Assembly (NCBI RefSeq): GCF_000190575.1
Contig: NC_015164.1
Span: 372,001 to 436,000 of the forward strand
DNA: 64,000 bases
Reading direction: 5' to 3'
DNA from: Phocaeicola salanitronis DSM 18170
GTDB lineage: Bacteria; Bacteroidota; Bacteroidia; Bacteroidales; Bacteroidaceae
Below are positions 1 to 64,000 of this stretch, in pieces (position 1 is the stretch's first letter; the number at the start of each line of letters is the position of its first letter). A model generated the notes under the pieces. It was not told where the DNA came from. It worked only from the letters and a program-made list of their open reading frames with translations, and did not search any database. Made by a program: the position numbers and the translations under genes.

Positions 1-1
1 T

Positions 2-514
2 TCGTTGAACAAGATGTTAGGTTCGCTTCAAGATGCAGGGAACACGGTGACATTGGCAGGCTATATCAATCTGTTGGATGAAAGCGGATTGCTTTGCGGG
101 CTTCAGAAATTTAGCGTGGCTATGGCAAGGCGGCGTGCTAGTATTCCTAAGTTGCAGGTATATAACAATGCCTTGAAGATGGTGTATAGCCCGTTGACCT
201 TTGAACAAGCCATTCTCAACCGTAAGGCATGGGGACGAATTTTTGAATCGGGTATCGGTGCCTATTTGGTAAGCCAAGCCTTTGTGTATCGTTTTGAAGT
301 GTACTATTGGCGTGAACGGGATGATGAAGTCGATTTCGTTTTGCGCAAGAAAGGTTCGGTGGTCGCCATTGAGGTGAAAAGCAATGCGGAGAAGCGGACG
401 GACGGGTTGGATAAGTTTCGTAAACTTTTCAATCCGCAAGCTGCATTTATTGTAGGTGATGGTGGCATCAGTGCGGAAGATTTTCTTTCGATGGATGTGA
501 GGAAACTCTTCTGA
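2..514 (+). CDS. ATP-binding protein with DUF4143, C-terminal part (5' cut by window edge)
   Basis: The frame is open to the first base, so this is the tail of a longer gene. The visible 170 residues match the DUF4143 domain that ends a large family of AAA ATPases: an FE-x-GIGAYL-type helix, then YYWRERDDEVDFVL and an AIEVKS strand. The spacing of DEVDF and EVKS resembles a PD-(D/E)XK fold. Whole proteins in this family are about 370-400 residues, with a Walker A motif that would lie upstream of the window. The TTG at position 5 is not a convincing start. The cellular role of these ATPases is unknown. Confidence 0.8.
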   Translation, partial: SLNKMLGSLQDAGNTVTLAGYINLLDESGLLCGLQKFSVAMARRRASIPKLQVYNNALKMVYSPLTFEQAILNRKAWGRIFESGIGAYLVSQAFVYRFEVYYWRERDDEVDFVLRKKGSVVAIEVKSNAEKRTDGLDKFRKLFNPQAAFIVGDGGISAEDFLSMDVRKLF

Positions 515-629
515 GGAGGTTAAGCCTTCAAGTCAATGAATTAAGAATAATAAAAAGGAAAAACTATGGATACATTAAGTTTCACGAAAGTAAAATCATT
601 GTTCATCCTAACTTTAATACAAAGAGACG

Positions 630-905
630 ATGGACAAAAGAAACAAACTTTGGAGACGCCAACAAATGGCGCGTGTGTTTAAGGCTCGCATGATTCTTTA
701 TGCAGCTTATGGAATTCCTGTTATCCGTGAGGATGGAAGTATAGACAATCATCCACATTGGTTCGAACTGGCAAAGGACAAATGGGCAAAGGTTTATCAA
801 ACCACAGGAACTCCGTGTAGTTGCTGGATGTGCAGAGGAGAAAAGTACAATCGTAAAGAATATAAAAAGGAAACTTTGCGCATTATCCGGGAGTCAATGG
901 AGTAG
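630..905 (+). CDS. Small CxC/CxxC-motif protein (PCSCWMC family)
   Basis: A 91-residue basic protein. The visible signature is TTGTPCSCWMCRG at about residues 57-69, a compact cysteine cluster that could bind zinc, followed by a basic tail. I recall this family as common in Bacteroidetes and sometimes near RtcB RNA ligases; here rtcB is 15 kb downstream. ATG 630 gives 91 residues; ATG 666 (MARVFKARM) would be equally good by similarity to the family as I recall it. A terminator hairpin follows directly. No function is assigned. Confidence 0.6.
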   Translation: MDKRNKLWRRQQMARVFKARMILYAAYGIPVIREDGSIDNHPHWFELAKDKWAKVYQTTGTPCSCWMCRGEKYNRKEYKKETLRIIRESME

Positions 906-912
906 AAATTGG

Positions 913-958
913 GAAAGCCATTCTTTGTGTATCTAAGCAGGGAATGGTTTTCTTTTTT
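913..958 (+). terminator. Rho-independent terminator after the PCSCWMC gene
   Basis: GAAAGCCATTC (913-923) pairs with GAATGGTTTTC (942-952) with G-U pairs, followed by six T. It lies between two convergent genes and may serve both. Confidence 0.6.
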
Positions 959-960
959 AG

Positions 961-1473
961 TTACCTGTATTGGTGATAGATTTCTGAAAGCATATCATAA
1001 AATCCCCAACCACAGTTGCTGGCATTATCAAGCAATTTCTCTATCCGTTCATAATATTGCGCCAATAAACCATGCATGAAAATAAACTTCATGGCTTTGT
1101 CGAAGTTGTTTTCCAAAGTAATGTAATATTGCTCCCACATGTCGCCAAAAGTCACGGTATATTCGCACCCCTGTTCGATGTAGAAAAGCATTAGGTCTGC
1201 GACATAAGTCGGTTCAGTTTTCAGTTTTTGGAAATCAGAGATGACTTTCCGGCATTTGGCGAATGAGGGCTTTTCCGAGAAACCACGGGTAGAGAAAAAT
1301 TCCTGCCGGATGGCTTTCTTGCATTTCTCCAATTCGGCATTGCTGTCGGGAGTGAGATAGAACTCCAGATAGTCCTTGGCTTCTTTACGTGCGTCATACA
1401 GTTCAAGCATCACTTCTATGACTTGTTCTTTGGATAGTGTTTGAAGGTATTTCTTCAATTTTGCTTTTGACAT
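961..1473 (-). CDS. DUF6155-like protein
   Basis: 170 residues, mainly helical. The N-terminus (SKAKLKKYLQTLSKEQVIEV, then LYDARKEAKDYLEFYL) matches what I recall as the DUF6155 family of Bacteroidetes and Firmicutes. No catalytic motif is visible and no function is known. It lies 7 nt downstream of the esterase fragment on the same strand, so the two may once have been one transcript. Confidence 0.65.
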   Translation of the reverse strand: MSKAKLKKYLQTLSKEQVIEVMLELYDARKEAKDYLEFYLTPDSNAELEKCKKAIRQEFFSTRGFSEKPSFAKCRKVISDFQKLKTEPTYVADLMLFYIEQGCEYTVTFGDMWEQYYITLENNFDKAMKFIFMHGLLAQYYERIEKLLDNASNCGWGFYDMLSEIYHQYR

Positions 1474-1480
1474 ACTTGAT

Positions 1481-1909
1481 TTATTTTAAGGATTGATTGT
1501 GATTCATGAGTTTTTCCACGAGCGGCACATAATACTCCCGTACTTCTTCCGCCGTAGGTGTATGCCCACCGGGAAAATGATAGGCGTGCGTATAGTGTTG
1601 CAGGAACAACGGTTCAAAATGTGCCAGATGGTCATTCTCCCCAAACAATCCCCAAATGCGGTCGGAGAGTTTTGGGTGTGAATTGCCCCACTGGTGAGCT
1701 TGTACTTCGGCAAATTCGTCTATCAACAGTTGGTCTATTACGAGTTTCTGGTGCCCATCTGCCCGTAGCGATTTATATTCATGCGCTCCGATGCGTTCAA
1801 TGAGAAAGCGAGTCATTTCTAAGTAAGGATTGCCCAATAAGGCAGGTATTCCCAAACGTGATGCCACTATCTGTGGAACAGAACCCACAAAGCAGCCGTC
1901 AGCAAACAA
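1481..1909 (-). pseudogene. YqiA/YcfP-type alpha/beta hydrolase, C-terminal half only
   Basis: The 142-residue frame begins at a TTG with no plausible N-terminus. From QIVASRLGIPALLGNP onward it matches the C-terminal half of YqiA/YcfP-like esterases, with GLFGENDHLAHFE (acid region) and FPGGHTPTAEEV (catalytic His region). The N-terminal half, with LHGFF and the GxSxG nucleophile, is absent and no frame upstream restores it. A separate N-terminal half of the same family, on the same strand, lies at 22953-23366. Together they make one hydrolase, which suggests disruption by the intervening 21 kb or two independently decayed copies. Confidence 0.7.
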
Positions 1910-2163
1910 GTAAAGATAAAACCTAACCCGTTTGAAATGAGCGGTTTTTCACTATTCTGCCAAATGCCGGAAACGCAACGGAGTGCGGAATATTGAGCCA
2001 TTTCAGTTACCAAGCCGTTAGCCGTCAGTTACCGAAGCAAGGACAGGTAACGCACAGAAAATGAAATTGTTGCAAGCCCGTGCCGATTGCGCCGATACGC
2101 ACCGTTCTGCAAATCAATGGACGCTTACTCATAAGTTAATTTTGCGACAAAAACAGTAAGCGT
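1910..2163 (+). other. Gene-free interval upstream of the recombinase pair
   Basis: 254 nt without a credible gene. It holds TTAATTTTGC (2136-2145), which is both -7-like and one mismatch from the GTAnnTTTGC core used by IntDOT-type recombinases. It is therefore a candidate promoter or attachment site for the recombinase genes that start at 2164. Confidence 0.3.
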
Positions 2164-3393
2164 ATGAAAGTAGAAAAATTCAAGGTGCTGCTCTACCTGA
2201 AAAAGAGCGGAACGGACAAGTCGGGCAAAGCCCCGATAATGGGAAGGATAACGGTGAACCGCACGATGGCGCAGTTCGGATGCAAGCTGTCATGCAAGCC
2301 GGAGTTGTGGAACGCACGGGAAAGCCGTCTGGACGGCAAGAGCCGCGAAGCGGTGGAAACCAACGCTAAACTGGACAAGCTGCTGCTTGCGGTCAATGCG
2401 GCGTTTGACACGCTGGTGGAACGTGGGCAGGACTTTGACGCAACGGCGGTCAAGGACTTGTTTCAGGGAAGCATGGACACGCAGATGACCCTGCTGAGAA
2501 TGACCGACCGCATCTGCGAGGACTTGAAGTCGCGTATCGGCATCGACCGTGCCAAAGGAACCTATCCCGGCTATTACTACATGAGAAGGACATTGGGCGA
2601 GTTCATCCTGTGGCAGTTCAAGACGAAGGACATCGCTTTCGGGCAGCTTTCCGAACAGTTCATCCACGATTACCAGAATTATGTCATGGACGTGAAAGGC
2701 TTGGCGGTGGACACCGTGCGCCACTATCTTGCTATCTTGAAAAAGGTATGCCGCATCGCCTACAAGGAGGGGTATGCGGAAAGATGTCATTTCGCCAATT
2801 TCACCTTACCGCAAAAGACAGAGCGTACACCGAGGGCGTTGAGCCGTGAGGACTTCGAGAAGATACGCGATGTGGAGATACCCGCATGGCGCACCACGCA
2901 CATCCTTGTACGTGACCTTTTCCTGTTTGCCTGCTATACCGGAACCGCCTATGCGGATGCGGTGAGCGTCACAAGGGACAATCTGTACACCGATGACGAG
3001 GGATGCCTTTGGCTGAAATACCGCCGCCAGAAGAACGAGCTTCGGGCGAGCGTGAAACTGCTGCCGGAAGCCCTCGCCCTGATTGAGAAGTACCATGATG
3101 ACAACCGCCCGACGCTGTTCCCGATGGTATACCATCCGAACCTCCGCCGGCACATGAAATCCCTTGCCGTCCTCGCAGGGGTAAGCAGCACCTTGTGCTA
3201 TCATCAGGCACGTCACTCCTTCGCCTCGCTGATTACGCTGGAAGCCGGAGTGCCGATTGAAACCATCAGCCGGATGCTGGGTCATTCCAACATCCAGACC
3301 ACACAGGTCTATGCCCGTGTCACTCCGAAAAAGCTGTTTGAGGACATGGACAGATACATCGAGGCGACCAAAGACTTGAAACTTATCCTTTAA
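2164..3393 (+). CDS. Tyrosine recombinase/integrase, Bacteroides type
   Basis: 409 residues with three parts: an N-terminal Arm-binding-like domain (about 1-105), a SAM-like core-binding domain (about 110-215) and a catalytic domain (225-400). Visible catalytic residues are H347-x-x-R350 (YHQARHSF), H374 (MLGHSN) and nucleophile Y383 (TTQVYARV), with a likely beta-hairpin Lys at 290. The first catalytic Arg is not in its usual place (ACYTGTAYADAV); its loss at this point is also known in IntDOT. It breaks and rejoins DNA during integration or inversion. The stop is 18 nt before a second recombinase, so the two are probably co-transcribed. Confidence 0.92.
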   Translation: MKVEKFKVLLYLKKSGTDKSGKAPIMGRITVNRTMAQFGCKLSCKPELWNARESRLDGKSREAVETNAKLDKLLLAVNAAFDTLVERGQDFDATAVKDLFQGSMDTQMTLLRMTDRICEDLKSRIGIDRAKGTYPGYYYMRRTLGEFILWQFKTKDIAFGQLSEQFIHDYQNYVMDVKGLAVDTVRHYLAILKKVCRIAYKEGYAERCHFANFTLPQKTERTPRALSREDFEKIRDVEIPAWRTTHILVRDLFLFACYTGTAYADAVSVTRDNLYTDDEGCLWLKYRRQKNELRASVKLLPEALALIEKYHDDNRPTLFPMVYHPNLRRHMKSLAVLAGVSSTLCYHQARHSFASLITLEAGVPIETISRMLGHSNIQTTQVYARVTPKKLFEDMDRYIEATKDLKLIL

Positions 3394-3411
3394 TCCTAAA
3401 ACATTACATCT

Positions 3412-4662
3412 ATGCGCAGTACATTTTCCATATTACCGTACATCAACCGTAACAAGGTAAAAGCTGACGGCACGACCGCCGTCCTCTGCCGCATCACCAT
3501 AGACGGCAAGAGTTCCACGATAACCACCGGCATCTATTGCAGACCGGAGGACTGGAACAGCAAGACAGGCGTAATTCGCACCGTCCGCGAGAACAACCGC
3601 TTGCAGGAGTTCAAGAAGTCCGTTGAACTTGCCTATGAGGATTCGTTGAAGAAACAGAACGTGGTGAGTGCGGATATACTGAAGAATACGTTGGCAAGGA
3701 AAGCCGTCATCCCCACCAGGCTGTTGCAGATGGGCGAAAGGGAGCTTGAACGGCTGCTTGCCCGCTCAAAGGAGATAAATTCCACATCGACATGCAGGAA
3801 CTCAAAGTATTATCAGAAGTACCTGAAAGATTACCTCACATCAACGGGTAAGGAGGACATCGACTTTACCGACATCACGGAGGAGTTCGGCAGTTCCTAC
3901 AAGGCTTTCATGAAGCGCAACAAGAATTTCAGCGCACAGCAAATCAACAAGTGCTTGTGCTGGCTGAGCAAGCTGGTGTACCTCGCCGTGGACTACGAGA
4001 TACTCCGCGCCAACCCGTTGGAGGACATGGAATACGAGAAGAAGCCCGCGCCGAAGCACAGGCATATCAGCCGTGCGGAACTGAAAGCCATCCTTGAAAC
4101 ACCCATGCTCGACCCGTTGCAGGAACTTGGGCGCAGGGCATTTTTGTTTTCAACGTTCACTGGCTTGGCGTATGTAGACATCATGCTGCTCCATCCGCAC
4201 CATATCGGCACGACGGCGGACGGCAGGCGTTACATCCGCATCAACCGCAAGAAGACCAACGTGGAGGCGTTCATCCCCCTGCACCCGATAGCGGAGCAGA
4301 TACTCGACCTCTACAACACGACCGACGACACAAAGCCCGTGTTTCCGCTTCCAAGCCGTGACGAGATGTGGTTCGAGATACACGAGTTGGGCGTGGCGAT
4401 AGGACGGAAAGAAAACTTGTCCTACCATCAAAGCAGACACTCGTTTGGAACTTTCTTGATTTCGGAGGGCATACCCATCGAGAGCATTGCCAAGATGATG
4501 GGTCACTCAGGTATAAGGACTACCCAGCGGTACGCGGAGGTTACTGACAAGAAGATTTCAAAGGACATGGACAACCTGATGGCGGTCAGAATGATGTACG
4601 GAACGGGCAAATGGTACAAAAGACAAGAACTGCCAAAAGAAACAAACATTGATAATGAATAA
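3412..4662 (+). CDS. Tyrosine recombinase/integrase, second of tandem pair
   Basis: 416 residues with the same three-part layout as the upstream recombinase. Catalytic residues are H339-x-x-R342 (YHQSRHSF), H365 (MMGHSG) and Y374 (TTQRYAEV); the hairpin Lys is near 281 (NRKKTN). The first Arg position again reads TGLAYVDI without Arg, as in IntDOT-like enzymes. The two proteins are clearly diverged, so this is not a recent duplication. Tandem recombinase pairs are common at the edges of Bacteroidales integrative elements, which makes 2.1 kb a likely element boundary. Confidence 0.92.
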   Translation: MRSTFSILPYINRNKVKADGTTAVLCRITIDGKSSTITTGIYCRPEDWNSKTGVIRTVRENNRLQEFKKSVELAYEDSLKKQNVVSADILKNTLARKAVIPTRLLQMGERELERLLARSKEINSTSTCRNSKYYQKYLKDYLTSTGKEDIDFTDITEEFGSSYKAFMKRNKNFSAQQINKCLCWLSKLVYLAVDYEILRANPLEDMEYEKKPAPKHRHISRAELKAILETPMLDPLQELGRRAFLFSTFTGLAYVDIMLLHPHHIGTTADGRRYIRINRKKTNVEAFIPLHPIAEQILDLYNTTDDTKPVFPLPSRDEMWFEIHELGVAIGRKENLSYHQSRHSFGTFLISEGIPIESIAKMMGHSGIRTTQRYAEVTDKKISKDMDNLMAVRMMYGTGKWYKRQELPKETNIDNE

Positions 4663-4670
4663 TATGAGGC

Positions 4671-5051
4671 ATGACAATGGAACGGGGAATAATCACAATC
4701 ACAGAAAACGGGGCGGTTGCCATGCCGACCGCTCCCGTCTGGATGACGCAGCAGGAAATGTCCGATGCGTTCAATGTGTTCGGCTGCCACATCCGCAAGG
4801 CTGTCCATGCCATATACAAGAATGGCGAATTGTTGGAAAGCGAAACGAAGCGGTACATCAAACAGGACAACGGGATAAACTACGATGTTTACAGCCTTGA
4901 AATGGTGATAGCCGTTTCCTTCAAGTTAAGAGGTCGGGAAAGCATGGCTTTCAGACGGTTTATCATGGGCAGGCTGACCATGAACAACAGACAGCCCGTC
5001 AACCTTTTCTTTTCGCTCTCCCCGTCGCGTGGAAAGAGAGCGGGAAATTGA
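4671..5051 (+). CDS. RhuM-like N-terminal domain protein
   Basis: 126 residues starting 8 nt after the second recombinase, so probably in its operon. Residues 23-95 (TQQEMSDAFNVFGCHIRKAV ... YSLEMVIAVSFKLRGRESM) resemble the HTH-like RhuM/KilA-N-type domain of mobile elements. In many Bacteroidetes proteins this type of domain is followed by a Fic/Doc domain; here it ends in a short unrelated tail. A Doc-type gene without this N-terminal half lies at 16826. It could bind DNA as a regulator, which is inferred from the family only. Confidence 0.55.
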   Translation: MTMERGIITITENGAVAMPTAPVWMTQQEMSDAFNVFGCHIRKAVHAIYKNGELLESETKRYIKQDNGINYDVYSLEMVIAVSFKLRGRESMAFRRFIMGRLTMNNRQPVNLFFSLSPSRGKRAGN

Positions 5052-5099
5052 GCAGACCTCAGACGGCGTAACACTGTTTTACAGGGAATTCCCGTCAGC

Positions 5100-5393
5100 C
5101 TACCTGAACGCTTCCCGGTAATTGGCGGCAAGCATCCGTTCGATGTCCGATTCCTTGTACAGAATCTTGCCGCCCAACTGGTAATAGGCGATTATGCCGT
5201 TGTTGCGGTAGTCCTGCAAGGTGCGTCGGCTCACTTTCAGCCGTGCCGACACCTCCTTGTCCGTCAGGAAGCGTTCGCCGCCCAATATCGGACGGCTGTT
5301 TGCCATAAAGTTCTCGATACCGTCCAGCAGACGGTCAAGGCTGTCGCCGAACTCGACGACAAGCGCATGGTTCTTGGTAATCATTTCACTCAT
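5100..5393 (-). CDS. Helix-turn-helix excisionase-type protein
   Basis: 97 residues. The C-terminal half (FLTDKEVSARLKVSRRTLQD, then YRNNGIIAYYQLGGKILYKE) is a MerR/excisionase-like winged HTH (HTH_17). The N-terminal part is a short helix-rich extension. Pairs of such proteins sit next to integrases in CTnDOT-like elements, where they act as excision factors or regulators. A second one follows upstream on the same strand. Confidence 0.75.
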   Translation of the reverse strand: MSEMITKNHALVVEFGDSLDRLLDGIENFMANSRPILGGERFLTDKEVSARLKVSRRTLQDYRNNGIIAYYQLGGKILYKESDIERMLAANYREAFR

Positions 5394-5423
5394 TGTTACG
5401 TTGGATTTAGTGGTACATAATAA

Positions 5424-5720
5424 TCAAACGGCTTTGTCTGCCAGCTTACCTTCAACGGGCTTGACGATGCGCAGCATATCCTCCGGTCGGTAAAACACCT
5501 TGTGGTTTATCTGCGAATAAGCCAGTGTGCCGTTGTCACGCAGGGTCTGCAAGGTGCGCGGACTGATGTTCAACTGTTGGCAGACCTCTTGGTTGTCCAT
5601 CCAGCGGTTTAATGACTTGCCGCCTTGCTTGGCAAGGAGTTCGTTCACACGGTCTGAGAAGCGGCTGAACTTTGCCGCCATTTCTTCAAACGCCTCTTTC
5701 TGAAAAATCAATACTTCCAT
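5424..5720 (-). CDS. Helix-turn-helix excisionase-type protein
   Basis: The start is placed at ATG 5720 (MEVLIFQKEAFEEMAAKF); the longer frame upstream has an implausible N-terminus. 98 residues: an N-terminal amphipathic helix followed by WMDNQEVCQQLNISPRTLQT and YSQINHKVFYRPED, an HTH_17 excisionase-like fold. It resembles the neighbour at 5100-5393 in architecture, and the two are likely co-transcribed. Expected to bind near attachment sites or act as a regulator. Confidence 0.75.
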   Translation of the reverse strand: MEVLIFQKEAFEEMAAKFSRFSDRVNELLAKQGGKSLNRWMDNQEVCQQLNISPRTLQTLRDNGTLAYSQINHKVFYRPEDMLRIVKPVEGKLADKAV

Positions 5721-5951
5721 TGTCAATACTGTTTTTAATGTTGATACTCGGTTTTGGACGCAAAATAAATGGGTATCGTGCATCAAACAATAGGTTGGCA
5801 CAATCGTGGCAGCTTGTGGCAGGGAGTGGCGTTGTTCGTAATCTAAGAGATATGGATTTTTAGCGAAAAAATGCTACCATATAATAATTCTGAACTTGCT
5901 ATAACACAGCAATATTACTATCTATTTGAAATCTATATCCGACTTATGCCT

Positions 5952-6560
5952 TTATATTTCAATCAGGTTCGGGAGGTTAAAGTTTGTATAATCTTCATTC
6001 ATAATAGATCCATTTGAGAAAATGGTTGGACCATCTTCCTTCACTCCGTGTTGTTTATGGATATGGCCAAACAGATGTAAACGGGGTTTTATTTCTTTTA
6101 TCCTCGCCAAAAGTTCTGTCGAACCATAGTTTAACTCATCGTCAAAATCAAGAATACCATAGGGCGGGCAATGGGTAATCAATACGTCAGTATTGGTAGG
6201 TACGGCTGCATAGTTGCGACTCTGACGGTCAGAAATACAATCTTCCATGAACATGGGAACACCATAGAATTTAACTCCATCAATAACCACACCGGAATTA
6301 CATAGATAATGTACATTCTTATCCAGTCCATCTATCTTAGATCCGTATAGGCAGGCATCGTGATTGCCACAAATAAAAATCTTGTGAGGGTAAGGAAGGT
6401 CGCAAAACCAATTCATGAAATCAATGGCTTCTTGCTCGCTTCCATTCATGGTAAAATCTCCTGAATGTATAAGGATGTCAGCATCGGGCAGCTGTGTGAG
6501 CTGCCGATGCTGACTGTGAGTGTCAGAGATGTGGAGAAAATTAATTGAGTTGGTCGGCAT
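5952..6560 (-). CDS. Calcineurin-like metallophosphoesterase
   Basis: 202 residues with the full metal-binding set of the family: D13-T-H15, GDF (34-36), GNHD (65-68), THCPPYG and GHIHKQHG. The THCPPYGILD form is typical of the MPPED/239-like subgroup, which hydrolyses phosphodiesters such as cyclic nucleotides or nucleic-acid ends. It is the last gene of the WYL - exonuclease - DUF262 operon: its first 20 nt overlap the end of the DUF262 gene, so it is probably translationally coupled and serves the same process. Confidence 0.85.
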   Translation of the reverse strand: MPTNSINFLHISDTHSQHRQLTQLPDADILIHSGDFTMNGSEQEAIDFMNWFCDLPYPHKIFICGNHDACLYGSKIDGLDKNVHYLCNSGVVIDGVKFYGVPMFMEDCISDRQSRNYAAVPTNTDVLITHCPPYGILDFDDELNYGSTELLARIKEIKPRLHLFGHIHKQHGVKEDGPTIFSNGSIMNEDYTNFNLPNLIEI

Positions 6561-8904
6561 TTCCTTTTGAATTTCTATAACGGTCTATACATTGGTCCAT
6601 CTTCTCAACCAAATCCTTTTCATCCTTTATCTCGCTACCATTAATGGTCAGGTTGTTGTTTTCTTCATAAAGGCGTTTATTGTCCTCATACAGGTCAATC
6701 CAATTCCAATGTTGCCAACGGAACGCATACTCTGCATCATCAACATAAATGAAATGGATATCCCATCCCCAGAAAAAATCACACCCTTCAATCTTCTGGT
6801 TGGTGTAGATCTTGCCAAGCTGTTTGTTGGACAGGTCAATGCACCCGCCGTAAAGGGTTGACAATAGCTTGTTACGCTTGTCAGCGATTATGTATTTCTT
6901 CCAATCAGCTTTTGCGTTGTAGGGATAGAGAATGTAAATGTCGTTGTCCCTGTAGTTCAAATGACATCCTCTCTCAATATAGTCCAATAAACCGGATATC
7001 ACAAGTTCTTCTTGCACAGCCTTTTGCTTTCCTTCGAATGATGAGTGGTAATCAGGATTAACCTCGAAACTGGAAGAACACAACATTTCATCGATTGGGC
7101 AACTCCACTTGTCATCTAACAAATTAGAACGCCAAGACGATTGCGTACTATCAAAAGTAATCCCCCAAAACATATCCCATTCTGTAAATTTACTAATAAA
7201 ATACCGCAATAAAGTGGATTTGTTCTTGTAAAATCCTTTTTCGCCGAATAGAAACTGAGCATTTCTCCATTTTGTCGCAAAATTATTCCACTCCCATTTA
7301 TTGTTTTTATTTCTAAACAGAAATCGGATTGCACCATTGAAAAAGGCATATCCTTCTGCTTCCGATATAGCCGACTCCCAATTCCATTCTTTATCGTCAC
7401 TCCAATCAGTAGGCCGCTCGGGTAGTTGCGCTTTCTGAGGTTTAAGTATTTGCTTGGCTTTCGCTATTTCCTCTCCTAATTGTTCAGGAGACGCTTTTGA
7501 TTGTATTTTGAAATCTTCGCTTGCCAAATATTCATAGATGTTTTCCACGTGTTTGCTCAATTCATCTATTAATTTCAGACGAGCGGCCATTGCGTCAACC
7601 GTATTTATCGTGGTGTTCTCCGCTAAATTGCACACCACTCTCATCCACCTTCTGAAGCGACGCTCATTGAACGCTGTGCAGGATTCCAAATACCGGCATA
7701 TCCCGAAGAACACGACCCTCTGCGTTTGAGTGAGCGTGGAAATAGTGTTCTCAGTGTATTTGGGAATGAAATCAAACTTCTTGAACCACTTTGGCAGATA
7801 CGCACAGACATCTTCCTTGACTCCTGCTAAACGCTCAAAAAGGGAACTTAGATTCTCCAAAAATTCTGGCTTTGAGAGGATGGAAGAATAGATGCTAAAG
7901 CCATTATCATAGCGAAGCGATGAATCGTCTGATTCCGTTCCATATAGTTTCCATTCTTTTGATGTGTCCTTTGCCTCATTATATATGATAGCGCAATTCA
8001 AGAGATATCTGTTTAGGAAAGCAAAGAAAATCCTGTCAATCTCTCCATTACTGTCGCGGTTCTTCCAAAAGACATCCGTCCATTCAGTGTCGAGTTTTGT
8101 AGGAATGCCTTTTTCGGTATTAAGAAATCTTCCCCAAGCATCATCCTCTTTTGCCTTTTCTTCAATGTATCCGATAAAATCAGCCTTGAAATTCTCGAAT
8201 GAAGTGAGTTGCTTACCACGAGCGTTCATTTTGATGTACAAGTCATCCGTTAGCTTGAAGTCTTTAAGATTAAGATAATAAAACACGATAGGTGCATTTT
8301 CAGAAGTCAAAGCTTTCCAATAATGTTCAAAGCTCTCTTTGTTTGCGTCAAACAATTCTTCCAAGCCATCAATAATATCGTTACCTTGTTTGTTGTTAAT
8401 CTTTGTGCCGCCAATCATTCTCAACATTGATTGTATGGTTGGGTCTTGCTTCCAGGAAGAGTAAAACCAAGTACGGCTGGTTATGAAATCCACAATTCCT
8501 ATGTTGCCGTCATATTCTTCAAAATTTTGGGGTATGCATAGGTTTCTGCAAAACTCCCTTGAAGATATTCGCGTCTCGTATGTGAAATTTCTCAGCCTTA
8601 CAGAGGCTTCTTCGAGCTTGCCAGCCCTGAGTGCCACGTACCAATGAAGCAGCCATAGCGTGGTAAGCCTTTGTTGACCGTCAAGTGGAGATAGTTTGCC
8701 TTCGTCTTCGGAACCATAAACAAAATCAAGTTTCAATGCAGATTCCGGCAATTGATAGTCTAATGCCTGCTTTAGATTCCCAAGGAAATTATTGCGCAAG
8801 TATTCTTTGCCCAATCTGCCCTGTGCATAGTCGCGTTGTATTATCGGAATTTCTATTTGGTAATTGCCGATAAATTTCCAGAATGAAGTTGCTTCGTTTG
8901 TCAT
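6541..8904 (-). CDS. DUF262 (GmrSD-like) protein, 787 aa
   Basis: The N-terminus carries the DUF262 signature: IPIIQRDYAQGR (19-30) and LDGQQRLTT (74-82), the ParB/Srx-like nucleotide-binding motif of GmrS-type proteins. The long C-terminal part (about 400-787) is not recognised. DUF262 proteins are the NTP-sensing or hydrolysing half of GmrSD type IV restriction and related defence systems. The start ATG overlaps the stop of the upstream DUF262/DUF1524 gene by 4 nt, so the two are made together. No DUF1524 HNH motif is obvious here, so it may act as partner to the upstream protein. Confidence 0.8.
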   Translation of the reverse strand: MTNEATSFWKFIGNYQIEIPIIQRDYAQGRLGKEYLRNNFLGNLKQALDYQLPESALKLDFVYGSEDEGKLSPLDGQQRLTTLWLLHWYVALRAGKLEEASVRLRNFTYETRISSREFCRNLCIPQNFEEYDGNIGIVDFITSRTWFYSSWKQDPTIQSMLRMIGGTKINNKQGNDIIDGLEELFDANKESFEHYWKALTSENAPIVFYYLNLKDFKLTDDLYIKMNARGKQLTSFENFKADFIGYIEEKAKEDDAWGRFLNTEKGIPTKLDTEWTDVFWKNRDSNGEIDRIFFAFLNRYLLNCAIIYNEAKDTSKEWKLYGTESDDSSLRYDNGFSIYSSILSKPEFLENLSSLFERLAGVKEDVCAYLPKWFKKFDFIPKYTENTISTLTQTQRVVFFGICRYLESCTAFNERRFRRWMRVVCNLAENTTINTVDAMAARLKLIDELSKHVENIYEYLASEDFKIQSKASPEQLGEEIAKAKQILKPQKAQLPERPTDWSDDKEWNWESAISEAEGYAFFNGAIRFLFRNKNNKWEWNNFATKWRNAQFLFGEKGFYKNKSTLLRYFISKFTEWDMFWGITFDSTQSSWRSNLLDDKWSCPIDEMLCSSSFEVNPDYHSSFEGKQKAVQEELVISGLLDYIERGCHLNYRDNDIYILYPYNAKADWKKYIIADKRNKLLSTLYGGCIDLSNKQLGKIYTNQKIEGCDFFWGWDIHFIYVDDAEYAFRWQHWNWIDLYEDNKRLYEENNNLTINGSEIKDEKDLVEKMDQCIDRYRNSKGNADQLN

Positions 8905-10859
8905 TGTTTGTCCTCCTGATCGTTTTGGTCAAGCTTTTCCAGGCATGAGTCTATATTGTTTTTGTAAGCTTCAGCATCGGCTTTTGTCCAATAGTTATTG
9001 TCACCGATTGTAGTTGAGTAATATTTCAGGAACACCTGTTTCGTGCAAGGCGGAACAAAAGAGGAAGTGGCAAACTTACTCTCTTTGTCTACTGCGAGCC
9101 TCCCGTCTTTCAATAGCTTCGGTATTGGTATCAGTCTGCCCTGATCCTTACCAATAATGACACGACGTTTCGCAGAAAAAATGGCGTTACCATAACTCCT
9201 ATTCGTTGATGAGTCAAGCAGGGTGTAATTCCATATTCTGTTCTTTTCTTCTGGCGTCCAGACCTCAAGATCTTCATTGAAGTTCGCCTTTATTCTCTTG
9301 AAAAGTTCGTCTTTAGTCTCTTTGTCCTCGTTGTCGAAATATTCGTTTATGACTTTCTGCGTATCTTCGTCGGCACTTAGATAGACATTGACAAGCCATT
9401 CTTTACGCGTATCGTCATCTTCTTCCGAGTTGCTCGTGCTGGAATTGATGTGTTCCACATCCCAACCTTCCAACTTATACAGGTGGAACGGGAATTTGTA
9501 AAATGTCCCTATCTTGTATTTATTATTACCTTGTTGTGCCTGGTTTTGATTTATCACAGTCTGTATGTTGTGGAACAGCAATAGACGACAGCATTTGCGC
9601 TTGTCGCTTCCATCATCTTTGTATTGGTAGTCTGTGCCATTATTGCCTATCGTTCTCTTGATTTCGTCTTTCAGATAACACACAAACTCTTTCTTGTCCT
9701 TCTTCGCCTTCCATGAGTTTACAAGTTGTTCAATGGAAATGGAGCCTACCGCAAGGAGGAAACCTACGTAATGGTAAAGTACCAAGTCATCATACCATTC
9801 ATTAAACGTTTGGAAATAGGATTTTACTATCTGCCAAGCTCTTTCTGTTTTCTGTAATTGGGTTTCTTCGTCATTATTCCCATCTTGGTGTGAGGACTTA
9901 AAGTATTCATAAAAGTATCGGAATGTCCTGTATTCGTCAGAACCAATAATCTTTCCCTTTTCATCCTCTTTATTGAGTTTTTCAATATTAAGCGCATTTC
10001 TGCTGCAAATCAAATCGAAGATGAAGTCTATACGCGTCGGACGATCATAACCCTTGTCGTGCAGGAATAGCCAAAACTCGTCGCTTTGCAGGGTATATTC
10101 TATCTTATCCCATTCGCTTGCGATTTCTTGTTGCCTCAATCTTAAACTGTCGGTCGACTTTCCTGCAAAATTAGATCTGTTAAGGAACAATGCCTTTATC
10201 AGCTCTGAATTGGTAAGGGCTATTTTGCCGATGTTCAGTCGGGTGAACACCTTTATGGGGTCTTCGTCAACAGATTCATACCATATAAAATTAACTTTGT
10301 TTTTCAGCTTGTCCAAGAATGCCCCTTTGTCAAAGTCAGGCTTGAGCCATTCGTTCACGGTTTTCCTGGCTTGAGCCATATAATAAAAGTCAATGTTGTC
10401 CCTTTCATCATATTTATCCATATTGAGAAGGAATTCCCTGCTTTTAGCGCGAGTTGCGTATTCCAATGAATAAGACTCATCGGAGTCAAGGCATCTGAGA
10501 ATAATGTATATAGTGGTAAGTCGCTGTTGCCCGTCTATAACTTCCCACTTGCCAACGCTCTTATTGAGAATTTCCCTTATCGCTGAAAGTTTATTCCTTT
10601 CATGTATTTTTGCCACAATATCATTTTCGTTGCGCAGTCTCACTACCAATGGTTGCAAGCAATAGAATCCATCCTTGCTGGCATCGAACTCGTTGATGTC
10701 GTTGAGCAAGTCCTTCACTTGTTGGCGTGTCCACCTGTAGCCGCGCTGATAATTCGGGATGAAAAAGCTCAAGCCTGAAAGCTCTCCTATTGTTTTCAAC
10801 CCAATTTGATTGTCGTTACATTGTTGTCCCATAATATTCGTAATTTTATAATTTTCCAC
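8901..10859 (-). CDS. DUF262 + DUF1524 (GmrSD-like) nuclease
   Basis: 652 residues. The N-terminal DUF262 part shows FIPNYQRGYRWTRQQ (33-47) and VIDGQQRLTT (107-116). The C-terminal DUF1524 part shows WDVEHINSS and then NYTLLDSSTNRSYGNAIF with KRR, the His-Me-finger-like nuclease of GmrD. It is thus a single-chain GmrSD-type enzyme, known to cut modified phage DNA in an NTP-dependent way. It overlaps the exonuclease gene upstream by 14 nt (ATG 10859; ATG 10832 is an alternative) and the second DUF262 gene downstream by 4 nt. Confidence 0.85.
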   Translation of the reverse strand: MENYKITNIMGQQCNDNQIGLKTIGELSGLSFFIPNYQRGYRWTRQQVKDLLNDINEFDASKDGFYCLQPLVVRLRNENDIVAKIHERNKLSAIREILNKSVGKWEVIDGQQRLTTIYIILRCLDSDESYSLEYATRAKSREFLLNMDKYDERDNIDFYYMAQARKTVNEWLKPDFDKGAFLDKLKNKVNFIWYESVDEDPIKVFTRLNIGKIALTNSELIKALFLNRSNFAGKSTDSLRLRQQEIASEWDKIEYTLQSDEFWLFLHDKGYDRPTRIDFIFDLICSRNALNIEKLNKEDEKGKIIGSDEYRTFRYFYEYFKSSHQDGNNDEETQLQKTERAWQIVKSYFQTFNEWYDDLVLYHYVGFLLAVGSISIEQLVNSWKAKKDKKEFVCYLKDEIKRTIGNNGTDYQYKDDGSDKRKCCRLLLFHNIQTVINQNQAQQGNNKYKIGTFYKFPFHLYKLEGWDVEHINSSTSNSEEDDDTRKEWLVNVYLSADEDTQKVINEYFDNEDKETKDELFKRIKANFNEDLEVWTPEEKNRIWNYTLLDSSTNRSYGNAIFSAKRRVIIGKDQGRLIPIPKLLKDGRLAVDKESKFATSSFVPPCTKQVFLKYYSTTIGDNNYWTKADAEAYKNNIDSCLEKLDQNDQEDKQ

Positions 10860-11397
10860 TATAGTATTTCATTTCCTCTAATCCACAAAGTCCGAAGTCC
10901 TTTATTTCTCTCAGAAACAGCCGTGCACACATCTCCGCGTCATCTCCTGCCCGGTGATGCCGTCCGTAGGGAATCTTAAACTGGTCGCAAAGGTAATCCA
11001 GACTATTGCAACCGAAGTCATAGAGCTTGCGGGCGGCACGCAGGGAGCAATAATAAGTAATGTCAGGCTTCTCCATGCCGTATAGTTCCAATGAATGACG
11101 GATGCAACCGACGTCGAAAGCGGCATTGTGAGCCACAAGTATAGGAATATCTTTAAGGTATTCACTGATTTCCGCCCATACTTCCGGAAACTCTGGAGAG
11201 TCAACTGTATCATTCGGGCGGATGCCGTGTATCTGCATGTTCCAATAACTGTACCTGTTTCCTTGCGGACGGACAAGCCACGAACGGGTCTTGGTCACCT
11301 CACCGTTACGCACCACACAGATACCGGCTTCGCAAATGGAAGCACGTTTGCCTGTGGCCGTTTCAAAATCTATGGCTATGAAATTTATTCCTTGCAT
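10846..11397 (-). CDS. DEDDh 3'-5' exonuclease (DnaQ/RNase T-like)
   Basis: 183 residues with all exonuclease motifs: ExoI D10-F-E-T (AIDFETATG), ExoII AHNAAFD near residue 95, and ExoIII H-x-AGDDAE near residue 155, whose His makes it the DEDDh type. The length is that of a free-standing single-domain exonuclease, not a polymerase subunit. It would trim single-stranded DNA or RNA 3' ends. It overlaps the WYL gene upstream by 13 nt and the DUF262/DUF1524 gene downstream by 14 nt, placing it in one operon with both. Confidence 0.9.
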   Translation of the reverse strand: MQGINFIAIDFETATGKRASICEAGICVVRNGEVTKTRSWLVRPQGNRYSYWNMQIHGIRPNDTVDSPEFPEVWAEISEYLKDIPILVAHNAAFDVGCIRHSLELYGMEKPDITYYCSLRAARKLYDFGCNSLDYLCDQFKIPYGRHHRAGDDAEMCARLFLREIKDFGLCGLEEMKYYSGKL

Positions 11398-12350
11398 GGC
11401 TTGCCCTCCTTCTTTTCTGTATAAAAGTCCAATATGTTTTGGGCGAAGTTGCGCATCTCGTCACGTACCGATTCCGGCTCCAATACTTCCACTTGGTCGC
11501 CTTGGGCAAGCACCAACTGATAGAAGTCGAAAGTTGGTTTTAGGTGGTATTCAAAGAGAGTCGATTCGTCATCACTTCCAATCTCACGCTGTGATTCATG
11601 CAAAGGCAATGTGCGCAAATAGTCCGCAAAACCATTGTATGCCCGAAGAACAATCTTTTGAGACGATTCGTTAGAAGTGATTATGCCACAACATCCTTCA
11701 AAATAGCTGTGTACATCGAAGTTCTTTTTCATCTTGAACGTCCGTCCCGTATCTTGAATGTCTGAAATACGGTCGAGGGCGTACACCAAATACACATCAC
11801 TTGGCTTGACGCCTTGTTCTTTATTCCGCTCGGAGTAATAAGGACTGCGCGCCACCACATACCAACGGCGTTTCACCACTTTCAAGAAGTAAGGCTCAAT
11901 GTCGAATGTGCTGGGTTCCGGTTTGCCGAAGCCTTGGTGCGTAATGCTCAACACATGGTTACGACGCATGGCATCCGCAATGCAGGTCAGCCAGGTCTGT
12001 CCCGAAGGGATTTCCTCAAAGATAATCCGGTCTTCCAGCTTGTTATCCGCTTGTATCTGGTTCAATGTGGCGTATGAACTGATAAGCCAGCTGCGCAGAT
12101 TATTGCCCTCTATGCGTTCCGGCTCGTCAATATAATAACGGTATCCGTCCTTCCGGTCACATTCTATATATACATCAAAAATGTCTTTGATGGCTTTCTT
12201 ATGGTTATGAAAGGTCTTCAAAGGCAGTTCCTCGCCATAGCCTAATCCACTTTCCTGCCAAAGTTCATTGATTTCCTGAAACGTCAGCCGTTTGTATCTG
12301 CGCAAGATGTCCATCAGCCATACGTATCGTCCAAAAAGATTTGCTGCCAT
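11385..12350 (-). CDS. WYL-domain transcriptional regulator
   Basis: 321 residues: an N-terminal winged HTH (about 1-75, YVWLMDILRRYKRLTFQEIN), a WYL-type domain in the middle (IEPYFLKVVKRRWYVVARS near 150; YALDRISDI near 190) and a C-terminal WCX-like extension. WYL proteins bind single-stranded nucleic acid or nucleotide ligands and often control defence or RNA/DNA repair genes. It is the first gene of the five-gene operon running down to 5952. Its own promoter bears the TGCC-N7 repeat shared by four other promoters nearby, so it is the best candidate for the factor that binds it. Confidence 0.85.
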   Translation of the reverse strand: MAANLFGRYVWLMDILRRYKRLTFQEINELWQESGLGYGEELPLKTFHNHKKAIKDIFDVYIECDRKDGYRYYIDEPERIEGNNLRSWLISSYATLNQIQADNKLEDRIIFEEIPSGQTWLTCIADAMRRNHVLSITHQGFGKPEPSTFDIEPYFLKVVKRRWYVVARSPYYSERNKEQGVKPSDVYLVYALDRISDIQDTGRTFKMKKNFDVHSYFEGCCGIITSNESSQKIVLRAYNGFADYLRTLPLHESQREIGSDDESTLFEYHLKPTFDFYQLVLAQGDQVEVLEPESVRDEMRNFAQNILDFYTEKKEGKPCKE

Positions 12351-12376
12351 ATTGCTGTCATTTAATGGTTATGCCA

Positions 12377-12411
12377 CAAAGTTACGCATTTCCTTGTGCC
12401 AAATCGTAGCT
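12377..12411 (-). promoter_or_regulatory. WYL operon promoter with TGCC-N7 repeat (degenerate half)
   Basis: On the minus strand, -7 box TAACTTTG (12377-12384) preceded at 12 nt by AGCT-ACGATTT-GGCA (12397-12411). The GGCA half is exact and the TGCC half has two mismatches. The 11 bases ACGATTTGGCA are identical to those at the 19594 site. Confidence 0.6.
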
Positions 12412-12454
12412 CAATATTAAATTTTCTCTTTTTCCTGCATTTCTTTTTATGATA

Positions 12455-12488
12455 TGCCGCGTTTTGGCATTTAACGCTCTTTACTTTG
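12455..12488 (+). promoter_or_regulatory. Promoter of the W-repeat gene with TGCC-N7-GGCA repeat
   Basis: TGCC-GCGTTTT-GGCA at 12455-12469, 11 nt before the -7-like TTACTTTG (12481-12488). The start codon is at 12528. Confidence 0.65.
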
Positions 12489-12527
12489 CAGCAGAATGAA
12501 TGATAAACTTCTAAACATTAACGTATT

Positions 12528-13046
12528 ATGGTAACAAAGAATTTAAGCAACGATTTTATGGCGAAAGTATTGGAAGATGCCGCTTGGAAGGAACTTTCGG
12601 GCGACTTTGCTTGGAACGAGCAACTGCTGGAGAAATACAAGGACAAGGTGGAATGGAAAACGGTTTCCGGCAACCGTACCATCCTTTGGACGGTCTCCAT
12701 GCTTGAGAAATTTAAGAACAGAATTGACTGGGAAGAACTTTCCGGGTCGAACAATGAGCACCTATTTACGGCAGAAAACTTGGAGAAATACAAGAACTAT
12801 TGGAACTGGCGGGAATTATCCCGTAACTCCGATCTGATTCTGACTTCGGAACTTTTGGAGCAGTTTGCCGACTGCTGGGACTGGAATGAAATTATTGATT
12901 GTTACGGCAGGGAAGGTTTGTTCAGTGCGGAGTTCTTGGAAAAGTATCAAGACCGCATTCCCGCTTCCTCTTTGCAACGCTCCCGCTTGTGGGACAAGCT
13001 GGTTGAGTATGAAGCAAAACGGTTGAAAGTACAGATTCTCTCTTGA
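12528..13046 (+). CDS. W-repeat protein of unknown function
   Basis: 172 residues made of about five imperfect repeats of 24-28 residues. Each has the form W-x-x-L/V-S-x-N, then T/S-x-x-(M/L)LEKYK and a closing W (for example WKELSGDFAW, WKTVSGNRTI, WEELSGSNNE, WRELSRNSDL). Such short Trp/Leu repeats suggest a solenoid or scaffold. No catalytic motif is visible. It is transcribed divergently from the WYL operon and its promoter has the shared inverted repeat, so it is likely part of the same regulon. Confidence 0.7.
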   Translation: MVTKNLSNDFMAKVLEDAAWKELSGDFAWNEQLLEKYKDKVEWKTVSGNRTILWTVSMLEKFKNRIDWEELSGSNNEHLFTAENLEKYKNYWNWRELSRNSDLILTSELLEQFADCWDWNEIIDCYGREGLFSAEFLEKYQDRIPASSLQRSRLWDKLVEYEAKRLKVQILS

Positions 13047-13112
13047 TGTCGGTTAATTGACTCCGCAAAAAGGTTGCCCAAAGACTGGATAGTAAGGGTA
13101 ACCTTTTTAATT

Positions 13113-14279
13113 TTACCAACATAAATCACCATTAATGCCCGTAAAAGCATGAGCCACATGTGAAGCCTCATCGTCTTTTCCTTGATGGCTTAACGCATTC
13201 CACACCCCTGTTACGACTCTGCATGGACCACGACCATTTGGCGAATATTGCCAATTACCTTCTCTAAAACATGGAACTTGATTTAATATCGAGGAGGTAA
13301 GTAACCTGGCAGTCATGGTTGCCCCATATTTACGAAGCTCTAATGCGATTCCTGTTATGATTTCCTGAGCCAGTTCGTTATATTCTTCAGAGGATTGTGG
13401 ATGCTTATTCATGGCTATCTGATTAGCCAAATCACAAAAGCGTGAATAGTCTGTCGTCTCGTCATAATGAGGAAAATGTCTGAAACGTTTAAATAACTTA
13501 TGGCTTGCGAGAGCATCACAAACTGCTTGTGCAAAATCTTTTTTGTCTATAATACCTCTTGTCATATAACTTGAATGCCAACAATGCAGAATAACAACGC
13601 CTTTATGAATATATTCATGCAAGAATCCATCTTTACCCCATTTGTTAATTGGCTTCAAACCGTCAACGGGTCTATAACTGTCATAGGACTTTTCATTTCG
13701 GTATAAATATAAAATAACCTGTGGTTTAAACACGTCTATGAAATTGTCTATATTCGTAATTCCAGCATCAAAAGCTATTTCTTGGATACTATTCATTTCA
13801 TCTGGAGTTATTTTACTTTGATCGACACCTCCTGAATCGTAAGTTTCAATAGCATGGCAATTATTCCATGCGATACTATTGATGATGGGGGAATCTTTTT
13901 CAAGCACACTATTTACGTCAACATCATACATCAAAGCTAATACTTCAGCGAAATATTGCCAAAATGTATTGCGCCATTCAGAAGGCCCTTCCGTGCGGAA
14001 ATAGGTTTCTGAGTAAGAATTTATACTTTTCCCTTTTTCGAAATCTTTTAGATTTTCATACAAAGAATCTCCCCACCCATAGGTTTCTTTCCCCATTATT
14101 GCAATCTTAACCAATGAATCGGCATAATATTTACCACAGGATGGAACAAACAGTTCCGGTATTGCTTTTAAGCATTCGTCAGAGACATGAAGTTCATTTA
14201 ATTTCTCAAAAAACATACGGCACAAAGGCTCGTATATAAGATTGCGCTGTTTCTGAATATGTTTATCTAAATCTTTCAT
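13113..14279 (-). CDS. Possible uracil-DNA-glycosylase-fold protein
   Basis: The start is set at ATG 14279 (MKDLDKHIQKQR): the promoter at 14314-14345 would start transcription at about 14305, leaving a 20-30 nt leader; ATG 14303 would be almost leaderless. 388 residues. IAIMGKETYGWG near residue 55 and VVILHCWHSSYM near residue 235 resemble the two active-site loops of the uracil-DNA glycosylase superfamily, but the match is weak and by eye. It is AT-richer than its neighbours and has its own ordinary promoter without the TGCC repeat, so it may be a later insertion in the cluster. Confidence 0.6.
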   Translation of the reverse strand: MKDLDKHIQKQRNLIYEPLCRMFFEKLNELHVSDECLKAIPELFVPSCGKYYADSLVKIAIMGKETYGWGDSLYENLKDFEKGKSINSYSETYFRTEGPSEWRNTFWQYFAEVLALMYDVDVNSVLEKDSPIINSIAWNNCHAIETYDSGGVDQSKITPDEMNSIQEIAFDAGITNIDNFIDVFKPQVILYLYRNEKSYDSYRPVDGLKPINKWGKDGFLHEYIHKGVVILHCWHSSYMTRGIIDKKDFAQAVCDALASHKLFKRFRHFPHYDETTDYSRFCDLANQIAMNKHPQSSEEYNELAQEIITGIALELRKYGATMTARLLTSSILNQVPCFREGNWQYSPNGRGPCRVVTGVWNALSHQGKDDEASHVAHAFTGINGDLCW

Positions 14280-14313
14280 TTCTATTGGTATTAGAGAATT
14301 CATACAATAAATG

Positions 14314-14345
14314 CAAATATAGGCAATTCCTTTTGTATGAACAAA
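14314..14345 (-). promoter_or_regulatory. Canonical Bacteroidetes promoter (-33 TTTG / -7 TATATTTG)
   Basis: On the minus strand: -33 TTTG (14342-14345), 20-nt spacer, -7 TATATTTG (14314-14321). It drives the gene starting at 14279 and settles its start codon. Confidence 0.75.
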
Positions 14346-14432
14346 TAATGACATGAGAAAAAACGGGTATTTCTTCAATGTTACCGGCATCCCTTACAAA
14401 ACCGATTTGGAAGAGCAGTCTCTATTATTGTA

Positions 14433-15407
14433 TTACAGTCTGTTCAACAACAGCCTAACTTTAACATCCTGTCTGCTACTTTCATAAGTTGATGTACCAA
14501 ACAGGATATCGTCATAACCCAAATGTAAGCGTATCGCTTCATTGAACCGATTGAGTTCAGGCTTTGTCAATGGATAACAAGTAGGAACTATTATGAAGAC
14601 AATGGCATTATTATACTTTTCCAAAGTTAAGTATTGGTATTTGGTTATTGACTCTAAAATATAGTCCAAACGTCCATAAGTTCCGCTTGTGATGGACAAG
14701 TAATCGTATTGTCTTCCATACTCAATGTGAAGCAGGAAATCCACATCACTTCTCTTGAAACTACTTCCTTCGGCGGAAAGCTGTGTTATCAGGTTCTCGC
14801 GTGCAGCCATCCGTTTCAAATATTCCTCCCGTTTGTCCTGACGGTATTCCCGTTTCCGCTTGGAGCGGTTCTTCCGCTCGTTGAACAAGTAACGAGTGCT
14901 TTGCCGGGTAGTGTACCGTTCTCCGTTTTCTCCTCGGCAACGAAGCCGCCGTGGAGTTTGATGCTTCCAAATGCTTTCTTCCAGCTTGTCCAAAGCAATT
15001 TCATATTGGTTGGCTGGCTTATGGTGATTAAACCTCCGATTAAAGGTTTCTAATTGTTCTTGTGGGGAAAAACCCCAATAAGTGATTTCCCACAAACAGT
15101 GCATAGCAAGTTCTTCATTGGTGAGGTGTATGTCATCGGCAACCACAACATCCGCAGCCAAATCTTCCTCCCAACTGACTTCATGCATGGGATGCACTCT
15201 TATCCATTTTTCTTCTCCCTCCATTTCTCCACCGCTCCAGCTTACATGGATTTCATGTGGTCCATTTTTGGCAGGAGTCATGCGGCGCAAAATATCGTAT
15301 GCCTCGCGGAAAGCATAAATGTTATCCAGATGTTCCGGCTCAAACTTCTCCAAGTGGGGACGAAGGCTGTCAAAATCTACTTTCATTACCAGTTCTTTCA
15401 GTGTCAT
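14433..15407 (-). CDS. DUF6557-like protein, full-length paralogue
   Basis: The start is ATG 15407 (MTLKELVMKVDFDSL), matching the start of the paralogue at 18572. 324 residues. The N-terminal half is a conserved domain (LKEL..KVDFDSL, IYAFREAYDILR, ELAMHCLWEITYWGFSP). The middle is strongly basic (NRSKRKREYRQDKREEYL). The C-terminal half includes GSSFKRSDVDFLLHIEYG and LGYDDILFGT. The basic linker suggests nucleic-acid contact. I recall the family as DUF6557, unverified. It is divergent from rtcB and shares the TGCC-N7 promoter motif. Confidence 0.75.
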   Translation of the reverse strand: MTLKELVMKVDFDSLRPHLEKFEPEHLDNIYAFREAYDILRRMTPAKNGPHEIHVSWSGGEMEGEEKWIRVHPMHEVSWEEDLAADVVVADDIHLTNEELAMHCLWEITYWGFSPQEQLETFNRRFNHHKPANQYEIALDKLEESIWKHQTPRRLRCRGENGERYTTRQSTRYLFNERKNRSKRKREYRQDKREEYLKRMAARENLITQLSAEGSSFKRSDVDFLLHIEYGRQYDYLSITSGTYGRLDYILESITKYQYLTLEKYNNAIVFIIVPTCYPLTKPELNRFNEAIRLHLGYDDILFGTSTYESSRQDVKVRLLLNRL

Positions 15408-15424
15408 AAGCAAATAGTTTTGCG

Positions 15425-15458
15425 CAAAGGAAGTGTTTTTCTGTGCCAAAATAAAGCA
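15425..15458 (-). promoter_or_regulatory. Promoter of the DUF6557-like gene with TGCC-N7 repeat
   Basis: On the minus strand: TGCT-TTATTTT-GGCA (15444-15458, one mismatch to TGCC), 11 nt, then -7-like TTCCTTTG (15425-15432). Confidence 0.6.
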
Positions 15459-15481
15459 CAGGGTTGATATTTTTTTGCTTA

Positions 15482-15516
15482 TGCCTCAATTCGGCACACA
15501 CCTTCTCTTATTTTTG
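15482..15516 (+). promoter_or_regulatory. rtcB promoter with TGCC-N7-GGCA repeat
   Basis: TGCC-TCAATTC-GGCA at 15482-15496, 12 nt, then a perfect -7 box TATTTTTG (15509-15516). The rtcB start codon is at 15546. Confidence 0.65.
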
Positions 15517-15545
15517 CACTTGTAAACTCTAAATAGGTGAAAACA

Positions 15546-16811
15546 ATGAGAAACATTCAGAATCACGACGTGAAGATATTCACGGACAACATCGAAACAA
15601 CTGCCATTGAACAGATAGAACGGTTGCTGACCATCCCCGCATTCGGCGGTTGCAAAATCCGCATCATGCCTGATGTTCATGCAGGGGCAGGCTGTGTCAT
15701 CGGCTTTACAGGTGACTTGGGAGACAAGGTTATCCCCAATATCGTAGGTGTGGACATCGGTTGCGGCATTCTTGTGCAGCCGTTCACCTGCATGAAAGAG
15801 ATAGATTACCACGCCTTGAATGAGTTCATCCTACATCACATCCCGTCAGGACGCAATTATCGGGACAACAAGTATGCAACACTGTCACAAAAGTATATGG
15901 ATGCTTACCGCGAGAGCAAGGACCTCATCAAACAGATGTGTTGCTACCGGGAATTGAAAGAGACGAAACGCCTCAATCTCTCCATCGGTTCGCAGGGCGG
16001 AGGCAACCATTTCATTGAATTGGATAAGGATGAAAGCGGTCTATTTTATTTGGTTGTGCATACCGGAAGCCGTAATCTGGGCAAACAAGTTGCCGATAAT
16101 TACCAGAAGTTAGCCGTGAAATGCCAGTCCGGTTGGGCGGAACTGATGGAGGAACAGAACCGTCTGATTGCGGAATACAAGCAGGCCGGACGGAAAGATG
16201 AGTTGCAGGACGTTATCCGCGAACTGCACAATTCATTCAAGATGCGTAAACCTACGATACCGCCCGATTTGTCCTACTTGGAGGGCACCTATCGGGAAGA
16301 CTACCTGTACGACATGCGCCTCTGCCAGCAATGGGCAAAGATAAACCGGCGCATGATTACGGGGCTTATCATGGATTACCTTATCCGTCAGGGATATGCC
16401 GACATGCGTGAAGACAACCTTCAGTTTGAAAGCATCCATAACTATATTAGCGATGATAACATCATCCGTAAGGGTGCCATCTCTGCCAATGCCGGAGAAA
16501 AATGTATCATCCCGTTGAATATGCGTGACGGTTCTCTCATCTGCATCGGTAAAGGCAACGAAGATTGGAACTGCTCTGCTCCCCACGGTGCAGGCCGCAT
16601 CATGAGCCGAAGTCAAGCTTTCCAGAACATCAGTTTGGATGATTATGCCCGCTCTATGCAAGGCATCTATACAGAATGCGTGAACGAAGAGACCAAGGAC
16701 GAGTCGCCGATGGTGTATAAGCCAAAGGACGAGATTATCCGCAATATCAACGATACTGTATCAGTGGTGAATGTCATTAAACCGGTGTATAACTTTAAGG
16801 CGGCGGAGTAA
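15546..16811 (+). CDS. rtcB: RtcB RNA-splicing ligase
   Basis: 421 residues from ATG 15546 (MRNIQNHDVKIF); the GTG 9 nt upstream is less likely. RtcB joins 2',3'-cyclic-phosphate or 3'-phosphate RNA ends to 5'-OH ends using GTP and manganese. Visible family motifs are MPDVHAGAGCVIGFTGDLGD, VGVDIGCGI, GSQGGGNHFIEL, VVHTGSRNLGKQVA and SAPHGAGRIMSR; the His of the last is the guanylylated residue. All metal-binding His/Cys positions appear intact. It is followed at 14 nt by a Doc/Fic gene in the same operon. The TGCC-N7-GGCA promoter links it to the WYL regulator. Confidence 0.95.
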   Translation: MRNIQNHDVKIFTDNIETTAIEQIERLLTIPAFGGCKIRIMPDVHAGAGCVIGFTGDLGDKVIPNIVGVDIGCGILVQPFTCMKEIDYHALNEFILHHIPSGRNYRDNKYATLSQKYMDAYRESKDLIKQMCCYRELKETKRLNLSIGSQGGGNHFIELDKDESGLFYLVVHTGSRNLGKQVADNYQKLAVKCQSGWAELMEEQNRLIAEYKQAGRKDELQDVIRELHNSFKMRKPTIPPDLSYLEGTYREDYLYDMRLCQQWAKINRRMITGLIMDYLIRQGYADMREDNLQFESIHNYISDDNIIRKGAISANAGEKCIIPLNMRDGSLICIGKGNEDWNCSAPHGAGRIMSRSQAFQNISLDDYARSMQGIYTECVNEETKDESPMVYKPKDEIIRNINDTVSVVNVIKPVYNFKAAE

Positions 16812-16825
16812 GCCACCCATTGGAA

Positions 16826-17356
16826 ATGAATAGGACAAGAAGTATGACGGATTTTCAACAAATTTTCAATGTATTTGAAGACTATAGCTTGGCACTTTCC
16901 ATGCTCGATGATTACGATCATCAACGGATGTCCCGACCGCAGGGATGTAAAGGCACATACGTTCTTACCTACGAAGAGTGCCGAAGCCTGATTGACACAA
17001 TGCGTTTCAGCTGCGAGTCGGACTTGTTCGGTCATGAAAAGGATGATTCATTCAGAGGCAGCATTGGAAACATTTACCAGAGTTTCGCAGGAAAGGATGT
17101 CTATCCATCGGTGGAAGAGAAAGCTGCCAATCTGCTTTATTTCATCACCAAGAACCACAGTTTTAACGATGGCAACAAGCGTATAACGGCAGCTTTGTTT
17201 CTATACTTCCTCAACCTCAACGGCATCCTGTATGACGGAAAAGGTCAGAAACGTATAGCCGACCATACGCTGGTTGCACTTACAATTATGGTTGCTGAGT
17301 CACGCATGGAGGAGAAAGAGATTATGGTCAGTATCGTCATGCACTGTATCGGATAA
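16826..17356 (+). CDS. Doc/Fic-domain protein (C-terminal half of RhuM-Fic type)
   Basis: 176 residues from ATG 16826. The Fic/Doc motif is NHSFNDGNKRITAALF, the Doc-like HxFxxGNKR form that supports phosphorylation or other nucleotidyl-type transfer to proteins such as EF-Tu. Residues 25-60 (LDDYDHQRM, LTYEECRSLI) match the linker and start of the Fic domain in longer RhuM-Fic proteins of Bacteroidetes, but the RhuM domain is missing. No antitoxin is obvious next to it. It follows rtcB by 14 nt, so it is probably co-expressed with the ligase. Confidence 0.8.
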   Translation: MNRTRSMTDFQQIFNVFEDYSLALSMLDDYDHQRMSRPQGCKGTYVLTYEECRSLIDTMRFSCESDLFGHEKDDSFRGSIGNIYQSFAGKDVYPSVEEKAANLLYFITKNHSFNDGNKRITAALFLYFLNLNGILYDGKGQKRIADHTLVALTIMVAESRMEEKEIMVSIVMHCIG

Positions 17357-17433
17357 TTTTTTCCTTTTTCTATAAATCCCATATAAGAAAATATGAATGT
17401 TCGTAATTTACCCAACCCGACCACATTGAAAAT

Positions 17434-17515
17434 GAAGATATACTTCGTTTGCCGATGAAGTATATCTTCGTTGGCTGTTGTAGTATATATTAAACTGGCG
17501 ATGAAGTATATCTTC
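17434..17515. repeat. Inverted and direct repeats of GAAGTATATCTTC
   Basis: GAAGATATACTTC (17434-17446) is the exact reverse complement of GAAGTATATCTTC at 17457-17469 and at 17503-17515. The latter two lie in identical contexts (GATGAAGTATATCTTCGTT). The rest of the 17357-17600 gap shows no gene. It could be a regulatory site or hairpin between the convergent rtcB-fic and dprA operons. Confidence 0.7.
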
Positions 17516-17600
17516 GTTCTCAGAGGGTATACGAAATTCAAGGAAATACAACAAAGAAGAAGGTGCTAAAAATTGATCTGCACTTTCTTCTTTGCTATCT

Positions 17601-18572
17601 TCAAACAGCTTTATTCAATAGCAACATAACTTTTATTTGTTCACATTCATTATTCTCTACGACAGTACCGAACAGGATATTTTCATATCCCAACCGGTTA
17701 TGCACCGCTTGACGGAATGTCTCCAGTTCTGTATTATCCGGCGGATAACAGGAAGAATAGCGGATAAATACAATCGCATGGTCATATCGGCTTAAATCAA
17801 GCTGTTGGTATTTTGTCATGGACTCAAGGATATAGTCCAACCGTCCGTTTGTTCCAAGAACAACGGAACAATAATCATACCGGATGCCATACGCAATATC
17901 GAACAAAAATTCCACATCGCTACGCTTAAAGCTGCTGCCCGGAATGGTAAGCATCTGTATGAGCGTTTCCCGTTTTGCCATGACCTCAAGATATTCTTCG
18001 CGCTTGTCTTGACGGTATTTCCGTTTTTTCTTGCTGCGGTTCATCGGCTTGTTACAAAACTTGAATGGGAAATGTGCAATGGTCAGCCGTGCACCGTCTT
18101 CATCCCTTGCACGGAACTTGCGAGGAGTCTGATGCTTCCACATGCTTTCTTCCAACTTGTCCAATGCCACTTCGTAACGATTCAGCGGCTTCCGCCTGCC
18201 GAACATCTTGGAGAATGTGTCTTCACGATCTACGGGTGAGAAACCATAGAAAGTGATTTCCCACAGGCAGCGCATGGCAAGTTCTTCCATATTGAGCTGC
18301 ATGCCGTTGGGAAAAACAAATTCTTTAGCCAATTCTTTCTCCCATACATTATCGTCCAAGAAGTTTACCTGTGTGATTTTTGTTCCGTCTTCTCTTGTTG
18401 TCGTTATTATGGTAACTTCCCCTCTATAATCCTTGTCCGGTTCCATGTTCCTAAGAATATCGTATGCTTCACGGAAGGCATAGATGTTATCCAAATTCTT
18501 CTTTTCCCATTTCTCCAGATACGGGAGAAGGCTGTCGAAGTCAACCTTCATGATAAGTTCTTTCAGTGTCAT
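17601..18572 (-). CDS. DUF6557-like protein, full-length paralogue
   Basis: 323 residues, collinear with the paralogue at 14433-15407: MTLKELIMKVDFDSLLPYLE, IYAFREAYDILRNM, ELAMRCLWEITFYGFSP, the basic NRSKKKRKYRQDKREEYL stretch, and GSSFKRSDVEFLFDIAYG. Spread of differences along the whole length indicates an old duplication. Its start overlaps the end of the dprA-like gene by 32 nt, so it is the second gene of that operon. Function is unknown; location suggests nucleic-acid processing. Confidence 0.75.
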   Translation of the reverse strand: MTLKELIMKVDFDSLLPYLEKWEKKNLDNIYAFREAYDILRNMEPDKDYRGEVTIITTTREDGTKITQVNFLDDNVWEKELAKEFVFPNGMQLNMEELAMRCLWEITFYGFSPVDREDTFSKMFGRRKPLNRYEVALDKLEESMWKHQTPRKFRARDEDGARLTIAHFPFKFCNKPMNRSKKKRKYRQDKREEYLEVMAKRETLIQMLTIPGSSFKRSDVEFLFDIAYGIRYDYCSVVLGTNGRLDYILESMTKYQQLDLSRYDHAIVFIRYSSCYPPDNTELETFRQAVHNRLGYENILFGTVVENNECEQIKVMLLLNKAV

Positions 18573-19521
18573 TTTTGATGTCGTTTATTGTTAGTTGATA
18601 AGATTGATTCAGCGTAATGTTTTGTTCCGGTCGGAGAGGAATGGCAAGATTATAGTCTAGTAAGAATTTGTTGCCGGAGTTTAGTTCATCCCATGTGTCA
18701 TACTCCACCGCATAAATGTCGTTCTCCCAACCAAAGAAATCACCGTCATATTCCTGTGCGAAGCGCACGGCATACATGGTTCCGCTGATAATGGGGCATT
18801 GCGCCACAATGACCGATTGGGTCAAAGCCACTTGCATACGGCATCGGGCAACCAGCCTCGTAGGGTTTGCCTTCATGCCGAACGGATGTTCGGACACGAT
18901 AGTTCCACCTTTTGCCACGATTTCCTCCTGTAAGGTTTTGTTTACTTTTGGATGTGTGATGTCCAATCCGGAAGCGACAATGGCGATAGTCTGCCCCTCC
19001 GCATCAAGACAACCCCGATGCGCCGCCGTGTCGCATCCCAATGCAAGACCGCTGATTACCACATGGTCTTGCCCGCCTATCTGCTTGCCAAACCGATAAG
19101 CTGCGTCCAAACCTTCAGCATCGGCTGCACGGGCACCGATAATGGTCACTGTATCGTTCCGGTTGAGCAATTCCAAATTGCCTGATACATGAATGAGAGG
19201 TGGGGTGTCATTGCATAGATTCCTGAAATGGTAAGGATAATCGACTGCATAATACGGAATAGTGATAACTCCTGCTTTAGCCTGCCTGTCCAATATCCGT
19301 TTCGCTTTGTCAAGCTCACGAGTGGCTTTTGCTGCCGTCCTTTTTAGCTGTTCGTTAACTTCGGGATTAACTCTTTCTATTATTTGCCGGGAAGAATATC
19401 CCAGCAGTTGCAAGCAAAGCAATTCTTCCACTGAAAGACATGAGGCTTTCCATTCGGTTTCTTCTTCTTTCCTTTTCTCAATTCTTCCTTTCAGAATGTC
19501 TGGCAAATCAAAATCTTCCAT
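18541..19521 (-). CDS. DprA/Smf-like DNA-processing protein
   Basis: The start is set at ATG 19521 (MEDFDLPDILKG); the frame extends further upstream but across the shared promoter region. 326 residues. The Rossmann-like DprA core is visible: YPYHFRNLCNDTPPLIHVSG, VTIIGARAADAEG, VISGLALGCDTAAHRGCL, TIAIVASGLDITHP, GGTIVSEHPFG. DprA loads RecA on single-stranded DNA; DprA-like Rossmann proteins also occur as sensors in defence loci. The N-terminal helical part and a C-terminal tail of about 60 residues differ from the housekeeping enzyme. It is divergent from the 19643 operon over one palindromic site. Confidence 0.8.
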   Translation of the reverse strand: MEDFDLPDILKGRIEKRKEEETEWKASCLSVEELLCLQLLGYSSRQIIERVNPEVNEQLKRTAAKATRELDKAKRILDRQAKAGVITIPYYAVDYPYHFRNLCNDTPPLIHVSGNLELLNRNDTVTIIGARAADAEGLDAAYRFGKQIGGQDHVVISGLALGCDTAAHRGCLDAEGQTIAIVASGLDITHPKVNKTLQEEIVAKGGTIVSEHPFGMKANPTRLVARCRMQVALTQSVIVAQCPIISGTMYAVRFAQEYDGDFFGWENDIYAVEYDTWDELNSGNKFLLDYNLAIPLRPEQNITLNQSYQLTINDIKNDTERTYHEG

Positions 19522-19593
19522 AATAAGTTTTTGCTTGCAAAAGAAATCATTAAATGTGCTGAATTGAAGCATAGGCAAATTATTTTTCTGTTC

Positions 19594-19627
19594 TGCCACG
19601 ATTTGGCATTTAGCGCGAATACCTTTG
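19594..19627 (+). promoter_or_regulatory. Shared divergent promoter site with TGCC-N7-GGCA
   Basis: TGCC-ACGATTT-GGCA (19594-19608), 11 nt, then a perfect -7 box TACCTTTG (19620-19627) for the gene at 19643. On the other strand a weaker -7-like ATAATTTG (19576-19583) lies 10 nt away and may serve the dprA-like operon. Confidence 0.65.
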
Positions 19628-19642
19628 CAAAAAACAGAAGGT

Positions 19643-20008
19643 ATGAACAAGACACCGGCATGGAAAGAAAAAGCGTGGAAAGCCAAATGCCACGAGGGAT
19701 ATGCGGAAGTATCGTATGAAGACGTATGGTCTTTGGACACACGTTTGGCAAGGATTATCGCCAACCATCTTCGGGCTTTCTTGAAGGCAGAAAAAGGGCC
19801 ATACGGCGGTACACCGGGCAACATCATTGAAAAGCATGGAGAAGACAAAGGCTATGCGGAATGGCTGAACATCATCCGCAAGATGATTTATGCTTTCGAG
19901 GAGTACCAGCGTACAGACCAATGGAGCGAGGAAGATGCGGAGAAGCGGAAACGCATCCGTGAAGGCATGAAACTCTTCATCGACCATTACGGAGATTTGT
20001 GGATATAA
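19643..20008 (+). CDS. Small protein of the phage/RtcB-associated type
   Basis: 121 residues from ATG 19643 (MNKTPAWKEKAW). WSLDTRLARIIANHLRAFLK followed by EWLNIIRKMIYAFEEYQ resembles a family I recall from phages and RtcB neighbourhoods, in which the second motif reads EWDEILDKMIWAFE. No catalytic residues are recognised. It is the first gene of an operon of at least three or four genes, led by the TGCC-N7-GGCA promoter. Confidence 0.65.
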   Translation: MNKTPAWKEKAWKAKCHEGYAEVSYEDVWSLDTRLARIIANHLRAFLKAEKGPYGGTPGNIIEKHGEDKGYAEWLNIIRKMIYAFEEYQRTDQWSEEDAEKRKRIREGMKLFIDHYGDLWI

Positions 20009-20028
20009 TAATTTTAATTTTTTGCAAT

Positions 20029-20481
20029 ATGACATTCAAAGATTTATTGGAACAATTCAGTTTTGACGAGATAGCCCCGGCGTTCAAAACTTTGTGGCAA
20101 CGGAATGCGCCGGAACAGGCCGCACGACTTGACATGGAGGGCTGGCGAAAAATCTATCATTCGATACAGGAGATAAAACCGGTGCATTCCCCTTACTATA
20201 TCCGTTTGGGGTATCGTTGGGAGGGTTGCATACCAATGGTGGACATGAACTGTTCTGTCTATGCAAAAGAAGACAATGCACTATGCTATCCCCTCTCGAA
20301 TCACTCACATTGGGCAGAAAGTGTCGGTATGGAAATCGTAATAGGGGAAGACGTAAAAATCGCTCCGAAAGAGTTGGTTGCCGGATTGCTTTGGGAAATC
20401 ACATACTATGGCGGTACGGAGGCGATGTCGAATGAAAATCAGGAACGTTTTTTTAATCGGAGTAGGAATGCCAATAAATAA
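20029..20481 (+). CDS. DUF6557-like protein, N-terminal-half only
   Basis: 150 residues from ATG 20029. MTFKDLLEQFSFDEIAPAFK, the WRKIYHSIQEI helix and the ELVAGLLWEITYYGG strand parallel the N-terminal half of the two 320-residue paralogues at 14433 and 17601. The basic linker and C-terminal half are absent. There is no sign of frameshift decay, so this is probably a natural short form. It is 20 nt after the previous gene, in the same operon. Confidence 0.65.
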   Translation: MTFKDLLEQFSFDEIAPAFKTLWQRNAPEQAARLDMEGWRKIYHSIQEIKPVHSPYYIRLGYRWEGCIPMVDMNCSVYAKEDNALCYPLSNHSHWAESVGMEIVIGEDVKIAPKELVAGLLWEITYYGGTEAMSNENQERFFNRSRNANK

Positions 20482-20593
20482 ACGAAGGGTATTTACCGCC
20501 ATATTAATCGGATTGGCTATGGCCGTTGTGCTTTATTACATCGTCCACTCGTGTGGCGGCATGTCAGAAGAACGGTGGATAAGAATCTTTTAA
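20468..20593 (+). CDS. Small single-pass membrane protein
   Basis: 41 residues from ATG 20468 (MPINKRRVFTAILIGLAMAV), overlapping the end of the preceding gene by 14 nt. A basic N-terminus is followed by one hydrophobic helix and a short tail. ATG 20432 would add 12 residues. No function is assigned. Confidence 0.4.
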   Translation: MPINKRRVFTAILIGLAMAVVLYYIVHSCGGMSEERWIRIF

Positions 20594-20604
20594 TTATCAT
20601 TAAA

Positions 20605-21495
20605 ATGGAAACAACCAACGAAATCTTTTTCAGCGAGCATGGATTGACCTCTACTTCGGCATCCCATCTGGCGGATATCGCACAAGAAGTCATAGCCGGT
20701 TGTGAGGCAAAACTGAAAAATTTGACCTTTGTCACTACAAAAGTCGATATTGTAGGCTCTGCTTCCGAATCGGGCAAGACCGTCAACATCGGCTATGATG
20801 AAAAAATGTTGGAGCAAGTGCGCCCGCTTTTGGAGGAAATTTCTTCTATGAACGCTTTCTGCGCTTGGATGAGGGAAGCGGTCAAAGCCAAAGACAAGGA
20901 ACTGAAACGGGTTGCCAACCAGACTTTTGAGGAATGGTGTACAGACAAAGGGATTGAACTCCCTTCCAAACCGAAGTATCCGGAAGAGACCAAGGAAGCG
21001 GATATAATTTCGCTGCTGAACATCAAAGAACGTAACCGTTATTTCCAACTGGAAGCCGTGGCCGCTACCATTGGCAAATATATTCATCCGGGCGGCGCGT
21101 TCTCTGCTGCCCGTGAAGAATTGCAAAATAAAATGGTGAAACCTTATAGCACGGACGGCAATGGGAAAGACACGCTGATTTATGCGCATACTCCATCCGT
21201 AAACCCGCAAAAGGTGGAAGACGTGTTCTTTGAACTTCAGAAATGGCATCGCCAAAATGAACGTGAGCTGAACAGGATGAAGTTTGCCATCAAGAAACAA
21301 GCGGAAAAGAAGACCTTGGAGGACATCCAGCAATTCAAGCAGGCATTGGAACAGGAGAAACAGCGTCACATGCAGCTTTTTACCCAATACAAAGAGTGGC
21401 AATTGGAAGAACGGGAACGTATTTCCCGCTTGAAGATTGTGGTGCCGGAAGCCTTGCAAGATACTTATGAGAGATTGAATAAATTGGAAGAATAA
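20605..21495 (+). CDS. Unknown protein with C-terminal coiled coil
   Basis: 296 residues from ATG 20605 (METTNEIFFSEHGLTSTSAS). The N-terminal 180 residues are not recognised. From about 200 onward the protein is a long charged coiled coil (FELQKWHRQNERELNRMKFA through the ERLNKLEE end). It starts 11 nt after the small membrane protein, so it is the last gene of the 19643 operon. No enzyme motif is visible; a structural or scaffold role is possible. Confidence 0.65.
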   Translation: METTNEIFFSEHGLTSTSASHLADIAQEVIAGCEAKLKNLTFVTTKVDIVGSASESGKTVNIGYDEKMLEQVRPLLEEISSMNAFCAWMREAVKAKDKELKRVANQTFEEWCTDKGIELPSKPKYPEETKEADIISLLNIKERNRYFQLEAVAATIGKYIHPGGAFSAAREELQNKMVKPYSTDGNGKDTLIYAHTPSVNPQKVEDVFFELQKWHRQNERELNRMKFAIKKQAEKKTLEDIQQFKQALEQEKQRHMQLFTQYKEWQLEERERISRLKIVVPEALQDTYERLNKLEE

Positions 21496-21750
21496 AACAA
21501 GGTGTTGTGAACCTGCTTCTCAATGGAAGCTAATCATGGCTTTGATGGAACGGGAGCTGTCAGTCCTATTGTGTGTGAAAAGTACGAAGGTACAAGGTAT
21601 GTCAAATAAAAAAAACGGCGGATGTAGCTAATGCCTGCATGATGCACATCCGGTCTGAGCCTTTGCCGTAGTCTTTGTCTGTGTCTTGATGTTCCGGAAT
21701 GGACATCGTTCGGACAGCTCCGTTCCTAACTTGAAATATCTGGTCTGTAT

Positions 21751-21951
21751 ATGGAATCATTAAGAAATGCGATACAACATCCCAAAGAACCATTCACTCT
21801 TGTTGAGAAAATTAAGATATGCCTGTTGTCTGTCTTTTTGTGTATAGGTCTGATGGCTCATATTTGTATGAGAATGTTAGGAATAAGAAAAACATCAGCT
21901 TGTCATCCAATGTCTCTTGTCAGATTGTTTGGGAATAAACGGAGGAATTAG
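21751..21951 (+). CDS. Possible small membrane protein
   Basis: 66 residues with one hydrophobic stretch (ICLLSVFLCIGLMAHICM). No homologue is recognised, and composition alone does not prove that it is coding. The 255 nt between this frame and 21495 show nothing clear. Confidence 0.25.
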   Translation: MESLRNAIQHPKEPFTLVEKIKICLLSVFLCIGLMAHICMRMLGIRKTSACHPMSLVRLFGNKRRN

Positions 21952-21967
21952 TGTCATCCGTTATTCA

Positions 21968-22198
21968 GGTTGCCCGACTTCGGAGGTGCAACCAGCGGCA
22001 AGGCTTTCGGGGAGTAACCCGAAAGGTTTCGAGTAACTCGAAACATACCTTGCTGCTGCCACTTTTCGGCAGTAACCGAAAAGCCTTCGGGTAACTCGAA
22101 GGACACCTTGCTGTGCTTTTGAGAGCACAAGAAATCCGTCAATAAACGGATTTGAACAAGTGTTGTAATTTCGGCTTTCAAAGCATCGTTTCCCGATG
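21968..22198. repeat. Array of hairpins with GTAAC centres
   Basis: Successive stems: GGTTGC/GCAACC (21968-21993), CTTTCGGG/CCCGAAAG (22004-22025), GTTTCGAG/CTCGAAAC (22026-22044), CTTTTCGG/CCGAAAAG (22062-22083), CCTTCGGG/CTCGAAGG (22084-22102), GTGCT/AGCAC (22113-22128), AAATCCGT/ACGGATTT (22132-22153), CATCG/CGATG (22184-22198). The four central ones share a GTAAC loop region and form two tandem units, each ending in CCTTGCTG. Frames across it look like by-products of the repeats. Confidence 0.75.
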
Positions 22199-22952
22199 CC
22201 CAAACTGCCCAAAAGAAGAAAGGGAATGAGGGCGGTGTGCAAGCCTGCACTTTATTGAGCTTACAGAGAACAAAGCCGGATTTTCATCCTTCTGAGAAAC
22301 AGACAATAGTGTCAATTCGATGTTGATATGTGCCAATCACAGCCAAAACAGACATTAGACCAATAAGGAAATGCTATTTTGGGCAAATACAGCCTCGCTT
22401 GTTTACAAGCTCAGCGAACCAATGGTTTGCTAAAACAATGAAGAACAGAACCCGACAACCAAGAAAGTAATTCAATGCAGATAGGAAGCAACATGGTTTC
22501 AATGATATGCTGGTTTGCTGTCGTGTTGTTGTGCAGGTTTACAACAGCGAAACTTCAAATAAAGGTATCAGCAATGGATTGTGGCTTTAGAGAGGTGGAG
22601 TTTGAATGATATAAATCGGTGGTACAAAATACATCCGTCTATCAACGTAGTAATAAAGCAACAAAAGAATGGTGCAATAAACAAAAGCGTATGGACATAC
22701 ACACACTGGCCTGCAAACCAGCTCGCGTTCCAACCTGCCTGCCGTCCTGCTTGCCTGCCGACTGGCCCGCCAGCTTACCTGCCTACCGGCACACTGGCAG
22801 ACAGGCAAACCTTCCAACAGACTAATCCGTCAACAGAAAAGCTTAAATACAATTGAGGAACAGTATGAATTTAAACGCGGGTGCAGTGCTACTGATTTTT
22901 CATCACCAAGATGAGCAACTAATGGCAATAATGAAAAGATGTTTGATTTTCT
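22199..22952. other. Gene-free interval with TGCC-rich low-complexity tract
   Basis: No credible gene. 22727-22822 is low complexity, dominated by TGCC/CTGCCTGCC and its complement, and gives artefactual Pro/Ala/Cys/Leu frames on both strands. CTACTTTTGC at 22996-23005, just beyond the interval, resembles TTAATTTTGC at 2136-2145 and is a possible partner attachment core. Confidence 0.5.
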
Positions 22953-23366
22953 CTATTTTTCAGAAGAATAACTTTGGTAATAAGGGATAAAAACACTACT
23001 TTTGCAAATAAGAAAAGCGTTCTTTTGATTGATGCAGAACATTGCAGAATAGAGAAGCCCGCTGGTTTCCAAATCGTTACCTGTCAAGCTGACAATCTTT
23101 GTAAGTCCCTTGTTTTCAATGAGTAAGACAAAGTAATATGTCTTGCGCAATGCTAAGAATGCTCCATTGCTGTTGCCAACCAGCACACATGGCTTTTCTT
23201 GCTTACAGATGTTCTCAATAAATGCCAATGCCTCTTTCGGATGCAAGGGTAGGTCAGGCGTGAGGACTTCTGCCTCGCCCGTAAATGCCTGCCGCAATGC
23301 TTGGGCAGGTATACAACTGCCCGAAGCGAAGAAACCATGTAAGAAAAGTATTTTCTTGGTCATCAT
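22953..23366 (-). pseudogene. YqiA/YcfP-type alpha/beta hydrolase, N-terminal half only
   Basis: Translation starts at ATG 23366 (MMTKKILFLHGFFASGSCIP), with a 4-nt overlap with the stop of the Fic gene. The first 70 residues are a clean esterase N-terminus: LFLHGFFASGS, LTPDLPLHPKEALAFI and nucleophile elbow VGNSNGAF. After FLALRK the frame runs into unrelated sequence and the acid and His parts are missing. The missing half of the same family, on the same strand, is at 1481-1909. The two overlap for about six residues (NGAFLA versus DGCFVG) that differ, so they may not be halves of exactly one allele. Confidence 0.7.
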
Positions 23367-24370
23367 TGTTCTTTTATAAATTCCCAATGCCCGTCTTTGT
23401 CCGATCCGATACGCTTGATTATCGTTCCATTCAATTTTTTGATGTGACGTGCTACGGTAGCCCGACCAATGTTCAGTGCTTTGGCATATTCATCGTAGGT
23501 ATATTCCGGATGTGCCTTAATCAGGGTAATAAGCCGCGTTGCAGTATCATTTACAGTATCACTTTCACTGTTTACAGTATCATTTATGCTTTGCTGATAC
23601 TGTAAAATCCTACTTTCAAGGTTGGTGATATGCTGGGCAAGCATGATATCTTGGATAATCGTGCTGTCTTCTTGCTCACGGCTATCAATCAAGGCTTGAA
23701 TATATTCACCCTTAGCATCTTTCGTTACGATGGAAGGGATGAGTCCTAACTGTCTTTGTATGATGTTCATCAGAAGCCTTGTGGTGCGCCCATTGCCGTC
23801 CACCCACGGATGAATGGTTACCAGACGAAAATGAGCTTCGAAACTCAGACGATAGCAGGTCGCCATATTATTTCTATCTACAGAAACAAGTGCATCGTTC
23901 AGCCATTGGCAAAAATCAGCGGTGGCTTGTGGAACTTTCTGAAATGCCATATAACTTCTTCCTCCAATGCCTGCACTTACGTTGCATCGACGCAGCTCAC
24001 CGTTTGAGGAATCAAAGTTGCCGCCCATTGTGGAGTATTCCGAACCCGTACGTCGCATGACTTTAGCTGCCAACTCGCATAAAAAATTGACTGTATAGGA
24101 TTTGGATGTTTTTGCCCATTCAAAACCGAAAAGATAAGCATTTTTAAGGTCCACATTCATCATCTGCTCAACAAGGCTTCTGCCTTTGGCAGCAATACCT
24201 TCATCGAACAACAATTGGTTTTCCACCTCTGTTACGGTAGAGCCTTCAATGGCGGTTGAGTGCGTGATAAGCGAATAGAGGTAGAATTTTTCATAATCCA
24301 CCTGTTGCTCAATCCCCGAAGCCGTGTATCGGCTGATGGTTTCTATCAGTTTTTTATCAATATCTTTCAT
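23363..24370 (-). CDS. Fic-family protein adenylyltransferase (class II)
   Basis: 335 residues. The Fic motif HPWVDGNGRTTR (187-198) is complete. An inhibitory helix motif STAIEG (38-43) precedes the core, making it a self-inhibited class II Fic enzyme that attaches AMP to hydroxyl side chains of target proteins. The C-terminus (YTYDEYAKALNIGRATVARH) is a winged HTH, common in this subgroup. It lies 26 nt after a likely nuclease gene and is coupled by ATGA to the broken esterase downstream. Confidence 0.9.
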   Translation of the reverse strand: MKDIDKKLIETISRYTASGIEQQVDYEKFYLYSLITHSTAIEGSTVTEVENQLLFDEGIAAKGRSLVEQMMNVDLKNAYLFGFEWAKTSKSYTVNFLCELAAKVMRRTGSEYSTMGGNFDSSNGELRRCNVSAGIGGRSYMAFQKVPQATADFCQWLNDALVSVDRNNMATCYRLSFEAHFRLVTIHPWVDGNGRTTRLLMNIIQRQLGLIPSIVTKDAKGEYIQALIDSREQEDSTIIQDIMLAQHITNLESRILQYQQSINDTVNSESDTVNDTATRLITLIKAHPEYTYDEYAKALNIGRATVARHIKKLNGTIIKRIGSDKDGHWEFIKEQ

Positions 24371-24395
24371 CGTATAGCTTTTGTATCATCTTTTA

Positions 24396-25472
24396 TCACA
24401 ACCCATTTGGAACAAGTCCAAGCCGATTAATGGATTCATTTACGAACTGCAAGGCTTCATGTATCCTTAGCACCTCTGTGTAATCCCAAAATTTCACTTC
24501 CTCTTTTATGGGGAGCGATTCTATCTCTTTTTTAATCCGTTCAATCTGTTTTTGGTCTGTGACGGCGACAATGCCTTGAACCGCTTTGTTGTTCTTGGCT
24601 TTCATTAAGTTTAGTATCAAGCTGTCGATAGAGCCGGAAGTTTGAACTTCAAACACATAAATCACGCGCCCCATGTTCCCAATGGTGACTTCCCATATTG
24701 CATCGACCACCGCGCCTGCGGCAACTTTCTTTTCAACCTCAGCCCGGAAACCTAGGCAATGACCGATTTCTGCCACTTTGTCCCGGATGTCATTGTGGAT
24801 GAAAGTCGCATCTTTTTTGCTCGTGGCAATAAGTTCTTCTTCCTTGTCGGAAATGGTGCAATCTATAGAATCGTCTTGTAACTCATTCCATATAAAAGAA
24901 TTTAACGCCAACAAATCGCAGATTTCATTATATCCGTATTCCTGAGACTTCGCCAGCAATTCTCGTCCGATGCCGGATAACTGTGCGTACATTTTCCCGT
25001 CCAATCTTGCCTCATAGCGTGGGAGGTTATTAATGTTCAAAGTTTTAAATCCGGTGTATGTCTTTTTATTCCAGAGTAGATATTGTGCGGGATAAGTTTT
25101 GCATAACAGCTCGCTCATAATAGCCGGACCAATACCTTTAATCTTTGAACGAAAATCATCCCATCGCTTTTCAATGTCGGCTTCTCCATAAATCAAATTG
25201 GCGAATTGTTTACGGAGCAATTCAATCCCGTTGGCTTCTATGATATTATCAATCTGATAATGCTTATTGCCCCACATCGCCATGGCCCATAGTGGCGAGA
25301 GATATTCAAACAAGTCATCTTCCGTCAGGGAAAGAAGCCGCTCTTTGGTGAAAACATGAGCTTTTTGCTGTGCTTCCATCTGTTCTTGTTTTGCCTCATT
25401 GGCTGCTGACGGATTTTGAGTCAGCCATTCTTTATAAGAAGCGAGATATTTTGTCAGTTTCTGTTCGTTCAT
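24396..25472 (-). CDS. Probable PD-(D/E)XK-type nuclease
   Basis: 358 residues. The middle (IKGIGPAIMSELLCKTYPAQ near 110) resembles a helix-hairpin-helix. The C-terminal third has VVDAIWEV followed by VIYVFEVQTSGSID, an acidic - E-x-Q pair on adjacent strands as in PD-(D/E)XK endonucleases. The Lys of the classic motif is replaced by Gln (EVQ), which some families accept. It would act on DNA as a restriction or defence enzyme; this is inferred. It is co-directional with the Fic gene. Confidence 0.55.
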   Translation of the reverse strand: MNEQKLTKYLASYKEWLTQNPSAANEAKQEQMEAQQKAHVFTKERLLSLTEDDLFEYLSPLWAMAMWGNKHYQIDNIIEANGIELLRKQFANLIYGEADIEKRWDDFRSKIKGIGPAIMSELLCKTYPAQYLLWNKKTYTGFKTLNINNLPRYEARLDGKMYAQLSGIGRELLAKSQEYGYNEICDLLALNSFIWNELQDDSIDCTISDKEEELIATSKKDATFIHNDIRDKVAEIGHCLGFRAEVEKKVAAGAVVDAIWEVTIGNMGRVIYVFEVQTSGSIDSLILNLMKAKNNKAVQGIVAVTDQKQIERIKKEIESLPIKEEVKFWDYTEVLRIHEALQFVNESINRLGLVPNGL

Positions 25473-25789
25473 CCTATTTATTGTGTTTATTTGCGCTCGT
25501 TTCTATTTGTACCCAAATTCAATCTTACTTCCCGATGCAGTATGTGTACATCGTTGATTATCAACAGTATAGCGCTCTAAAAGGTACAACCAACAGGTTG
25601 GCAAGTGTCTGAGAATGTGTAAGTTAGTGATTTTTAGCACCATTCTCGGCTTGTGCCTCCATTTTGGAAAGTAAAAATAAGTGTAATTTCTTGAATATCA
25701 AAATGTGCGGTACAAAAACTTGTGAAAAATGCCGATTTTTGATGAGAAAAGGTACAAAAATGGCCCTGAAACCGAGCGGGACATTATGA
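25473..25789. other. Gene-free interval
   Basis: About 320 nt between the nuclease gene and the ATPase remnant. It contains short AT-rich stretches and a weak GATG/CATC dyad near 25534-25552. No gene or strong signal was seen. Confidence 0.4.
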
Positions 25790-25930
25790 TTATTTTGCGA
25801 AGTATTCAGTCTTCATTTAATAGGCATAAATCGGGTCCTGAAACGAGATTTCACCGACCATAAAAGCCTAGAGGTAGTTCAGTTGCTGTGTGGTCAATGT
25901 TTCGGTAATTGTTACAAACAATAGACTTAT
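25790..25930 (-). repeat. Remnant duplicate of the 3' end of the 27581 ATPase gene
   Basis: 25790-25859 matches 27580-27649 with few changes, and 25861-25929 matches about 27766-27837, with a deletion of about 116 bp between them. Both correspond to the C-terminal codons of the AAA ATPase in the same orientation. The AbiE pair lies exactly between this remnant and the intact gene. Confidence 0.85.
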
Positions 25931-25966
25931 GTGACAGAAATCGCTATTTCTTAAGATTGTATAAGC

Positions 25967-26030
25967 AGTAATAATTTGAACAGAAAAAGAAGTATTATTT
26001 CTTTTATTGTTCAAATTATCACTATATTTG
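25967..26030 (+). promoter_or_regulatory. abiE promoter and inverted-repeat operator
   Basis: ATAATTTGAACA (25971-25982) and TGTTCAAATTAT (26008-26019) are perfect inverted repeats; with one mismatch they extend to 16 bp. They flank the promoter upstream region, and the -7 box TATATTTG (26023-26030) follows. The abiEi ATG lies only 4 nt after the -7 box, so the message is likely leaderless or nearly so. AbiEi proteins are known to repress their own operon through paired inverted repeats. Confidence 0.75.
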
Positions 26031-26034
26031 CAGT

Positions 26035-26661
26035 ATGGACAGGCAATTAAATGAAATAGGAACCATTCCAGTAACGACTTCAATCATTGAATCGTTATAT
26101 CCGGAACTTAAGTCTGCTAATAAGAAAGTAACCTGGCTCGAAAAGCAAGGGGTTATCATCAGACTTAAGCGAGGACTTTATGTGATCAACCCCGAATATT
26201 CAGGAAAGACTCTATCGAGTGAGTTGATAGCCAATCATCTCTATACACCTTCGTATATTTCAATGTCTACTGCACTACGATATTATGGACTTATCCCCGA
26301 GGCTGTATATGTTCATCAGTCAATGACGGTAAAGCATTCGCGTAGCTTTCAAACTCCGGTCGGCTGTTATGACTACAAACATATCTCAAAAATAGCATTT
26401 CCAATAGGAGTAAGGAGTATGTATAAGGATAATTATGCTTTTCTTATTGCATCACCGGAAAAGGCTTTGTGTGATTTGATTGCCAATTCCTCGCAGGTCA
26501 ATCTTCGCTATATGAAAGATGTGGAAACATATCTTGAACAGGATATTCGTATGGATATGGATGAGTTCAATAAGATGGATAAAACCATATTCGAAGACTA
26601 CATAAAAGTTGGCAAAAAGGCCGATTCAATTTCGACACTTTTAAAATTCTTAAGACGATGA
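26035..26661 (+). CDS. abiEi: AbiEi-type antitoxin / transcriptional autoregulator
   Basis: 208 residues. The N-terminal winged HTH (about 10-55) includes KKVTWLEKQGVIIRLKRGLY, and the rest matches the AbiEi/type IV TA antitoxin layout (ELIANHLYTPSYISMSTALR, LIASPEKALCDLI). It neutralises the AbiEii toxin without binding it directly and represses the operon. The gene overlaps abiEii by 4 nt. The inverted-repeat operator at 25967-26023 fits autoregulation. Confidence 0.88.
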   Translation: MDRQLNEIGTIPVTTSIIESLYPELKSANKKVTWLEKQGVIIRLKRGLYVINPEYSGKTLSSELIANHLYTPSYISMSTALRYYGLIPEAVYVHQSMTVKHSRSFQTPVGCYDYKHISKIAFPIGVRSMYKDNYAFLIASPEKALCDLIANSSQVNLRYMKDVETYLEQDIRMDMDEFNKMDKTIFEDYIKVGKKADSISTLLKFLRR

Positions 26662-27485
26662 AAAATGAAATATTCGACAATATGCTCTCCCGTTATGATT
26701 TAACAACAGAGCAACAGAAGAGAAACGCTATATTTGAAGTGAACCAACAAGTGATACTTGCTGGCTTGTATGCCGGAGGCTTTTTTGAGTCGGCGGCTTT
26801 CTATGGTGGAACTTGCTTGAGAATCTTTCATGGCTTACAGCGTTTCAGTGAGGATATGGATTTTTCATTGCTTACGCAAGATGATAAGTTCGATTTTACG
26901 AAATACTTTCCTGCTATCGTTGATGCTTTCACAATGGTAGGCCGTGAGGTTGAAATAAAGAAAAAAGACAAGAGGAATTTCGGAAAGGTCGAATCGGCAT
27001 TTCTTAAAGATAATACCGATGTGTATGATGTGACTTTCCAGACAGAGAAATCTATAAAGATAAAGATAGAAGTAGATACTTGCCCACCGTTGAACTTCAA
27101 GACGGAACAGAAGCTATTGCTTCAACCATATTCATTTATGACCCGTTGTTTTACACTTCCCGACTTGTTTGCAGGCAAGATGCACGCCTTAGTATATCGT
27201 GCGTGGAAGAACAGAGTAAAAGGTCGTGATTGGTACGACTTTGAATGGTATGTACGCCATAATGTTCCACTTGATTTTGCTCATTTGGCAGAACGATGCA
27301 AGCAGTTCAACAATGAGGATATCACTCCAGAGTTATTCAAGGAGAAACTCATTGAGCGTCTCTCTTCAGCTGATATAAAACAAGTGAAAGAAGATGTATT
27401 GCCTTTCGTCCGCAATCCAAAAGAACTTGATATTTGGTCAAATGATTATTTCGTGCAGTTGGCAGGGATGGTAAGAATAGGATAA
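26658..27485 (+). CDS. abiEii: AbiEii-type nucleotidyltransferase toxin
   Basis: 275 residues. The nucleotidyltransferase signature is YGGTCLR (49-55) with FSEDMDFSL (63-71), the G(G/S)-T and D-x-D metal-binding pattern of the family. The C-terminal region (GKMHALVYRAWKNRVKGRDWYDFEW) is typical of AbiEii/MenT-like enzymes, some of which transfer nucleotides to tRNA. It is the toxin of a type IV abortive-infection toxin-antitoxin pair with the upstream AbiEi. Confidence 0.88.
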   Translation: MKNEIFDNMLSRYDLTTEQQKRNAIFEVNQQVILAGLYAGGFFESAAFYGGTCLRIFHGLQRFSEDMDFSLLTQDDKFDFTKYFPAIVDAFTMVGREVEIKKKDKRNFGKVESAFLKDNTDVYDVTFQTEKSIKIKIEVDTCPPLNFKTEQKLLLQPYSFMTRCFTLPDLFAGKMHALVYRAWKNRVKGRDWYDFEWYVRHNVPLDFAHLAERCKQFNNEDITPELFKEKLIERLSSADIKQVKEDVLPFVRNPKELDIWSNDYFVQLAGMVRIG

Positions 27486-27496
27486 TACAACATTAA

Positions 27497-27531
27497 GCTT
27501 TATTCAAGAAATAAAGCCTAAGGTATTTTTT
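27497..27531 (+). terminator. Terminator after abiEii
   Basis: GCTTTATT (27497-27504) pairs with AATAAAGC (27510-27517), followed closely by a T-rich run. It lies between the convergent abiEii and ATPase genes. Confidence 0.5.
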
Positions 27532-27580
27532 CTTATTGGCGAAAGCAATCCAAGTACGGTTACACTTATTCATAGTCTTA

Positions 27581-28714
27581 TTATTTTGCAAAGTACTCAG
27601 TCTTCAACCAATAGGCATAAATCGGGTCCTGAAACGAGATTTCACCGGCCTTATTATCCAATATATCATTCTTGATAAGGGCAGCCTTTGAACGGGATAT
27701 TGAGGTCGTTGAAGAGATTTGATAGCGATGCATCACTTCGGTCGAACTAATGGCCTTTTCTCCAGCTATAAGAACCTTGAGGTAGTTTAGTTGCTGTGTG
27801 GTCTGTGTTTCGGTAATTGTTACAAACAACAGACTTAACTGCTCCACCAATGCTGTGTGCACCTCACGTACGATCTCAACGGTACATACATCCTTTGTTC
27901 TGAGCCATGAAAGCTGTGCCAACTGCTGTGCGTAGTATGGATGATTATCTACGAGCTTTGCAATCAAATGGCTTGCTTCATCGTCGATGTTTTTGCCGGT
28001 ATCAGCGAAACGACTCTTGAAAAATTCTACAAGGCAAGGCGTGTCAATTTTATTGAGAAACATCAGATTGCCGAACTTGTAGAAGGGTTTGGATGAGTCG
28101 GTAAACACTTCCATCATCATGTGGCGCTTGCTACCATAAAGACAATAGGCCACACTTTGATGCAGCTGCCAATATGAACGCAATTTTTTCTGGAAATAGT
28201 CTGGGTCTGTAAATTCTGCGATATTTTGGAACTCATCTACGCAAATAACGATTTTCAGGCCCTTCTTCTTGGCAATCTTTTCAGCAAGATCGAGCACTTC
28301 ATCAGGGTTGCGCTTTACCTCCTCCCAATCAAAGTCGATTGAAACCTCGTTAGTAGGGTCTGTACCGATTGAAATCTTGGGAACAAGGTGTGAAAAGAAA
28401 CTCTTCGCGCTCTCGATTGCTTCCTCCCATTTTGTGGAAGTGGCGGCAATTACTTTCTGGGCGAGCAGCGAATAGAAATGCTCCTCGTTACGTACATTGA
28501 AAAGGTCGATATGACAGATTCGGAGGTTACAGTCCTGCGCCATTGCTAACTTTGCAGCCTTATTTACAAGCGAACTTTTACCCCAGCCGCGAGGAGAGAT
28601 AATAATGGTATTGATTAACGATGTGAAGTACTGGACCAAGTAAGTCGTTTCTTTCTCACGATCACAAAAATCTTTTCCAGTAGTGATTTTTCCATAAATA
28701 AAAGGAACTTCCAT
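27581..28714 (-). CDS. AAA/STAND-type ATPase (archaeal-type ATPase_2 family)
   Basis: 377 residues. Walker A is ISPRGWGKSS (39-48) and Walker B is IVICVDEFQNIA near 155-166; a sensor-like LYGSKRH follows. The C-terminus is a winged HTH (STEVMHRYQISSTTSISRSK) ending in a short FQDPIYAYWLKTEY tail. This family is common in Bacteroides and is often mobile; its job is unknown. A second, damaged copy of its 3' end lies 1.8 kb away across the AbiE pair. Confidence 0.85.
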   Translation of the reverse strand: MEVPFIYGKITTGKDFCDREKETTYLVQYFTSLINTIIISPRGWGKSSLVNKAAKLAMAQDCNLRICHIDLFNVRNEEHFYSLLAQKVIAATSTKWEEAIESAKSFFSHLVPKISIGTDPTNEVSIDFDWEEVKRNPDEVLDLAEKIAKKKGLKIVICVDEFQNIAEFTDPDYFQKKLRSYWQLHQSVAYCLYGSKRHMMMEVFTDSSKPFYKFGNLMFLNKIDTPCLVEFFKSRFADTGKNIDDEASHLIAKLVDNHPYYAQQLAQLSWLRTKDVCTVEIVREVHTALVEQLSLLFVTITETQTTQQLNYLKVLIAGEKAISSTEVMHRYQISSTTSISRSKAALIKNDILDNKAGEISFQDPIYAYWLKTEYFAK

Positions 28715-28749
28715 ATCACTCTATTTTTAATTGTAGTGCTAATATAGCA

Positions 28750-28782
28750 CAAAAATGTAACTACAAAAATTGTTGCTACAAA
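28750..28782 (-). promoter_or_regulatory. Promoter of the ATPase gene with TTTTTGTAG repeats
   Basis: On the minus strand: -33 TTTG (28779-28782), 21 nt, -7-like CATTTTTG (28750-28757, one mismatch). TTTTTGTAG occurs twice and TTTTTGTGC once in register here, with a GTGCTA/TAGCAC dyad at 28736-28750. It may bind a regulator. Confidence 0.5.
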
Positions 28783-29044
28783 AAGTGTATATACATTTAT
28801 TGTAGTATTTTGCTGATTGGTGTTGTCTATACATAAATATCTGGATAAAAGTTGTACAATCATAATGGGTTTCGTTTTCTGGCAAGAAACAATATATTAT
28901 TTGTTATAGGTGAAATACGAACTCTACGAATAATATAATAGCATTTAATATTTCAACGTTCAATAATGTGGCCAAGGCAGATTCAGGTAAGAGTAAATTC
29001 TAAAATTTATTTTTGTAACCTATCATAAAATAAAGTAAAACCGC

Positions 29045-29052
29045 TATATTTG
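29045..29052 (+). promoter_or_regulatory. -7 box for hipB-like gene
   Basis: Perfect TATATTTG, 24 nt before the ATG at 29076. No TTTG is found at the expected -33 spacing, which would fit a regulated promoter. Confidence 0.45.
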
Positions 29053-29075
29053 CATATTATATGATATGTTGAGCT

Positions 29076-29396
29076 ATGACGAAGAGTACGATGGGTACCA
29101 AGTTGCCAAGGAAATTGGGGCAGAAGATGCAAATTGTGGGTGAGCAGATCAGGCTGGCCAGACTGCGCAGGAATCTCAGTATCGCGCAGATTGCCGAACG
29201 CGCCACCTGTTCGCCTCTTACGGTTTCACGCATCGAGAAAGGCGTACCGACTGTGGCGATAGGTATTTATCTCAGGGTGCTTTATGCGCTTCAGCTGGAT
29301 GATGATATTCTTCTACTTGCAAAGGAAGATGTAATAGGAAAAGCATTGCAGGATTTGAGCCTTAAGAAACGAGAAAGAGCATCCAAAAAAGAATAA
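29076..29396 (+). CDS. HipB-like XRE-family antitoxin
   Basis: 106 residues. The XRE HTH spans about 20-80 (GEQIRLARLRRNLSIAQIAE, CSPLTVSRIEKG). The C-terminal tail is short and basic. It is followed at 4 nt by the N-terminus of a HipA-type kinase, so the pair is a HipBA module in which the kinase has been lost. It may still repress its own promoter. Confidence 0.8.
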   Translation: MTKSTMGTKLPRKLGQKMQIVGEQIRLARLRRNLSIAQIAERATCSPLTVSRIEKGVPTVAIGIYLRVLYALQLDDDILLLAKEDVIGKALQDLSLKKRERASKKE

Positions 29397-29399
29397 AGT

Positions 29400-29630
29400 A
29401 TGAAAAGACTCTACGTATTTGTTGATTTTGATTGGCAGAAAGAGCCAAAACTAATTGGAGAGCTGAGTTTCGAATCCTTTCGTGGCTCTGACAGCTATGG
29501 ATTTTGCTGTAATGGTGAATGGCTCAAGGACTATAGCAATCTGTTTCTTAATGATGACTTGAATAACTACTATCGTCTGCACGCAGCTCTTGCCAAGGAT
29601 ATTTTCGGATGCTTTTCCACCATGAAATAA
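29400..29630 (+). pseudogene. HipA kinase, N-terminal fragment
   Basis: 76 residues: the start of a HipA protein (VGEL/IGELSFESFRGSDSYGF, WLKDYSNLFL, KDIFGCFS) that stops just before the conserved PDRWGRTL segment. After the stop, short CGACGGACTT-like sequence recalls the missing RTL codons in another frame, then similarity ends. Full HipA is about 400 residues with the kinase site in the lost part, so this product cannot be an active toxin. Confidence 0.75.
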
Positions 29631-29741
29631 AAACGACGGACTTAAGGATGGGAATAACAAATGTTTCGACAATATTATATGATTTACACAATTTTCTTTT
29701 GATAATTAATAATATTCATTTATATACTTAAGATTTGGAAA

Positions 29742-30908
29742 ATGAAAAATAGAGTGCATTATGGTGAGTTTACTTTAGACTATTGGCTTAAGCAACTTGT
29801 ATCTGGAGGCATAGTACTTCCAGAATATCAACGTTCTTTTGTTTGGAGTAAGGAGCAGATTAAAAATCTTATAAATTCAATTAGCAGAGATGAATTTGTT
29901 CCACCAGTAACAATTGGTAAACTTAATGATAAAAATATCATCATAGATGGACAACAACGTTTAACTTCAATTGCTTTAGCCTATCTAAATATTGTGCCAA
30001 ATGAAAGAAGATATAAAAAAACAGTAAAGGTTGAAGGTGATAATGAGGATGACGAGCTTGAAGAAGAACATTATTTCGAATGGACCATAAATACACTTAA
30101 AGAATTAGGAACTAATATCAATGAAATCAAAAAAGCCTTGATAGATAATCACGATTATGAGACTTTAGGAACCCATTGGGTTAATGATGAATTCCTTAAA
30201 AAGCATTATTTAGGTTTCTCTTATATAATTCCTCATACTGAAACTTTAGAAGATGCTCGGCATAGATTTTTTTCGACGATATTCAGAAATGTCAATATCG
30301 GTGGTACTAACTTATTAAAAACAGAAAGTAGAAAATCTCTCTATTATCTTAATAAAGCGTACGTTCCATTATTTGCGCCAGAATTTGCTCAAAACATACT
30401 TGTAAAACAATTTGGAGCAGATCCCCAGCCTATAGATTTTCTTAGATTACTTGCACTTGTTTTAGATTATTCAAAAAATAATGATTCATCCAAAGTGATG
30501 AAAGGATATAAAACAAAAAGCGAAATTTATTATGAGATTTTCATATCAGACACTGTAGATCCAGATTCTGCATCAGGCATATTTAAAAACATAAACGATA
30601 TAATACCTAAGGCAGAGATTGAGGCGAAAATGAATGAATTAAAAGCAGAATGGATAAAATTATCTATGCCCCAAGACCTATCCAGCATCATTGACGTAGA
30701 TATATATATGCTTGGTCTTATTTATTGGGTATTGATAAAAAAGGAACAATTGAATAATGAAAAAATTGCAGAATTGAAAGTAAAATTGGAAGATAAGATA
30801 AGAAAATTTAAGGGAAATCCTTCACATGCAAAATCTCCTGCATCGCTGAAATATTTACGAGAACGAATAAATGCATCTATAGGTATTTTTAAAAACTATT
30901 TAGCGTAA
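29742..30908 (+). CDS. DUF262 protein, 388 aa
   Basis: The N-terminus shows both DUF262 motifs: IVLPEYQRSFVWSKEQIKN (24-42) and IIIDGQQRLTSIAL (66-79). The remainder is helical without a DUF1524 nuclease motif. The acidic EGDNEDDELEEEH loop near 105 is notable. It is very AT-rich compared with its neighbours. It sits 5 nt upstream of a HEPN-domain gene in the same direction; together they form a two-gene module in which DUF262 would sense or control and the HEPN protein would act. Confidence 0.8.
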   Translation: MKNRVHYGEFTLDYWLKQLVSGGIVLPEYQRSFVWSKEQIKNLINSISRDEFVPPVTIGKLNDKNIIIDGQQRLTSIALAYLNIVPNERRYKKTVKVEGDNEDDELEEEHYFEWTINTLKELGTNINEIKKALIDNHDYETLGTHWVNDEFLKKHYLGFSYIIPHTETLEDARHRFFSTIFRNVNIGGTNLLKTESRKSLYYLNKAYVPLFAPEFAQNILVKQFGADPQPIDFLRLLALVLDYSKNNDSSKVMKGYKTKSEIYYEIFISDTVDPDSASGIFKNINDIIPKAEIEAKMNELKAEWIKLSMPQDLSSIIDVDIYMLGLIYWVLIKKEQLNNEKIAELKVKLEDKIRKFKGNPSHAKSPASLKYLRERINASIGIFKNYLA

Positions 30909-30913
30909 TATAT

Positions 30914-31627
30914 ATGCATACAGACTTTATTATATCAGATATATTTGAAATTCTAGATGATGCCATAATGTCATCTTCTGGAATAGATCAGAATATTGCA
31001 CATTATCCACTATGTGAATATATTTTACAAAGTGTTTTTTTACGACTAACGGGATATCAAGAACAAAAACTCAAATGCATCCTATGGGAAATAGCAAGTG
31101 ATGATTTTGAATTTAGATATAAGTATCTAAATGGATCTATTAATGTAGGTGAATGTTCTCGATTAGAAGATAAAGATAAGGTATATAATGTTTTAAAGAA
31201 GATTTTGGAAAAGAAAGGACATACATACCCTTTCCCAAGTGAAGATGAAACAAATAGACAAATTTCTGAGATAAAAGAAAGATTGAAATTTAAATTTGAA
31301 GCAACTATATTTAAGAAATGGTTGCCACGTGAATATTCACGATTTATTGACTTTTCAAAAAATATACAATATAGAGTTAACGGTTATTTTACAGATAAAG
31401 GAATTTTTGGTGGTGATAATATTTTAAATGAATCATTTGACAAATTATATAGACATCGCAATAGGTGTGCTCACAATCTACTTTCGTATCAGAATAATGT
31501 ACCCCAATTAGATGATTTAATCAAAGACGATGACGGTTCTGATAATTATTTTTCTCGAATTTTATTAATATGTATGGTTGATAATATTTTTACACGTATG
31601 TTTAAATATTATATATCGTATAAATGA
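30914..31627 (+). CDS. HEPN-domain (MAE_28990-like) protein, probable RNase effector
   Basis: 237 residues, helical, with R182-N-R-C-A-H187 in LYRHRNRCAHNLLS: the R-x4-H motif of HEPN ribonucleases. The layout, with a long N-terminal helical part and the motif near residue 185, resembles the MAE_28990/MAE_18760 family that I recall beside DUF262 proteins. It would cleave RNA as a toxin or defence effector. It follows the DUF262 gene by 5 nt and shares its very low GC content. An IS66 element is inserted 67 nt after its stop. Confidence 0.7.
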   Translation: MHTDFIISDIFEILDDAIMSSSGIDQNIAHYPLCEYILQSVFLRLTGYQEQKLKCILWEIASDDFEFRYKYLNGSINVGECSRLEDKDKVYNVLKKILEKKGHTYPFPSEDETNRQISEIKERLKFKFEATIFKKWLPREYSRFIDFSKNIQYRVNGYFTDKGIFGGDNILNESFDKLYRHRNRCAHNLLSYQNNVPQLDDLIKDDDGSDNYFSRILLICMVDNIFTRMFKYYISYK

Positions 31628-31725
31628 ATATCATAGCATGAAAAGAGGATAGGTTAAAACATACATGAGTGCTACATAAAGTTACAATTTTTAGGTAAGC
31701 AGTCAAAAAATGGCTATTGATTGAA

Positions 31726-32124
31726 ATGGGTAACTTCGCTGCCAACCAAATTTATAGAATTATGTATAGCAGTGAAGATCTTGAAAGGTTTTACTTTCAG
31801 TACCAGACGGAGGCTTTGCCTCATGGAGAGTCTCTCCAATCGTTTTGTGTCAAGAACAAAGTCCCTTATAACATTTTTCAGAAATGGTTTAAGGATACCC
31901 GCAAAAAAGTAGTTGAAGTCCAGGTTGATGGTGCTCCTGAGATTGCCCATGAAGAAAAGACTAAGACTGGTGACCGGCCTAAACCTTTATCAAAAGGCTG
32001 CAATGACAATCCCGTCCGTATATGGATTGACATCCGTATCAGTAATGGGTTACACTTGTCCCAAAAGAATTTAAGCTATCAGGATTTAGTCCGGATGATA
32101 GAGAAGCTGGAGGGTCTATGCTGA
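31726..32124 (+). CDS. IS66 accessory protein, first ORF (TnpA-type)
   Basis: 132 residues. The N-terminal HTH (YFQYQTEALPHGESLQSFCV, KNKVPYNIFQKWFKD) is that of IS66 orf1; the C-terminal part (LSYQDLVRMIEKLEGLC) also matches this protein in Bacteroides IS66 elements. It overlaps the next ORF by 7 nt. It is needed for transposition in the family, probably for end recognition. Confidence 0.85.
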   Translation: MGNFAANQIYRIMYSSEDLERFYFQYQTEALPHGESLQSFCVKNKVPYNIFQKWFKDTRKKVVEVQVDGAPEIAHEEKTKTGDRPKPLSKGCNDNPVRIWIDIRISNGLHLSQKNLSYQDLVRMIEKLEGLC

Positions 32125-32453
32125 GTGTTACCGGCCTGAATCATTTTTATTATGTGCGTGACTTTACCGACATGCGTTGCAAGCACAGCCGTGTGTTGTC
32201 CATCATCCGTGAACGGCTTCACCGGGAACCCTGTGACGGGGATGTCTTCATTGTCATGTCGCGAAACCGAAGGATAGTCCGTATGTTTTCATTTGACAAT
32301 CATTCATACAGCCTGTTCGAAAAGAAGTTTGTCGCGGGCTACCAGTTCATGAAAGTGGAGCGGAACGGGGCGGATACCGTTTATCGGATTGACTGGAAAG
32401 ATGTGGTCCTGATACTGGAAAACCCTATAGTTAAAACATTAAAAATCAGATAA
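32118..32453 (+). CDS. tnpB: IS66 accessory protein TnpB
   Basis: 111 residues, of the IS66 Orf2 family (PF05717 type): FTDMRCKHSRVLSIIRERL, GDVFIVMSRNRRIVRMFSFD, and the C-terminal YRIDWKDVVLILE. It appears complete and lies between the first ORF (7-nt overlap) and the transposase gene 72 nt downstream. Confidence 0.88.
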   Translation: MLSVTGLNHFYYVRDFTDMRCKHSRVLSIIRERLHREPCDGDVFIVMSRNRRIVRMFSFDNHSYSLFEKKFVAGYQFMKVERNGADTVYRIDWKDVVLILENPIVKTLKIR

Positions 32454-32525
32454 TTAATATGTCTGTTTGCTTGCGGTTTTGCGATTATTTTAGTACCTTT
32501 ATATCTGTAAATCAAAGGTTTCAAC

Positions 32526-34319
32526 ATGATCGAACTGCAACATATAATAGACTCAAAAAGGGAATTGTTGAGTAGGGAAACCTACTCACGGAACCCTATA
32601 AATTATAGTGAAGGTATGGCAGACGATCAAAAAGACCGGTACATACAATACCTTGCTGAGCAGAATCAGAACCTCAGGTTGACAAATGACGCCATGAAGC
32701 TTGTCTTGGAGGATTTCATGGTTCAGATGAAGGAACTGAAGGATCAGGTGTCCTCCATGCAATCGAAACAGTCCGATTTGGAAAACCGGTTATCAGAAGA
32801 GCGCAAGCTTCGCCAATCGGCTGAACGGAAGGCAAAGGCTTTTCAGGAAAGACTTGATTTTGCCAATCAGGAACGTTTTGGAGACAGGCGTCAAAGGATA
32901 CACTCCAAGGCAGAAAAGAGTGCTTCTGACCGGCAAAAGGAGAAAGATGATTATGACGGTACGGACGATACACTCCGTACGGATTCTGTAGACAATAACG
33001 AATCCCGGAATGAGCCGGCCCTTCCCAAAAAGGAACGTGACCTGGGCAATCGTCCCGACGGGTATAAAACGATGGGAGTGTCCGGAGAAGTGGTAGAGCA
33101 TCCGTCAGATCTGACAAAGGTTCCCGGACGTATCATTGAAAGAAGGATGGTACGTGTATTCAGTTTCCGTACCTTCCTTACGGAAGAATGTTTTGAGATG
33201 GTCCATTATGCAGAGCCTGGCAAAAAGCCGAAATGGGGTTATTTCCCCTCTGAAGGCCATCCGGAGGTGGTAACTAAGTTTGAGGGGACTAAAGCCACTC
33301 CTGAATTTCTGCAGGCCATCGCCTATGAAGTTTATGTAAAGAATGTGACCTTCGGCCTTCTGCACCAATGGCTGACGGATATGGGAATGACCATTTCTAA
33401 AAACACCTTACGCAACTGGCTTAAGAAAGGCAAGAAATACCTTGATGAACTGGTTCGTGTATTGAAGTCCGTTGCCTTGGAAAAGGACTCGGTTGTGAAC
33501 TGCGATGAGACCTGGTGCAAGGTGCGCAAATATGACCGTTATAAGAAGTGTTATATCTGGGTATTGGTCAACAAGGCTCAGAAAACAGCCATTTTCTTCT
33601 ATGAGGATGGCTCCCGCGGCCGTGAGGTGCTTACGGATTTTCTGGGTGATGCGGAATTGAAGAGTATCATGTCCGACGGCTACAATGCTTATGTTTTTAT
33701 CGGTGATGAGTTGAAATCGGCTCAGTTTAAGGATACTATCCATCAGGTTTGTATGTCCCATGCGAATAATAAGTTCGTTAAAGCCGGTAATCAAGGAGGC
33801 GAACCGCTGGCCGAACGTTTTTCAAAGCTTTTAAAGTGGTTCTTTTCTAAAGAACATATTTATGATGAAGCCGGTCTTACTCCGGAAGAGAGACTGCGGG
33901 AAAGGCAAAGCCTGGAAACGAAGGAACACCTGATAGAATTGCGCAGCCTGTTGGAGAGTGAACTGTCAAAGGATTCGGAATTCAGAAGCCAGTATTATAC
34001 AGAAGCTCTTAATTACTTGAAGAAGTTTTGGAAGGAACTATTTGCTTTTCTGGACGATGGGGATCTTCCGATAGACAACAATCTGGCAGAACGGACCATC
34101 CGGAAGCTGACTACCCAACGCAACAATTCACTTCATTACGGTAGTGATGCAGGCGCTGAGATGGCTGCGACTTACCATAGTGTAATAGGAACGGTAAAGC
34201 TTCATGGCAGTTCTGTCTGGAACTTCATCGGAACTTTTTTCAAAAATATCTTTAACGGGTGCAGGGATTATGTTAACATGGTTCCTGATAAAATCACTTT
34301 GGCTACCGGCCAATGTTAA
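32526..34319 (+). CDS. tnpC: IS66-family DDE transposase TnpC
   Basis: 597 residues. An N-terminal coiled coil (about 40-125, LAEQNQNLRLTNDAMKLVLE) is followed by the catalytic core with NCDETWCKV and SDGYNAYVF, and the final acidic residue in PIDNNLAERTIR. The acidic triad looks intact and there is no frameshift, so it is probably active. The last 117 nt of the gene belong to the segment that is tandemly repeated at the right end. Confidence 0.93.
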   Translation: MIELQHIIDSKRELLSRETYSRNPINYSEGMADDQKDRYIQYLAEQNQNLRLTNDAMKLVLEDFMVQMKELKDQVSSMQSKQSDLENRLSEERKLRQSAERKAKAFQERLDFANQERFGDRRQRIHSKAEKSASDRQKEKDDYDGTDDTLRTDSVDNNESRNEPALPKKERDLGNRPDGYKTMGVSGEVVEHPSDLTKVPGRIIERRMVRVFSFRTFLTEECFEMVHYAEPGKKPKWGYFPSEGHPEVVTKFEGTKATPEFLQAIAYEVYVKNVTFGLLHQWLTDMGMTISKNTLRNWLKKGKKYLDELVRVLKSVALEKDSVVNCDETWCKVRKYDRYKKCYIWVLVNKAQKTAIFFYEDGSRGREVLTDFLGDAELKSIMSDGYNAYVFIGDELKSAQFKDTIHQVCMSHANNKFVKAGNQGGEPLAERFSKLLKWFFSKEHIYDEAGLTPEERLRERQSLETKEHLIELRSLLESELSKDSEFRSQYYTEALNYLKKFWKELFAFLDDGDLPIDNNLAERTIRKLTTQRNNSLHYGSDAGAEMAATYHSVIGTVKLHGSSVWNFIGTFFKNIFNGCRDYVNMVPDKITLATGQC

Positions 34320-34609
34320 ATTCAAAGCTAATTAATTAACAAAACTCGGTTTAGGGCACTCAAAAGTGCCCTTTCAAAGGGGGATTCCCTAAATTGAGTG
34401 CTTACTCATGGCAGTTCTGTCTGGAACTTCATCGGAACTTTTTTCAAAAACATCTTTAACGGGTGCAGGGATTATGTTAACATGGTTCCTGGCAAAATCA
34501 CTTTGGCTGCCGGCCAATGTTAAATTCAAAACCAATTAATTAACAAAACTCGGTTTAGGGCACTGAAAAGTGCCCTTTCAAAGGGGGATGCCCTAAATTG
34601 AGTGCTTAC
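34203..34609 (+). repeat. Tandem 203-bp duplication of the IS66 right end
   Basis: 34203-34405 and 34407-34609 are the same 203-bp segment with about 8 differences. Each contains the end of tnpC, a GGGCACT/AGTGCCC hairpin and the terminal GCTTAC. Confidence 0.92.
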
Positions 34610-34618
34610 AATTTTTAG

Positions 34619-34988
34619 CTATAACTCTTAAAAGGATCGTATCAAGTTTGTATTGAATAATGATGCGACCCTATTTTGTCTATAAGAAGGTATGTAATTT
34701 AAACTGTGTCAGCAAAGAGTAAAATAACATATTAACTTTGCTAACATAGTTTTTAATATGACAATATGATATTATTTATTGCATTAAAATATAAAAAATA
34801 GAATTCCATTAAGCTTACGCCGTAAAATCTAAGATATTAGGTATTGTAATGGTTTCAGTATAGACCTTTTAAGATGCAAATAAATAAAATTGTTGTATTA
34901 TAATTTGATTTACATTTGGTTATTCTTAACTTTTAAGGAAAAATAAATCAACAAACAAGAACAAAAAAAAACTTATTCCATAATCAAT
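34619..34988. other. AT-rich gene-free interval
   Basis: 370 nt between the IS66 element and the helicase operon (which ends here). No gene and no strong hairpin; the last 70 nt are A-rich on the plus strand, giving a U-run on the operon's transcript. Confidence 0.5.
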
Positions 34989-37949
34989 TTAATTTTTATT
35001 GTATGGACATAAATCAATTGTCAGTTCTTTGAGCTGTTCATCCGAGAGATGCATATTTCTCAAAAGGCTCAACAGTTCTTCTTGGCGTGGCTGCCCCAGT
35101 GTCATGCGATACAAGGCAAGCACCTTAATAAGACGTTCGTACTTATATCGGTCACGACTGAGCGGATAAAGCGGAACAATACGTTCTATGTATTCCAATT
35201 TTGCCCGTTGTTCTTCCGTCAGTTCTGCTACAGGGAGACACCAATAAGGAACAATGTCCGAATGCATACCTTTCAAATTTGAATAGGCCATAGAGAACAA
35301 TTCATCCCAAGTATGATAAGTCTCACTGGCATATAATTTTACCACATTTCTACGAATGGCCAGGCACTTAAAGCGGTTGATACGACCTTCACGTTGCTCC
35401 AGATCCACAGGATTGGAAGGAAGGTTCCAGTGAACAATCTTTCTGGCATACCAATGAAAATCAAGACCTTCCTGGCCGATAGAGGTTGTGGAAAGCAGGA
35501 ATGGACGGAAAGGAGAATTGAATGCCTTACGGATATTGGTGGTACGTGCGACAGATTTGTCTGTGACTGTCTTATCAATAAATGGGATAGCAAAGTGGCA
35601 ACGCATCAGTTGTTTTTTCTCTTCCTTACCCAAAGAATCAGTGGTGTCTATGCTGAGATTGCTTGTGCCGATAATGGCATCTGTGACTACTTGTCCCAGT
35701 TTTTTATTCTCTGTTTGTGTCATGTGCAGATATTCATCAAGTACAGCCTGCAGATTCCCCATCGCACAATAATCAAGGACTGATTCGTAATAATCATCAT
35801 CGTTCTTTTTATTGTATATCAAGTCTATCACAGCTGCACTTTCAGGCTTGTTGAATACAGAGACTACTGCTTTGGCCACCATCTGGGCATCTTCTTCATT
35901 GCCAGATTGCCGATAAGCACATACCGCCGGTGAAGCGATGGCAATGTCCGTCATCACATCCAATGCATTTGAAGGTACATACAAGCCGGTCAAATCTTCT
36001 ACTGGCTTTCCATCCAGTATTTTCATGAGCGTAAGAACAAGTCTGGCGTTGTTTCGCCCTTGTTGTGGAAGGGTACGTATAAGCGAATTCTGCATAAATT
36101 CTTCTTGAATTCTCTGTTTGATAATTTTCCGGATTGAGGAAAGTTTCTCTCCATAAAATATAGTAGGAGAGAAAAGTCCAGCCAAAGTTTTGCAAGGATA
36201 CTCTAATATTCCGTCGGCTCTTAAACGATTCTCACCGTAACGGTTCTTCTTTTGAGAGGTATAGCGTATCTCTGGTTCTGTTTTCTTTAATTCTCCAAAA
36301 GTATATAACTCCGAATAATATGACATCATGATGGAAATCATTCTCGGTACCATTTCCCATGAAGAGAATAGGATAATCTTGGAGAAGTTGCGGGCTTCGT
36401 TACTCTCGAACATACCTCCGGCTTTATAGTATGGATTGGAGGCAGGAACCCAAAGTAACAACTGTGCTTTCTTCTCATGACGTGCTCCAAATACGAGGTC
36501 GTGGAGATACTTTAATTTCCCATTGGCAGCAGGGATGGGACGATAATTGTTGATGGCATACCTCGATAGAAGCAATGCGTCTATTTTCCCATATCTTTTT
36601 ACATCTGAATGTGATAATGCCGAAACAATTCGCTTCTTCAGTTCGTATTTATCCATAAAGGACAACAAATAGGGGGAAGATTTGACGTATTCCATGGGAA
36701 GATTTCCCAAACGTACTCTCGTATTTTCATGACTCAGACAATCCATCAGATGCTGCCCCTCCGCAAACGAAAGGATATCTTCCGTCATGACCTGCACATC
36801 ACTTACGCGGGAATCGTCTATAATGCCACTGTTGAACCGTTCCGTACGGCACATCACTCCATACAGAGCCTCTTCCGCTTCGTTCTTGGCAGACACAAGT
36901 GGTGTCAAATCAACCACATCCGTGCGTTTCAGCGCGGCAGAATAGGTGTGCCATATCAACTTGAACCGGTCGGCTTTATCTTTTGTAGCATATAGAAAAT
37001 CCATTACTTTCATAAAGTCCTGATAATGTTCGTCATTCCCATTCGTGTTCAGCTCCTCAAGGGTGGAATAAGGTTTGTAGGGCGTAGCGGAAAGCAACAG
37101 AATTTTTGTATTGGAGCGTTTGTCGTCAAAGAATTTGTTGGCTAGCATGGATTGCTCGTCATTGCCTTGTTCAAGCAGTGAATTGAAGCGTTGAAACTCA
37201 TCCATGATGACCAAGTCCGGATCGAGCATGTCTATACTGATTTCTGCGAAAATACGACGCAGCTTGTTAATCATGTCTGCCCGCTGACGATTGTCACAAC
37301 CATTCTGTGCATACTCAATCAGTTGATTGATGATACTGTCTGACAAAATAGTCTGTAACTTACCATGCATCTCACAAAGATAATCATCTCCGCATCCTTT
37401 GATTTTTTCGTTATAAATGTTCGTAAGCTCCTGCCAGTTTTTTACTTTACAGCTAAGAAAATCACTGATAACTTCCTTATACCCTTTGAATTGAGTCAGT
37501 CCGCATAAGATATCACACATCAAGGCACGTTCATTGGCCGTTCCTTGCGCACTGTAGAAACGGAAGGAAGTGGAAGGAGTCAGCGGAATGATTGATTCAG
37601 GCATTTCTCCCTGTTCATGCTGTTCTGTAATCCGTTTCTCAGCCAATTTGATATAAAGATGCTGCATTGACAGACGACTCTCACTGATGCTCATCCGATT
37701 TTCAACCCCTAATTTTTCAATGTTCTGGTCGGCTATGTTGGCATTCGAACAGATATAAACCACCTTAAAGAAGTCATCCTTATTCTGTTTGTGCCATTCA
37801 CGAACCAGGTTGATGACTTGTTTGGCCACGAACGTTTTGCCCAGTCCCACTTCATCAGCGAGCAATACCCGACGGTGGCCTAATTCTTTATAGATATGCA
37901 GGATACGATTTGCGGTGGCACGCTGAAAATCTTTTACTTCCTGACTCAT
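34989..37949 (-). CDS. SF2 (SNF2/DEAD-like) helicase, Azaca-like defence gene
   Basis: 986 residues. Motif I is ADEVGLGKTFVA (31-42), motif II LVIMDEFQRF, motif III LLLSATPYKP, and the C-terminal domain shows TTSIGQEGLDFHW and DLEQREGRINRF. A long insert lies between the two RecA-like domains. It would unwind or translocate on DNA using ATP. It is the last gene of an operon and overlaps the PLD gene by 4 nt. A helicase of this kind with a PLD nuclease and a DUF6361-like protein is the composition I recall for the Azaca defence system. Confidence 0.85.
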   Translation of the reverse strand: MSQEVKDFQRATANRILHIYKELGHRRVLLADEVGLGKTFVAKQVINLVREWHKQNKDDFFKVVYICSNANIADQNIEKLGVENRMSISESRLSMQHLYIKLAEKRITEQHEQGEMPESIIPLTPSTSFRFYSAQGTANERALMCDILCGLTQFKGYKEVISDFLSCKVKNWQELTNIYNEKIKGCGDDYLCEMHGKLQTILSDSIINQLIEYAQNGCDNRQRADMINKLRRIFAEISIDMLDPDLVIMDEFQRFNSLLEQGNDEQSMLANKFFDDKRSNTKILLLSATPYKPYSTLEELNTNGNDEHYQDFMKVMDFLYATKDKADRFKLIWHTYSAALKRTDVVDLTPLVSAKNEAEEALYGVMCRTERFNSGIIDDSRVSDVQVMTEDILSFAEGQHLMDCLSHENTRVRLGNLPMEYVKSSPYLLSFMDKYELKKRIVSALSHSDVKRYGKIDALLLSRYAINNYRPIPAANGKLKYLHDLVFGARHEKKAQLLLWVPASNPYYKAGGMFESNEARNFSKIILFSSWEMVPRMISIMMSYYSELYTFGELKKTEPEIRYTSQKKNRYGENRLRADGILEYPCKTLAGLFSPTIFYGEKLSSIRKIIKQRIQEEFMQNSLIRTLPQQGRNNARLVLTLMKILDGKPVEDLTGLYVPSNALDVMTDIAIASPAVCAYRQSGNEEDAQMVAKAVVSVFNKPESAAVIDLIYNKKNDDDYYESVLDYCAMGNLQAVLDEYLHMTQTENKKLGQVVTDAIIGTSNLSIDTTDSLGKEEKKQLMRCHFAIPFIDKTVTDKSVARTTNIRKAFNSPFRPFLLSTTSIGQEGLDFHWYARKIVHWNLPSNPVDLEQREGRINRFKCLAIRRNVVKLYASETYHTWDELFSMAYSNLKGMHSDIVPYWCLPVAELTEEQRAKLEYIERIVPLYPLSRDRYKYERLIKVLALYRMTLGQPRQEELLSLLRNMHLSDEQLKELTIDLCPYNKN

Positions 37950-39730
37950 AAGCGTTTGATTTGTTTAAGAACGTTTTCAAATGTGTTATACATCTCCATG
38001 AAATGGTCCGGGATGACCGTCTCGTCTGCTTTCTCAACAATTTGCCGGATAGAAGCGATGCGGTCAGGGTCTTTATAGGCCATTTTCACCATGTCCTCAT
38101 AAAGTGAGGTGCTGATTTGCTGTTCCAGAGAGGACGTGTTATCATTGGCCAGCTCCTTTTCCAGTTGCTGGCTTTCCAATATATACGGTTCCACCTCATC
38201 TGTCAGCATGAATGCCAAATAGTTGATGAACTTTCCTTTCGTATTGATAAAGGAACGGAATATCGCTTTGTCCCGTTCTTCGACTGCTATTCCTTCCGTC
38301 TGTATTTTTATCAGACGGCGCAAGTCCCCAATTCGTATTGTATAGAATTCTGTCAATGAATCCAGTGGTATCTCTTTAAATGTCAAGTCGTCAGTCAAAA
38401 TTTGTTCTTTACCATCACATCCTAAAGGACAAAGAAAAACAGGCTCCGAAGGTATCTTGTGAGTCAGGCATTGAATGGTAATAGTATAGCCTCCGTCATC
38501 AGACGTAACTTGTGCCTGCTGAATGGCCGAAATCGCACGACGCAACATCAATTCGTTGGTGACATCCTCTTTTCCACCGTCTTCCTCTGGTACCGAAATG
38601 ACCTGCTCGAACATACATTCCTTACTGTCGTTAATCAGTTCACTTCGGTATTTTTCATACGAGGATTTGTAAGGGGCGAACTTCAGGTGCAGCAAAAACT
38701 CCACATTCCGCCCGAATCCATTCATAGTAGCATTGGTAGAACCGAGATATAGATGATTATAACTAAGATTGCCTTCGTACCGGCGTACGAAATACACTTT
38801 CTCGTGCAAGTCGACAGCCACATCTTTTTCCACCTTGTCGGTCAGTACTTCCTTGGGAGCGTAGACACCGTCATTAAACAAGTTTATGACTTCTTGCGTA
38901 ACCGAAGCCTGTCGTGTGATGAGTGTCTTTTTAGCACCTGGACTGCAACTGACCATCTGATTCAAGATATTCTTGTCCACGAAAGGGGAGATGACCAGCA
39001 TTTCTACCGCATGATTCAGCATACTTTGTTCAAAGCACTTTGTATATCCATCATATCTAGGTATCCCCATAGGGAAAAACTCGTAATCCTCAAAAGGAGA
39101 ATCGGTAAGGTCAAATCGTTCAATGCTGTCAATGTCCTTACAGAGTGAACGCATATTTTTACGGATAGTACGGTTATCGGCTTTTGCGATTAACCATGTG
39201 AGGAAGTCTACAAGCGGTGCATGCTTGACTTGCGCTTCTCGGGTGGCCGGTTTGGCACCGATTTTACCAATAAGTTCACATACCACGTCCAGGTCGTTGG
39301 AACCGGTAAGGTTACGGGAAAGGACAATCAGTTTGATTTGCTGGGCACCGGTGTCTGGGTTCGTTTCTTTGATGAGCCATACTTTAGGATGAAAATTGAC
39401 GAAACCACCCCCTTTTGCTTGCAGTGTTATCTGTACAACGCTCTGCTCCAGGAGTGAATACACTTTGGAATTGGCCTGCGGTACCGACATACATCCGGCA
39501 TTGCAGAAAACGGCAAACTTGCCAGCCGATTGATTGATCGTCTCCAGTATCAGGTGAGGAGAGCGCATGGCCGTTTCCGTCAAATCGGTCATCGTACCCA
39601 ACATAAAAGGAACCGACAATAGGGAAGGCATGTCCAGACTGTAGGTAGTACAAACCGCATAATCTATCACAAAACCATCGCTTTGCAACACATCCGTATA
39701 GACAATGTCATTCCATAATGCATCAGCCAT
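37946..39730 (-). CDS. Phospholipase-D-family nuclease
   Basis: 594 residues with two HKD-like half-sites: FHPKVWLIKETN followed by LIVLSRNLTGSND (about 112-165), and LHEKVYFVRR followed by HLYLGSTNATMNG (about 305-335). The second is clean (HxK and GSTN); the first has SRNLT in place of GSxN, as in other restriction-type PLD proteins. It would cut phosphodiester bonds in DNA. It overlaps the genes on both sides by 4 and 8 nt, so expression is tightly coupled to the helicase and the DUF6361-like protein. Confidence 0.85.
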   Translation of the reverse strand: MADALWNDIVYTDVLQSDGFVIDYAVCTTYSLDMPSLLSVPFMLGTMTDLTETAMRSPHLILETINQSAGKFAVFCNAGCMSVPQANSKVYSLLEQSVVQITLQAKGGGFVNFHPKVWLIKETNPDTGAQQIKLIVLSRNLTGSNDLDVVCELIGKIGAKPATREAQVKHAPLVDFLTWLIAKADNRTIRKNMRSLCKDIDSIERFDLTDSPFEDYEFFPMGIPRYDGYTKCFEQSMLNHAVEMLVISPFVDKNILNQMVSCSPGAKKTLITRQASVTQEVINLFNDGVYAPKEVLTDKVEKDVAVDLHEKVYFVRRYEGNLSYNHLYLGSTNATMNGFGRNVEFLLHLKFAPYKSSYEKYRSELINDSKECMFEQVISVPEEDGGKEDVTNELMLRRAISAIQQAQVTSDDGGYTITIQCLTHKIPSEPVFLCPLGCDGKEQILTDDLTFKEIPLDSLTEFYTIRIGDLRRLIKIQTEGIAVEERDKAIFRSFINTKGKFINYLAFMLTDEVEPYILESQQLEKELANDNTSSLEQQISTSLYEDMVKMAYKDPDRIASIRQIVEKADETVIPDHFMEMYNTFENVLKQIKRL

Positions 39731-40901
39731 TGACCGCCTCCTTTCTTAATTCCTCGGCAAAGGTCTTTACCGTTTCCCATCGGTAGGTGAGTTTATAGTA
39801 GTGTATGCGGTTCTTCTTGTCGTAAATATATGCAGGATTTCCTATTTTTCTGCGATTTCCCTTTACTCTTCGTTCCCGGTTGATAATCAACTGATCCAAA
39901 CCTCCATCTTCTTCAATGTCATTGGCTGCAATGCGTTCCGCAATCTCTTTGCAGAACCATTTTCCACTGTTCTCCCGTATACTTACGGCATTCAGTACTT
40001 CGTCTATATCTGTACCACTATTCCGGTATTCTTCGAGTTTCTCCAGAAACTTAGTTCGCATTTCTTCATCCTGATATTTCGAATAGATATAGTTATATCG
40101 GATGTGTACCATATATATAAAATCAGCGAAACGTCGGGCCAGGTCTTGCAGTTCTCCAATCTCCTGCGGCAACTGGCGGGAGGGAATCTGTTCAAAACTA
40201 TCGGCTATCACAAAGTCAGGATGATCTACGATGTAACGTAATAAGGTACCTTGACATGTTTCTGCGTTCAGAATGTGGTCCACAATGAAGTCTTTATCCT
40301 CTACGGTCAGGTCTAATGTACATTTCTGGGTAAAATCATAATCCACATTAGGGAAAGCGCAGAACTGGAACAAGCCAGACTTCTCATCTGCATCATCATT
40401 CGTATCTTCGTCATCTGTCTTGGTTACCTTAGGCCCATTGTGCAAGGTCTTTGAAGTGTAATAGATTAATTCATACAACTGTGGACTGCGTAAGATGCCA
40501 AAAGTCTGCAATCCTGAATTGTAGATGTATGCCGGATCATATTTTACATAACTGTTTGTATTTTTACCAATTATCTCACTTCCCGTGATGCCTCGTTTGT
40601 CCGCACTGCCTTCGTAAAGATTCTTTGTCATGATGCGTTCCAGCCGGATAATTTCCGCTTTCACCTCCGACAAACGGTTATATCGTTTTTCGGTTGCCTT
40701 GCGATAGAGTTGCGGCATGAGCGAGAAATATTTCATGTGCTTTTGCAGGGTAGATATTCCGGGGAACATACGGTCCGCGAAGGCATCACGGATACGGCCA
40801 ATGCCGAGTTCGTCGAGGGCTACAGATTCCGAAGTCATTTTCAATACTTGCATGACTCGGGTTTGTTCTTCTCGGTTGCTGTGTATATATCCTAATTTCA
40901 T
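39723..40901 (-). CDS. DUF6361-like protein
   Basis: 392 residues. MKLGYIHSNREEQTRVMQVL, DELGIGRIRDAFADRMFPGI and SLMPQLYRK form the start of what I recall as DUF6361: proteins that open with this segment and are found in defence operons. The C-terminal part ends in a small basic domain (RRVKGNRRKIGN) and a possible winged fold. No catalytic motif is seen. It overlaps both neighbours (8 and 4 nt). It may specify the target for the PLD nuclease and helicase. Confidence 0.75.
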   Translation of the reverse strand: MKLGYIHSNREEQTRVMQVLKMTSESVALDELGIGRIRDAFADRMFPGISTLQKHMKYFSLMPQLYRKATEKRYNRLSEVKAEIIRLERIMTKNLYEGSADKRGITGSEIIGKNTNSYVKYDPAYIYNSGLQTFGILRSPQLYELIYYTSKTLHNGPKVTKTDDEDTNDDADEKSGLFQFCAFPNVDYDFTQKCTLDLTVEDKDFIVDHILNAETCQGTLLRYIVDHPDFVIADSFEQIPSRQLPQEIGELQDLARRFADFIYMVHIRYNYIYSKYQDEEMRTKFLEKLEEYRNSGTDIDEVLNAVSIRENSGKWFCKEIAERIAANDIEEDGGLDQLIINRERRVKGNRRKIGNPAYIYDKKNRIHYYKLTYRWETVKTFAEELRKEAVNG

Positions 40902-43612
40902 AAAATTGCTAATAATGATTTTTTTATCGTTTCCTGATTCACTGTATCTGTCGTAGAAATGCGAAGCAGGCGAAGTCCTATGTTGGTGAAGATCTGATCT
41001 TTCAACGCATCACGTGATTGTTGGGCGCCATTCTCTTTATGGAAATGCCATCCGTCCACTTCTATGGCACAGATCGGCTGTTTGGTCAGGGAGTTATAAA
41101 GCAGAAAATCCACATGTGAGAATGGACTTTCGGCAAACGCTTTTTCTTTATCTTCCAGTTGATTCCAGTCGGCAATAAGTCTGGACAGTGGATAATGACA
41201 AAGTACTCCTGTATGGGGCAAACCTAATTCAGCAATAGCTTTTAACAGGATATTGTATATTAGATTCTCTGATAAATGTTCAGAGACGGCAGGATGAGCA
41301 GTTTCGTAAGCCAATCTTTCTGCTGTATATTGCTGATAGAGCAAATCAAAAACAGAATGCAATTTACTGGATTTCACTTCAAAATTGTTGTACTGAATAT
41401 AACTGATTAGCTGGCTGAGATTGGAATCCTCTGGCATTTCATTTCCGTTTGTAACCAGACATAATTTGGTCTTAGCACGTGAAATGGCCACATTAAGCAA
41501 ATTGGCGTCATCCGAAAATTCGGTAGGAGAGTTGTCTACCATACTCATAATGATGGTGTCACATTCCCGCCCTTGGTACTTATGTACTGTACTGGCTATG
41601 TCTTTTCCGATGGTTTTGTTGATTGCTTCAGCTTGTGCCCGATACGGAGTAATAATACCTATGCTTTCCGACTCTGCACATTCCGGTAACACCTCTTGCG
41701 TAATGACATCTATTTCACGTTGGTTGAAATGTCCTCTGGCATGGTTGCCGGGTACAGTTCGCATCACTTGCAATACATCTTTTTCTCCTTCGTCTGTAGT
41801 CATGGCAACTAGTTCTCCATTGTAAAAGCGCTGATTACAGAACTCTATGATTTTCGGATGGCAACGATAATGTTCTCTAAGCAGTGTTACTGGCGCATCT
41901 CGAAATATTTCTACGCACGATTGTAGGAAACTGTGTGTGACAGCATTGTATCGGTCGTCCACTTGATATGTGGTCTGAATAGCCTTCAACGCCAATTCTT
42001 CTTCTCGGCTTACCACATTGGGTAACTGTTTATCGTCACCCACAATCACGGCGTTCATGGCACATGATAGAGCCAGAGCCCCCGTCTTAATATCCACTTG
42101 TGAAGCTTCGTCCATAATCACATAGTCAAATACCAGGTCTTTACTTATACAGCTTTTGGCCGAATAAGTGGTACTGAGCACAACCGGATATTCTTTCATG
42201 AACTCTTCTGTTCTGGGCTTAATATCCTTGATCGTAAATTTTTTCCTTTGTCCGGTATTATACCGTTTAGCAATCTTATCCTTCAATAGTTGCAGAGAAG
42301 AGGAGCGAAGTTCTTTCATACTCTTCTGGATATCTATGCTTTGGAGTGCCGAAGCAATCGATTCCAGCTCTTGCTCTAATTCTGTTTTTCGAGAAAAGTA
42401 ATAGGCCGACTCCAAACTGTGTATGACATCTATTGCTTTTCTATTTAAAAATGTCAATATTTTAGTTCCTAATGAAAAAGCCCATTGCAATCTAAACCAT
42501 AAACCTGGCTTATGTCCGTTCTCAACCATCATCTGATAGCGGTTGAGCAATTTCATAAGTTTAGTCGATGGTTTGCCATTCAACCATTCATCTTCTGTAT
42601 GGTTGTCTTCCCGCATTTCGTTGTATTTCGATTCTTTTAATAGGGCATCATATTCTGCCTTTAGTTTGGCCTGCCGGAGTTGTCCATCAAATCCTTGTGA
42701 AACGGCTTGAAGTGAGTCTTTCGCCAGATTCTTTGTAGTTGTTTGTTCTTCTAGCTTCCAATCTGTCATAGTAGGATACTCTGGCTGGTTGGCGATGAAT
42801 GTTTCTTTGTTTTGTACACTGCCCAGTTGGGCCACAAGGAAGCCAAGTCCTTCTCCCTTTAGCTTCTCAGCTACATTCTCTACAGCCGAGTTATTGTTTG
42901 ATACGACTAATATCGTTTTACCTTTCATCAGCAGATTGGCAATGATATTCAGTATCGTCTGTGTCTTACCGGTTCCCGGAGGTCCCTGAATAATGCTTAC
43001 CTGATGTGTCAATGCTGCTTCTACGGCCGCTTTTTGGCTGGCATTGCATCCAAACGGATAATAGACTTGTTTGGGCATGGGGTAAGTTGCCAATTTTGTT
43101 TTGTCACCTAGGTATTGAGCCAAGGGAACATTGTCACGCTTCACATCTACCAATTCATATTGTTTGGATAGAATACTTTCATCATCTTTTTCCGCAATCA
43201 GTCCTGTTTCATCAGCCAGTTTGCGAAGATAATCCCAAATAGAACCTCCATTTTTGTCAATCGGGGTACGGGTAATATAGACCTCGTTTCCTTCTAGATT
43301 CTCATAGTAGCCATTGTCATAGGTCACTCGATAAAAAATGTAGCGACCATCTGTAAAACGTAGTAATTCTGTAACATTGTTAATGTGTTTATTATTGATG
43401 TATAGCCCTTTTTCTCCAAGATTGATTGTATCAGGATGTGTTAGATAAAGTAAACGTGACGGATTGTAATTGAATACACGTGGTGATGACGAAAACTGAA
43501 CAGTCCAAAGTCCATTCTTGTTTTGATAAATAGAAGAAACACGTTCGGTGACAAACATTTGCTTGTCACCGCGTCTCTCTAAATCTATAATCATGTATTG
43601 GTATGGGTTCAT
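40898..43612 (-). CDS. SF1 (UPF1-like) helicase with C-terminal DUF2726-type nuclease
   Basis: 904 residues. Walker A is IQGPPGTGKTQT (208-219), Walker B YVIMDEASQVD near 500, then VGDDKQLPNV, LREHYRCHP and HKYQGRECDTIIMS, a full UPF1/Dna2-like set. The last 75 residues (FSHVDFLLYN, ICAIEVDGWHFH, RDALKDQIF, LRLLRIST) form a DUF2726/Vsr-like nuclease. The N-terminal 180 residues are unrecognised. It overlaps the DUF6361-like gene by 4 nt. This gene is an addition to the core I recall for Azaca. Confidence 0.88.
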   Translation of the reverse strand: MNPYQYMIIDLERRGDKQMFVTERVSSIYQNKNGLWTVQFSSSPRVFNYNPSRLLYLTHPDTINLGEKGLYINNKHINNVTELLRFTDGRYIFYRVTYDNGYYENLEGNEVYITRTPIDKNGGSIWDYLRKLADETGLIAEKDDESILSKQYELVDVKRDNVPLAQYLGDKTKLATYPMPKQVYYPFGCNASQKAAVEAALTHQVSIIQGPPGTGKTQTILNIIANLLMKGKTILVVSNNNSAVENVAEKLKGEGLGFLVAQLGSVQNKETFIANQPEYPTMTDWKLEEQTTTKNLAKDSLQAVSQGFDGQLRQAKLKAEYDALLKESKYNEMREDNHTEDEWLNGKPSTKLMKLLNRYQMMVENGHKPGLWFRLQWAFSLGTKILTFLNRKAIDVIHSLESAYYFSRKTELEQELESIASALQSIDIQKSMKELRSSSLQLLKDKIAKRYNTGQRKKFTIKDIKPRTEEFMKEYPVVLSTTYSAKSCISKDLVFDYVIMDEASQVDIKTGALALSCAMNAVIVGDDKQLPNVVSREEELALKAIQTTYQVDDRYNAVTHSFLQSCVEIFRDAPVTLLREHYRCHPKIIEFCNQRFYNGELVAMTTDEGEKDVLQVMRTVPGNHARGHFNQREIDVITQEVLPECAESESIGIITPYRAQAEAINKTIGKDIASTVHKYQGRECDTIIMSMVDNSPTEFSDDANLLNVAISRAKTKLCLVTNGNEMPEDSNLSQLISYIQYNNFEVKSSKLHSVFDLLYQQYTAERLAYETAHPAVSEHLSENLIYNILLKAIAELGLPHTGVLCHYPLSRLIADWNQLEDKEKAFAESPFSHVDFLLYNSLTKQPICAIEVDGWHFHKENGAQQSRDALKDQIFTNIGLRLLRISTTDTVNQETIKKSLLAIL

Positions 43613-43618
43613 ATCAAA

Positions 43619-44221
43619 TTAATCATCTAATATTTTGGCTACATCTTCTTTAGACCAAGTTCCTTTCAGTTTAGTCTTGAAATCGTCAATATTGTCAGCT
43701 GAGGTTACGAGCATTTTATAAAAAGCTGCGTTTTGGAAAATTATATCTTTTGCGTCATCGTTCTGTATAACAGGTTTTATTATTTTATCAATGACGTCTC
43801 CTGCTCTTTCTTTCAGCCTACCATATTTTCTTAGATTTAATTCAAGAATCTTAAATCTATTTACATCCATTACTATGTTGCTATTGCAATAAGAGTCACG
43901 AATGACAGAAAGCACATGAGTTAATTTAGAGCCATCGATATTTTTTACAATTTTAGTTGTATAATCATTTATGGCTACATTGCCACTTGCTATTCGTTCA
44001 CATACTAATCCTCCAAAATTATTGATGATATCAGGTATAGGCTTCATGCAGTCATTTTCAATGAGAGCATTAATAATACGGTGACAATAATCGGTTGAAT
44101 AATTTCCTATTGTATTTATTAAATCTGTTTCTTTTACAGAAAGAAGAAGAATTTTTGTCGCTGTTTTATTAATTAAATCTGGTAAATTTCTATACATCTT
44201 TTGTAATACATTCAAAATCAA
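43619..44221 (-). CDS. Unknown helical protein, first gene of the helicase-nuclease operon
   Basis: 200 residues from ATG 44221, or 192 from ATG 44197 (MYRNLPDLINKT). It looks all-helical, with no recognised domain and no enzyme motif. Its base composition is AT-richer than the four genes after it. The stop lies 6 nt before the SF1 helicase start, so it is probably part of that operon and may be a regulator or adaptor. Confidence 0.6.
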   Translation of the reverse strand: MILNVLQKMYRNLPDLINKTATKILLLSVKETDLINTIGNYSTDYCHRIINALIENDCMKPIPDIINNFGGLVCERIASGNVAINDYTTKIVKNIDGSKLTHVLSVIRDSYCNSNIVMDVNRFKILELNLRKYGRLKERAGDVIDKIIKPVIQNDDAKDIIFQNAAFYKMLVTSADNIDDFKTKLKGTWSKEDVAKILDD

Positions 44222-44514
44222 TACTATACAAAATCCATATTGCTTCTAAGAAACAAATTAGAAACAAAACTGTCTTTTTTGATAATTCTGTGTTTTTTTC
44301 TTTTCATTTGATTTCATTCTTTGCACTTGGTAACATTTGAGTGTCTCGACAAGCAGACTTACGGCTCAAACATCCCCTTGCAAAATCGTCTGACTTTCCC
44401 AATGGCTATTTTTGCAGCCAAAAGAAAAAAACACATTATATGGTTCAATGGCGACAGGATAATGCAAAGATACAACTTTCCATCAATAGGCAGTCACATT
44501 TTCCTGCCTAAATA

Positions 44515-44566
44515 CAGTTTAGTTTAATTTAGCCTATATATAGAGCTAATAAACCAAACTAAACTG
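44515..44566. repeat. Imperfect 52-bp inverted repeat
   Basis: CAGTTTAGTTT (44515-44525) and AAACTAAACTG (44556-44566) are perfect 11-bp arms; inner sequence also pairs in part (TTTAGC with GCTAATAAA). The centre is TATATATAG. Confidence 0.75.
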
Positions 44567-44877
44567 AATTTCGATGCCTTGATCAAATCACCGAAAAACT
44601 CTCTTCCCCCTTTTTATTTTTTCGCTGCACCCCTCTTTTATACGGGAAGCATCTTCCGATACTCCGCACACCGACTTTCGACCTTCCTGATAAGAATTAT
44701 GTCGCGAAGGTATATGTCATGCCCCATTGTTCACAAGGTCAAGTCTGCCGATTCTCACCAAAATCTCCACCTCGGTTTCACTGAGGTTGTATTTTGCTGC
44801 GAAACCTTGCCGGAATGTTCCATGACACCTTTTGTTGCGCCAAAATTTTATCAAGCCCGAAAGTAGCGGATGCTACC

Positions 44878-44901
44878 AGAGGGAAGAAAAAAACTTAAAA
44901 T
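44878..44901 (+). promoter_or_regulatory. Leader motif AGAGGGAA-A-rich-TTAAAAT, copy 1
   Basis: AGAGGGAAG, an A-run, then CTTAAAAT, ending 9 nt before the ATG at 44911. The same arrangement precedes the genes at 47770 and 49030. The AGAGGGAA part may act in translation or as the end of a structured leader. Confidence 0.55.
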
Positions 44902-44910
44902 ATTGAGATT

Positions 44911-45204
44911 ATGGCAAATTACGCAACAAACAATTTCTTTGCACAGACAGAGAACGAAAAAGACCTTATTACGATTGAGCAGTTCATAGAAGAGAATTTC
45001 TGTGATAGCAACATTGCGAGACATGGACAATGTGTCGAGAGTGAATTTTACTCTAAATGGGAATGTCCTCAAAAAGAAATGGATGAATTGATTGCCTTGC
45101 TGGAAGCACCTAAGCGAATTTACATTCGCATACATTCTTATGAGCTTGCGAATGAGTATGTGAGCTTCAGGACGTTTTCAAATGGAGTTTGGAACATCAA
45201 ATAA
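44911..45204 (+). CDS. Conjugative-element accessory protein, unknown
   Basis: 97 residues, acidic (ITIEQFIEENFCDSNIARHG, CPQKEMDELIALLEA). It resembles the many short conserved proteins carried by Bacteroides conjugative elements in this position, but no function is known. It is the first of five closely spaced genes to 46301. Confidence 0.6.
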   Translation: MANYATNNFFAQTENEKDLITIEQFIEENFCDSNIARHGQCVESEFYSKWECPQKEMDELIALLEAPKRIYIRIHSYELANEYVSFRTFSNGVWNIK

Positions 45205-45214
45205 AGACAGGTTT

Positions 45215-45391
45215 ATGTACGAGAATGAAGAACAGTCCGACATCATAGGTAAGAGCTGCACCTTGCTTACCCCGTACAAGGGTTATACAGAGGGAACTGT
45301 TGTCGGCGACTATGGGGACAGAATCATTGTCTCCCTAACCAGCGGAAAAGAAATATCCGAATACCGAGATGAAGTAATCATTTATGAATAA
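45215..45391 (+). CDS. Small beta-rich accessory protein, unknown
   Basis: 58 residues from ATG 45215 (MYENEEQSDIIGKSCTLLTP); the frame upstream overlaps the previous gene and is less likely. YKGYTEGTVVGDYGDRIIVS reads like a small KOW/SH3-type barrel. It overlaps the next gene by 8 nt. Confidence 0.5.
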   Translation: MYENEEQSDIIGKSCTLLTPYKGYTEGTVVGDYGDRIIVSLTSGKEISEYRDEVIIYE

Positions 45392-45734
45392 TAAGAATAT
45401 ACTTATGACACCGATAGCAAACAAATTTGTCCAGTGGGAAGTGCCTGCACTGGAGACATTGCGGAATAGCCGTGCGTACAAACTTCGTGAGAGCCTCAAT
45501 AATGGAGGCAAGTTGAGCCGTGAAGATAAAAATTGGATAACCCGCAGCGTGAAGGAAAGCGTTTATTTCAAGCGAGGAATTGCCTTAAATGGCTATCACT
45601 TCGATTTCTCGGATGTCCTTAAGCGGTATTTTGTGAAACAACATGGGTTCATCTGTGAGTATTATGCCATTGACAAGACTGCATTAAGGTCAATATTGTA
45701 CGGCAGAATAGATGACATTGTAGAATTAAATTAA
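45384..45734 (+). CDS. Conjugative-element accessory protein, unknown
   Basis: 116 residues from ATG 45384. LSREDKNWITRSVKESVYFK and a C-terminal ID-x-x-LRSILYGRIDD are the most distinctive parts. No domain is recognised. It is translationally coupled to the preceding small gene. Confidence 0.55.
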   Translation: MNNKNILMTPIANKFVQWEVPALETLRNSRAYKLRESLNNGGKLSREDKNWITRSVKESVYFKRGIALNGYHFDFSDVLKRYFVKQHGFICEYYAIDKTALRSILYGRIDDIVELN

Positions 45735-45743
45735 GACAGGTAT

Positions 45744-46028
45744 ATGGGAAAATATCAGTTTTATCAAGACTGTAAGGTTACAGCCTGGGAACGTGATTAT
45801 TTCACTGTGGAAGCTGAAAGCTACGAAGATGCGGAAGCCATTGTCCGTTCATGGAAATGTGAAGATGTTTCGAATATCATTGACAGCCGTTTGTGCTACG
45901 ACGAATGGCGTGCGTTACCCGATACATCGGAATGTATGTCCCCCGATGAAAACGGTGGCAGTCCGACAATCGAGGTATATAACTCTGTTGGAAAAGTTAT
46001 TATAAACAATGCTCCTGAAAAGGCTTAA
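45744..46028 (+). CDS. Conjugative-element accessory protein, unknown
   Basis: 94 residues. It opens with YQFYQDCKVTAWERDYFTVE and AESYEDAEAIV, a pattern seen in small element proteins of the 'xxVeAesyeeA' kind. No function is known. It lies 9 nt after the previous stop. Confidence 0.55.
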   Translation: MGKYQFYQDCKVTAWERDYFTVEAESYEDAEAIVRSWKCEDVSNIIDSRLCYDEWRALPDTSECMSPDENGGSPTIEVYNSVGKVIINNAPEKA

Positions 46029-46043
46029 TCAAAATAGATTGTC

Positions 46044-46301
46044 ATGAATGTAACGATAGAACATATCTTCTGTCCCTATTGCGAGGAAGTGATAAACCTG
46101 TATTTTAGAATTATGAATACGATTCTCTTTTCGTGTAATGAAGCTGAACTTCGCACAAGTATGGAACGTCTAAAGAAAGAGACCAGGCTTGACGAGTATT
46201 TCATATTCGGTTATGGGGCACATCATCTGTGGCTATGCCAGAGGAAACCGAGCGATAAAAACAAGGTCTTCGAGCATCGCATCATGATTGCCCGTTTCTG
46301 A
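46044..46301 (+). CDS. Small accessory protein with CPYC motif
   Basis: 85 residues with FCPYCEE near the N-terminus (a single CxxC) and GYGAHHLWLCQRK near the end. A lone CxxC could bind metal in a dimer or be redox active. It is the last gene of the 44911 operon, and a perfect palindrome lies 46 nt downstream. Confidence 0.5.
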   Translation: MNVTIEHIFCPYCEEVINLYFRIMNTILFSCNEAELRTSMERLKKETRLDEYFIFGYGAHHLWLCQRKPSDKNKVFEHRIMIARF

Positions 46302-46346
46302 CCTTGCTGTATATGTATAGATTGCATTTTCTGGATTATTCAAGGT

Positions 46347-46377
46347 CATATTCTCAATACGCCGTATTGAGAATATG
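46347..46377. repeat. 31-bp near-perfect palindrome
   Basis: CATATTCTCAATACG (46347-46361) and CGTATTGAGAATATG (46363-46377) are exact reverse complements around a single C. No T-run follows, so it is not a simple terminator. Confidence 0.9.
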
Positions 46378-47025
46378 TACCTTCGATACTTTTTATCATG
46401 GCTATTTTCCGGGGGCAGGGATTCCTTTTTTATTTTCTTTTGGCTGCACCACACCCTTTTATTGCACATTCCATTCGCTGCGGAGCGACCCTCATGCTTT
46501 TGCCCGCAGGGGGCATTCCTGCCCGCTTTCCTGCCTGCCTCCTGCTTCCCATTGCAGCCGGAACAGACGCCTGACGGATGCTTTGCGCAAAGCCGGCTGT
46601 TGAACTTCCGGTCATGGCCCTCCACGCAGGGCTTTTTGGCCCGCCATTGGCTCCTTTTTGCCGCTTCAATGTCAAGCGGGTGTGGCTGGCCTGCCGACTT
46701 CATGCCGGCACTACGGGGAGAATATGCCTGCTTGCGCCTTGCGGACACGTCCTTCCGAAGCCCGTCGCTTCGTGTTCTACTTTTTCACTACTGCTTTTGG
46801 CCGAAGTCACAATCATTTTCCGCCGCAAAGATAGTATGCGGTCGGGAGCGGCTTGACAAGCCTTGACCAATGCACAGCTGTACAAATCTTCCTTTATCGG
46901 GCCTGCGGTTTTGGGGGACCAAAAATAAAGAGTATTTGCTGGCAGTCCTTGGTGCATCCCTTTGCGACACCTACTTTTTTGGGCATCGTAAAATTGATTT
47001 GTTTAACTTCTAAAAGCATTGAATT
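46378..47025. other. Gene-free leader region upstream of ssb
   Basis: About 650 nt. The GC-rich middle (46430-46860) has open frames on both strands, but none has a natural composition or homologue I recognise. A CGCTGC/GCAGCG-type and other short dyads suggest a structured leader for ssb. Confidence 0.5.
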
Positions 47026-47406
47026 ATGAAAAAGATTGAGAACACATTCACAGTGACAGGTTTCGTAGGTAAGGACGCTGAAATCCGCAGTTTCACCAGC
47101 GCAAGTGTAGCACGTTTCTCCCTGGCCGTAGGCCGTCAGGAGAAGTCCGGCGATCAGACCAGCCGGGTGTCCGCTTTCCTGAATTTTGAGGCGTGGCGCA
47201 AAAACGAGAACAAAGGGTCTTTCGACTACCTGGCCAAAGGCACCCTGCTTACCGTGGAGGGCTATTTCAAGCCCGAAAGATGGACAGACAAAGACGGCAT
47301 CGAGCATAATAGCATCACGATGGTAGCCGTCAAGTTCTACCCGGCAGCGGAAAAGGAGGAAGCCCCTGCGGAGCCGGCAGCGAAACCGAAACGGGGCAAA
47401 AAATAA
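47026..47406 (+). CDS. Single-stranded DNA-binding protein (OB fold)
   Basis: 126 residues, a mobile-element SSB. ENTFTVTGFVGKDAEIRSF, VARFSLAVGRQEK, FLNFEAWRKNE and LLTVEGYFKPERW mark the OB fold (1-105). The tail is basic and Ala/Pro/Glu-rich (EEAPAEPAAKPKRGKK) and lacks the acidic DDIPF tip that binds partner proteins in chromosomal SSB. It coats the single strand during transfer or replication. A UUCG terminator follows. Confidence 0.92.
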   Translation: MKKIENTFTVTGFVGKDAEIRSFTSASVARFSLAVGRQEKSGDQTSRVSAFLNFEAWRKNENKGSFDYLAKGTLLTVEGYFKPERWTDKDGIEHNSITMVAVKFYPAAEKEEAPAEPAAKPKRGKK

Positions 47407-47423
47407 CCTCCTGCTTCCCGGTC

Positions 47424-47450
47424 AAAAGCGGCCTTCGGGTCGCTTTTCTT
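47424..47450 (+). terminator. UUCG-loop terminator after ssb
   Basis: AAAAGCGGCC (47424-47433) pairs with GGTCGCTTTT (47438-47447) around TTCG, then CTT. A 10-bp stem with a stable tetraloop. Confidence 0.8.
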
Positions 47451-47733
47451 ATGCTCATTGTTATTCTCCTCGAGCCTGTTCCTTTTATACTGTATCTCCA
47501 TGCCGGTCCCGCCGTCCATTGATTTTCCTGTGCAAAGTTAAGCCGGGCGGGAACCGTCAAGGCGCGGCTACATTTGTGGTTAACAACCATCAACTCGCAG
47601 GCTCGTCAATACTTCTTGAACACAAATGCAATCGTCATGGACTGTCCGCTTCCTCCTTGCCTTGTTCCCTCCTTTCCGGCTTGTATCCTGCACATAAAAT
47701 CAAATCCCGTCGGAAGAGGCGAAACCTCTGAAG

Positions 47734-47761
47734 AGAGGGAAGAAAAACAAACAATTAAAAT
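47734..47761 (+). promoter_or_regulatory. Leader motif AGAGGGAA, copy 2
   Basis: AGAGGGAAGAAAAA and then ATTAAAAT, ending 8 nt before the ATG at 47770. It lies at the end of the 47451-47769 interval, which has no gene. Confidence 0.5.
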
Positions 47762-47769
47762 CATATCAA

Positions 47770-48084
47770 ATGGAGAGAATTTACAGCTTCAAAGGATGGG
47801 TAAAAGCAATCATCGACAATGAAAACGCAGAAGTTCTGTGTCAGTTGGAAGAAAATGGGGTCGGCAATATAGGGAAAAAGACTCTGGTTGAAATGGCGAA
47901 AGCGCAATTTGAACACTGGAAAGAGTTTTGCCAACTACTTGACACAGAGAGTAGAATAGCGGTGCATGTTTGTGTATACGGCAATGACATTCTACCCAAC
48001 GGCTTGCTTTGCCGGAAAGAGCACGAATGTGTCTATAGGGACTTCGTTAAAATTGAGCCGCACAGGAAGAATATTAACTTATAA
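47770..48084 (+). CDS. Conjugative-element accessory protein, unknown
   Basis: 104 residues (MERIYSFKGWVKAIIDNENA, LVEMAKAQFEHWKEFCQLLD). A mixed alpha/beta pattern with three Cys in the second half, none in a clear metal motif. It lies 11 nt before the next gene, in one operon. Confidence 0.55.
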   Translation: MERIYSFKGWVKAIIDNENAEVLCQLEENGVGNIGKKTLVEMAKAQFEHWKEFCQLLDTESRIAVHVCVYGNDILPNGLLCRKEHECVYRDFVKIEPHRKNINL

Positions 48085-48095
48085 AATTAAAAGAC

Positions 48096-48617
48096 ATGAA
48101 ACAGATTATTTGGTCGAGCGAGGACAGGTTGGATGATAATGCAAGAGAAAGATACCAGGAATTTCAGCGTGAGGTGCAAGATGACAACACTTACATTGTC
48201 AGTGAAGAAGAATGGGCGGACGAGGTGTACGGCTATTTGGATGACGAACGGCATAACTTGAACAAGCACATTGACGGCGTTATCATGGTGTTTGCCGATT
48301 TAGGGCTGTGGTATGGCCGGAGGCAAGGCTACCAAATACTGGGCAGCAATATCGCCGACATATTGCACTCCCAATGTGATGAAGCCGAGTGGTACGGTGA
48401 TGGTTACAACATTCGGGGGCGCATGATTCACCATGACGGAACAAACTATGTTTTGTACCGTATAGCCAAAGACAGGGACGAAGCGGAACGCATTGCCGCC
48501 AAAATCTACAGTGGGGAAATCGACGAGGAAGGCTTTCGCCGGAGAACCCGCTCCCTCTATCCGTATGTCGCCGATGTTTACGGCTGGAAGACCAGAAACC
48601 GTAAAAAGTCCGCGTGA
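48096..48617 (+). CDS. Conjugative-element accessory protein, unknown
   Basis: 173 residues, strongly acidic N-terminal half (WSSEDRLDDNARERYQEF, VSEEEWADEVYGYLDDERHN), then DLGLWYGRRQGY and HDGTNYVLYRIAKD. The acidity recalls DNA-mimic anti-restriction proteins, but I see no ArdA/ArdB signature. Known from Bacteroides elements only as a conserved hypothetical. Confidence 0.6.
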   Translation: MKQIIWSSEDRLDDNARERYQEFQREVQDDNTYIVSEEEWADEVYGYLDDERHNLNKHIDGVIMVFADLGLWYGRRQGYQILGSNIADILHSQCDEAEWYGDGYNIRGRMIHHDGTNYVLYRIAKDRDEAERIAAKIYSGEIDEEGFRRRTRSLYPYVADVYGWKTRNRKKSA

Positions 48618-49029
48618 GAATGACAAACATGGCAATGAATGCCGCAGCCGTCTATGGGATGTGTTGCGGCATATTCCTTTCATTCTGCATGAAAGACCCT
48701 TTTGCGGGCCGGGCAACCTGTTCTGACTCATCCGGACTAACCTTTTATATATACCTCTTTTCCCTTTTCTATTATTTTCTGTTCGCCTCTATAATCCGGA
48801 CCGTAAGCCGTCTATTGTTTCTGCAAATTTCGATTGCCGCCTGTCAGTCCGCTCAAGGACCTCCTTGTTTGCTGGCGAAAAATCTTCCTCACCGTCTCCG
48901 CTGGCGAGCGTATTTTTCGCAGCATCCTTGTTCTTGGACTGGTCGCCAATCCTCGGGCAGAAAAATAAACAGCCTTCCGGTACAGGATTGTATCAGAGGG
49001 AAAAAAATCAAACTTAAAATTGAAGCATT
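48618..49029. other. Gene-free leader region
   Basis: About 410 nt with no credible gene, pyrimidine-rich on the plus strand near 48740-48800, ending in leader motif copy 3. Confidence 0.45.
48995..49020 (+). promoter_or_regulatory. Leader motif AGAGGGAA, copy 3
   Basis: AGAGGGAAAAAAA then AAACTTAAAAT, ending 9 nt before the ATG at 49030; nearly identical to copy 1. Confidence 0.55.
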
Positions 49030-49344
49030 ATGACATTCAGAGAATTTATTAGCGAGAACGGCTACACGGTACAGACAACCTTTTGGGAAGATTTCACAAT
49101 AGCCGACCGGTTTGGGCTTTCGGCTATCCGGGACACATACAACCGTGCTTTCAAGGAGTGGAATGAGAACTACAAGTTTCTGACCGAATTGGTATTGGTT
49201 CTCAATCACAAGATTTGGCAGCATCACAAGAGCCACCCCGAAGTCGCAGCACTTTACAATGACCTATGGAAGCAGGCAGACCTATACGCGGTCGAAAATC
49301 TGAAAGATGACGAGTTGAATTATTTTTTTGAAGTAACGGATTAA
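49030..49344 (+). CDS. Conjugative-element accessory protein, unknown
   Basis: 104 residues (MTFREFISENGYTVQTTFWE, FGLSAIRDTYNRAFKEWNEN). All-helical with many aromatic residues. It is led by the repeated AGAGGGAA motif and is followed at 23 nt by an LPD11 gene. I know of no function. Confidence 0.6.
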   Translation: MTFREFISENGYTVQTTFWEDFTIADRFGLSAIRDTYNRAFKEWNENYKFLTELVLVLNHKIWQHHKSHPEVAALYNDLWKQADLYAVENLKDDELNYFFEVTD

Positions 49345-49367
49345 ACAGATATTAAAATAGAAAAGAT

Positions 49368-49622
49368 ATGACAAAAGAAGAAGTTTTACAGCATGACAAG
49401 AAGTTCCGCTATATGCTCCTGTCCCGAATGCAGTCAGATTGCGAGTATTATCTGAACTATGGCAACAGGAATCCAAAACGCCTGTGGGCTGGCGATGAAC
49501 AGCGACAAATCGAGTACATGATACTGTTGCATGACAGTTTCAAGGAGGATGAGAAACCGCAATGGCTGACAATGGATGAAATTATCGACTATCAAAAGAG
49601 AATGCTTGAGCCTGTCGCCTGA
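49368..49622 (+). CDS. LPD11-domain small protein
   Basis: 84 residues. FRYMLLSRMQSDCEYYLNYG, KRLWAGDEQRQIEYMILLHD and EKPQWLTMDEI match the large-polyvalent-protein-associated domain LPD11, which occurs in polyproteins and small proteins of conjugative elements. A GC-rich dyad (49637-49662) follows the stop. Confidence 0.7.
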   Translation: MTKEEVLQHDKKFRYMLLSRMQSDCEYYLNYGNRNPKRLWAGDEQRQIEYMILLHDSFKEDEKPQWLTMDEIIDYQKRMLEPVA

Positions 49623-49694
49623 TGCGAAAAGTAGCTGCAGCCGTCCTGATGGTGGCGGCTGCGGCATTTGCTGAGGTCTATCCCAACTCCTTTT

Positions 49695-50117
49695 TTATCG
49701 GCCACCGACATTCACTTCTGACATTTTTATTTTATTCAATGCCATGCGGCATAATAATTTATGAAAAGGTTTTATGAAAAAGAAGTATATCCGTCCCAAA
49801 GCATTGTGAAATTTAACGGATGTGCAGATACTGATTGCCTGCTCCGATTTTACCAGCTCGCCACACTCAATCTTGATTTCAAGAAATAGATGCCTGTCGT
49901 CTTTTTCAATTTGTATGTGATTGGTGGAGTTTTCCGTTATAAGGTCGTTAAAGCCGTTACTGGCTTTCAGCCCGAACCTTTTTACAATTTTATTCCGGAT
50001 ATTGAAAAGCAACCTTACAAGAGGAGGATAGTCGGAGAAAATCATGTCGTACACCTCCTGTGCCGTAATCTGCTTTTTCGTACATACACTTATCGAATAT
50101 TTGTCTATGTAATCCAT
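49695..50117 (-). CDS. DUF2867-like protein
   Basis: 140 residues. FSDYPPLVRLLFNIRNKIVK and RFGLK match the opening of DUF2867 proteins; the rest (HLFLEIKIECGELVKSEQ) fits a beta-sandwich-like lipid- or ligand-binding fold. Function is unknown. It is on the opposite strand to the transfer-type genes before it, so it is likely cargo. Confidence 0.6.
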   Translation of the reverse strand: MDYIDKYSISVCTKKQITAQEVYDMIFSDYPPLVRLLFNIRNKIVKRFGLKASNGFNDLITENSTNHIQIEKDDRHLFLEIKIECGELVKSEQAISICTSVKFHNALGRIYFFFIKPFHKLLCRMALNKIKMSEVNVGGR

Positions 50118-50169
50118 TTTACTGTTTTTTATTGCAACATTGCACGTTTATAATTTGACAATACATTTT

Positions 50170-50586
50170 CTATTCGGTCAAAAAACATTCCCCATCAATG
50201 TCTTTAATACGGATGACAGGAATACCCGTGCCATCCTCGAACTGTAGAACCCCTTTGTCCGGCTCTACACTCTTGACAATCCCGGTCGCCGTATGATAAC
50301 TTCCACCCTCTTTCTTATCATCAGGCACAAAATAAGTAACACTAATAGTCGGCTTTTCATCCAATGATTGCAGATAAGCCAGCTTCCTGTTCAGCACTTC
50401 AGCATCACTTTCGGACAGTTCCTCTTCCGCCTCCGTCAGCCTTGCGGCCTCTGTGATGGCCGAATCATGTCCGGTCAATGCGGCAAAGGGAGCAAACTGG
50501 GCAGCACGGTTATACATGGACATCTGCGGATGTCTTTCGGAAACATGGTGCGGCAGGTTGATGATGTCGTCGTATGGGTGATTCAT
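50170..50586 (-). CDS. YolD-like protein, partner of Y-family polymerase
   Basis: 138 residues. YDDIINLPHHVSERHPQMSM and AAQFAPFAALTGHDSAI are the YolD-like signature; the C-terminal half is a small barrel (TGIVKSVEPDKGVLQFEDGT). YolD proteins pair with UvrX/DinB-type polymerases on plasmids and elements. The start overlaps the polymerase stop by 4 nt (ATGA), so the two are coupled. Confidence 0.8.
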   Translation of the reverse strand: MNHPYDDIINLPHHVSERHPQMSMYNRAAQFAPFAALTGHDSAITEAARLTEAEEELSESDAEVLNRKLAYLQSLDEKPTISVTYFVPDDKKEGGSYHTATGIVKSVEPDKGVLQFEDGTGIPVIRIKDIDGECFLTE

Positions 50587-52094
50587 GCTTTGTGCCCTCC
50601 TATCTGTTCATTACGTTCCTTGGCAGTGGCGCCCTCTTCATAATTCAGTCCTTTCAGAATGGCGTTCTTACCGAACTGTTTCTTGATGTTCAGAATGGCC
50701 GTCTGTATTTGGCGCTCCTTGGCAAGCCTTTCCTTTTCTTCCCTCTGTTTCCTTTCCAGCGCTTCATAGTCTGTGAACAGGTCATACTGCACCGGAGACG
50801 GATTCTTGGCTGCCGTTTCTTCATCGACGACATGGTTCGTGGTCAGGTTGATGCGTCTCACCAGCAGCTTGGGATTGACAATCCGGCCGAAAAGTTCCAT
50901 GACGGCTTCTGATATGAGCCGGGCGGATGATGTCGGGCTTTCAAGGTTGGCCGTGCCATGTGCGTGCTTCGGGACTTTCCGGCCATAGTAGTCGGTCGTT
51001 ACTTCACCCTTATATGTTGTCCGTGCATCTTCATTGGACAGACTGGCTGTATCATAGCCGATGGTCAGCACGAGCTGGTCTGTAACCATCCTTTTGTCAA
51101 GCAGGTCGAGAGCGGCGCTTTCCGCCATTTCCCGGACTACCACACGGGCTTTCCGTACCGTGTATGGCTCCTGGAGCACCTGCCCGCTGCTGAACGAGTT
51201 CGTTGCCGGCTTATAGGCTTTTATAAATTCCATCGTGCAAGGCTCCCATCCCCAGGCATGGTCTATCAGCAGCTCTGCATTGACGCCAAACAGCTGATAC
51301 AGCACCTCCTCGTTCCTGACGGACTGCCTTGCGATGTCTCCCATCGTGTAGATGCCGTATTGCTCCAGTTTGCTGGCTATGCCTTTTCCCACACGCCAGA
51401 AATCCGTCAGCGGTCGGTGCGTCCACAGCTTCCTGCGGTATGTCATCTCATCCAGTTCCGCTATGCGCACACCGTCCTTGTCCGCTGGGATATGCTTGGC
51501 CTCGATGTCCATTGCTACTTTGCAGAGGTACAGATTGGTGCCAATCCCTGCGGTTGCCGTGATGCCAGTCTGCCGCAGTACATCGCCGATCATTCTTCTT
51601 GCCAATTCGTGTGCCGTGACTCCGTAGGTGGACAGATAATCCGTTACGTCCATGAACACTTCGTCTATTGAATATACATGGATGTCCTCCGGGGCAATAT
51701 AGTTGAGATATATCTTGTAGATGCGCGTGCTGTGCTCGATGTAATAAGCCATGCGGGGCGTAGCGGCGATATAGTCCACCTCCCAGTCCGGATGAGCTTT
51801 CAGATCAATGTCCGACACAGATTTTCCTGTCAGCCTGTATCCCCTTGAGTTTCTTCTGCGCCCGGCATTGACTTCCCTTAATTTCTGCTCAACCTCGAAC
51901 AGCCGGGCCCGGCCGGGAATGCCGTATGCTTTTAGCGAAGGACTGACGGCAAGGCAGATGGTCTTTTCCGTCCGGCTCCTGTCGGCCACGACGAGATTGG
52001 TCGTGAGCGGGTCAAGCCCACGTTCCACACACTCGACCGAGGCGTAGAACGACTTCAGGTCAATAGCTATGTATGTCCTGCCTGTGTCCTGCAT
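50583..52094 (-). CDS. Y-family translesion DNA polymerase (DinB/UvrX-like)
   Basis: 503 residues. The catalytic palm is visible: YIAIDLKSFYASVECVERGL near residues 8-27 and VYSIDEVFMDVTDYL near 140, carrying the three acidic residues. Finger and little-finger domains follow, with a charged C-terminal extension (ALERKQREEKERLAKER). It copies damaged DNA with low fidelity and may raise mutation rate after transfer or stress. It is coupled to the YolD gene. Confidence 0.9.
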   Translation of the reverse strand: MQDTGRTYIAIDLKSFYASVECVERGLDPLTTNLVVADRSRTEKTICLAVSPSLKAYGIPGRARLFEVEQKLREVNAGRRRNSRGYRLTGKSVSDIDLKAHPDWEVDYIAATPRMAYYIEHSTRIYKIYLNYIAPEDIHVYSIDEVFMDVTDYLSTYGVTAHELARRMIGDVLRQTGITATAGIGTNLYLCKVAMDIEAKHIPADKDGVRIAELDEMTYRRKLWTHRPLTDFWRVGKGIASKLEQYGIYTMGDIARQSVRNEEVLYQLFGVNAELLIDHAWGWEPCTMEFIKAYKPATNSFSSGQVLQEPYTVRKARVVVREMAESAALDLLDKRMVTDQLVLTIGYDTASLSNEDARTTYKGEVTTDYYGRKVPKHAHGTANLESPTSSARLISEAVMELFGRIVNPKLLVRRINLTTNHVVDEETAAKNPSPVQYDLFTDYEALERKQREEKERLAKERQIQTAILNIKKQFGKNAILKGLNYEEGATAKERNEQIGGHKA

Positions 52095-52112
52095 GTCTGT
52101 CTTGCCAACGGG

Positions 52113-52214
52113 TTATCGGTCTCTCCGGTAATCAGACTTCCTGAATCCGCCCCACAGCCCTTTAAGGATTTTGCCTACTACCCAGAACACGGCTATAATC
52201 ACCAGAATTTCCAT
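52113..52214 (-). CDS. Tiny membrane protein, 33 aa
   Basis: The reverse-strand frame MEILVIIAVFWVVGKILKGL followed by WGGFRKSDYRRDR: one hydrophobic helix with a positively charged C-terminus. It fills the gap between the polymerase gene and the DUF3408-like gene on their strand. The composition is protein-like, but the size makes it uncertain. Confidence 0.45.
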   Translation of the reverse strand: MEILVIIAVFWVVGKILKGLWGGFRKSDYRRDR

Positions 52215-52225
52215 ACTCTTCTCTT

Positions 52226-52297
52226 TTTATATAACCATATAATTATGCACTTATATAATTATGATTTTATATAATTATATATTATAACAATATCAAT
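52226..52297. repeat. AT-rich iterated sequence downstream of DUF3408/parA
   Basis: Repeated TATAATTATA-like units in a stretch that is almost only A and T, matching in kind the stretch at 53399-53575 upstream of parA. Confidence 0.6.
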
Positions 52298-52298
52298 T

Positions 52299-52661
52299 CT
52301 ATAACTCATTGAGGCTCTCCTCATTCTCCTCAATGTAAGTCATTATTATTGCGGCTGCAAGCGACCTCAAAGGAATATTACGGTGTGCATTGAGGCGGAT
52401 TAGTTCAAGCCGTTTCTTTACCTCTTTGGGAAGCCAGATGGCAAATCCCTGCTCGCTTATGCCGGTATATTTTGCGAGGTTTTCCTCAAAGGCTTTCTTG
52501 CCTCTCTTGCGGCGTTTTGTCTCCCTTTCTGCGGCAGGGTCGCCGTTCGCATCCACGACGGGTTCTTTATCCTTGCCTGGTGTCGTTATGCCCCGCACGA
52601 TGTCGTCCAGTCCCATGTTCGCAAGCGGGTTGTCTATTTCCGGTCTGCTGTTCTTTGCCAT
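52299..52661 (-). CDS. DUF3408-like protein, partner of ParA
   Basis: 120 residues. A disordered charged N-terminus (with KRRKRGKK near 50) is followed by a C-terminal ribbon-helix-helix-like domain (GFAIWLPKEVKKRLELIRLN, RSLAAAIIMTYIEEN). Such proteins (TraB/DUF3408 type in CTnDOT-like elements) sit next to ParA and probably bind DNA as the ParB-like or regulatory partner. The parA stop is 5 nt upstream. Confidence 0.7.
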   Translation of the reverse strand: MAKNSRPEIDNPLANMGLDDIVRGITTPGKDKEPVVDANGDPAAERETKRRKRGKKAFEENLAKYTGISEQGFAIWLPKEVKKRLELIRLNAHRNIPLRSLAAAIIMTYIEENEESLNEL

Positions 52662-52666
52662 AGCCT

Positions 52667-53329
52667 TTATTTTTTAAGATCAAGTTCCTCGATGATTTTA
52701 TTGAAAGCCGGTTCAAGCAGTTCCGTCTGGTTTTTCTCCAATGGGTACAGCGTGGAATATCTCTTTATGGCCACGCTCTGCCTCACCATCGGTGTAACGG
52801 TGCCGACCAGCCCGAGATACCCGATGGTCTGTTCCCGTTGCCGTATCTCTTCCGCCTTCCTCTCGGCCGCGTTGATTCGGTTGGGGATGAAAATCAGGCC
52901 GGCTGATGACACCGACTTCAGAGCCTTGACGAATATGCCTGTGGCGTCCACAGTGTCCGCGTCGAATGATATGGGTATTATTGCCGTATCCGCTGATTGG
53001 TAGATGTATGCCAGGTTGCGGTCGTTCAGGTTTCCCGGACAGTCTATCAGTACGATACCCGGCACTTCTTTCAGTTTGCCCATTACCTGCACGAGCCGCT
53101 TATGGTCGGACGTGTCAAGCATCTCCACGTTCCACGGGATCTGTGCGTCCGGTGCGGCGTCCTTTTCACGTTGGCGGTGACGGAACAGCGATGCCTGAAG
53201 GTCCGCATCTATCACAAATGAGGGGAAGCCATGCTCTATAAGATGATTTGCGAACAAGGCACAGAGGGTCGTCTTGCCAACGCCTCCTTTGATGTTGCTG
53301 AATATGACAATCTTGTTTTTCATGTCCAT
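52667..53329 (-). CDS. ParA-family ATPase
   Basis: 220 residues. The deviant Walker A motif NIKGGVGKTTLC (12-23) and VLIDCPGN Walker B mark a ParA/Soj-type ATPase. It drives partition or positions the transfer apparatus in conjugative elements (TraA type). It is co-transcribed with the DUF3408-like gene. AT-rich repeats lie on both sides of the pair and are candidate binding sites. Confidence 0.9.
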   Translation of the reverse strand: MDMKNKIVIFSNIKGGVGKTTLCALFANHLIEHGFPSFVIDADLQASLFRHRQREKDAAPDAQIPWNVEMLDTSDHKRLVQVMGKLKEVPGIVLIDCPGNLNDRNLAYIYQSADTAIIPISFDADTVDATGIFVKALKSVSSAGLIFIPNRINAAERKAEEIRQREQTIGYLGLVGTVTPMVRQSVAIKRYSTLYPLEKNQTELLEPAFNKIIEELDLKK

Positions 53330-53335
53330 GCGAAT

Positions 53336-53580
53336 TTATGCTATATAATTCACCTACAAAGATACAAAATTATCGGCTCACAGCAAAGGAAAGACAGTTA
53401 ATAATTATATATTTATGATTTTATATATTTATATAATTATATAGTTGTATCTATTTCGTATCTATTTGTATATCAAATATGAAGAATGTCATATAGTGAA
53501 ATTGTACAAGAATGAATATAAGGTGATTGAATTCATTATATATATAATTATATAACTATATAATTATATAATCACACAAT
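53336..53580. repeat. AT-rich repeats upstream of parA
   Basis: Several copies of ATATAATTATA and ATATATTTATA-like units at about 53399-53445 and 53537-53575, with a further partial unit near 53340. No gene is present in the 53330-53632 interval. Confidence 0.65.
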
Positions 53581-53632
53581 AGAAGTCATTCCCGTCTGAA
53601 GGCTTTTCAACAAGGTTGTAGTAATTCAGCTC

Positions 53633-54268
53633 CTACTTACCACCTTGCATTTGAAGCAATCCGTTCACATCACCATTCCCGATATAAGCCAAGCATCTCC
53701 GTATCTTCTCGGCAGACCAATTCCACCATTGCAGCGTTTCAAGTTCCTGTATCACTTCTTCATCGAAACGCTTCCTTATCGGTCGGGCAGGAACACCGCC
53801 GACTATCGTATAGGGCGGCACGTCTTTCGTAACAACGGCACGGGCGGCTATGATTGCCCCATTGCCGATGTGAACACCAGCCATAATCACCGCTTCATAG
53901 CCTATCCACACATCGTTGCCTATCACGATGTCACCTTTGTTGTCCCAAGCCGTTGCCACGTCCGATTTCTCCAAATCCCAGTCTTCATAAAAGAGCGGGA
54001 AGGTGTAAGTGGATAGGGATTTTAAGGTATGGTTGGCACAGTTGAACAGGAATTTCGCGCCGCAGGCAATGGAACAGAACTTGCCGATTATCAGCCGCTC
54101 GTGGTTGATAGGGTAATGGTAAAGCACATTATTTTGCTCGAAAAGCAACGGGTCGGACACAAAATCATTATAGATGGTATAGTCTCCCACCTCGATAGAC
54201 GGGGCTTTCACGACGGCATTCAGGTACACGGTCTGCGTGTCGCCTGTGCGTGGATATATCTTTTTCAT
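53633..54268 (-). CDS. Vat/CatB-type xenobiotic acetyltransferase
   Basis: 211 residues, a left-handed beta-helix acetyltransferase. The hexapeptide repeats run through [20 protein letters not shown] and [13 protein letters not shown]; the likely catalytic His is in [18 protein letters not shown]. The family O-acetylates streptogramin A or chloramphenicol with acetyl-CoA. The overall look is closest to Vat, but the substrate cannot be fixed by eye. It starts 15 nt after the MATE pump gene, as a resistance operon. Confidence 0.85.
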
Positions 54269-54283
54269 TATGACGTTCTGTTC

Positions 54284-55573
54284 TTAATAGTGTTTATATT
54301 TCAGATAAATGACAGAAAGCAAGCCGAGTAATATCACATACAGATATTCTGCTGTCCAATAAACGGACAATGACGTGCTGAAACTGCTTATGCTCCACAA
54401 ATAAATTTGATAAGCCACGATAGTTATCAGTTGGAAGATAAACGTCATGCGTGTCGCCCCCGTACCTGTTACGCTGTTCATATAGACATAGCCGGGCAAG
54501 GCAAAGATGTAGTTCAGCAACATGACTACAAACGGCAAATGGGCAATCTGCATCAGAGCTGTGCTTTCCGTATAAATACCGATAATCGGACGATAGAAAA
54601 TCACGGCAAGGATGACCAGCGGAAAGCCGATGGCATATCCCAAACGGACAACACAGTTACATAGCGGGATGACCTGTCTCTTTTGTCCGGCTCCCAACAA
54701 ATTGCTTACCAGCGAACCGGTAGTAGCCGCCAGCGAATTGACGATGACAAAGAACACCGTCGAGACACTGCGTATGACATTGGTAGCTGCCAGTTCCATT
54801 TCTCCCAAATGCTCGACAGCTACGAAGAAAGCAAGCCACGAGGCCACTCCGATAAACGAATGGAACATGCTCCATACGGACACACGACAAACATGATGTA
54901 ACAAACCTTTATCAAAGTTCCAATACAAACCATAAAGCCGTCTGTCCATTTTCCGTAAGACATGAATTGTCAGCACAGCCAATGAACACGCTTCGGCAAA
55001 AGACGATGCGACGGCTGCACCCGCTATCCCCATGTCCCAATGGAATATGAGCAGCCAGTTGCCCGGAATGTTCACCAATACGGCTGTCAGGGCCGCCACG
55101 TTCAAGGCTTTTGTACGGGTAATGCCGACCAGAAACGAGCGTAAGGCAAGGAATGGAAAGGAGAACAGCAGTCCCCATATTCGTCCGTCCAAATAATCAA
55201 TCACGGCATGATAGACTTCCGCAGAAGTTATCAGCCTACTTAGAATCATCGGGGAAAACAGCTTGGAGAACAAACACAAAAGGACAGCAAGTCCCGACAG
55301 GAAAAACAATCCTTGAAAGAACGTCTTCCCTGTTTCGGAATAGTGTTGTTCGCCGTTGCGCCGTGCGACAACAACCTGCAAGCCCAGACTGAAACCGAAG
55401 CCGAGCATATAGACAGCCAGATACCAGATCCCGGCAAGGGCGGATGCGCCCAACTCTATTTCTCCCACATGCCCCAAGAAAATGGCATCGGTAATATTGA
55501 TAAGTTGTTCGATAAGGATGCTCATCATTACAGGAAAGTTGATGAGCCAAATATGCTTATATGTATAGTTCAT
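54284..55573 (-). CDS. MATE-family efflux transporter
   Basis: 429 residues, about 12 hydrophobic helices. The MATE signature is visible near the start (IWLINFPVMMSILIEQLINI, DAIFLGHVGEIELGASALAG) and is repeated in the second half. It exports drugs or dyes in exchange for Na+ or H+. The short end, without a long loop, fits the family's usual 440-460 residues. A 220-nt leader with a short ORF precedes it. Vat/CatB follows. Confidence 0.88.
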   Translation of the reverse strand: MNYTYKHIWLINFPVMMSILIEQLINITDAIFLGHVGEIELGASALAGIWYLAVYMLGFGFSLGLQVVVARRNGEQHYSETGKTFFQGLFFLSGLAVLLCLFSKLFSPMILSRLITSAEVYHAVIDYLDGRIWGLLFSFPFLALRSFLVGITRTKALNVAALTAVLVNIPGNWLLIFHWDMGIAGAAVASSFAEACSLAVLTIHVLRKMDRRLYGLYWNFDKGLLHHVCRVSVWSMFHSFIGVASWLAFFVAVEHLGEMELAATNVIRSVSTVFFVIVNSLAATTGSLVSNLLGAGQKRQVIPLCNCVVRLGYAIGFPLVILAVIFYRPIIGIYTESTALMQIAHLPFVVMLLNYIFALPGYVYMNSVTGTGATRMTFIFQLITIVAYQIYLWSISSFSTSLSVYWTAEYLYVILLGLLSVIYLKYKHY

Positions 55574-55802
55574 TGTTCAACTTGATAGGATGCGACAAGT
55601 CCTGCTGCACGTGGCGGCATGACACATCGCAGGATTATGAATTTGGAATAATGGCAAAACAAGAAAGGACAAACCTGTTATAAGCCTGTCCGTTGCTGAA
55701 TAGCTTGGTTAAAATGCTATCCGTTGAGCGCAGCTATATGCACACTTGCCATTTCATATGGGTTGAACAATTCTATTTTTTTCTGTTACCTTTGCAAAGA
55801 TA
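55574..55802 (-). promoter_or_regulatory. Promoter and structured leader of the MATE-vat operon
   Basis: On the minus strand a perfect -7 box TATCTTTG (55795-55802) lies 222 nt before the MATE start codon. The leader contains an 11-codon ORF, MASVHIAALNG (55752-55717), and dyads downstream of it (for example GGACA/TGTCC and TCCTGC/GCAGGA). No -33 TTTG at standard spacing is visible. The layout fits translational attenuation, but this is inferred. Confidence 0.45.
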
Positions 55803-55910
55803 GCATTTGTTCTTGATTATACCTCCAAGTTTCCAGTTTCTTTTTGTAGGATTTCCAACATTTCCCTCAAATTGACTTCGCTTTTTGGGGGATATGCACA
55901 TTCCGGGTAT

Positions 55911-56417
55911 TCACATCTTGTTTTTAATCCACTTATAAATTCTGGGTGTTACGATTTGCATCAGGCAAAGATTGGCTATACAAATAACCAGGCTTAAAAC
56001 ACCTAACAAAGCGTTTTCTACATTGGAATATTGCTCTTGACCAGCACTTATTGCCATGACGCAATAAGGCAAACATAACACGGTGCTGACAATGGCAGGA
56101 ATATATTTGCGAATGATAAAGAATTGTATAATGTGGGCAACAAAATGCAAGCTGAAAGCCAGTAAACAAATATACCAGAACAACATGTTTCCTGTAATGA
56201 TTGTAGCCATAGTACAAGCACTTATAATAACAAACTCCTCACACACGGCAATGCCGAATGCAGGACTTTGTAGAAAAGACAATTTTGACCGCAATGCAGG
56301 AAACCTCCGGGATAATTCTTTTTCATTTTTTTCAATCCATGCAGGCAGCATAACCATTTCCTCAAACTCATGGAGCATAAACATGATAGGAAGCAAATAT
56401 ATCAATATTAAAGTCAT
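55911..56417 (-). CDS. HXXEE-domain membrane protein
   Basis: 168 residues with four to five membrane helices. The defining motif is FMLHEFEEMVMLPAWIEK near residue 13; a further VCEEF and HFVAHIIQF fit the conserved polar residues of HXXEE proteins (PF13787 type). Possibly metal-dependent; function is unknown. It is the last of a co-directional group that continues upstream to 58478. Confidence 0.75.
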   Translation of the reverse strand: MTLILIYLLPIMFMLHEFEEMVMLPAWIEKNEKELSRRFPALRSKLSFLQSPAFGIAVCEEFVIISACTMATIITGNMLFWYICLLAFSLHFVAHIIQFFIIRKYIPAIVSTVLCLPYCVMAISAGQEQYSNVENALLGVLSLVICIANLCLMQIVTPRIYKWIKNKM

Positions 56418-56423
56418 TCTATT

Positions 56424-56885
56424 CTATATTTTCGTTTCAAATTCAGCAAAATCAGTGTTGCTTGCTTCAATCCGCATCTTACAATGTTGGCTTCCGCGTA
56501 AAATGGATTCACAAATGGTTACTCGGAATGTTCTGTCATTCCACAACGACTGCAAAACATAAAGAATGCTTTGCCTGGAGCATTCACAAAGCAAAGGTGT
56601 CGAAACATAACCTTGTTTATGAAGCCTACAGGTGCATTCCATGAAGTATAAATCATAGACAGAACCTTTCTCTATCGTTTCGCATTTTACTCCCGGCAAT
56701 TCATTGGCTTTGGCGAAAAACTGGTCAAAGTCTCCAGCCGCCTGTTCATACAAGTCTTTATAAATCTGAAGCGTGCCGCATTGCACACAGTTCTTGCCGC
56801 ACTCACGGAAGAAAGTTTCCCTTTGCGCTTCTGGCAGTTTCGTGATACCTTTCTCAAAACCTTTGAACCAATCAGCCAAATCCAT
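56424..56885 (-). CDS. Cysteine-rich protein of unknown function
   Basis: 153 residues with nine to ten Cys, including GKNCVQCG near 33 and CTCRLHKQGY and LCECSR in the middle. The pattern suggests a metal- or cofactor-binding domain like those of enzymes that sense small molecules, but I cannot name the family with confidence. It is 6 nt before the HXXEE gene. Confidence 0.6.
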   Translation of the reverse strand: MDLADWFKGFEKGITKLPEAQRETFFRECGKNCVQCGTLQIYKDLYEQAAGDFDQFFAKANELPGVKCETIEKGSVYDLYFMECTCRLHKQGYVSTPLLCECSRQSILYVLQSLWNDRTFRVTICESILRGSQHCKMRIEASNTDFAEFETKI

Positions 56886-56912
56886 AAATTGCTATTTTAA
56901 GTAGTCAAACTG

Positions 56913-57521
56913 TTATCTTTCTTTTGATATATAAGCAGGGTAATCGTCTTTAGACAAACTTTTCGCTAACGTGTCCGGATTTACATCCCAAAGCGTAGGA
57001 AGATATTCAAACACGGCTTTCCCCTTATCAAGGTGGAAACGGACTTTGGCATCGAAAGCAACAGGCTTATAGTTGTCATCTCCTATAGGGTTGTCTCTAT
57101 ACAACAACTGGTTTTCTTGCCATTTCAGTTCTTTACCGTCAAAGTTCACATCGAATATTCCGCAGACCACAGCTTCCATCGTCTGATTTTGGACTGTTGT
57201 TGAGATACAACGCATATAGCCGGTCATCTGATTAGTGCTTTTCCTCATAGCCAGCTCATAGCGGAACACACTCGTCCCGGTATAATCTTTGGCAATAGTC
57301 ATTCTTGAGCCTTTCCCATTCATATTATAAATCAGTTCATGCGTGACTGTAGTCATATTGAAGCCAAAGCCGTTTTCGGTTTTTGCCAAATCGGAAAACA
57401 CTATCTTGTCGCTATACACGCCTTCTAACTTTCCGTTGTCAAGTTGATAGACTACATCATCCGTAAATAAATTCTTGCCAATGATATTTTCCTTCAGGAA
57501 TTGAATTATTTCGTCTTTCAT
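56913..57521 (-). CDS. Unknown soluble protein
   Basis: 202 residues with no signal peptide or membrane segment. Many beta strands (VYQLDNGKLEGVYSDKIVFS, NMTTVTHELIYNMNGKGSRM, FDVNFDGKELKW) suggest a lipocalin- or barrel-like fold. No function is assigned. Spacing to both neighbours is short (12-28 nt), so it is in the same operon. Confidence 0.55.
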   Translation of the reverse strand: MKDEIIQFLKENIIGKNLFTDDVVYQLDNGKLEGVYSDKIVFSDLAKTENGFGFNMTTVTHELIYNMNGKGSRMTIAKDYTGTSVFRYELAMRKSTNQMTGYMRCISTTVQNQTMEAVVCGIFDVNFDGKELKWQENQLLYRDNPIGDDNYKPVAFDAKVRFHLDKGKAVFEYLPTLWDVNPDTLAKSLSKDDYPAYISKER

Positions 57522-57533
57522 ATCTATTTCTTT

Positions 57534-57926
57534 TTAAGCGAATCTGCATTTCTTCGTCACGATTGGTGATAACAAAGTAGTCGCCAGAACCAGCAACCAC
57601 AAATTGCCGGACAACGGATTGTAAGCGGCTAAAAGTTCCGAAACAGTACTGCCTCCCGCCAGTCCTGCGGCAAATTCAAAAACAATCGTCAACAATGCCC
57701 AGCCTATCCCAATCAACCAACTATCTTTGGAGGTAAAGGCTTTTATTATTCGCGGAAGCAGTAGCCAAGTAATCAGAAAAATACATACGCTTAGTGTAAT
57801 TCCGCTAACGGGCAATGCCCATTCCTCTCCGATGGTCTTCGCCAATACATATTCCCGCAGCCCGCCATTGAGAATGGCCACGGGAATAAAACAGAGCCAG
57901 ACGGGAAGAGATTTTAGGACGTTCAT
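57534..57926 (-). CDS. Unknown membrane protein
   Basis: 130 residues with four hydrophobic helices (LPVWLCFIPVAILNGG, LPVSGITLSVCIFLITWLLL, WLIGIGWALLTIVFEFAAGL, LWLLVLATTLLSPIV). No domain is recognised. It lies 9 nt after the GNAT gene. Confidence 0.55.
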   Translation of the reverse strand: MNVLKSLPVWLCFIPVAILNGGLREYVLAKTIGEEWALPVSGITLSVCIFLITWLLLPRIIKAFTSKDSWLIGIGWALLTIVFEFAAGLAGGSTVSELLAAYNPLSGNLWLLVLATTLLSPIVTKKCRFA

Positions 57927-57935
57927 ATTCTTTTA

Positions 57936-58478
57936 TTATTTTTCCCATTCCTCCTTCGTCATCCGCATGAAATGCTCCGTGCGGACATCGCCAAGCGGGG
58001 AGGTCTTGCCTTCTTCCGTATGATGGAAACGGAAACCGCATTTCTCCATCACCCGGCAGGATTTCGTATTGCCGTCATAATACCCGCACCAGACGGCGGT
58101 CATTCCCAAATCCTCAAAACACCTTCGCAGCAGGCGGCGCACGGCCTCTGGTATAAGACCCTGTCCCCAGAACGGCCTGCCTATCCAGTAGCCTATTTCA
58201 GCCTCGCCTGCCTGCATTTGAGCACTGTGCAGACCTTCTCCGTCCATGATTCCTGCGCTCCCGACAGGCTCGCCTGTCTCTTTCAGGACCACAGCATAGG
58301 TCTCCGGAGCGGAAAACACAGTCCGGATCACATTCAGGCTGTCTTCCACAGAAGTATGAGGAGGCCAGCCCGCAATAGGGCCGATTTCGGGATCCCGGGC
58401 GTATTTATATAAGGATTCTGCATCCGACTCTTGCCAGGGACGCAATATAAGTCGCTCTGTAACTATCTCTTTATCCAT
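57936..58478 (-). CDS. GNAT-family N-acetyltransferase (RimJ/RimL-like)
   Basis: 180 residues. It opens with IVTERLILRPWQESDAESLY and contains EIGYWIGRPFWGQGLIPEAV with the acetyl-CoA pyrophosphate loop (GQGL), and ends in NTKSCRVMEKCGFRF. Such enzymes acetylate ribosomal-protein N-termini or small amines. It is the first gene of the 58478-55911 group. Confidence 0.85.
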   Translation of the reverse strand: MDKEIVTERLILRPWQESDAESLYKYARDPEIGPIAGWPPHTSVEDSLNVIRTVFSAPETYAVVLKETGEPVGSAGIMDGEGLHSAQMQAGEAEIGYWIGRPFWGQGLIPEAVRRLLRRCFEDLGMTAVWCGYYDGNTKSCRVMEKCGFRFHHTEEGKTSPLGDVRTEHFMRMTKEEWEK

Positions 58479-58494
58479 TGTTAAGACTTTAATT

Positions 58495-59127
58495 TCACTC
58501 TGTTTCTTCTGTTCCCTTTTTCCGTCTCGGTCCTTTGGTCCGTCCTCTGTTCAAATCGACATTGTATTTGTTCAGAATACGGAATATCGAACTCCTGCTG
58601 CTGAATCCGCTTACATTGGCAATGTCGTCCATAGAATAACCGGCATTGTACATATCCACGATGGTTCTTTCCCGTTCACTCCGGGATAAAGTCTTCATCG
58701 TCTTGGCCGGAGATTTGATGTTCTTTTGGAACAGCATGATATGGCTGGAAGACTTCCGCAATGCGGCTATTTCTTCCGGAAGAGCTCCAATCATTTCAAG
58801 AACCTCCGCCGCTGTAGTTTCCTTGAACAGTTCATTTCGGCTGTCAATTCGGTCATGAATGGAAATCAGACGCACGACCTTGATTCTGCACATCTCTATG
58901 CAGACGGCAAGTTCCCGCACTCCGCGAACCGCGTTACTGAACTTCGATACCACAAGCTCGTCACCCCGGTCAAGGGCATTCATGAGCTGTTTCCATTGCG
59001 GACGCATCAGCTCATGGTCAGTCTCTTCCTCAATCACCTGTACACAGCCGAATTTCAACATCCATTCCTTATCGGCCTCGTATGAATCATAGTGATTAGC
59101 CTTGAATATGTATCCAACTTTTGCCAT
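58495..59127 (-). CDS. Serine-recombinase-like protein lacking the catalytic serine
   Basis: 210 residues with the layout of a small resolvase: a catalytic-domain fold (about 1-135) followed by a Hin-like HTH (DMYNAGYSMDDIANVSGFSS, then IFRILNKYNVDL). The motif where active enzymes read Y-x-R-x-S is GYIFKANHYDS, so both Arg and Ser are missing. The second Arg region reads VSKFSNAVRGVREL. I recall the family as conserved in Bacteroides elements, so it probably works as a DNA-binding regulator and is not simply decayed. Confidence 0.75.
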   Translation of the reverse strand: MAKVGYIFKANHYDSYEADKEWMLKFGCVQVIEEETDHELMRPQWKQLMNALDRGDELVVSKFSNAVRGVRELAVCIEMCRIKVVRLISIHDRIDSRNELFKETTAAEVLEMIGALPEEIAALRKSSSHIMLFQKNIKSPAKTMKTLSRSERERTIVDMYNAGYSMDDIANVSGFSSRSSIFRILNKYNVDLNRGRTKGPRRKKGTEETE

Positions 59128-59364
59128 TGTCTTATGCTGAAAATAATAACCGATGCAAAGATAATGTTTTTTGTTTGTCTGAAATCATACTCCGGCATAT
59201 TTATTCTAAAAATCGTATTCTGAACTTACTTTTTCTTTCACTTGTTTTCATTGGAAATCATACTGTTGAATATGAATAAAAATAATCATCAAAATGTGGT
59301 TTTAAATCGCGTTTTATGGCAAATATTGTATAGTTTTGTGTCGTTTTTAGTCTGAAATTTCAAG
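59128..59364. promoter_or_regulatory. Divergent intergenic region with -7 box for the lipoprotein operon
   Basis: A perfect -7 box TAGTTTTG (59331-59338) lies 26 nt before ATG 59365. ACATTTTG-type and TTTTAAATCGCG sequences nearby may bind the recombinase-like regulator encoded on the other side. Confidence 0.4.
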
Positions 59365-60414
59365 ATGATAGATACAAAATCATATTCAAAATCAAGGTCT
59401 CTTTTGGCCGGGTTGGTTGCCGCATCGGTAGCCATGTTCCTGTCCGTATCTTGTAGTAACGGAAATGGCAGTGCCGAATCGTCAATGAAAGAAGATCCTG
59501 CCGGAATATACGGAAAGTTCCTGAGTGAAATTAGAAACATGGACAGCCTCCCGACGGAAGAGCTGGCAATCCATATCAACCGGTGGCAGTCCCTCAAGGA
59601 TTCCGTCTTTTTCTATGCGGCACAGGACACTTCCGGCAATCCCCATTCCGACCTGTACGGTAAATGCAACGAGGTTCACGATTCTCTCCGCACGGAGTTC
59701 ACCCGTCTGGCAGGGTCAGCACCGCGTTCCTATCAGAACGTGTTTGTGCTCAAGGAAAGGACTTCTCCCTATTGCGACGACAAAGAACTGGCAGACGCGG
59801 CAGACAGTATAAGGCCTTTTTTTGTTTCTCTTGACAGTATTCCGCCCCTTGCCATTGATGGCAACGGCATTCGTTCAGCATACCGTCGGTTACTTGCCCG
59901 AACGTTGCAGGGTGGAATACATAATCTTACCGACTTGAAAACTTTCATCCGAGACGAGGATGTAATGTTCCGCATATTTCTTACACACCTTGATGGTCTG
60001 ACTGGAGAGGATGTGTCGGATTTGACAAAAGACACGGAACGATGCTGCTCGCTGGTTTTTCTCGCTGCGGAGAAAAAGGAGATATCCTACCGGGATGCAA
60101 TGATATACATGGCCATGCGTACCAACCGCCGGATTATACAGAATGCGGTTGCCTGCCTCAATGACATCCGCGAGGACAAAGTGAAATCCAGGGCGCAGGC
60201 ATTCGGATATGCGTGCATGATACTGCAGCCCTACATCTCGATGGACGGCATTTGTATGGCCTTGCTTTCCGGATACGAAAAAGAGAAGTTGCGCCACATT
60301 GCGGAACAGACGCCTGCGGCTTTTACCCGGCTGGGAGATGTCCTGCAGTCGGACAATAACGGACTGGCGGAACTGCCCGGCACGCTGATGGGGATATACA
60401 TCCGGACATTATGA
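59365..60414 (+). CDS. Predicted lipoprotein, unknown function
   Basis: 349 residues. A signal peptide (LLAGLVAASVAMFLSVSC) ends in a lipobox with C30. The mature part is helical and acidic with few aromatic residues. No domain is recognised. It overlaps the next gene by 4 nt (ATGA) and heads a four-gene coupled operon that continues toward the relaxase, which suggests a link with element transfer or surface functions. Confidence 0.65.
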   Translation: MIDTKSYSKSRSLLAGLVAASVAMFLSVSCSNGNGSAESSMKEDPAGIYGKFLSEIRNMDSLPTEELAIHINRWQSLKDSVFFYAAQDTSGNPHSDLYGKCNEVHDSLRTEFTRLAGSAPRSYQNVFVLKERTSPYCDDKELADAADSIRPFFVSLDSIPPLAIDGNGIRSAYRRLLARTLQGGIHNLTDLKTFIRDEDVMFRIFLTHLDGLTGEDVSDLTKDTERCCSLVFLAAEKKEISYRDAMIYMAMRTNRRIIQNAVACLNDIREDKVKSRAQAFGYACMILQPYISMDGICMALLSGYEKEKLRHIAEQTPAAFTRLGDVLQSDNNGLAELPGTLMGIYIRTL

Positions 60415-60884
60415 ACGAAACACAAACAGACATGAATATGCTACGACATTTTCTGAACGATTTCCTTTCTTTCGTCCCGTTGCAGTTGCCGCAGCTTCTC
60501 GACGTGACGACAATGGAGGAACCGCAGTTCTACGGAGACTATGTACTGCTTACATTTCCTCTGCGCGACACCTACGAGTTGGAAGAGGTAATGGACATGT
60601 TCGAGGACGACATGGAACTGATTACGCTGTACCACCATATCCCGATGCCGACGGAGCAGTACGGGCACAGCACCTGTGCGTACTCCAATCCCGCATTCGG
60701 GCAGATGTTCAAGATGAACACCAAGACCGATGCCGATGGCAGGGTCAGCTGCGTTTTCGCCACTATTTACGATTCGCTCGATCTGATGTACGGCGACCTT
60801 TGCCTTGATCTTAAACTGCATTCGAAAAGTGGCACATTGAAATACAGGAGGAACAAGGAAGACTTATTGATGGATTTTATATGA
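60411..60884 (+). CDS. Unknown protein of mobilization region
   Basis: 157 residues, acidic (LEEVMDMFEDDMELITLYHH). No motif is recognised. Coupled by 4-nt overlaps to both neighbours. Confidence 0.6.
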   Translation: MNETQTDMNMLRHFLNDFLSFVPLQLPQLLDVTTMEEPQFYGDYVLLTFPLRDTYELEEVMDMFEDDMELITLYHHIPMPTEQYGHSTCAYSNPAFGQMFKMNTKTDADGRVSCVFATIYDSLDLMYGDLCLDLKLHSKSGTLKYRRNKEDLLMDFI

Positions 60885-61276
60885 GAAATACATTGTACCG
60901 ACAGATGGTGTACTGGATCAATGCACACAGGACATGGATTGAGGTGGCCGATGCCAGCCTTTACAGGGAGCACGTCATCGCAAGGAGCGACAGGACAGAC
61001 TACCTCGTTTCCCGCACGCTGGTCCTACGGGCATTCAAGCCGAACGGAGGCTGTGCCGAAGGCACCGTGTGGAACATTCCCGAACACGATTTGGACAGGG
61101 CGTTGGCCACATTGCGCAAGCAGGACAGGCAGTTCCGTCAGCGAATCAAGAAAGCCGCCATGTATCTCACGGCTCCAGATGCAGAAGCCATCATACTGTT
61201 GGCCACACACGGCATTGTACGTTTGGAGCTGCTTGAACAGCCCATACATTTGACATCAAAGCCATCCTACCTATGA
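60881..61276 (+). CDS. Unknown basic protein of mobilization region
   Basis: 131 residues (MVYWINAHRTWIEVADASLY, EHDLDRALATLRKQDRQFRQ). Basic in the middle (RKQDRQFRQRIKKAAMY), which could bind nucleic acid. Overlaps both neighbours by 4 nt. Confidence 0.55.
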   Translation: MRNTLYRQMVYWINAHRTWIEVADASLYREHVIARSDRTDYLVSRTLVLRAFKPNGGCAEGTVWNIPEHDLDRALATLRKQDRQFRQRIKKAAMYLTAPDAEAIILLATHGIVRLELLEQPIHLTSKPSYL

Positions 61277-61791
61277 CCAGCCTTCTATTACAATTTGTAT
61301 TCATAGCACTGCTTGTCATTCTGCCGATGGCGTTGTACAGGAGCCGCCGTTCCTTCATGGCAGTATTCTACCGTGCCATGACAGACAATGCCCAGGCCCG
61401 CAAATTCTACACGCAGGTGCTTGTGGTCCTGTTGCTCCTTTTCCATTATGTCTATACGACCGGACATCCCGGACAGTTCGGCACGGTATTGTCTGCCATC
61501 GTATGTGCCGCCATGTTCTCCGCCAGGAGGACGGACAGATGGCTCCGCAAGCTGCTCGACCGTCCGAAGGCATTTGTCGCCTGCGGCGTCTTCGCACTGG
61601 CTGTATGTATCGTGCCGCAGTTGTTCACCCTGTCCGTTACCGTCTCATATATCCTTCTGGCAGCCCTGTTCTATCCCTCCGGCAGAGTTCTGGCCGAATG
61701 GGAGGACCGGGACAGGAGACTTTACCTGTCGGAACATCCGGATGAGATGTCCGACATCTACCATTGCAATCATCACGCGAGGCTGCCATGA
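61273..61791 (+). CDS. Membrane protein of mobilization region
   Basis: 172 residues with about four to five hydrophobic helices (LLQFVFIALLVILPMALY, VLVVLLLLFHYVYT, TVLSAIVCAAMF, FVACGVFALAVCIV, YILLAALFYP) and a cytoplasmic tail rich in His and Asp. Function unknown. Last gene of the lipoprotein operon. Confidence 0.6.
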   Translation: MTSLLLQFVFIALLVILPMALYRSRRSFMAVFYRAMTDNAQARKFYTQVLVVLLLLFHYVYTTGHPGQFGTVLSAIVCAAMFSARRTDRWLRKLLDRPKAFVACGVFALAVCIVPQLFTLSVTVSYILLAALFYPSGRVLAEWEDRDRRLYLSEHPDEMSDIYHCNHHARLP

Positions 61792-61849
61792 TAATGCGGA
61801 CAGAAGCGGCCTTATCTTATCCGCACAATAGTCAATCACAAAAAACAGA

Positions 61850-62743
61850 ATGAAGATGAAGAATAAAGAAGCAATGACCGCAACCATATCGACATGTATC
61901 GGTCTGTTCGACTTCCTCAAGGAAAAGGTCGGCGAACGCAAGACAAGGACAGAAGCCTATTGCGACCTGTTGGACAAGTCGCTGGCAGGCTTTGTTTCCC
62001 CTTTTTTAAGAAATCAGGATTTCGAGCTCAGGCCGAGGCAGTGCCATGTGACCGTTTCAGACCTCGCAACCGAATGGCGGTGGCACAGGGCTACTGTCCG
62101 TTCCTTTCTTGATACGCTGGAATCATTCGGACAGCTGGAAAGGACGAAACTGCCGAAAAGCATGGTCATCACCATGCACCTGCATGATGGCAGCCATGCC
62201 GTACCCGATATTGTGCAGGGAACCGCAGGCATTGTCCGTCAACTGAACGGAATCCTGTCCGAATGGATAAACGGCAGCACCACTTCCGATGACGCCGGTA
62301 TTGCGTGTGGTCAGATTGTACACCAGTCCATCACCGATGTCGGACTCAAGTATGAACTGCCGGAAGACGACTGCAGTGTCACCTTGCAGAAGTTGCCGGA
62401 GAGGATGAACACGCGGGTGCTGAAAATTCACACCGCTGCTGTGGAGTGCATCGTTCTTGCTGCCCTGCGGAAAGTGTTGCGCCGGTCGAAGCCGGAAGAA
62501 AGCATGAAACTCATGCAATACTTCTGTTTTGATCTGGGAGCAAGCTGGCCGTCATTCATTGACCTGTCAAAGACTCTTGCAGAGCAAATTCTGAACTCAG
62601 GGAAAGAAAAGGACATCGACCACGACGACGACCGTCAGCTGCTCCTTGACGACCTTCACGACCCGTTCCTGTCGGCTGCGGCGAAAGCCCTGGAGAAATC
62701 CGCAGGTGCGGACTGCCGAACCCCATTGTATAACCACGGATAA
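61850..62743 (+). CDS. HTH-like protein upstream of the relaxase
   Basis: 297 residues (ATG 61850; ATG 61856 or 61874 also possible). VSDLATEWRWHRATVRSFLD, with a downstream FGQLER wing, reads as a winged helix near residues 65-95. The C-terminal half is helical and unrecognised. Its position 180 nt before the relaxase, with oriT-like hairpins between, suggests a mobilization or copy regulator; this is inferred. Confidence 0.6.
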   Translation: MKMKNKEAMTATISTCIGLFDFLKEKVGERKTRTEAYCDLLDKSLAGFVSPFLRNQDFELRPRQCHVTVSDLATEWRWHRATVRSFLDTLESFGQLERTKLPKSMVITMHLHDGSHAVPDIVQGTAGIVRQLNGILSEWINGSTTSDDAGIACGQIVHQSITDVGLKYELPEDDCSVTLQKLPERMNTRVLKIHTAAVECIVLAALRKVLRRSKPEESMKLMQYFCFDLGASWPSFIDLSKTLAEQILNSGKEKDIDHDDDRQLLLDDLHDPFLSAAAKALEKSAGADCRTPLYNHG

Positions 62744-62768
62744 TCCGACCGATAACCGGCGTAGCCGT

Positions 62769-62858
62769 CCTGCCGTTTATAGCAGGCATCCGGGCTTGCC
62801 CGTCTGCCACCAAACAAAGGGATGGGGAGCCTAATACCCCAATGACAGGAGCCATTGG
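62769..62858 (+). other. Candidate origin of transfer (oriT)
   Basis: Four dyads in 90 nt directly before the relaxase: CCTGC/GCAGG (62769-62786), CGGGC/GCCCG (62791-62802), TGGGG/CCCCA (62823-62841) and CCAATG/CATTGG (62839-62858). The CCCCA/CCAATG arms overlap, so they could alternate. Relaxase genes of this type usually lie beside their nick site; the exact nick is not identified. Confidence 0.5.
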
Positions 62859-62924
62859 GAGAGATGTCCAGGCAGGCAGCAAGCTGGGACATGAAAGATT
62901 ATCCAATGCAACAGAAGAAGCAGT

Positions 62925-64000
62925 ATGGCAAATGCAAAACAGGTTCTCGACGTTCAGGTCTCCAAAGGCATCACCACCGCCCAAAGCAACGAACATCTGC
63001 GTAACCGCAGTGAGAAGGCGGCGGAATATGCCATGAAGAAAGGTAACTACGACCCGACAAGGGAACATCTGAACTTTGAGATAGTAAACGGCAAGGTGCG
63101 TCCTGTGGACAAAAGCCGGAGCATTCCGGATAGGATGGCCGACAGTCTCCGTCAGCGGGGTATTAAGGACCCGAACGAAGGACTGGTGGAACCCAAGTAC
63201 AGGACGGTGGTCAACATTATCCTCGGCGGCTCCCGCGAACTGATGCGGCAGCTTGCCTTTGGAAAGCAGGATGTGGATTTCGAGCAAGGAGCGGACAACA
63301 GCCGGATCGTCAGAAAGCCGGAAATTGAGCAGTGGGCAAAGGATGCCTATAGATTCATCAGTGAAAAGTATGGCGAGCAGAACATCGCGGCGTTCGTTGT
63401 GCACCTCGATGAACAGAATCCCCATGTACATTGTACGCTACTGCCAATAAAGGACGGCAAGTTTGCATACAAGGAGATATTTGCCGGAAAGGACAAATAC
63501 GAGTACAGCGCGAGAATGAAGCAGCTGCACAGCGACTTTGCCGAGGTGAACAGGAAGTGGGGACTTGCCAGAGGCAGCAGCGTCTCAGAGTCCGGCGCTC
63601 GTCACAGAACAACTGAGGAATACCGTCGTATGCTGTCGGAGGAATGTACGACCATTGAGGAACAGATAGCCCGGCACAAAGAAGTCCTTTCGGATCTCCA
63701 ATCGGACATCCGGCTGGCAGAGCGCAGGGTTAAGGGTCTGACCTCTATGGTGGAAAATCTTTTGAAGAAGCAAGCGGAGAAAGAGGCAAGGCTCGCCGTT
63801 CTTGAAGACGAACTGAAAGAGCACAAGGGCGATGCCGATGCCATATCCGCCGAGACGGACAAGCTGAAAAAGGAGCTTGCCTATATCCAGCTTAAACTGG
63901 CAGACAAACAGGATAAGCTGAAGCTGGCTGACCGACAGCTGTCCGACCTCAAAGAGAACATGGATGCCATTCAGGAGAGGACAGAACATCTCAAGGAAGA
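62925..64000 (+). CDS. Mob_Pre (MobV-type) relaxase, 3' end cut by window edge
   Basis: The start is ATG 62925 (MANAKQVLDVQVSKGITTAQ); the frame is open to the last base, so at least 358 residues are visible. The metal-binding motif is H160-L-D-E-Q-N-P-H167-V-H169 (HLDEQNPHVHC), and an N-terminal HLRNRSEKAAEY fits motif I. From about residue 240 the protein becomes a long coiled coil, as is common in Bacteroides Mob proteins. It nicks one strand at oriT and pilots it into the recipient cell. Confidence 0.92.
   Translation, partial: MANAKQVLDVQVSKGITTAQSNEHLRNRSEKAAEYAMKKGNYDPTREHLNFEIVNGKVRPVDKSRSIPDRMADSLRQRGIKDPNEGLVEPKYRTVVNIILGGSRELMRQLAFGKQDVDFEQGADNSRIVRKPEIEQWAKDAYRFISEKYGEQNIAAFVVHLDEQNPHVHCTLLPIKDGKFAYKEIFAGKDKYEYSARMKQLHSDFAEVNRKWGLARGSSVSESGARHRTTEEYRRMLSEECTTIEEQIARHKEVLSDLQSDIRLAERRVKGLTSMVENLLKKQAEKEARLAVLEDELKEHKGDADAISAETDKLKKELAYIQLKLADKQDKLKLADRQLSDLKENMDAIQERTEHLKE

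Follow-up and report, generated by a model that had tools for sequence, protein, structure and literature searches.

Among described regulators, those carrying a WYL domain come closest to the system treated here. In a preprint on DriD (PMC12340889), its site is an N7-spaced pseudo-palindrome lying over -35, at one distance from the -10 element and in promoters with a poor -35; in the published promoter oligonucleotides, whose -10 elements are weak, a script placed this distance only loosely, at 10-12 nt, and no conclusion drawn here rests on that value. PafBC and SiwR are mycobacterial WYL activators, and BrxR and CapW are WYL repressors of phage-defence islands. In addition, control of an rtcB operon is described for RtcR, the rtcBA activator. 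It is an enhancer-binding protein of the sigma-54 type that contains a CARF domain, and its signal is given as tRNA halves with a cyclic phosphate (PMC7790460). The locus compared with these systems lies in a 64,000-nucleotide stretch of Phocaeicola salanitronis DSM 18170 (NC_015164.1, positions 372,001 to 436,000), called the window below.

Genes and predicted operators in the window

A WYL gene heads an operon with the order WYL-exonuclease-GmrSD-GmrSD-phosphoesterase, and candidate target genes lie beside it:

5952..6560, minus strand: calcineurin-like phosphoesterase, closing the WYL operon (Pfam Metallophos 1.5e-13; PADLOC PDC-S10 3.2e-78)
6541..8904, minus strand: second GmrSD/DUF262-type gene, WYL operon (Pfam GmrSD_N 7.9e-18)
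8901..10859, minus strand: GmrSD/DUF262-type gene, WYL operon (Pfam GmrSD_N 6.3e-30)
10846..11397, minus strand: DEDDh exonuclease, WYL operon (Pfam RNase_T 3.9e-26)
11385..12350, minus strand: WYL regulator (wHTH, WYL, WCX), head of the operon (Pfam WYL 4.6e-11, WCX 1.4e-11)
12528..13046, plus strand: W-repeat gene (172 aa), candidate target (no Pfam match)
13113-14279: gene with an ordinary promoter
14433..15437, minus strand: DUF6557 gene, candidate target (Pfam 7.5e-09)
15537..16811, plus strand: rtcB RNA ligase, candidate target (Pfam RtcB 9.5e-59)
16820..17356, plus strand: fic, rtcB operon (Pfam Fic 1.4e-09; PADLOC PDC-S23 8e-68, part of the profile)
17601..18572, minus strand: second DUF6557-like gene, which overlaps the dprA end (Pfam 2.9e-05, short of the curated cut-off)
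18541..19521, minus strand: dprA-like gene, candidate target (Pfam DNA_processg_A 1.3e-45; PADLOC ShosA 4.8e-54)
19643..20008, plus strand: first gene of the 19643 operon, candidate target (no Pfam match)

An earlier note on this DNA had placed a TGCC-N7-GGCA inverted repeat 11-12 nt 5' of a TAnnTTTG-like -7 box in five promoters, and all five sites were located as it described. It had also let one of them face the dprA-like operon; that operon has a site of its own at 19571-19557, which had been missed. The predicted operators and their boxes, with the spacer between them as N11 or N12, are as follows:

12377..12384, minus strand: -7 box, WYL operon, TAACTTTG, exact
12397..12411, minus strand: predicted operator, WYL operon, degenerate left half (AGCT...GGCA), N12
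12455..12469, plus strand: predicted operator, W-repeat gene, TGCCGCGTTTTGGCA, exact TGCC-N7-GGCA, N11
12481..12488, plus strand: -7 box, W-repeat gene, TTACTTTG, one mismatch
15425..15432, minus strand: -7 box, DUF6557 gene, TTCCTTTG, one mismatch
15444..15458, minus strand: predicted operator, DUF6557 gene, TGCTTTATTTTGGCA, one mismatch, N11
15482..15496, plus strand: predicted operator, rtcB-fic, TGCCTCAATTCGGCA, exact repeat, N12
15509..15516, plus strand: -7 box, rtcB-fic, TATTTTTG, exact
19538..19545, minus strand: -7 box, dprA-like operon, TTCTTTTG
19557..19571, minus strand: sixth predicted operator, dprA-like operon, TGCTTCAATTCAGCA, TGCT-N7-AGCA, N11
19594..19608, plus strand: predicted operator, 19643 operon, TGCCACGATTTGGCA, exact repeat, N11
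19620..19627, plus strand: -7 box, 19643 operon, TACCTTTG, exact

The distance from operator end to downstream box is 11-12 nt at six of six sites, and the operator consensus is T-V-TGCC-N-Y-R-W-TTT-GGCA-Y-A; the WYL-operon site has two mismatches because its left half is AGCT. The 13113-14279 gene has, as already noticed, an ordinary promoter, TTTG-N20-TATATTTG.

Rarity, phase and distribution of the predicted operator

The TGCC-N7-GGCA repeat alone is common, with 44 matches in the window at up to one mismatch where 21.3 are expected. The 4.31-Mb genome has two exact composites of repeat and box (spacer 9-13), and both lie in the window; at N11 with up to one mismatch there are three, two of them in the window, against one for a reversed-pattern control. 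At the loosest threshold the 10.3-kb region holds seven composite matches at six places, and 100 mononucleotide shuffles of the region gave a mean of 0.83 and a maximum of 4. Furthermore, in loci picked independently of the motif, N11 or N12 spacing accounts for 72 of the 201 box matches within 30 nt of a palindrome (p about 2e-34), and the phase is constant to 1 nt wherever sites were found.

A TTG at -33 is present in one of 38 motif promoters versus 43 of 102 others. The predicted operator thus stands in for the -33 box, a result that is partly built in because operator letters fill most of the -33 zone. Reading TTTGGCA as a plain -33 box was rejected by position, since the TTTG of the operator starts 18-19 nt upstream of the -7 box and the TTG peak of the 102 ordinary promoters lies 23 nt upstream.

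A motif search across 301 genomes gave 132 one-mismatch matches (control, 25). At least 49 of them lie within 10 kb of a WYL gene, where 0.47 are expected; for the other 83 there is no WYL gene at that distance among the matches listed, and part of these are background. WYL homologues occur in at least 171 of the 301 genomes. When 72 WYL upstream regions were sampled without using the motif, 26 contained the palindrome versus 0-3 at other spacings, and in 45 a site could be recognised in neither direction with up to two mismatches allowed. De novo counting of exact 4-mer dyads in these regions did not single out TGCC-N7-GGCA, because the half-sites are too variable for such counting; runs of T/A ranked top and TGCA-N7 appeared in eight regions, while the highest counts in 20 shuffle sets were 4 to 9.

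The WYL-operon palindrome recurs at the same place with 0-1 mismatches in four loci (L036, L042, L045, L071), and the DUF6557-gene site in L033. With the window included, a site precedes the W-repeat gene in 11 of 11 promoters (up to two mismatches) and rtcB in 8 of 16. The dprA site is kept in six of nine other distinct DprA loci, namely L033, L034, L038, L039 (the same as L072 and counted once), L044 and L082 (identical to the window), and was not found in L043, L081 and L102. Nine loci with a TGCA site at the WYL promoter yielded no second site; L149, which has two WYL genes, carries two TGCA-type sites before other genes. Among 31 unlabelled motif-led genes, the 20 scanned with Pfam have mixed functions, six being without a match at 0.01. 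Comparison of loci shows operator conservation, fixed phase, lack of a -33 element and linkage to WYL genes. The interpretation in the earlier note is supported in part: its shared operator with WYL as the likely binder is well supported, and membership of the regulon varies between loci.

The WYL protein and alternative readings

The WYL protein has the wHTH-WYL-WCX architecture, with Pfam WYL and WCX and, in a model of mean pLDDT 82.5, predicted N-terminal helices (2-19, 24-34, 44-58) and wing strands (62-74). Its structural matches are DriD (best), BrxR, CapW and PafBC. In 120 of 120 aligned family members the first arginine of the R-x-x-R pair, which in PafBC binds ssDNA, is replaced by A, S, G, P or C, and the second is kept in 118; the DriD and PafBC rows carry R. 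Because the ssDNA pocket with both arginines is not found, the protein is not classed as a DriD orthologue.

The protein (11385-12350) is likely to bind the palindrome, as suggested by the fixed phase, the autoregulatory position, WYL proximity, symmetric flank variation and the match between half-site letters and recognition helix. This last match is suggestive; corrected for relatedness, a small phylogenetic test with four site changes and five residue changes was not significant. Activation of the target promoters is more probable than not, and that a WYL dimer is both binder and DriD-like activator at the window promoters is the reading we consider probable. In such a scheme a WYL homodimer would place one winged helix-turn-helix domain on each half-site, its centre roughly 19 nt ahead of the -7 box, at the position of the -33 TTG in ordinary Bacteroidales promoters. 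A ligand, probably a nucleic-acid fragment, would occupy the WYL domain, and the bound dimer would recruit the housekeeping polymerase to promoters without a -33 element, like DriD and PafBC. It would turn on the operon that encodes it, with the exonuclease, the phosphoesterase and the two GmrSD proteins, and likewise the W-repeat gene, rtcB-fic, the DUF6557 gene and the dprA-like and 19643 operons.

The main rival to activation is repression at the same operators, in which a BrxR/CapW-like WYL protein would block the polymerase near -33 until released by a ligand that arises during phage attack. It is an unlikely reading, although the structure search gives it some ground: BrxR lies only 2-3 Z units under the DriD C-domain and level with DriD in its polymerase complexes. 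Profile comparison, however, favours PafBC (the best PDB match) and DriD, with BrxR and CapW lower. A steric block would need no fixed phase, yet the phase is fixed, and the promoters have no -33 box. CapW sites are described as overlapping -10 and the main BrxR site as downstream of its promoter, but a second BrxR site is described upstream of PbrxA, so that -10 is not the position of every repressor site.

It is improbable that the operator is bound by some other DNA-binding protein, with its gene outside this locus, and that the WYL gene is just one of the targets. Perfect palindromes do occur on fragments without a WYL gene (L093; L097, from genome G104, with no WYL at E 1e-10; L213), and one-mismatch matches occur in 17 of the 130 genomes negative for WYL. 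These matches look mostly background-like, however: among the loci of 20 of the 23 such matches none has a WYL ORF and 12 have no ORF within 250 nt downstream, whereas matches cluster at WYL genes far above chance and the half-site letters track the recognition helix, if not significantly on the tree. Ordinary promoter sequence with chance palindromes is more improbable by far. Commonness of the repeat alone would suit it, but the phase, conservation and WYL-linkage tests refute it, and a chance repeat was rejected by composite rarity, fixed phase and the WYL upstream counts.

Since six window promoters and related WYL loci share the arrangement, joint switching of the RNA ligase, the nucleases and further candidate phage-defence genes is probable, which suggests one inducible response. 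The single nucleic-acid signal of the earlier note may be supposed by analogy with DriD, PafBC and CapW; the replacement of the first arginine in the PafBC pair weakens it. More tentatively, Bacteroidales may possess a large WYL family with one promoter grammar (an N7 dyad with its axis some 19 nt ahead of the -7 box, replacing -33, and half-sites TGCC, TGCA, TGTC and others diverging with the recognition helix). Through it, damaged or foreign nucleic acid would turn on rtcB RNA repair along with an exonuclease, Fic, DprA-like proteins and type IV restriction-like proteins, in a single mobile response to nucleic-acid damage and phage that is independent of SOS.

Comparison with described regulators

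The predicted Bacteroidales WYL operator and its multi-operon regulon are novel; in a literature search on WYL with Bacteroides/Bacteroidetes or RtcB, in which subscription journals were scarcely covered, no title dealt with an operator of this kind. For a regulator family that is widespread in Bacteroidales and uncharacterised, there is now a readable predicted operator, from which joint switching can be predicted for individual candidate defence and RNA-repair genes.

RtcR controls an rtcB operon, as is predicted here for the WYL protein. Unlike it, the regulator encoded near rtcB here contains only the WYL and WCX domains, and the promoters have a housekeeping -7 box; none of the 19 window proteins scanned with Pfam gave a match to CARF or to a sigma-54 activator domain. 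As in BrxR and CapW, a putative palindrome-binding WYL regulator stands beside candidate defence genes, and CapW also controls its own gene. In contrast to CapW and R-BOX1 of BrxR, six of six window operators are upstream of the -7 box, and not at or downstream of a -10 element; of the two BrxR sites described in its island, R-BOX2 is the one upstream of PbrxA. Action at the -26 region, as proposed here, is described for PafBC and SiwR, but PafBC works as a heterodimer, with sigma adaptation, and its two ssDNA arginines are both essential. The likeness to DriD, as the preprint describes it, includes a proposed wHTH-WYL-WCX homodimer, several promoters including its own, and an N7 dyad over the -33/-35 zone at a fixed distance from the box, as found here. 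The differences are an identity of about 19% in the structural alignment, the half-site (CGAC in DriD, TGCC here), A or S at the first RLDR arginine in nearly all members, a Bacteroidales -7 box, and targets such as rtcB, GmrSD, Fic and dprA-like genes here versus didA, bapE, recJ and dnaG. The comparison suggests that a grammar corresponding to that of the activator DriD exists in a phylum whose promoter code differs.

Putative operators in the place of the -33 box

The five TGCC-N7-GGCA palindromes which the earlier note had placed 11 or 12 nt (N11 or N12) before a TAnnTTTG-like -7 box were rechecked in the window and are real, with that spacing. On the dprA side its list is incomplete: a sixth, weaker palindrome precedes the dprA-like gene (19571-19557, minus strand), and this sixth operator is also present in six of nine other distinct DprA loci (L033, L034, L038, L039, which is the same as L072, L044 and L082). 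The 13113-14279 gene has, as had been claimed, an ordinary promoter, read from the sequence as TTTG-N20-TATATTTG.

The Bacteroides promoter consensus, as described in PMC7366714, consists of TAnnTTTG at -7 and TTTG near -33. A TTG starting 21-26 nt upstream of the box is found in 43 of 102 other promoters of the same loci with an exact -7 box (peak at 23) versus only one of 38 motif promoters (p 1e-6), a contrast which is partly built in because operator letters occupy most of this zone. The comparison still shows that the motif promoters do without a -33 element, the operator standing in its place. The genes concerned and their neighbours are as follows.

2164-4662, two neighbouring tyrosine integrases
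5952-21495, stretch that holds the putative regulon (WYL operon, W-repeat gene, DUF6557 gene, rtcB-fic, dprA-like operon, 19643 operon)
11385-12350 (-), WYL protein, a predicted regulator; its operon also encodes a DEDDh exonuclease, two GmrSD/DUF262 proteins and a calcineurin-like phosphoesterase
12528-13046 (+), W-repeat gene
from 19643 (+), 19643 operon
together with the dprA-like gene, a second DUF6557-like gene
32526-34319, IS66 transposase

Several members of the putative regulon are candidate phage-defence proteins by their PADLOC family matches, namely the phosphoesterase (PDC-S10, 3e-78), Fic (PDC-S23, 8e-68), the DprA-like protein (ShosA, 5e-54) and the exonuclease (PDC-S48, 2e-27). 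In addition, the dprA-DUF6557-20569 stretch is found 100% identical in another genus (genome G298, locus L082), and this, together with the integrases and the IS66 transposase, suggests that the island is mobile. Further candidate defence genes lie at 23363-43612: a Fic-HTH protein, AbiEi/AbiEii, a third GmrSD_N protein and a helicase/PLD-like/DUF6361/AAA cluster.

Conservation, phase and rarity of the composite

A search of 301 family genomes, themselves a sample of a larger group, found WYL homologues in 171; a genome-contig collection yielded 22 loci with one, including Phocaeicola faecium (97% identity), Bacteroides finegoldii and Xylanibacter rarus. The motif search in relatives that the earlier note had called for was made with the composite of repeat, spacer and -7 box at up to two mismatches, in fetched loci that include the window and the motif-chosen loci L077, L082 and L086-L097, and it placed the composite before five kinds of gene (shuffle expectation at most 0.1 for each): WYL (25/40), W-repeat (11/11), rtcB (8/16), DUF6557a (3/8) and dprA (3/9, two of the three being a different upstream match and not the site proper). 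In these loci the composite is rare before exonuclease (2/28), GmrSD (1/15), DUF6557b (1/4) and DUF6557c (1/9) genes, is absent before phosphoesterase (0/9), fic (0/4), 20569 (0/8), 13113 (0/2) and 19643-homologue (0/1) genes, and, among the remaining ORFs of 120 aa or more, precedes 26 of 469, where shuffles predict 0.33. The genome of the window carries a second, minimal module (L071, 8542-9650; G000:C1 about 1,403,500-1,404,650), in which WYL (94%) and a divergent rtcB (88%) each have their own operator.

In relatives the site before the WYL gene itself is frequently degenerate: 17 of 24 WYL promoter rows have two mismatches, while the repeat is exact in 9 of 11 W-repeat sites. Of the WYL rows, 18 use N12, but N11 prevails among more distant WYL genes.

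The phase to the -7 box was tested in loci fetched only via the WYL protein, window excluded, with at most one mismatch each in repeat and box. The 748 repeats gave 201 box matches within 0-30 nt, of which 50 lie at N11, 22 at N12 and 129 over the other 29 spacings (binomial p 2e-34, related loci not being independent), and eight permuted half-site palindromes (18-60 each) gave no such peak. Another set, 72 non-redundant WYL upstream regions taken from 80 loci that were fetched by WYL alone (protein identity 32-43%), has the composite at N11/12 in the WYL direction in 26 cases, versus 0 to 3 for each of five other spacing pairs (6/360 in total); 45 of the 72 show no recognisable site on either strand at up to two mismatches. 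A letter-free test also found a dyad axis recurring about 19 nt upstream of exact -7 boxes.

On its own, the repeat exceeds the shuffle level only twofold (44 matches against 21.3). The exact composite with a spacer of 9-13 occurs twice in the 4.31-Mb genome, both times inside the window, and the N11 composite at up to one mismatch three times, two of them in the window. Among the 301 family genomes, a strict composite (TGCC-N5-TTGGCA, spacer 10-11) is present in 15, and 14 of these also carry a WYL homologue; its reversed control gave two matches; N11 at up to one mismatch gives 132 matches in 88 genomes, against 25 (16 forward, 9 reverse) for a control pattern.

The WYL protein as candidate binder

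Five lines of evidence point to the WYL protein as the probable operator binder, one of them being its fold, which is right for this role. At least 49 of the 132 N11 matches lie within 10 kb of one of 150 listed WYL places (0.47 expected), the other 83 being not near the places listed, and genomes with N11 matches make up 71 of 171 WYL-positive versus 17 of 130 WYL-negative ones (p 5e-8). The genomes without a listed WYL hold 23 matches, of which 20 loci were fetched and one more (G104) is L097; no WYL ORF was found in the 20, and these matches look mostly like background, because in 12 of the 20 no ORF was found within 250 nt downstream. The sites also vary symmetrically, as would be expected for a homodimer: the first base on one flank pairs with its counterpart on the other in 44 of 86 sites (mean 28 and maximum 45 in 2000 shuffles; related sites are not independent). 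The predicted recognition helix comprises residues 44-58 of the structure model, and the inner left half-site letter is A in 1 of 18 distinct combinations with N49 versus 7 of 10 with another residue at 49 (p 7e-4). On a tree this comes down to four site changes and five residue changes, too few for significance in the sign test, so the link between helix and half-site is suggestive only.

Further sites were also seen. Upstream of WYL in L131 and L138, in the divergent direction, variant dyads TTGTATC-N7-GGTACAA lie ahead of TATTTTTG boxes with an unchanged phase, and the WYL proteins of these loci have a different recognition helix, RTTFNRH. L206-L210 (G054 and G090, one genus) have TGTCRCARATTGGCA and TGTCATASTTTGGCA sites before -7 boxes and no WYL ORF was found there; these sites possibly belong to another regulator. 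L213 (G098:C118) has a perfect palindrome and distant homologues (25-39%) of the 19643, DUF6557 and GmrSD genes, with no WYL ORF on its 7.7-kb contig. In L093 and L097 a perfect composite precedes an exonuclease-Fic pair (41-42% and 56% to the window's genes), with no WYL on the fragment.

Motif-led genes elsewhere and known systems

In other loci the motif-led genes include those for AAA+ ATPases, a MoxR ATPase, a ClpP protease, SpoU methylases and DUF6847; of 31 unlabelled ones 20 were scanned, and 14 of these matched a Pfam family at 0.01, in some cases under the curated cut-off. The literature searched gave no description, for Bacteroidales, of a TGCC-N7-GGCA operator or of a regulon that joins WYL and rtcB. 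Palindromic operators of WYL regulators next to defence genes are a known kind; what appears to be new is the activator-type grammar in this phylum, along with the large number of promoters per regulator and the connection with rtcB.
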